From Candidatus Thorarchaeota archaeon (GTDB lineage: Archaea > Asgardarchaeota > Thorarchaeia > Thorarchaeales > Thorarchaeaceae), in the NCBI GenBank assembly GCA_016841005.1, contig JAEORG010000344.1, forward strand, positions 1 through 19,920: 19,920 nt of DNA. Reading direction: 5' to 3'. Below are positions 1 through 19,920 of the stretch, one piece after another. The notes beneath the pieces were generated by a model. The model made no database searches and was not told the DNA's origin. It saw only the letters and a program-made list of their open reading frames with translations. Within the stretch, counting starts at the first letter, position 1; each line of letters begins with the position of its first letter. Both the position numbers and the translations under genes were made by a program.

Positions 1-38
1 GAAATCTTTCTAAGTAAGTAATGAGTTGAATTTGTTCT

Positions 39-641
39 ATGTCTAATCTCATTTCAAGAAAGAATCTGTCTCCAGTTTCAGGGTTCTTTGTTATTGTGTT
101 CTACTGTGTTTTCATGTTGATATCATGGGCATTCTATCCGTTAGAATATGCTCCTTGGTCTCATTATCTCAGCAGACTTGGTAACTTCGAATATAGTCCA
201 TTTGGGGCCTATTTCTACAATATGGGATGTATATTGACTGGTCTTGCACTAATTCCATTCTTTATCGGACTCTACGTATGGTTTTCTGAAAATGTGATCA
301 AGAAGCTCCTAATTGTTATAGGCCAAGGCCTTGGAGTGAGTTCAGCTATAGCATTGATACTAATTGGAGTATTCTCTGAAAACCTTGGATCTCCACATAT
401 GACTGCATCATCTATCTTCTTTCTAATCAACTTCTTCACTCTCATAGTTCTTGGAATTGCGCTTGCTTTCCATAATGAATTTCCGATACTACTCGGGCTC
501 TACGGGATTTTTGTGTCAATTAGCAGTCTACTCATGGCTTTGGTCATTGGAGGTCCTATTACAGAATGGTATACAGTTTTTGCATCTCTTCTGTTTGTTG
601 GATTAGTATCATTGAGGACGCGACAGGTATTTCGTGAGTGA
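39..641 (+). CDS. DUF998-like six-pass membrane protein
   Basis: A 200-residue, almost wholly hydrophobic protein with about six membrane segments (roughly residues 14-33, 56-80, 90-110, 122-143, 148-170 and 175-193). The loop after the first segment carries Ser-x-Leu-Ser-Arg-Leu-Gly followed by an aromatic stretch and a second segment beginning Tyr-Asn-Met-Gly-Cys. This is the pattern I associate with DUF998 (Frag1/DRAM-like) proteins; the biochemical role of that family is unknown. An in-frame stop at 27-29 lies just upstream, so ATG 39 is the first possible start. No SD is visible, so the message may be leaderless or its promoter lies outside the window. The downstream mscL-like gene has its own promoter, so an operon is not required. 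Family assignment is moderate; membrane location is secure. Confidence 0.7.
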   Translation: MSNLISRKNLSPVSGFFVIVFYCVFMLISWAFYPLEYAPWSHYLSRLGNFEYSPFGAYFYNMGCILTGLALIPFFIGLYVWFSENVIKKLLIVIGQGLGVSSAIALILIGVFSENLGSPHMTASSIFFLINFFTLIVLGIALAFHNEFPILLGLYGIFVSISSLLMALVIGGPITEWYTVFASLLFVGLVSLRTRQVFRE

Positions 642-670
642 TTGAATTCAGAATTTGCTATTTAGAAATT

Positions 671-715
671 CATATAGCATTAGAGTCTGGTAGGCGAAGC
701 ACTATTCATTGAGGG
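671..715 (+). promoter_or_regulatory. Promoter and ribosome binding site of the MscL-like gene
   Basis: A TATA-like CATATAGC at 671-678 predicts transcription starting near 700. GAGGG at 711-715 lies 7 nt before ATG 723, a good SD that fixes this start. The TATA element is inferred from base pattern and spacing only. Confidence 0.45.
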
Positions 716-722
716 AAATATC

Positions 723-1112
723 ATGTCTGAAAATGAAATGATTCTAGAAGAGCTAAGAGAGATTAGAAAGTTGCTTACACCTGAGCCCCCTCCTCCAAAA
801 CCAGAGGGATTAATGGATGAGTTCACAACTTTCTTGAAAAAGTACAAAGTTATTGGGTTGGCTGTGGCGTTTATCCTTGCAATATACCTTGGTGCACTTA
901 TTCAATCGTTCGTATATGACATCATTATGCCAGTCATTGGATTGATTGTTCCAAGTGCAGATTCTTGGGCAGAAATCTATATACCACTATCAGAAGGTGC
1001 TACGTCGGGTATTATGGTTGGATTGTTTGCAGGCAATCTATTGACATTTCTAATCATGGCATTCATTATGTTCTTGTTGGTTAAATTAACAACTCGAATT
1101 GGTCTAGAGTAG
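723..1112 (+). CDS. mscL: MscL-family large-conductance mechanosensitive channel
   Basis: A 129-residue protein of normal MscL length. Residues about 37-76 match the MscL pore helix and following loop: Phe-x-x-Phe-Leu-Lys-Lys-Tyr, a hydrophobic helix, then Asp-Ile-Ile-Met-Pro-Val-Ile-Gly-Leu. A second membrane helix (about 98-124) begins Gly-Asn-Leu-Leu-Thr-Phe-Leu-Ile and ends with the basic Lys-Leu-Thr-Thr-Arg. MscL opens under membrane tension to release solutes after hypo-osmotic shock. The odd point is the ends. The usual C-terminal cytoplasmic helix is absent, and the chain stops about 5 residues after the second helix. Instead there is an N-terminal amphipathic helix (Glu/Leu/Ile heptads, residues 4-18) and a Pro-rich linker with four consecutive prolines. 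The start is supported by an SD, and a terminator follows at once, so this looks like a single-gene transcript. An MscS-type channel lies about 12 kb away. Confidence 0.85.
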   Translation: MSENEMILEELREIRKLLTPEPPPPKPEGLMDEFTTFLKKYKVIGLAVAFILAIYLGALIQSFVYDIIMPVIGLIVPSADSWAEIYIPLSEGATSGIMVGLFAGNLLTFLIMAFIMFLLVKLTTRIGLE

Positions 1113-1113
1113 A

Positions 1114-1139
1114 GGATGCCAGTAGGCATCCCCTTTTTT
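1114..1139 (+). terminator. Hairpin plus T-run terminator after the MscL-like gene
   Basis: A 7-bp perfect stem, GGATGCC (1114-1120) with GGCATCC (1125-1131), has an AGTA loop and is followed by CC and six T residues (1134-1139). It begins 2 nt after the stop codon. The T-run is on one side only, so it serves the plus strand and not the converging CPBP gene. It resembles a bacterial intrinsic terminator; in archaea the T-run alone may suffice. Confidence 0.7.
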
Positions 1140-1141
1140 GC

Positions 1142-2017
1142 CTAAAGAAGGCCAAGAACTACACTTACAGCTAATATATCTGCTATCGCATGGGCAAATA
1201 CTGCTCCCCATATGGAATCTGACTTCTGAACAATATATCCCCATGCTAATCCGAGAATCATGATGAAAATTGTGAACACTACTATTACCTCAGTTCCCGT
1301 TGTTTGAAGTATTCCTACATGAAACAGGCCAAACATTACTGATGTCTGAATGAGTGCGAGACGCTCACCGAATAGCTGCTTAAGTTTATCTAAGAAAAGT
1401 CCTCTAAAGATTAGTTCCTCCATTAATGCATTTGATAGTGCAAAGAGTAACAACCAAGGAATTGCAATGAGGAAATCGGTGCCTGTCACAGTGACTATTG
1501 CACCACCAGAAAGGAGGAAAGCTATGTAGCTTAAAGGTAGTGCATAGACTCCAAGTTTCATGCTTAAGGATAAATATCCTCCTCTCAATTTCATTTCATG
1601 TAGATTGTTTCTTACAAATAACCCAAGAACAATGACTGCTACCACTATTGGAAGTACTTCCGCAAACTTTGCTATTGAAATACCTTGAATTGTATCCAGT
1701 GATAGACCAGGTATAAGTCTGTACCAAGTTCCAAGAAAATGGGCCGCTAGAAAACCAACTGAAACTGAGAAGAATGCAAAGACAATAGAGAACCAATCAT
1801 CTCTTCTTGATTTCTTGAGTATGAATAGAGCACCTGCAAGAACTATTGGTACAACTACTTTAACAATCAATCGTGTACCTGAGTCCATGAAGTAGTTATA
1901 TCCTGCTAATGTATAGACAAGAATACCCACGATGCTCAAGAGTGAAAATGCTATGGCTTTCTTTGCTACAGGCAAATCCTCAAGTGTATCTTCCATTTGA
2001 TTTAGAACTTGATTCAA
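1142..2017 (-). CDS. CPBP (CAAX/Abi-type) intramembrane glutamic protease
   Basis: A polytopic membrane protein with about eight hydrophobic segments and the three CPBP (Pfam Abi) motifs in order. They are Glu-Glu-x-x-x-Arg at residues 200-205, Phe-x-x-x-His ending at His233, and His-x-x-x-Asp at 276-280, numbered from the start chosen here. These residues form the glutamate active site of Rce1-like intramembrane proteases, so activity is plausible; the substrate is unknown. The frame stays open to a TTG at 2107, giving 321 residues. I prefer the TTG at 2017 (291 residues) because GGAGGA at 2025-2030 lies 7 nt upstream and a TATA box at 2064-2071 places the transcript start near 2041, downstream of the longer start. 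Another option is ATG 1996. The gene is divergent from the Lon-family gene, sharing its upstream region. Confidence 0.85.
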   Translation of the reverse strand: MNQVLNQMEDTLEDLPVAKKAIAFSLLSIVGILVYTLAGYNYFMDSGTRLIVKVVVPIVLAGALFILKKSRRDDWFSIVFAFFSVSVGFLAAHFLGTWYRLIPGLSLDTIQGISIAKFAEVLPIVVAVIVLGLFVRNNLHEMKLRGGYLSLSMKLGVYALPLSYIAFLLSGGAIVTVTGTDFLIAIPWLLLFALSNALMEELIFRGLFLDKLKQLFGERLALIQTSVMFGLFHVGILQTTGTEVIVVFTIFIMILGLAWGYIVQKSDSIWGAVFAHAIADILAVSVVLGLL

Positions 2018-2024
2018 TTGTGTT

Positions 2025-2071
2025 TCCTCCAAATTTACATTACAAAATTCAACTCTTAGGATAGTATATAG
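2025..2071 (-). promoter_or_regulatory. TATA box and SD that set the CPBP protease start
   Basis: On the minus strand, CTATATAC (2071-2064) is a good archaeal TATA box, predicting transcription from about 2041. GGAGGA (2030-2025) then precedes TTG 2017 by 7 nt. The positions agree with each other and argue against the longer 321-residue reading. The remaining 2072-2138 should hold the promoter of the divergent Lon-family gene, but I see no clear TATA box for it. Confidence 0.6.
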
Positions 2072-2138
2072 GGAAGATGATATGCGTAAGATTTGATTGA
2101 GATACAATTACAATCATTCATTTGACTGAATTTGGTAG

Positions 2139-4538
2139 ATGAGAGAGATGTCTAAAGAACTCGATGTTGAGAAGTATCGAAAATATTGTGAACCGTCATT
2201 ACTCAAGTGCGCGACCACTGAAGAACTATCCCCACATGATGATATAATCGGGCAGGAGCGAGCACTTCGTGCACTCAGTTTTGGTCTTGAGATTCGAGAT
2301 AAGGGATTCAATGTATATGCAGCTGGAGCTCCAGGAACTGGAAAGACAACAACAGTAAGTGCCTTTCTTGAAGACAAAGCAAAAGAACAGAAAATTCCTC
2401 CAGATTGGTGCTACGTATATAATTTCCAGAATCCTTCTGAACCCAATGCTATTCGACTTTCTCCTGGATGGGCAAAACAGCTAAAGAGAGACATAGATGA
2501 TTTAATTGATGCTGCGCGAAAAGTCCTTCCTGAAATTTTTGAGAGTGAAGATTACATATCCAGAAGACAGGCGACAACAAAAGCTATTGAAGTAGAGCGT
2601 AATGCGCTTTTCGCACAACTCAATCAATTGGCACAACAGAAAGGATTCATTCTTAGAAGTAGTCCAAGCGGATTACTAGTTATTCCTGTACTTGAAGGTC
2701 AACCGCTTAGTGATGAGCAAATAGCTGCGCTTGATCCGAAATCTCTTGAATCAATTAACAAAGCTAGACAAGAATTGGATGTCGAACTTCGAAATGCAAT
2801 GAGAGAACTACGGAAGATGGAAACTCAGGTGAACTCTCAGCTAGAGAAACTCAATCGTGATGTTGCTCTATTTGCAATTGGGCATATCATCTCAGATCTT
2901 GAAACGAGCTACTCGAAGAACGAAGAAGCTGTGAAATACATTGGAGAAGTTCAAGAGAGCATCCTAGGGAATATTGGACGATTTATAGAGGCAAAGGATA
3001 TTGCTTCAATGACTCCTGAACAAACCTTTGTATTAAATGAATTCTTCAAACAATATCAAGTCAACATCATGGTAAGCAATGATCAGCTCGATGGGGCTCC
3101 TGTTGTTGTGGAGTATAATCCAACCTATAGCAATCTGTTTGGGCAGGTTGAGAAAGAAGCAAGATTCGGAGTCTTATCTACAGATTTCACTATGATTCAA
3201 CCCGGAAGTTTACACAAGGCAAATGGTGGATATCTCATGATTCCTGTCGAGGACCTTGCTAAGACACCAATGTCATATCAGAGTCTGAAGAGAGCACTGA
3301 AGAATGAATCTATATCTATTGAGGAGTTTAATCTAGCAACTGGACCACTTGCCGCGAGAGGTTTGAAACCGGAACCGATTGAGCTTCATGTCAAGGTCGT
3401 ATTAGTAGGAGATACACAAGTATACGATTTACTCTACTCGCAAGATCCAGATTTCAAAGAGTTATTCAAGGTTAAGGCACATTTCGATACTGTAATGGAT
3501 AGAAGTGAAGAGAATATAGAGAAGTATGCTTCAGCTATGGCTAATGTCTGTATAAGAGAGGGTCTCAAACACCTAGATGCAAAAGCTGCAGCTAAAGTGA
3601 TTGAGTTTAGCTCAAGATTAGCTGAGGACCAAGAGAAGCTATCAACTAGATTCGCTGATGTTTCGGACATTATACGAGAGGCTACATTTTATGCAACGAA
3701 GTCAAAATCTAAAAATGTGATGGCAAAGCACATTGAGAAAGCCATTGAAGAGAAAATATATAGATCAAATCTAATACAAGAACGAATCCAAGAAATGATT
3801 GACCGAGGTGTTATTCTGATTGACACCAAAGGTGAAGCGGTAGGACAGGTGAACGCACTAAGTGTCATGCAGTTCGGAGACTTTTCATTTGGTGGTCCTT
3901 CACGAATAACTGCAAGTGTATCGATTGGTCGTCAAGGTATTGTTGATATAGAACGGGAATCAGAGCTTGGTGGTAGAATTCATACTAAAGGTGTTATGGT
4001 TCTAAGTGGTTACCTCTCACTAATCTTTGCACAAGATAAACCACTAGGTCTCACAGCTAGGCTTGTATTTGAACAGAGTTACTCTGGAGTTGATGGTGAT
4101 AGCGCATCTAGCACCGAACTCTACGCTTTATTATCAGTTTTATCGGGTATTCCAATAAAACAATCGCTTGCAGTCACAGGCTCAGTAAATCAACAAGGTC
4201 AGATACAAGCAATTGGAGGAGTAAACGAAAAGATTGAGGGATTCTATGAGATCTGTAAATTGAAAGGTCTCACTGGAAAACAGGGTGTGATTATACCTGA
4301 GAGTAATGTTCAGAACCTGATGCTTAAAGATGAGATTGTTGCTGATGCAAAGAAAGGTAAATTCCATATCTATCCTGTGAAGACAATCAGTGAGGGTATT
4401 GAAGGGCTCACAGGTCATGAGGCAGGGCTGAATGGGGAGGGGTCATTTGTTGACGGTTCCGTCTTTGACTTAGCCAATAAGCGCCTTGCTGAGATGACAG
4501 AAAAATTGAAAGAATACCCAGGTTTCGATTTAAGATAA
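2139..4538 (+). CDS. Soluble Lon-family ATP-dependent protease (COG1067 type)
   Basis: A 799-residue AAA+ protease. The N-terminal part carries Walker A Gly-Ala-Pro-Gly-Thr-Gly-Lys-Thr at residues 63-70. A long charged helical insertion (about 130-300) follows, then the His-Lys-Ala-Asn-Gly-Gly-Tyr-Leu signature with Glu-Asp in place of a standard Walker B. The C-terminal Lon protease domain (about 550-770) has the Ser-Lys dyad: Ser655 in Gly-Asp-Ser-Ala-Ser-Ser and Lys698 in Gly-Gly-Val-Asn-Glu-Lys. The 43-residue spacing matches Lon. There is no Lon N-domain and no transmembrane pair, so it is neither classic bacterial LonA nor membrane-bound archaeal LonB. It resembles the AAA_32/YcbZ-like group. 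It should degrade damaged or regulated proteins in the cytosol. ATG 2139 and ATG 2148 are both possible starts, each with a weak purine-rich leader. Confidence 0.92.
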   Translation: MREMSKELDVEKYRKYCEPSLLKCATTEELSPHDDIIGQERALRALSFGLEIRDKGFNVYAAGAPGTGKTTTVSAFLEDKAKEQKIPPDWCYVYNFQNPSEPNAIRLSPGWAKQLKRDIDDLIDAARKVLPEIFESEDYISRRQATTKAIEVERNALFAQLNQLAQQKGFILRSSPSGLLVIPVLEGQPLSDEQIAALDPKSLESINKARQELDVELRNAMRELRKMETQVNSQLEKLNRDVALFAIGHIISDLETSYSKNEEAVKYIGEVQESILGNIGRFIEAKDIASMTPEQTFVLNEFFKQYQVNIMVSNDQLDGAPVVVEYNPTYSNLFGQVEKEARFGVLSTDFTMIQPGSLHKANGGYLMIPVEDLAKTPMSYQSLKRALKNESISIEEFNLATGPLAARGLKPEPIELHVKVVLVGDTQVYDLLYSQDPDFKELFKVKAHFDTVMDRSEENIEKYASAMANVCIREGLKHLDAKAAAKVIEFSSRLAEDQEKLSTRFADVSDIIREATFYATKSKSKNVMAKHIEKAIEEKIYRSNLIQERIQEMIDRGVILIDTKGEAVGQVNALSVMQFGDFSFGGPSRITASVSIGRQGIVDIERESELGGRIHTKGVMVLSGYLSLIFAQDKPLGLTARLVFEQSYSGVDGDSASSTELYALLSVLSGIPIKQSLAVTGSVNQQGQIQAIGGVNEKIEGFYEICKLKGLTGKQGVIIPESNVQNLMLKDEIVADAKKGKFHIYPVKTISEGIEGLTGHEAGLNGEGSFVDGSVFDLANKRLAEMTEKLKEYPGFDLR

Positions 4539-4543
4539 CTGTC

Positions 4544-7500
4544 TTAGTCTACTGGAGGTGCTATCTTAACAGTTTCTGATGCACCTTCAGACTTTTTGTA
4601 CACACGTCTTCTGACCTCTATGATGAGAAGTATGCCCAAAATTCCGAGAGATGCAATTCCAGTATACAGAAGAGGATTGACTTCTCGCATGTCGACCATT
4701 ACAACATCAGCTACATGAAGATCATCGTTAACAAATACTGAAAGAGTGAAGTTATGGATTCCTCCAGGCAAGTCTGCCAATGAGTGAATAAACATATGTG
4801 GCTCTGAAACTTCAACCTCCCATTGTAGTTGGTCATTATGGGTCAACTTGACTTTGACAGTATTAATTGTCCAGATTATCCACGAGAGGAACACAGACTC
4901 ATTTTCATAGGTTAATACCAAATCAGGATATTCCGTCAATTGCGGTAGTTCGATATCATACGAAACCAAAGTAAGTGGGGATATATCCAAATTTGTGGAA
5001 GGACCTGTAATTGTGATATTTGCTGAGCCTTCCTGGTTAAACCAGCAATTACCATACCAGTAATTCTCATCACCCGAGTCGTATGCATCACCCAATCTGT
5101 TACCTTGGAAGAAATTTCCTGATATTCGAAATCCTGTGGTCCCGGTGAGCAATATTCCAAAACCTTGATTCTCTTGTAAAATATTCAGGTGGATTATTAA
5201 ATCGCCTGAATCAAGTATTATCATTCCATTGCCATTGTATCGCTCTCTTCCCCCCGTTCCATATATTATATTCTTCTCAATTGTTATTGTTTGCGAATTA
5301 CTGATCTGAATTCCTCCTTCAGAACTGAAGTATATTTGGTTGTTTTTGATTTCGAGTAAACTACCACTTGTAAAATTTAATCCAAATTTTGCATTGAAGA
5401 TTGAATTACTGTCTATTGACAAATTTGACAAAACCTCAATAACAATTCCATCTAAATTACAATCAATTTGATTGAAAGATAACTTTGAGTCAAAAATAAA
5501 CATACCACGAATCCCAGAGTCACTAGTTGTGAAGGTGTTGTTTGTTATCTCTGCGTTTCCTACCCGAGCAATGTGGATCCCATCGCCTATACCACTGTTC
5601 ACCGTATTTCGCGCAAACTCAAGGTTCTGAATATTATTCAATTCAATAACACAATTTGTGAAGAAACTGTCAAGAATTATATAATTCCCAAACGCACTAA
5701 AATAGATTCTAGAATCAACGAAAACAGAACTTACAATCCAAATTTCGCTTGACGTTATAATTTCAAATGAACTATTTCCTTCGAAAGATATCTGATTAAA
5801 ATAGACGCTCACTGAATCATAAATCTGTATACCATTCTTAATTCCATCTATAATGATAATATCAGAAATAAACAGATCATTACTATCAAAGATATCAAGA
5901 CTAAAAAGTTCTGTATATTGCGCCATTATAATCGATGAACAGTAGGCTATTACAACTTGTCCGAATGCACTAGGATCAATGTTTGCGTTGTTTATGTTGT
6001 AAAAATAGCCAAACAAAGTGCTGTTTACATATACATCATTGAAAGTGTTCAGCCAATAAGATGGTAAACTTCCTGAAAATTGAACCGGGTACACAATTTG
6101 AAGGTTAAGGAACTGACAACCTGATGATTGACTGACATAAAGTTCGGTCATATTAGAATTTACGAATTTAGAGTTAAAGGACCAAAAGACAACTAAATTA
6201 TCGATGTCTGAATTAAAGACTGATACATTCGATGATTGCCAAATATCTAACGCATTTTCGAACATCATTGCACTCACTATACAAATGTTCGAAGATTCAC
6301 GGATATTTACGCCATACCAAGACCTATTCATCGAAAAGTTACTCATTTCGATATTTTGAGAATCAGCAATATTGATGCTAGAGTAGATATTGTCTGTAAT
6401 AGATATTTTATCAAAATTACAAGAATCGGAAAATCGGATATCTAAGGAAAAAAGTTCAGACAGCACTGAAGAAGGTTTAGACGTTACATTCTGACAAGAA
6501 ATGATAAACACTTGGTAGTACTTGCTCATGTTGATAGCGATTGAATTGGTATTAAGGAAGTAACCGATTTCTTCTCCATTGTTTGTCACATTGGAAATAA
6601 TGTGAGAGTAGTAACCCAAATGATCTCCTAAGATTTTCAATGATGAATTCAAGAGATTACAGTCCTGTACCAGACAATTCTCAGAAGAATCAAGGGTGAT
6701 TTGTCCATGTACTTTAGATATGAAGGTACATTGTATGATAGCACAAATTTCAGAATCTACTATGTTTACTTGTTCCAATTCTGCAACGATAGAGCTATTG
6801 CGTAGAGTGCAGAATGAACTCAGGTAAATTTGTACTGCCCTCAACCTACCTGTGATTGACGAATTGAGAATCTCAATATAAGAAGACTCCAAAACCATAA
6901 TTCCAATTGATGGGTTGCCAGTCGATAAATACGAAATTGAAACTCTATTTGATTCGGAAAGATAAAAACTCTCTGTGTTGTTGTACACACTGGTGCTGTT
7001 GAAAACTGTAATCTCTATATCTTCTGAATCACTGCACTGAAAGTCAGCTCCACCGTTTGAATTTCTCTCAACATCAATGTCCTCGAATACGCAATTTACC
7101 GCATTTGATAATATGATACAATCGAATGTATCCACGAAATTGCTTCGACTAACTGAGCTATTTGTCAGATAATTCCATTCAATACCTATCCCCAAATCAA
7201 TGAAGGTACAATTTTCAATTCTTGCATTGTCAACTAGAATGAATCTTATTCCCGTTCCTCCACCACTTAGTGTACAATTCCGTATAATGAAGTAAGCAAC
7301 TGTTCCAATAATTGAGATACAAAATCCCGCAGATACAATTTGCATATCTTCAATGACATATGGATTGGATTCTGTTCCATCTCCTGGGAGCCCCAAAGAG
7401 GAAAATCCACTATCAGTATTGATGTAAATAATCGGATCCATTCCCTGAGAGGCAATTGGATTGATGATTGGTATACTTGATTTCTCATAATCTGAAGATG

Positions 7501-7564
7501 ATGTTGCAGCTGGTATGATTGGAAATAGAACAATGAAAAGTATGAATACTAACACTCGCTGCAT
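4544..7564 (-). CDS. Secreted, membrane-anchored right-handed beta-helix protein
   Basis: A surface protein of about 1006 residues. It has an N-terminal signal sequence (about residues 3-22, hydrophobic core ending near Ala-Ala-Thr-Ser). Next comes a lead-in with Gly-Asp-Gly-Thr-x-x-Asn-Pro-Tyr-Val-Ile-Glu-Asp, typical of NosD/CASH-type beta-helix proteins. Some 700 residues of short irregular repeats rich in Asn, Ser, Ile and Gly follow (Ile-x-Asn-Cys-Thr, Ser-x-Asn-x-Ile), ending in Asn-Tyr-Trp-Tyr-Gly-Asn. A beta-sandwich-like domain (about 860-960), one transmembrane helix (about 964-982) and a basic cytoplasmic tail finish the chain. Many Asn-x-Ser/Thr sites suggest N-glycosylation outside the cell. 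Sugar binding or cell-surface contact is possible but unproven. I chose ATG 7564 because GAGAGG (7573-7578) is 8 nt upstream; ATG 7570 is only 2 nt from it. The 3' end lies 5 bp from the convergent Lon-family gene. Confidence 0.85.
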   Translation of the reverse strand: MQRVLVFILFIVLFPIIPAATSSSDYEKSSIPIINPIASQGMDPIIYINTDSGFSSLGLPGDGTESNPYVIEDMQIVSAGFCISIIGTVAYFIIRNCTLSGGGTGIRFILVDNARIENCTFIDLGIGIEWNYLTNSSVSRSNFVDTFDCIILSNAVNCVFEDIDVERNSNGGADFQCSDSEDIEITVFNSTSVYNNTESFYLSESNRVSISYLSTGNPSIGIMVLESSYIEILNSSITGRLRAVQIYLSSFCTLRNSSIVAELEQVNIVDSEICAIIQCTFISKVHGQITLDSSENCLVQDCNLLNSSLKILGDHLGYYSHIISNVTNNGEEIGYFLNTNSIAINMSKYYQVFIISCQNVTSKPSSVLSELFSLDIRFSDSCNFDKISITDNIYSSINIADSQNIEMSNFSMNRSWYGVNIRESSNICIVSAMMFENALDIWQSSNVSVFNSDIDNLVVFWSFNSKFVNSNMTELYVSQSSGCQFLNLQIVYPVQFSGSLPSYWLNTFNDVYVNSTLFGYFYNINNANIDPSAFGQVVIAYCSSIIMAQYTELFSLDIFDSNDLFISDIIIIDGIKNGIQIYDSVSVYFNQISFEGNSSFEIITSSEIWIVSSVFVDSRIYFSAFGNYIILDSFFTNCVIELNNIQNLEFARNTVNSGIGDGIHIARVGNAEITNNTFTTSDSGIRGMFIFDSKLSFNQIDCNLDGIVIEVLSNLSIDSNSIFNAKFGLNFTSGSLLEIKNNQIYFSSEGGIQISNSQTITIEKNIIYGTGGRERYNGNGMIILDSGDLIIHLNILQENQGFGILLTGTTGFRISGNFFQGNRLGDAYDSGDENYWYGNCWFNQEGSANITITGPSTNLDISPLTLVSYDIELPQLTEYPDLVLTYENESVFLSWIIWTINTVKVKLTHNDQLQWEVEVSEPHMFIHSLADLPGGIHNFTLSVFVNDDLHVADVVMVDMREVNPLLYTGIASLGILGILLIIEVRRRVYKKSEGASETVKIAPPVD

Positions 7565-7572
7565 ATCCATAT

Positions 7573-7604
7573 CCTCTCATCATTGAAAATAATCTGCTCT
7601 TTTA
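7573..7604 (-). promoter_or_regulatory. SD and possible TATA box of the beta-helix gene
   Basis: GAGAGG (7578-7573, minus strand) lies 8 nt before ATG 7564 and decides between two nearby ATG codons. A TTAAAAG at 7604-7598 with purines upstream could be the TATA/BRE element. If so, the leader would be very short, so the TATA call is tentative. Confidence 0.4.
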
Positions 7605-7699
7605 ACTTTCCATTTCTACAACCTATAAGAATGCGAAATTTACATACCGTAGCATACATGACGTTTCTTTATGTAGGATAATGTATACATCAAAACCCC

Positions 7700-7704
7700 G
7701 AGGG
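7700..7704 (+). promoter_or_regulatory. SD that sets the start of the PAS/kinase-like gene
   Basis: GAGGG at 7700-7704 lies 6 nt before ATG 7711. The upstream ATG at 7681 has no SD. The TATA box is uncertain: CTATAAGA at 7623-7630 and a CTTTATGT near 7667 are both possible. Confidence 0.5.
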
Positions 7705-7710
7705 ACCCAT

Positions 7711-9447
7711 ATGTCCGACGTGAAACAAACCACTGAGTGGTTAAAACAAATTATGGATGTAGTCCATGATGGCATGATTGTCATCCAGGATGAAGAGATC
7801 GTAATCGTCAATGAACTTTTTGCTAACATGATTGGATATGATGAAGATACTCTTATGGATATGGACTTCGAAGACCTTGTAGATCCGTTATCACGTCGAC
7901 AAAATAAAGAGGTCATCGAGGCTTTAATCTTTGGAGAGGACCCAACAAAATTCAGTACAAGGCTAAAATCAAAAGATGGGAGAATTGTACATTGTGAGAT
8001 CAATCCTACCGTTATCAGCATGGGTAATGGTCCTGTGGTCCTCGCAGCTGTTCGTGACGTTTCTAGACAAATAGAGCTTGAGGAGGCAGTAATCCATCTA
8101 GAACAAAGATTTGCATCGTTATATGACCTCTCTCCTGTGGCTTATATCACACTGAATAGTGAGGGAGTAATCAATCAAGTAAACCAGGCAACAGAAGAAC
8201 TTCTTGGATGCAGTGCTGATGGAATTATTGGAAGACCATTTGGCGACTTCCTAGCTAAGAGAAAAGATGAGGAATATGACCCTAGTGCTGCAATCATAAA
8301 TGAAGTGATGAGAGGTAAGAATGTCGAAGGAATAGAGCTTGAACTTACTGATTGTGAAGATCGATCTGTGTGGGTCAGTGTTTCTTCTCGGTCTCTTAAT
8401 CCAGAATCCGAACGACCAACTGAGATTGGTCTAACTGCTGTGCAAATTACACGCAGAAAACGTGCAGAAGAACGATTGAGAGAAGAAAGTGAACGTGCTA
8501 ATCTATACTTCGACCTGATGACAAGTGACTTGAATATCATCCTGCAGAGTGTGCTTTTTGCTTTAGAAGACTTGAAACTATCACTGCAGATGACAGAACG
8601 CGAATTAGGCTTAGTCAATAACTCGGCATGGAACTTGAGGAGGGCTGCAAGATTAATAGTTAACATGGGTGTATTGCTATCCCTAGGTCGAGCTCCACCT
8701 GAATCAGGGAGTGTCAACCTTCGCTCACATATTAGAAGAGCAGTTTTAGAAGTTGAACGTGATTTCGAAGGAAAGAAGTTGGAATTCCAATCAAATATTC
8801 CCGAAAAAGGTTATGAAGTAAAGGGGCATGCTTTCTTACACAATGTTTTCTTCAATATACTACACAATGCAATGACATATGATGAGAAAGATCCAGTCGA
8901 AATAACCGTGAAGGTTGATCCTCAAGATTATGATCGAGAGGTGAGGATTGAGTTCGAGGATCAAGGTCCTGGAATAACTGAAACTCAAAAACAATATATC
9001 TTTCGAAGAACTCCTGATGCAGATAGTGCTGTTGTAGGAAAAGGTCTTGGGTTAACTGTAGCTGATAGATATATCACTCATTTAGGTGGAAGGATTTGGG
9101 TTGAGGACAGAGTAAAAGGCGATCCCTCAAAAGGTAGTAAATTTGTTGTTGTATTACCTCTCTGGAAAGAAACACTAGAACTACCCACCATCACATTTTA
9201 CAAATCTGACCATTGTGTTTTTTGTGGACCGGTCTTTGACACACTCTCTTCGATTCTTGATGAGATGGGCATAGGACGTTCTGCAATCAACATTATCAAT
9301 ATTGATGACCCTGCATCGGGTTTCACTGAGGACGATTTACCAGCTCTACCAACAATAGAGATGGGTGGACAACAATTAACTGGTTTCTTATCCGAGGAGG
9401 ATCTGAGGGTCGGAGTAATGCAGTTGCTTATGACTAGCGCAAGATAA
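7711..9447 (+). CDS. PAS-PAS histidine-kinase-like protein lacking the phospho-His, with C-terminal thioredoxin-like domain
   Basis: A soluble protein of 578 residues from ATG 7711 (588 from ATG 7681). Two PAS sensor domains occupy about 10-120 and 131-250, each followed by charged helices. A dimerisation helix follows (about 262-300), whose H-box reads Leu-Met-Thr-Ser-Asp-Leu-Asn. Ser272 sits where the phosphorylated His is expected, and no other His lies in that helix. The ATPase domain (about 335-485) looks intact: N-box Asn-Ile-Leu-His-Asn-Ala (382-387), Asp-x-Gly-x-Gly (417-421) and Gly-Lys-Gly-Leu-Gly-Leu (443-448). Residues 490-578 form a thioredoxin/glutaredoxin-like unit with Cys502-Val-Phe-Cys505 and a likely cis-Pro547 in Ala-Leu-Pro-Thr. 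It probably binds ATP but cannot autophosphorylate in the usual way. The next gene carries the missing His, so it may act in trans. No response regulator is in the window. Confidence 0.85.
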   Translation: MSDVKQTTEWLKQIMDVVHDGMIVIQDEEIVIVNELFANMIGYDEDTLMDMDFEDLVDPLSRRQNKEVIEALIFGEDPTKFSTRLKSKDGRIVHCEINPTVISMGNGPVVLAAVRDVSRQIELEEAVIHLEQRFASLYDLSPVAYITLNSEGVINQVNQATEELLGCSADGIIGRPFGDFLAKRKDEEYDPSAAIINEVMRGKNVEGIELELTDCEDRSVWVSVSSRSLNPESERPTEIGLTAVQITRRKRAEERLREESERANLYFDLMTSDLNIILQSVLFALEDLKLSLQMTERELGLVNNSAWNLRRAARLIVNMGVLLSLGRAPPESGSVNLRSHIRRAVLEVERDFEGKKLEFQSNIPEKGYEVKGHAFLHNVFFNILHNAMTYDEKDPVEITVKVDPQDYDREVRIEFEDQGPGITETQKQYIFRRTPDADSAVVGKGLGLTVADRYITHLGGRIWVEDRVKGDPSKGSKFVVVLPLWKETLELPTITFYKSDHCVFCGPVFDTLSSILDEMGIGRSAINIINIDDPASGFTEDDLPALPTIEMGGQQLTGFLSEEDLRVGVMQLLMTSAR

Positions 9448-9488
9448 ACGACGTACATTCTAATACTGAAACGCCTTTCAAGCTCTGC

Positions 9489-11039
9489 TTGCTTGAGGTT
9501 GATGAAGGCTTGGGAATACATTTGGAGAAAACGCCCGATCTAATGGAAGTCTTGATTCTAGCAGTTACTGTATATGTCGCAACATACATGCTCTATGTAT
9601 CATTTTCTGGACAGATTTGGAATTATGTTTCTCCACAAATAGTGGCAATATCTCTGACACTTCTGATTGCAGCAGTACTAGCGACGTCGAGTATGATATT
9701 CACCCATACCCTGATTCATTTTTCTCGGAAAAAGTCCATCCGATACTTGGTTCTCTTGTTGATGGCATTTGATGCAATTATCGTATGTATCATGTTTCTA
9801 ATTTCTCATCCATCATTTGAATTATGGTCTCCGTTTGCTGACAGAAACCGAAATCGTTCAGTCGCTATTGCTTGGGGCATGATGCTGATGATAGGGAGTC
9901 TTGCAGGTTCATTCTCAGGAGAATCACCTGCATCATTGCGAATTGAATTAATTGGTGTTATTACCGGGTTCATCATTTACCCTTCCATCTGCTTGTGGAT
10001 GATATTAAGTCCAGAACCAGTTTTTATCTCAACAGAGCCCTCAGGAGGGCTTAGTGGATTGACACCTACGGGTTGGATTATGATTCTGGTACTCGGTTTT
10101 TTCATGTCTGTTTCGTTCTTCAAATATCTAAGAGAATGGATCAGAAACCGTGACAGAGAGATCATTGCACTAACATCATCAATGTACTTCTGGCTGTTCG
10201 CTTTGGTTATCGTAGTAATCTTAGAGAATCCGTTCCAGTTTGCTGAAATCATATGGGTAGGCTCTGTAACTGCAGGATTTTCGTTAATTGCGATTGCTAT
10301 GTTATCTACCGTTATAATTGAACCTCGGAGAGAACTTGAAAGAACAGTCAAGAAACGAACAGAAGAGTTATCGATTTCAAGAAAGGAGAGCGAGTTTTAC
10401 TTGGGAATGTGGACTCATAAGATGGGGAATCTATTACAAGGGTTATTGGTTTACCTTGATCTTCTGTCAACACCCGAAATCGATGATGAAAGAGTCACAG
10501 ATCATCGTCGTTCAGCTATGGAAATTGCTAGAGAGGCAACACTACTAAACACACAAGTGACTATGCTTTCGCAGGCAAGTGATTCTGAACACATTGAATA
10601 CAAACCAATCTCTCTTGCAAGTATAATATCAAGTGCTATGGATAAATCATCCAAGCTACTAAATCCCGAGTCCTTTAGGGTGAATTTCAGAACTCTAAGC
10701 GATGTCCAAGTGATGGGTGATAAAATGTTGGATGTCGCGATTCTAAGTATTTTATCTTTCTTTGTAAAGGCTAGATTGCATGAGGAACTGAATATCACGA
10801 TTTGGTATGAACAAAAGGCAGAACTAGTAAATACTTATATCGAATGTGTTGGTCGAGAAATTCCAAAGGCAATTCAAGAATTCTTAGAAGTACATAAAGT
10901 TCCTCCCACTCCATCAATTGAACTTGATGTTTATGTTTCTCGGACCATTGTTGAACTCTTTGATGGTAGCATCTCTTACGAACATATTGCTAATGATCGA
11001 ATTAATCGAATAACATTGACCCTTAATGCAGGAAACTGA
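9489..11039 (+). CDS. Membrane histidine-kinase-like protein with H-box but degenerate ATPase domain
   Basis: A protein of up to 516 residues with seven to eight membrane segments between about 19 and 275. A short basic coiled-coil (280-300) and an H-box follow, Met-Trp-Thr-His-Lys-Met-Gly-Asn-Leu-Leu-Gln, with His310. The rest has the length and helix pattern of a HATPase_c domain (about 375-514). However, the N-box Asn, the Asp-x-Gly-x-Gly box (here Glu-Cys-Val-Gly-Arg-Glu) and the Gly-x-Gly-Leu lid are all lost, while the late Val-Ser-Arg-x-Ile-Val-Glu-Leu-x-x-Gly helix and strand remain. ATP binding is unlikely, so His310 would need phosphate from another protein. The H-box helix aligns with that of the preceding gene, suggesting paralogy. 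The start is uncertain: TTG 9489, TTG 9510 (GAGGT 11 nt upstream) or ATG 9543, just before the first membrane helix. The gap to the upstream gene is 41 bp, so co-transcription is likely. Confidence 0.75.
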   Translation: MLEVDEGLGIHLEKTPDLMEVLILAVTVYVATYMLYVSFSGQIWNYVSPQIVAISLTLLIAAVLATSSMIFTHTLIHFSRKKSIRYLVLLLMAFDAIIVCIMFLISHPSFELWSPFADRNRNRSVAIAWGMMLMIGSLAGSFSGESPASLRIELIGVITGFIIYPSICLWMILSPEPVFISTEPSGGLSGLTPTGWIMILVLGFFMSVSFFKYLREWIRNRDREIIALTSSMYFWLFALVIVVILENPFQFAEIIWVGSVTAGFSLIAIAMLSTVIIEPRRELERTVKKRTEELSISRKESEFYLGMWTHKMGNLLQGLLVYLDLLSTPEIDDERVTDHRRSAMEIAREATLLNTQVTMLSQASDSEHIEYKPISLASIISSAMDKSSKLLNPESFRVNFRTLSDVQVMGDKMLDVAILSILSFFVKARLHEELNITIWYEQKAELVNTYIECVGREIPKAIQEFLEVHKVPPTPSIELDVYVSRTIVELFDGSISYEHIANDRINRITLTLNAGN

Positions 11040-11117
11040 TATGGATTGATTTGTTTGAGTCTCGATTAATTACATATCTTCACGGAAAGAAACATAGAGA
11101 AAGAAAAATAACCAAAG

Positions 11118-11678
11118 ATGAAAATATTGCCAATTATGACAGTCGAAGGTTATCCAAATTGGTCTCGGGGATTGGATGTCATTGTTGGGATAACCCTGCT
11201 TCTTGTAGGTGCATGGATTTTCATCTATGTAGAGGTGGTAACTGATATAGTACTGAATATTTTCGCATTTGCTGTTCTTCTCATGGGAGGTACTAGAATT
11301 ATCAAGGGCATGAAGTTGGAAACAATACCTAATAGATTACGAGTCCTCAACATTCTATTCGGAATTATTATGATTCTCCTTAGCTTTACCGTCTTCTTCT
11401 ATCCTTCGCTCGGTCAAGTTCTTCTAATTCGAATTCTGACAACTGGATTCGTGCTAATAGGTATTATTAGACTTTGGAGCGGACTCACGAGGACTGATAT
11501 TCCTGGATGGGCAAAAGCAGCTCAAAGTATTGGTGGACTGCTGATACTTGGATTAGGTATTGTGATCTTCGTCATTCCAATAGCTGTATTCAATCTGCTC
11601 GTGCTCATAGTATCTGTTGCTATCCTTGTAAATGGAGCTATACGCATCGTGAATGGTGTCACAGGAAAGATACGTTAA
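11118..11678 (+). CDS. DUF308 / HdeD-like six-pass membrane protein
   Basis: A 186-residue protein with six membrane helices arranged as three hairpins. Each repeats a Leu/Ile-rich helix, a short turn with Gly-x-x-x-Ile or Tyr-Pro, and a helix ending in a Gly-x-x-Arg-Ile-Ile-Lys/Asn-Gly pattern (near residues 58-64, 118-124 and 172-180). This internal repeat is typical of the DUF308 (HdeD) family. In E. coli HdeD is linked to acid resistance; the archaeal role is unknown. It lies 78 bp after the kinase-like gene on the same strand, so it could be the last gene of that unit. ATG 11118 and ATG 11136 are both possible starts; the leader is purine-rich but without a clear SD. The conserved hydrophobic part begins after residue 18 and is unaffected. 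Confidence 0.8.
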   Translation: MKILPIMTVEGYPNWSRGLDVIVGITLLLVGAWIFIYVEVVTDIVLNIFAFAVLLMGGTRIIKGMKLETIPNRLRVLNILFGIIMILLSFTVFFYPSLGQVLLIRILTTGFVLIGIIRLWSGLTRTDIPGWAKAAQSIGGLLILGLGIVIFVIPIAVFNLLVLIVSVAILVNGAIRIVNGVTGKIR

Positions 11679-11686
11679 AGTGGAAG

Positions 11687-11706
11687 TAGGATGAGATCCT
11701 ATTAAT
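11687..11706. terminator. Possible weak hairpin terminator between convergent genes
   Basis: TAGGAT (11687-11692) and ATCCTA (11696-11701) form a 6-bp stem with a 3-nt loop, 9 bp after the DUF308 gene stop, followed by a weak TTAATTT tract. It lies in the 59-bp gap between convergent genes. The stem is real, but the terminator function is a guess. Confidence 0.3.
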
Positions 11707-11737
11707 TTAGCCACGATAGGAGCTTCTCTCAATTATA

Positions 11738-12217
11738 CTACCATTCAATTGGTTCGAGGTCTAACAGACGCAATCGTTCTTCGCGTCTTTTCTTTGCTAG
11801 ATTTGCTCTAGACTTCTCTTCTTCATCACGTAGCTCTAAGCGGGGAACTTCTATTGGGTGCCCATCAGAATCTACTGCAACATATGTTAAAAATGCTCTA
11901 CAAGTTTTTCTTCTCTCACCCGAAATCGGATTCTCAGATGTGACACGTACTTCTATCTCCATCGATGTTTTACCTACGTAGTTAACCCAACTCTCCAAGT
12001 TGACGATATCTCTTTGTCTTATCGGATTAAGAAAGTTCAAAGAGTCGATTGAAGCAGTAACGACTCCACTTCTACAATGACGTTTTGCAACAATTCCGGC
12101 AATTGCGTCAATCCAATCCAGTAGTCTTCCACCATAGAGTGTACCATGGTTGTTAACATCGTTAGGAAAGACAATCTCTGTCATCGTTGTCCTTGAGTCT
12201 TCTACTGTCTTTGACAA
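11738..12217 (-). CDS. Hotdog-fold acyl-CoA thioesterase (YciA/BACH type)
   Basis: A 159-residue single hotdog domain that should hydrolyse acyl-CoA to free acid and CoA in the cytosol. Residues 19-30 hold the family signature Asn-Asp-x-Asn-x-x-Gly-Thr-Leu-Tyr-Gly-Gly, followed by Arg-Leu-Leu-Asp-Trp-Ile-Asp. Asn22 and Asp37 are the expected catalytic residues. The Ser-Leu-Asn-Phe-Leu-Asn-Pro-Ile strand and the Arg-Ala-Phe-Leu-Thr-Tyr-Val-Ala strand also fit. The C-terminal 35 residues are highly charged and helical. The start is TTG 12217; homologues typically begin with the same Thr/Val-x-x-Ser-Arg lead-in, which supports it. The frame stays open upstream into the CorA gene but contains no ATG, GTG or TTG there. 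ATG 12184 is a less likely start. The gene follows CorA by 82 bp on the same strand. Chain-length preference cannot be read from sequence. Confidence 0.88.
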   Translation of the reverse strand: MSKTVEDSRTTMTEIVFPNDVNNHGTLYGGRLLDWIDAIAGIVAKRHCRSGVVTASIDSLNFLNPIRQRDIVNLESWVNYVGKTSMEIEVRVTSENPISGERRKTCRAFLTYVAVDSDGHPIEVPRLELRDEEEKSRANLAKKRREERLRLLDLEPIEW

Positions 12218-12299
12218 TACATCACTTCCATTTCGGAATAATAGAAGTACAATTTCTCCTTTTGCATTACTGAGCGATATCTGCGTGGTCAGAGAAACA

Positions 12300-13382
12300 T
12301 CAAATCCAATGAATCCTTCTGAAATATCCCAAGAGAATTAGTGCGATAAGAAGCATTACAAGTAGGATTATCGGATAACCATATTCCCAATGAAGTTCAG
12401 GACCCATGGGAACAAAATTCATTCCATATATAGAGGCGATAAATGTTATAGGTATGAATATTGTTGAGATGACTGTCAGAATCTTCATGATGTCATTCAT
12501 TCTATTGTTGAGATTTGTTAGATAAATATCAAGCATGGTTGTAAGAGAATCTTTGAATGTCTCCACATAATCTGTAGCTCTGATTACATGATCATATAAG
12601 TCTCTGAGATATATTTCAGTTTCAGTTTGAATAAGAGTTGCCTCATCCCTATTCAAACGAAACACGACTTCTCGTAATGGCCACAGGAATTTTCTCAAAA
12701 CAAGGAGGTCTCTTTTGAGGTCATATATAGAAGAAAGGAGTTTTTCTGAAAACTCGCTGATAATAGCATCTTCAAGTTCTTCAATTTTATCTCCCACAAC
12801 TTCAAGAACTACGAAATAATTGTCTACAATCAGATCAACAAGGGCATACGTAAGATAGTCGGAGTGGCTCATACGAATTCTACTACCTGGAACAAGAAGA
12901 CGTTTCAGAATTGGTTCAAATAAACCATCAGCCGCCTCCTGAAAGGACAAGACATAGTTCTTTCCTAAGATGATACTAATCTGTTCAGAGTAGATTGTAT
13001 CTTTCTTCTCATTATACGTGAATGCCCGTAGGACGACATATACACCATCTTTGAGAATATCTACTTTAGGTCTTTGATTTGTACTCGATAGATCTTCTAT
13101 TGTCAGCGGATGAAGCCCAAAATTTGTAGCTATTTTTTCAATCTTCTCTACATCATGGACCCCATTGACATGAATCCATCTTGTAAGTCCTTCATCCTTT
13201 AAAGGAACACATTCCTCTACCGTATCCCCTTCAAGTATTTCCAAGCAGTCATTATTGAAATCCACAATCCGATAGGTGACTTTGTCTACAAGTCTTGGCC
13301 CAGTATGAACAATCGTACCCGGAGGAAGTCCTACTTTTGATTCGAAATTGGTCACGTTTACATCACCGTCATGGTGTATCAT
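12300..13382 (-). CDS. corA: CorA-family magnesium channel
   Basis: A 360-residue protein of normal CorA layout. A cytoplasmic alpha/beta domain (about 25-180) and long helices (about 190-295) precede two C-terminal membrane helices (about 298-318 and 337-354). The selectivity signature Tyr-Gly-Met-Asn is at 319-322, followed by the short extracellular loop with Glu-Leu-His-Trp-Glu-Tyr-Gly-Tyr-Pro. CorA forms pentameric channels for Mg2+ and sometimes other divalent ions; Co2+ or Ni2+ transport cannot be excluded. The chain ends in a basic Arg-Arg-Ile-His tail. ATG 13382 lies inside the end of the MscS-type gene (14-bp overlap), has no obvious SD of its own, and is probably translated by coupling. 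The thioesterase gene follows 82 bp downstream, completing a likely three-gene unit. Confidence in the family is very high. Confidence 0.95.
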   Translation of the reverse strand: MIHHDGDVNVTNFESKVGLPPGTIVHTGPRLVDKVTYRIVDFNNDCLEILEGDTVEECVPLKDEGLTRWIHVNGVHDVEKIEKIATNFGLHPLTIEDLSSTNQRPKVDILKDGVYVVLRAFTYNEKKDTIYSEQISIILGKNYVLSFQEAADGLFEPILKRLLVPGSRIRMSHSDYLTYALVDLIVDNYFVVLEVVGDKIEELEDAIISEFSEKLLSSIYDLKRDLLVLRKFLWPLREVVFRLNRDEATLIQTETEIYLRDLYDHVIRATDYVETFKDSLTTMLDIYLTNLNNRMNDIMKILTVISTIFIPITFIASIYGMNFVPMGPELHWEYGYPIILLVMLLIALILLGYFRRIHWI

Positions 13383-14283
13383 ATACTGTTGTTAGGTCAG
13401 CCATGAAATCTGAGACTCGCTTAATAATAGTCATTGGCTTTCTTACAATGATAGCAAAACGATAAGTCAATCCTGCATTTGGAACAGCCCAGACTTGATA
13501 TTCAGGTCTAATCAAAAATATACTTGACCACTTCTCACATATTTGATCAAACCGATTACGTAACTCACCATGGTCATAAGTCATGTGATAGGTGAGGTCA
13601 AATGTATACCGATATGCAGTTTCATTACTAGCTATCTTCTTTAGCTGTTTCACAGCCCCTCTGATCATACGGCGATAGTCTCTGTCTAGTTCAGCCTCTT
13701 CAACATCTTCTTCCTTGATTTTGATGTAATCATCCACATTAATTTTGAAATTCGTAACTTCACTTGTCACAATTTTACTGTTGGGTATTAGTTGTCTAGT
13801 TTCGTCAGGTAAAAGAATCCTAGTATAGTTCAGTGTTATTTCTCTAACAATGCCTTCTGCAGTACCGATTCTAACATAGTCTCCAACCTTGAATGGTCTT
13901 GCGACCAGAACATAAAATCCACTCACGATATTTCCTAATGCCTGAGAAAATGCAAGACCTATTGCTGTTCCAAAAATTGCAGATAACGACAAGACAGTTC
14001 CAACATCTGGTTCCAGTATCTGAAGAGTGAATGAGATTGCAATAACGAAGAAAAGAAGTCTGATTATGAGTGTGATTCCGGTCGCAGCTTCAGTACCCAT
14101 TCCCATCGAAGTCAGAGTTCTACGCATTGTTCGAACTACAATAATGTATACAATAAGAAGAACAATGAGCCATATAACTAGAAGTATGTAACTCCAACCT
14201 GCATTAAGAAAATACAGAAGATAGCCGAAAGGGTCTGAACCAAAATCTGGAGGAAGTGTTGGAGTAGTAGTATTTGTCTGCAA
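13369..14283 (-). CDS. mscS: MscS-family small-conductance mechanosensitive channel
   Basis: A 304-residue MscS-type channel. Membrane helices lie at about 28-50, 64-90 and 95-125. The pore-lining third helix carries Gly-Thr-Ala-Ile-Gly-Leu-Ala-Phe-Ser-Gln-Ala-Leu-Gly-Asn (105-118). It is followed by the beta-domain signature with Arg-Pro-Phe-Lys-Val-Gly-Asp-Tyr-Val (129-137) and Ile-Pro-Asn-Ser near 175. The C-terminal alpha/beta cytoplasmic domain (about 190-290) is present. Such channels release small solutes when membrane tension rises. The start is TTG 14283, with GGGAG (14297-14293) 9 nt upstream and a TATA box at 14308-14315. The SD overlaps a perfect 12-bp palindrome (14284-14295). 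The 3' end overlaps corA by 14 bp, implying co-translation of an osmotic channel and an ion channel. Confidence 0.93.
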   Translation of the reverse strand: MQTNTTTPTLPPDFGSDPFGYLLYFLNAGWSYILLVIWLIVLLIVYIIVVRTMRRTLTSMGMGTEAATGITLIIRLLFFVIAISFTLQILEPDVGTVLSLSAIFGTAIGLAFSQALGNIVSGFYVLVARPFKVGDYVRIGTAEGIVREITLNYTRILLPDETRQLIPNSKIVTSEVTNFKINVDDYIKIKEEDVEEAELDRDYRRMIRGAVKQLKKIASNETAYRYTFDLTYHMTYDHGELRNRFDQICEKWSSIFLIRPEYQVWAVPNAGLTYRFAIIVRKPMTIIKRVSDFMADLTTVYDTP

Positions 14284-14292
14284 GAGAGATCT

Positions 14293-14317
14293 CTCCCACT
14301 GTCCTAGAAATATATCC
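14293..14317 (-). promoter_or_regulatory. TATA box and SD of the mscS-corA unit
   Basis: On the minus strand an AT-only ATATATTT (14315-14308) preceded by GG is a good TATA box, predicting transcription from about 14286. GGGAG (14297-14293) is an SD candidate 9 nt before TTG 14283. If transcription really starts near 14286 the SD would be excluded, so only one of the two elements may be in use. Confidence 0.45.
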
Positions 14318-14320
14318 TGC

Positions 14321-14352
14321 TTAAGAATCTAATAGATTAGATTAAGAATCTA
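14321..14352. repeat. 11-bp direct repeat flanking a small inverted repeat
   Basis: TTAAGAATCTA occurs at 14321-14331 and again at 14342-14352, with AATCT-AAT-AGATT (14326-14338) forming a short hairpin across the first copy. The second copy includes the stop codon of the acetyltransferase gene. It lies just upstream of the mscS TATA box and could be a regulator site or chance in AT-rich DNA. Confidence 0.35.
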
Positions 14353-15213
14353 CAATTTCTTCTCTAATAGAAATAGACCAAAATCAGGCTCTTCCTCATA
14401 TTGCATCAATTCGAGGTTATTTAATTCTTCATAGAAATCGTAAGGAAATATCATCATAATTCGATCGATATTCTTTTTCTTTGCTAATTCAATCTGTTTT
14501 GACATCTGCTGCAGGAAAAGATGTGCATGGTTGGTATATATTGTAAATGCCCAAATAGTACCCTGCATATCATGCCGAAGTGATCCAACTGATAACGATT
14601 GTAGATGTTCTTCGGTTATGTGTGACCATATTTCAACTTCCTCAAATATATTGAATATATCGAGCGATGCGTCAAATGCTTTCCAATCAATAACAATAAC
14701 ATTGTTGGGAATCAAACCAGAGGATATTACACGATCATAATCTTGCTCAATATTTAACTGAGTAAGATTTTCTGTGTCTACATCAAACTCCATTTTCTCC
14801 AAATTATTATCCCAAAAAACTCCCATTTTGAAGATTCGTTTCATGCCAATCTTATATGCTAAATGAAGAGATTGGTCATTATCAATCCCTGTGGTATATC
14901 TTACTCTTTCAACACCGAGTTCTTTTGCCATAATAATAAGAAGGTCGGTAATAGCTGATGCAAATCTTTTTCCCCTATAATCAGGATGTACACGAAGTCC
15001 CTCCATCCATCCAGTAGTTCCTTTGTCTATTATTCTCAGATTAGCTAGTGCTGCCACCCGTCCGTTTTCTTCGATTGCTATTGTATGGCAAGTAGGATTC
15101 TTCAACCATTCATCGAAGTAGTGTGGAAGATAGTCATGACCATCCCAAGTATTTCTTGCTATTTCCAAAATATCTTCCCTATCAGTTTCCCGTAAAGGTC
15201 GAGTCTTTACCAT
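14350..15213 (-). CDS. GNAT-family N-acetyltransferase (NAT16/histidine acetyltransferase-like N-terminus)
   Basis: A 287-residue protein. The N-terminal 130 residues are a GNAT domain: Arg-x-x-Asp beginning, Asp-Tyr-Leu-Pro-His (27-31), then Gly-Leu-Arg-Val-His-Pro-x-Tyr-Arg-Gly (72-81) leading into the acetyl-CoA loop. The Asp-Tyr-Leu-Pro and Glu-Gly-Leu-Arg-Val segments resemble vertebrate NAT16 (histidine N-acetyltransferase) as I remember it, so a small amino-acid substrate is possible but unproven. The acetyl-CoA motif Arg-x-x-Gly-x-Ala has Arg83 in place of the middle Gly, which is unusual. The C-terminal half (140-287) has no family I recognise; it begins acidic and contains a Trp-rich patch. 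ATG 15213 follows a short AT-rich leader with no clear SD. The stop lies 66 bp before the mscS start on the same strand, but mscS has its own likely promoter. Confidence 0.82.
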   Translation of the reverse strand: MVKTRPLRETDREDILEIARNTWDGHDYLPHYFDEWLKNPTCHTIAIEENGRVAALANLRIIDKGTTGWMEGLRVHPDYRGKRFASAITDLLIIMAKELGVERVRYTTGIDNDQSLHLAYKIGMKRIFKMGVFWDNNLEKMEFDVDTENLTQLNIEQDYDRVISSGLIPNNVIVIDWKAFDASLDIFNIFEEVEIWSHITEEHLQSLSVGSLRHDMQGTIWAFTIYTNHAHLFLQQMSKQIELAKKKNIDRIMMIFPYDFYEELNNLELMQYEEEPDFGLFLLEKKL

Positions 15214-15275
15214 AATCTGAGATAAGCTGTGTTTCTTAATCTAGGTTTCGAGATTTTTTCAGCTACCTGTAAGCC

Positions 15276-15319
15276 TATAAACAATCTAAACAATCAATCA
15301 TAATACCATTTGAGAGGAG
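15276..15319 (+). promoter_or_regulatory. TATA box and SD that set the start of the anchored extracellular protein
   Basis: TATAAA at 15276-15281 (within CCTATAAAC) predicts transcription near 15305. GAGAGGAG at 15312-15319 lies 8 nt before TTG 15328. An earlier TTG at 15310 would place the SD inside the coding region, so 15328 is preferred. Confidence 0.65.
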
Positions 15320-15327
15320 TCCTACTA

Positions 15328-16452
15328 TTGGTACATCGCTCAAGAACTCTGCTACTTGGTGCCTTCGCAGTCCTATTTGTAACAAGTTTCATACCATTTG
15401 GTTTCTATTATTCCAGCTTATGGGATCAATCTACAACAGATTTGGAAGGGTCACCAATTGAGACCTCTGTATTCGCTTCATATGTTGGAGAGAATGGCAG
15501 TTCGGTGATATATCCTGATGCCTACCAAAGTACAACTATGCGTCCTCTGGTATTAACATCTGATTACTCTGAATTTGCTGATGAGTCGATGATAGGATAT
15601 GGCGAAGCTTTAGTGATTGCAGAAAATTGGTTAATTCGAATTGGGCCATCAATGATAGACTGGAATTTGTGGTACTATTTCTCCTCAGACGCACCTCCCT
15701 CTTGGACATTTTATTTCAATCATGTGGACTTTGTCGCATTTGTAGTTGTTGACTCTCTCTCAGGCAAGGTCATCGAATATGAGAGTAAGTATCTTCATGA
15801 TTATGATCCAACTCCAATAGACCTACTTGAAGCAGAAAACTTTACGAAGAACTTCCTGGAATCAGAAGGAATTATCCTTCCAACCACTGCCAGATATATT
15901 ACTGGAGAACCTTATGACTGTCAGAGGTTTTATTCCCTGGTATTTCAAGAATATTCTGGTTTGGTCAAAGTAGATGACTCGCAGGTCATCGTGAGAACTT
16001 CTGCATTTACCAGAGGTATTTCATACTTCAAATACTCATGGCTAGGTGTTTCAGACCTCGATGTGTCCGGTGTACTATCTCCAGAATCCGCACAAAGAAA
16101 TGCACTGATACAATTTACTGAATTTGGTTCTGTCAGTGATCCAATCTGGATCGGGTCACAACTAACTCTATTCGAGATGAACAATCCTGATAATGTAAAC
16201 AGCACACTATGGCGACTTGCGTGGGTACTCGACTTGACTGATGGAGCTGATGAAGAATATAGTGCAAAAATAATAGTTGATGCTTATTCGGGAAACATAT
16301 TCGGTTTCCGAGACTCTTTCAACTCCTTCTCACTTGTACCTGAGATGACAACAATTGGGTCCACAGAATTCTTGATTGGATTTGGAGGTTCCACATTCTT
16401 ATCAGCGCTTGTTATCGCTATGTACACTCTTAGCAAATGGCATAGAGAATAA
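15328..16452 (+). CDS. Membrane-anchored extracellular protein, possibly PepSY/YcdB-like
   Basis: A 374-residue protein from TTG 15328 (380 if TTG 15310 is used). A basic start (Val-His-Arg-Ser-Arg) precedes a hydrophobic segment (about 6-26) that is a signal sequence or anchor. The central 300 residues are polar and look extracellular. A last membrane helix (about 348-366) and a short basic tail follow. Two segments share a plan: a helix with Ala/Glu (near Ala-Glu-Asn-Trp and Ala-Gln-Arg-Asn-Ala) followed by strands that end Val-Asp-x-x-Ser/Gly-x-x-Ile (Val-Val-Asp-Ser-Leu-Ser-Gly-Lys-Val-Ile and Val-Asp-Ala-Tyr-Ser-Gly-Asn-Ile). That is the pattern of PepSY or YcdB/YcdC domains, which often inhibit or chaperone secreted proteases. 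I cannot confirm the family. It has its own promoter and no partner on its strand. Confidence 0.65.
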   Translation: MVHRSRTLLLGAFAVLFVTSFIPFGFYYSSLWDQSTTDLEGSPIETSVFASYVGENGSSVIYPDAYQSTTMRPLVLTSDYSEFADESMIGYGEALVIAENWLIRIGPSMIDWNLWYYFSSDAPPSWTFYFNHVDFVAFVVVDSLSGKVIEYESKYLHDYDPTPIDLLEAENFTKNFLESEGIILPTTARYITGEPYDCQRFYSLVFQEYSGLVKVDDSQVIVRTSAFTRGISYFKYSWLGVSDLDVSGVLSPESAQRNALIQFTEFGSVSDPIWIGSQLTLFEMNNPDNVNSTLWRLAWVLDLTDGADEEYSAKIIVDAYSGNIFGFRDSFNSFSLVPEMTTIGSTEFLIGFGGSTFLSALVIAMYTLSKWHRE

Positions 16453-16482
16453 TCGTAATAGATTGATTTCATTCCTAATGTG

Positions 16483-17922
16483 TTAACTTGAATCAAAAAC
16501 TAAAGTCTTTACTACAACGGGAACAACAACGCCTTCAATAATAGGCTCTCCAATATCAACAAAATCTCCATCTTTCAGAGATATCTCATCAATTGACAAT
16601 ATTTCGTTCTCGATACCAGTTTCTCTTCGCATTACATTTCCTACACTATTACCAATATCTGCATCGAAACACATCATCAAGGGTTTACCTGATTCAATAG
16701 TTTTTGGCAAAGCCGCAACGACTCCCTTAGAAAATTCCGCAAGATTTTCATATGAAGGTCTAACTGCATCATTGAATGCGATAATCATCTCATCAGTTCC
16801 CTCGATTAGATCGAATCTCTTAATTGCTTCTTTAATGGCGTTTGTAACATCTATTGCTCTTGTTTTTCCCTTTGGAATGTATGGCGCTACTGCAGGAAGA
16901 TTACGCAATGGATATTCAAGTCCTGATGAAAGGAATGTAGTGGATCCGCTTACTTGTAAATTGAATTGACCTGCTCCAATCACAGTAGCTCGAATCTTAT
17001 GGTCAGGTTCATCAACTGGCAGATTCTTTTCCTTTGCCAAAGATAGAATACGTTCTGCAATATATTGACCAAGATCATAGAAGTCTTGACTTTCTTTTCC
17101 ATAGATGTACTCTGCAACTCCTCCTGAGAAAGTGATGGTATCGATTTCTCCGAGATAATTCAGTGGAGTAGTCATCATGAGCATTTCAGCTAGATTTGAT
17201 TGAGGAGGTCCTCCTAGAACTTCAACAAGTGCTTCAGCAAGTGCAGATGCCATCTGTCGTTTTACTGACTCATCGATAGTATCTCCAATTTCAATTGTGA
17301 GCCCAATTTCTCTTGCTACATTTCGTCCAGTATCTTCAAGTCTTACGATTACTCCATGTTGATCGGTTGCTAACAGCCTACCCCCAACATTTACTGCGGT
17401 TGTTGAGATGACTTTACCCTCCCTACAGACTGCAACATTGGAAGAACCACCACCAATGTCAACGTTCATAATCGTCTTACCAGTTATTTCTGATCTAGCA
17501 ACTGCACCTGAACCATAGGCTGCCAAGACTGATTCAAAGTTAGGACCTGCAGTAGCAGCAACAAATTTCCCTGCTTCCCCTGCAAGAACATTTACGATTT
17601 CTTCTGCATTTTGTTTCTTCGCAGTTTCTCCGGTTATTATGACTGCGCCTGTGTCAATGCTGGTAACCTCAATACCTGCATTTCTATAATCTTCTAGAAG
17701 TAAATCACGAAGAGCATCATAGTCTATATTTCTTGGATCCTTGAATGGAGTGAAATGAACAGGTCCTGAGTGAATGACAGACCTCTCTGTAATCTCGAAT
17801 TTCTCAGTTCTGCTCTGAAGGTCCTTCTCTAGGACGATTCTTGAGAAAATGACATGTGATGTTGAAGAACCGATGTCCACTCCAACACTAGTGAGTTCCA
17901 TTCTGGTTGTCTTTAGCTGCAT
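16483..17922 (-). CDS. eutA: EutA-family ethanolamine ammonia-lyase reactivase
   Basis: A 479-residue protein of the EutA family and usual length. It has an actin/Hsp70-like ATPase core: phosphate-1 loop Val-Gly-Val-Asp-Ile-Gly-Ser-Ser-Thr-Ser (13-22), Gly-Ala-Val-Ile-Ile-Thr-Gly-Glu-Thr-Ala (92-101), phosphate-2 loop Asp-Ile-Gly-Gly-Gly-Ser-Ser-Asn (155-162) and adenosine motif Phe-Ser-Gly-Gly-Val-Ala-Glu-Tyr (265-272). The Ile-Gly-Ala-Gly-Gln-Phe segment (315-320) and Val-Ser-Gly-Ser-Thr follow. EutA uses ATP to exchange damaged cobalamin on ethanolamine ammonia-lyase (EutBC) for fresh adenosylcobalamin. No eutB, eutC or other ethanolamine gene is in the window. A TATA box at 17953-17960 predicts a very short leader before ATG 17922; ATG 17901 is an alternative. 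It lies 106 bp after the arrestin-like gene on the same strand but can be transcribed separately. Confidence 0.9.
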   Translation of the reverse strand: MQLKTTRMELTSVGVDIGSSTSHVIFSRIVLEKDLQSRTEKFEITERSVIHSGPVHFTPFKDPRNIDYDALRDLLLEDYRNAGIEVTSIDTGAVIITGETAKKQNAEEIVNVLAGEAGKFVAATAGPNFESVLAAYGSGAVARSEITGKTIMNVDIGGGSSNVAVCREGKVISTTAVNVGGRLLATDQHGVIVRLEDTGRNVAREIGLTIEIGDTIDESVKRQMASALAEALVEVLGGPPQSNLAEMLMMTTPLNYLGEIDTITFSGGVAEYIYGKESQDFYDLGQYIAERILSLAKEKNLPVDEPDHKIRATVIGAGQFNLQVSGSTTFLSSGLEYPLRNLPAVAPYIPKGKTRAIDVTNAIKEAIKRFDLIEGTDEMIIAFNDAVRPSYENLAEFSKGVVAALPKTIESGKPLMMCFDADIGNSVGNVMRRETGIENEILSIDEISLKDGDFVDIGEPIIEGVVVPVVVKTLVFDSS

Positions 17923-17952
17923 TGTCTTAGGTCCGCCTACAATTCACGTGCG

Positions 17953-17960
17953 TTATAAAT
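17953..17960 (-). promoter_or_regulatory. TATA box of the eutA-like gene
   Basis: ATTTATAA on the minus strand (17960-17953) is a clear TATA-type element, placing the transcript start near 17931, about 9 nt before ATG 17922. This implies a near-leaderless message and fits the lack of an SD. It lies in the 106-bp gap after the arrestin-like gene; nothing else is seen in that gap. Confidence 0.5.
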
Positions 17961-18028
17961 CATATTTTGAGGTTTATGATAGGAGTAAAATTCCAATTCG
18001 AAAGGTATTCAGCCAGTTAGAGGTACTC

Positions 18029-18880
18029 TTAGACAAGGTCATCGAATTCAACAGAGGTATGTCTGAATCCGTAACAGTAGACTAGGTTAACTGGAATACG
18101 TATATCTTCATCTAGATGAAATGTCGCATTAAGCCTAACGCGTATCTCATTTGAGCTCTGAAAATTACTACCCATTGTTGAAACTGGAATAGAAGGATCT
18201 AATTCGACTTCAAATTCTGTCCAGCTGTTCTTTTTGATTTTATCACTTGCTAGATACCCTCGGAGTGTGGGATTGGTTATGATTTTCTTATGATTATCTG
18301 CATATGCTTCTTCTGTGTTCCAAATTTCAAAACTGACACCATTAAAATGTAAGTCTTCTAAAAGAATCAGCTTCCCTTTCATGGGTCTGTTAATACAAAA
18401 TGTATCTGTATCAAAATGCACTGAGAACCAATCTCCTTCTTTAAGAACTGGTCTCGGAGGTATTTCTTCAAATCGTTCTCTTACAATTATTTTCGTCTCA
18501 GATTCATGTATTGGCGAACGATCGGACAGGATTTTTACTTCTAAAGTGTACTCGACGTTACTCATTGAGCCCTGAAATGTTGGTGGCCCTTCAGGAGGTA
18601 ATCTAATTGAAAATGGTACACGTTGTGTCCCATTTCGAACTTCACCTTTGTTCGCTATTTGATACTCCTTCTTGTGTACAAGATGAGTTTCCTTGTAGAT
18701 AAATTTTGCAGCGGTTGTACCTGGTGGGTAGTCTTCGACTTGTGTTATTTCTCTTATTTTAAGAGTGAGTAAAATCTGAGAGTAGATGAAATGGAACTTG
18801 CTAGAGATTAGAACATTTCCCGTGAGGATTCCACCAACTGTCTGTTCAGTCTGAGATGTTTCAATATGGATATCAGCCAT
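18029..18880 (-). CDS. Arrestin-fold protein (Spo0M/arrestin-like), single copy
   Basis: A 283-residue all-beta protein with the two sandwiches of the arrestin fold. The N-domain (about 1-140) carries an early Gly-Gly-x-Leu-x-Gly-Asn-Val strand, then Pro-Phe-Ser-Ile-Arg-Leu-Pro-Pro and Ser-Asn-Val-Glu-Tyr-Thr-Leu-Glu-Val. The Val-Glu-Tyr-x-Leu-Glu strand after a Gly turn is the hallmark shared by arrestins, Vps26 and bacterial Spo0M. The C-domain (about 150-270) ends in Val-Asn-Leu-Val-Tyr-Cys and an acidic tail. No membrane segment is present; it is probably a cytosolic adaptor. GGAG (18893-18890) lies 9 nt before ATG 18880, and the upstream arrestin-like gene stops only 15 bp earlier, so the two are co-transcribed. 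Eukaryotic-type arrestin proteins are known in Asgard archaea. Partners are unknown. Confidence 0.8.
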   Translation of the reverse strand: MADIHIETSQTEQTVGGILTGNVLISSKFHFIYSQILLTLKIREITQVEDYPPGTTAAKFIYKETHLVHKKEYQIANKGEVRNGTQRVPFSIRLPPEGPPTFQGSMSNVEYTLEVKILSDRSPIHESETKIIVRERFEEIPPRPVLKEGDWFSVHFDTDTFCINRPMKGKLILLEDLHFNGVSFEIWNTEEAYADNHKKIITNPTLRGYLASDKIKKNSWTEFEVELDPSIPVSTMGSNFQSSNEIRVRLNATFHLDEDIRIPVNLVYCYGFRHTSVEFDDLV

Positions 18881-18889
18881 GAAGATGTT

Positions 18890-18893
18890 CTCC
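18890..18893 (-). promoter_or_regulatory. SD of the downstream arrestin-like gene
   Basis: GGAG on the minus strand lies 9 nt before ATG 18880, in the 15-bp gap after the preceding gene's stop. It shows that the second arrestin is translated from the same message as the first. Confidence 0.55.
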
Positions 18894-18895
18894 AG

Positions 18896-19920
18896 TCATT
18901 GAATATCTTCGAATAAGAATTGATCATCACCACTTAGAGCTGGACAGTGAACAGTATATATTGGGACGTAGATTGATGTATCAAAATTCCAAGGTACATC
19001 CATTGTTATCTTTAACAGGACCTTGCTGTTCATAAGTGGGGTTTGAAACGATACTGGGACTCGAGAGCCAGTCTTTAAACGCATTTTTATCCAACTATTT
19101 GTTCGGATCTTTGACTCAGGAAAGAATTTTCTTAGTACGACATTATCTCCATCACGTTTTATTCTCTTAGCTTTTGCCCATTCACGGTTAACAACTTCAA
19201 CTCTCAATCCTCTAATATTCTGACTATCTGAAACGCATACATTAAACTCTAAATCATCTCCAATACAAACAACATCATTCATAACTTCAGCCTGTAATTC
19301 TGGATACTCTTTTCGATCCGACATTACTCGTATATGTCTTGATTGTGGTGGTCTATCATAGCTCTTAACATTGACCTCTCCTTTTCGTACAATATCAAAT
19401 GCCCATGGGATATCTATCTTGAGTTCTAACGTGTACTCAACATTTGCCCATGTTCCATGATATGTAGATGGAGTATCTGATGGAATAAGAAATCGAAACG
19501 GTAAACGTTCTTCTCCTGGATAGATTGAACCCTCTTGTTTTAATACTGTCACCTCATTTGTGTAGACTTCTTCTTCTCTATATGTTGTACTTGAGTCTCC
19601 ATCACTCACAACTATTTTCGTATGTTCCCTAGCAACGAATCGAATTGTGACAGTATTAGCACTATACTCTTTATCGCACCAAATTACTGCATGACCTTCT
19701 ATAGGTTCACCTGATTCGTACTGCCTTTTTGGAAGAACAATTTTTGCATCTCTCATTCTTCTCTTCTCTCCACATTCAAACGCAAAAGGATCTGTTGTTG
19801 AGTCTCCGAACAAGTCATTGGGTTCACTCAGTTTGTTTCGAACAGTCAACGGAAATACTACATCTTTATCGAGACCCCATGGAATATCGATAACAACTTT
19901 CACATTATTCTCTAATTTTA
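18896..19920 (-). CDS. Tandem arrestin-fold protein, 5' end beyond the window
   Basis: A partial gene, open to the right edge of the window; the GTG at 19903 is probably internal. The first visible residues (Asn-Asn-Val-Lys-Val-Val-Ile-Asp-Ile-Pro-Trp-Gly) match the last strand of an arrestin C-domain and align with this protein's own C-terminus, Lys-Ile-Thr-Met-Asp-Val-Pro-Trp-Asn. After a short linker, a complete arrestin unit follows. Its N-domain runs from about Arg-Asp-Ala-Lys-Ile-Val to the Asn-Val-Glu-Tyr-Thr-Leu-Glu strand and Asp-Ile-Pro-Trp; its C-domain ends in Pro-Ile-Tyr-Thr-Val-His-Cys and an acidic tail. The full protein therefore has at least two arrestin modules. It is soluble as far as seen. 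The single-module arrestin gene follows after 15 bp. The family is fairly secure; ligand and role are unknown. Confidence 0.78.
   Translation of the reverse strand, partial: KLENNVKVVIDIPWGLDKDVVFPLTVRNKLSEPNDLFGDSTTDPFAFECGEKRRMRDAKIVLPKRQYESGEPIEGHAVIWCDKEYSANTVTIRFVAREHTKIVVSDGDSSTTYREEEVYTNEVTVLKQEGSIYPGEERLPFRFLIPSDTPSTYHGTWANVEYTLELKIDIPWAFDIVRKGEVNVKSYDRPPQSRHIRVMSDRKEYPELQAEVMNDVVCIGDDLEFNVCVSDSQNIRGLRVEVVNREWAKAKRIKRDGDNVVLRKFFPESKIRTNSWIKMRLKTGSRVPVSFQTPLMNSKVLLKITMDVPWNFDTSIYVPIYTVHCPALSGDDQFLFEDIQ

Follow-up and report, generated by a model that had tools for sequence, protein, structure and literature searches.

Known split and degenerate histidine kinases

Histidine kinases usually act as homodimers, and heterodimers of complementary broken kinases have been called rare, the cases described being bacterial (PMC12675982, PMC3591291). 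In group A Streptococcus, FasB and FasC form a heterodimer by two-hybrid analysis, phosphorylation probably taking place on His246 of FasC; the kinase domain of FasC is dispensable and the protein has been proposed to be a pseudokinase, with FasB providing the kinase domain (PMC12675982). Neither CheA3 nor CheA4 of Rhodobacter sphaeroides autophosphorylates alone, and CheA3 becomes phosphorylated when the two are mixed (PMC3591291). Incomplete histidine kinases like those described here are on record in archaea too: 'HisKA, no HATPase' proteins (PMC5847659) and, from the Asgard group, the sensor kinase KKK40347.1, which is without the catalytic His (PMC10343646). No adjacent complementary pair is described in the available excerpts of the two papers. 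Among the titles and abstracts listed from open-licence literature, none concerns an Asgard kinase pair of the present kind.

Here, two neighboring genes (A and B) are described from a stretch of Thorarchaeota DNA of 19,920 nucleotides, the whole of which is referred to as the window. Comparisons with their relatives indicate that A and B represent two histidine kinase families, each disabled separately from the other and in a complementary manner, and that the two genes lie side by side on the same strand in a single Thorarchaeota sub-clade. Database labels for the relatives of A and B read histidine kinase, PAS domain protein or hypothetical protein.

The His-less kinase and its membrane-anchored neighbor

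The features of gene A are as follows.

7711..9447, + strand: gene A, 578 aa, a His-less soluble sensor kinase with the layout PAS-PAS-DHp-CA-CxxC tail
7744..8463, + strand: two PAS domains, residues 12-118 and 139-251 (Pfam matches)
8449..8691, + strand: DHp two-helix hairpin (helices 247-291 and 296-327 in the model)
8524..8526, + strand: Ser272, the H-box position (sequence, alignments)
8542..8544, + strand: Leu at H+6 (DHp alignment)
8854..8868, + strand: N-box, NILHN (sequence, conservation)
8959..8973, + strand: G1 box, DQGPG (sequence)
9037..9051, + strand: G2 box, GKGLG (sequence)
9187..9444, + strand: redoxin-like tail, HC[VI]FC, with Cys at 9214-9216 and 9223-9225

The sequence-only reading had reported that A carries Ser at the H-box position and intact N, G1 and G2 boxes, and sequence, alignments and profiles bear this out (Pfam PAS_9, 3.1e-20; HATPase_c, 4.2e-19; AF2 model, pLDDT 80.8), so that A has a canonical HATPase_c domain. 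A phosphoacceptor His is absent from the DHp of the query and of the best 120 of 348 relatives, the set used for the gene A alignment. Across the A family the position is occupied by Ser, Asn, Thr, Gln, Arg or Lys where the His is missing, and by His in the paralogues. Ser272 is unlikely to be a new phosphorylation site, because Asn, Gln, Arg or Lys stands there in 29/152 His-less relatives.

Both Cys of the tail are kept in 186/187 aligned A-family proteins, and the AF2 model of A predicts the element order b-a-b-b-b-a. Matches of the tail to known folds are weak: E 0.27 for the NrdH-redoxin 1r7h, E 0.15 for the thioredoxin 1fo5 (outranked by an unrelated TNF-receptor chain, 0.062), and a best E of 0.026, in 3/10 rows, for Pfam Glrx-like.

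Gene B was assessed from 34 relatives, an alignment and an AF2 model, with a final set of 58 rows.

9510..11039, + strand: gene B, a membrane-anchored kinase-dead histidine kinase; start uncertain (9489, 9510 or 9543)
9540..10310, + strand: predicted membrane region (AF2 model helices; MASE3-like in relatives)
10416..10418, + strand: conserved His, H-K-x-G-N-x-L-Q (58-row alignment)
10419..10421, + strand: Lys at H+1 (58-row alignment)
10596..11030, + strand: degenerate CA domain, with the second G2 Gly replaced by Asp at nt 10926-10928

The membrane region comprises eight helices in the AF2 model, the last continuing into the DHp. Among eight relatives scanned, the best match to MASE3 (PF17159) scored 30.6 bits, under the cut-off of 31, and window B itself does not match this family at E<=1. 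The His and an Asn at H+4 are each present in 58/58 rows. In kinase chemistry the residue at H+1 is usually an acid; B has Lys, and the family has Lys in 52 rows and Glu in 6. As the sequence-only reading proposed, B has kept the His and lost the ATP boxes: Pfam HATPase_c finds no match in window B at E<=1, and structure comparison of the model (Foldseek) shows that the DHp-CA histidine kinase fold is still there. The combination of a DHp His, Asn at +4 and a dead CA domain fits the pattern of a kinase-dead phosphotransferase.

Separate origins of the two families

The His is present in 35/187 A-family proteins. In a tree of 94 rows, 65 His-less and 29 His-bearing rows are split by one branch (SH-aLRT 99), which indicates that the His was lost once in the A family and that A derives from a His-bearing paralogue family of identical layout, referred to here as A-II. 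In the B family, the second G2 Gly is present in 6/6 rows with Glu at H+1 and in 0/51 readable rows with Lys, so that on the 58-row alignment the Glu to Lys change and the loss of this Gly fall on one branch. The six Glu-type relatives carry HATPase_c above the cut-off and match the B profile over its full length, membrane part included. By these comparisons B derives from membrane kinases that had all their ATP boxes, and it was kinase-dead before the operon formed.

The interpretation given in the sequence-only reading is thus partly supported. The possibility that a single ancestral kinase was divided to give A and B is rejected, because each has complete kinases among its nearer relatives, A having arisen from His-bearing paralogues by one loss and B from intact membrane kinases. 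Homologues of A with His had been named in advance as evidence against the obligate pair, and they occur in the 35 proteins noted above.

The sub-clade that carries the pair stands out within His-less A. All seven scored ATP-site residues are kept in 17/18 of its A proteins versus 22/134 other His-less A, of which 112/134 miss at least one; the first G2 Gly, which lies outside the seven, is Thr in L002/P0049. Leu at H+6, a core residue also found in B, occurs in 18/18 sub-clade A versus 0/169 other A-family proteins; in His-less A outside the sub-clade this position is Asn in 89%, as in A-II, and Leu in none. The sub-clade A proteins show 14 specific DHp changes over 54 aligned positions, of which only H+6 and H+21 match B; H+4 does not. 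Because one clade accounts for both the retained ATP site and the Leu, their link with B counts as one event.

Adjacency and co-occurrence

The A-B operon is found in the window and in two further genomes, G001 and G002, on the same strand and 1 to 95 bp apart. At least seven contigs carry it (G001 and G002 included), pairing being judged only from contigs of equal size. For five sub-clade A clusters (longest contigs 20555, 55201, 120409, 15493 and 750198 bases), no B lies on an equal-sized contig among the matches listed. The operon is seen only in the Thorarchaeota sub-clade of the window, where it persists despite saturated synonymous divergence, and both A and B are under purifying selection. 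Among the 31 genome copies of His-less A, B lies directly downstream on the same strand in 2 and not so in 28, with one at a contig end, and at the B loci listed from outside the sub-clade varied other genes lie beside B.

In 47 related draft genomes, B occurs in 13/31 with His-less A and 7/16 without (p=1.0), and a general co-dependence of A and B is not supported. If all genomes with His-less A had B, the probability of missing it in at least 18/31 would be 0.03 for an assumed completeness of 60%, and 0.001 for one of 70%, which gives a bound rather than a test. At most 6 candidates per genome were scored in the phylum-wide searches, and up to 28-29 in those of the class. The suggestion of an obligate pair, with each half useless alone, fails for the families as wholes because of their separate origins, the 2/31 adjacency and the lack of association. 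Genomes with A-II make up 18/20 with B versus 16/27 without (p=0.025) and 17/18 with Lys-type B versus 17/29 others (p=0.008), and any A is present in 18/18 with Lys-type B versus 23/29 others (p=0.07), all three p values being uncorrected for kinship, completeness and number of tests; G006 and G019, which have only Glu-type B, are counted among the 29. This co-occurrence would fit a B served by A-II rather than A, and it is not used as evidence here. The receiver domain PF00072 occurs in 45/47 class genomes, and no receiver gene adjoins the A-B pair in the window.

Interpretation and rival explanations

The best reading of the locus, favored tentatively and at somewhat less than an even chance, is that of two independently disabled kinases in one operon, perhaps a split kinase, with A charging the His of B. 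In the sub-clade, A would sense a soluble signal, perhaps thiol/redox, and supply ATP-dependent phosphorylation. B would sense a membrane signal, its His would be phosphorylated by way of a mixed DHp bundle, and B would then pass the group to a separate receiver protein or be charged by one. Outside the sub-clade each family would work alone, A as a DivL-type pseudokinase and B as a PhyP/Spo0B-type phosphotransferase or phosphatase. The full version, in which broken kinases were secondarily united and restored as an AND gate of redox-sensing A and membrane-sensing B whose output needs both signals, with the H+6 Asn to Leu change in A as an interface adaptation, is rather unlikely. Counted for a split kinase are the single His loss in A, the Glu to Lys change with G2 Gly loss in B, ATP-site retention, Leu at H+6, the operon, the widespread receivers and the FasB/FasC and CheA3/CheA4 precedents; counted against it are the absence of A-B association in 47 genomes, the death of B before the operon, the five sub-clade A clusters without a listed B on an equal-sized contig, the origin of the retained ATP site and the Leu in one event, the small number of DHp changes that match B, and the Lys that B has at H+1, even though Arg occupies this position in HRxxN proteins (PMC5898713).

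It is possible, rather than probable, that no phosphotransfer occurs between A and B, and that B is a PhyP/Spo0B/ChpT-like phosphotransferase or phosphatase acting with receivers, A being a DivL-like pseudokinase whose only role is to modulate B, or other kinases, through contact. B has the described state of PhyP (membrane anchor, H-[R/K]-x-x-N, degenerate ATPase; PMC5898713), its H+4 Asn is invariant and receivers abound, and most His-less A outside the sub-clade have lost ATP-site residues. A has the layout of DivL (PMC4211667). Against this reading, the near-complete ATP-site retention in the B-linked A proteins goes beyond the needs of a pure scaffold, although DivL too keeps its boxes.

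An improbable alternative is that the real partner of A is its paralogue A-II, with A as the His-less subunit of mixed dimers and B a separate signaling protein, encoded downstream of A in some genomes. A-II is present in 24/31 genomes with His-less A, 8 genomes have both on one contig with their starts separated by 17-24 kb, most His-less A outside the sub-clade share Asn at H+6 with A-II, and heterodimers of paralogous histidine kinases are known (e.g., native ChrS/HrrS; PMC9491836). However, the association is not significant (24/31 versus 10/16, p=0.32), searches found no A-II in 7 genomes with His-less A, and in sub-clade A the H+6 Asn is now Leu, unlike in A-II. That A and B are chance neighbors, two drifting kinase relics without common function, would agree with the lack of genome-wide association and the varied neighbors of B elsewhere, and is very unlikely given purifying selection on both genes, a close same-strand pair outlasting saturated synonymous divergence, the invariant His and Asn of B and the conserved CxxC of A.

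Both families have been found here in one Asgard class only, one of them made up of kinases with a CxxC tail, a branch of which lacks the His, and the other a kinase-dead membrane kinase. The intact ancestor-like families (A-II and Glu-type B) survive in the same class, which makes this a natural Asgard test case in which direct comparison can test how loss, partner capture and interface change followed one another.

Comparison with known systems

B resembles PhyP/PhyT, Spo0B and ChpT in being derived from a histidine kinase with a degenerate ATPase domain, and PhyP in being membrane-anchored, PhyP having HRxxN (PMC5898713); unlike that group, B carries a MASE3-like membrane region of several helices, its H+1 residue is Lys, and its phosphotransfer role is putative. 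It differs from the archaeal 'HisKA, no HATPase' proteins, as described in PMC5847659, in that it still has the CA fold, though a dead one. A shares with DivL of Caulobacter, a pseudo-histidine kinase, PAS domains (several in DivL) and a full DHp-CA in which the His is replaced and the H, N, G1, F and G2 boxes are otherwise kept; DivL has Tyr (Ala in one species) at the His position, where the A family has Ser, Asn, Gln or Thr, belongs to another lineage, and is described without a CxxC tail in the available excerpts of the source (PMC4211667).

As a pair, A and B show the sequence pattern of a split kinase, with ATP boxes and no His in A, and the His and no ATP boxes in B. Like FasB/FasC they are two sensor-kinase-like genes in one locus; the Fas proteins have six predicted TM segments each and a response regulator in the locus (PMC12675982), whereas A is soluble, with PAS domains, a CxxC tail and its His lost, and no receiver gene is adjacent. 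Like CheA3/CheA4, they place the phosphorylatable His on one protein and the ATP domain on the other; in those chemotaxis CheA proteins whole domains are missing (P1 or P3 + P4; PMC3591291), whereas A and B retain the DHp-CA fold and have lost catalytic residues instead.

Loss of the phosphoacceptor in family A

The search with A, the soluble kinase of the window (7711-9447, forward strand), recovered 348 proteins; among the query and the 120 listed relatives aligned with it, the H-box position holds Ser (97), Asn (13), Thr (6) or Gln (5) and His in none, and the tail motif HC-x-F-C is invariant. Across 187 A-family proteins (67 locus rows, window included, plus the 120 listed relatives, a few genes being counted twice), this position is Ser in 117, His in 35, Asn in 15, Gln in 12, Thr in 6, and Arg and Lys in one each, and the tail Cys pair is kept in 186. 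The His-bearing proteins are termed A-II and the His-less ones A-I. A-II has the A-I layout where inspected (one protein; 13 aligned full-length) and an H-box of the THDLNN type. After collapsing at 85% identity, 94 rows remained for a tree, in which one branch (SH-aLRT 99) splits 65 His-less from 29 His-bearing rows; this is a quick tree with no root inferred, and its deep branching order is uncertain because long branches are present, two of them joined. His is taken as the ancestral state because ordinary kinases have it, and since the replacing residue in A-I varies, the trait is a loss of His rather than a gain of Ser.

Asn at H+4 (numbered from the H-box His position), a residue linked with phosphatase activity, is found in 34/35 A-II versus 5/152 A-I proteins. 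Seven ATP-site residues were scored (two N-box Asn, the G1 Asp and two Gly, and the last two G2 Gly), and all are retained in 33/35 A-II versus 39/152 A-I proteins; the second N-box Asn is replaced by Tyr, Phe or His in one 40-row branch of the tree.

The C-terminal 86 residues of A appear to resemble a small redoxin, with CxxC followed by Leu-Pro-Ala-Leu-Pro-Thr and a strand/helix order taken from a model. Matches are weak for NrdH-redoxin (E 0.27) and Pfam Glrx-like (E 0.026, in 3 of 10 A tail rows), the latter scan giving no match for the window's own A tail, and thioredoxin 1fo5 (E 0.15) is outranked by an unrelated TNF-receptor chain (E 0.062). Four more invariant Cys lie in and around the A-II tail (13 rows aligned). 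The A-II neighbours in one genome (L129; A-II gene at 1456-3243) are TusA, DUF5400, DsrE, an ArsR-type regulator (HTH) and a P-type ATPase, and proteins of the same gene clusters reappear next to A-II in other genomes; from these neighbours and the extra Cys, a thiol, sulfur or metal signal is a guess.

Loss of the ATP site in family B

For B, the membrane-anchored kinase ending at 11039 (forward strand), 34 relatives were found, giving with 36 unique genome frames (window included) a set of 70 sequences, which removal of five short sequences and of near-copies (>90%) reduced to 58 rows. All 58 have the His and Asn at H+4; H+1 is Lys in 52 rows and Glu in the other 6. The Glu-type rows all keep the second G2 Gly and score above the HATPase_c cut-off, one barely (26.6 vs 26.4). 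Among the 51 of 52 Lys-type rows readable at that Gly, none has it (44 Asp, 4 Asn, 2 Glu, 1 His). In a quick tree, the 52 Lys rows lie on one side of a branch with support 97; since the Glu rows are intact and fall outside it, B appears to have arisen by a single loss of the ATP site in an ordinary membrane kinase that retained its phosphoacceptor. The most conserved part measured in the Lys rows is DHp helix 1, with a mean entropy of 0.92 bits against 1.86 for helix 2, 2.04 for the membrane region and 2.53 for CA. The membrane region of the B relatives is MASE3-like, slightly below the Pfam cut-off. The Glu-type relatives (L040, L062, L110, L116, L117, L007) lead by degrees to the dead B.

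Distribution and adjacency

Among 227 genomes of the phylum, with at most six candidates scored per genome in the phylum-wide searches, A with its tail was found only in one class of 47 genomes (41/47 at E<=1e-65), as was B (20/47 at E<=1e-30); at E<=1e-75, three genomes outside the class match A and end short of the tail. Within the class, A-I occurs in 31 genomes, A-II in 34 (the same set being recovered with an A-II profile) and B in 20. The sequence-only reading had cast A and B as halves of an obligate heterodimer, each useless alone. Such dependence does not emerge from the 47 genomes, where B accompanies A-I in 13/31 and occurs without it in 7/16 (Fisher p=1.0), absences being soft in these drafts. 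In one genome, a 3.16-Mb contig that makes up almost the whole assembly carries A-I, B and A-II, with A-I 24 kb from B; another has A-II alone, on a 2.58-Mb contig. A-II is present more often in genomes with B (18/20) than in those lacking it (16/27; p=0.025, uncorrected). Eight genomes (G003, G014, G023, G025, G029, G032, G033, G039) have A-I and A-II on a shared contig, their starts 17-24 kb from each other.

The window's A belongs to a sub-clade of nine rows on the A tree, grouped with support 100, which comprises 18 proteins in full (window, two genome copies, P0035-P0049). These are partly non-independent: P0037 and P0049 are on contigs equal in size to those of the genome copies, and P0035 shares 96% identity with the window. 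The adjacency that had suggested a pair recurs, in a small minority: among 31 A-I genome copies, B lies directly downstream in two, is missing there in 28 (>900 nt examined each) and is cut off by a contig end in one; the window adds a third adjacent pair. Matching sizes of the longest contigs suggest seven contigs with both genes (10319, 7255, 3524, 33182, 4228, 29672, 22405), two being contigs of genomes G001 and G002. Five sub-clade A clusters, whose contigs span 15 to 750 kb, lack a B on a same-size contig, so that linkage within the sub-clade, judged from sizes only, seems not to be absolute. The A and B of the operon show the same broad branching in both trees, by eye. Comparing the window with the two other operon copies gives saturation at synonymous sites (pS 0.80-0.85) and a pN of 0.14-0.26 for A and 0.21-0.38 for B, so the pair has long been kept together.

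All seven ATP-site residues are retained in 17/18 sub-clade A proteins versus 22/134 other A-I; the first G2 Gly, which was unscored, is Thr in L002/P0049. Leu at H+6, a helix-bundle core position in HisKA kinases, is present in 18/18 sub-clade proteins versus 0/169 other A-family proteins, and in nearly all B. The sub-clade has 14 changes of its own in the 54 DHp positions, and only those at H+6 and H+21 match B (within H-6 to H+16, one of five). Since both traits arose once, on a single branch, and B matches are few, the kept ATP site and the Leu are treated as hints, read from sequence, of an A-B partnership.

Genes around the operon

Neighbouring genes in the window
723-1112, 12300-13382, 13369-14283: MscL, CorA, MscS-type channel genes around the operon
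2139-4538, forward: LonB/LonC-like protease, upstream of A
4544-7570, reverse: right-handed beta-helix (NosD-like) protein, 1008 aa, divergent from A
16483-17922, reverse: EutA (ethanolamine utilisation protein) match, 1.2e-137
18029-18880, reverse: arrestin-fold gene, Arrestin_N 1.7e-8
18896-19903, reverse: adjoining arrestin-fold gene, Arrestin_N 9.5e-16

The channel genes around the operon might suggest that B senses membrane stress. In G002 (L100) a member of the LonB/LonC-like cluster adjoins the A-B operon, and in G013 (L111) one lies ~5 kb away from B. A NosD-like relative is likewise divergent from A in G001, and EutA-like proteins occur in the vicinity of A-I in at least two further genomes (L133, L134). 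Both arrestin-fold genes, in this Asgard genome, have weaker Spo0M matches, and the second also matches Vps26.

Mechanism and comparison with known systems

Sequence states, predicted folds, selection and distribution are observed. In the mechanism proposed from them, A would bind ATP, A and B would join via their DHp domains, phosphate would pass from A to B, and a distant receiver would accept it; receivers (PF00072) are present in 45/47 class genomes, and none was found among the ten other window genes scanned. That A and B form a split kinase is our leading reading, held tentatively and at less than even confidence; the sub-clade hints point to it, and the survey of the 47 genomes shows no association. 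A DivL-plus-PhyP-like arrangement with no transfer between A and B is only slightly less likely. The nearest known systems, as the cited excerpts describe them, are DivL for A (PMC4211667) and PhyP/PhyT, Spo0B and ChpT for B (PMC5898713); against such an arrangement stand the seven scored ATP-site residues that nearly all sub-clade A proteins keep. A mixed dimer of A with A-II is unlikely, although the two share a layout and many genomes; the sub-clade Leu at H+6 is missing from A-II. That A and B are chance neighbours is the least probable, given how long the pair has been kept together.

For the split kinase, the nearest known system in logic is FasB/FasC, in which one locus encodes a heterodimer with the His on one protein and the kinase domain on the other (PMC12675982). 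According to excerpts of the sources cited, CheA3/CheA4 give biochemical precedent that split kinases function, and 1556 of 42417 HisKA proteins are without a HATPase domain (PMC3591291); archaeal HisKA proteins without the ATPase (PMC5847659) and an Asgard kinase that lacks the His (PMC10343646) are already on record; and paralogue heterodimers occur in ChrS/HrrS, but not with truncated ChrS (PMC9491836). The kind of system is thus already known; within the literature searched, what is new is the combination, its lineage and its origin in two steps.
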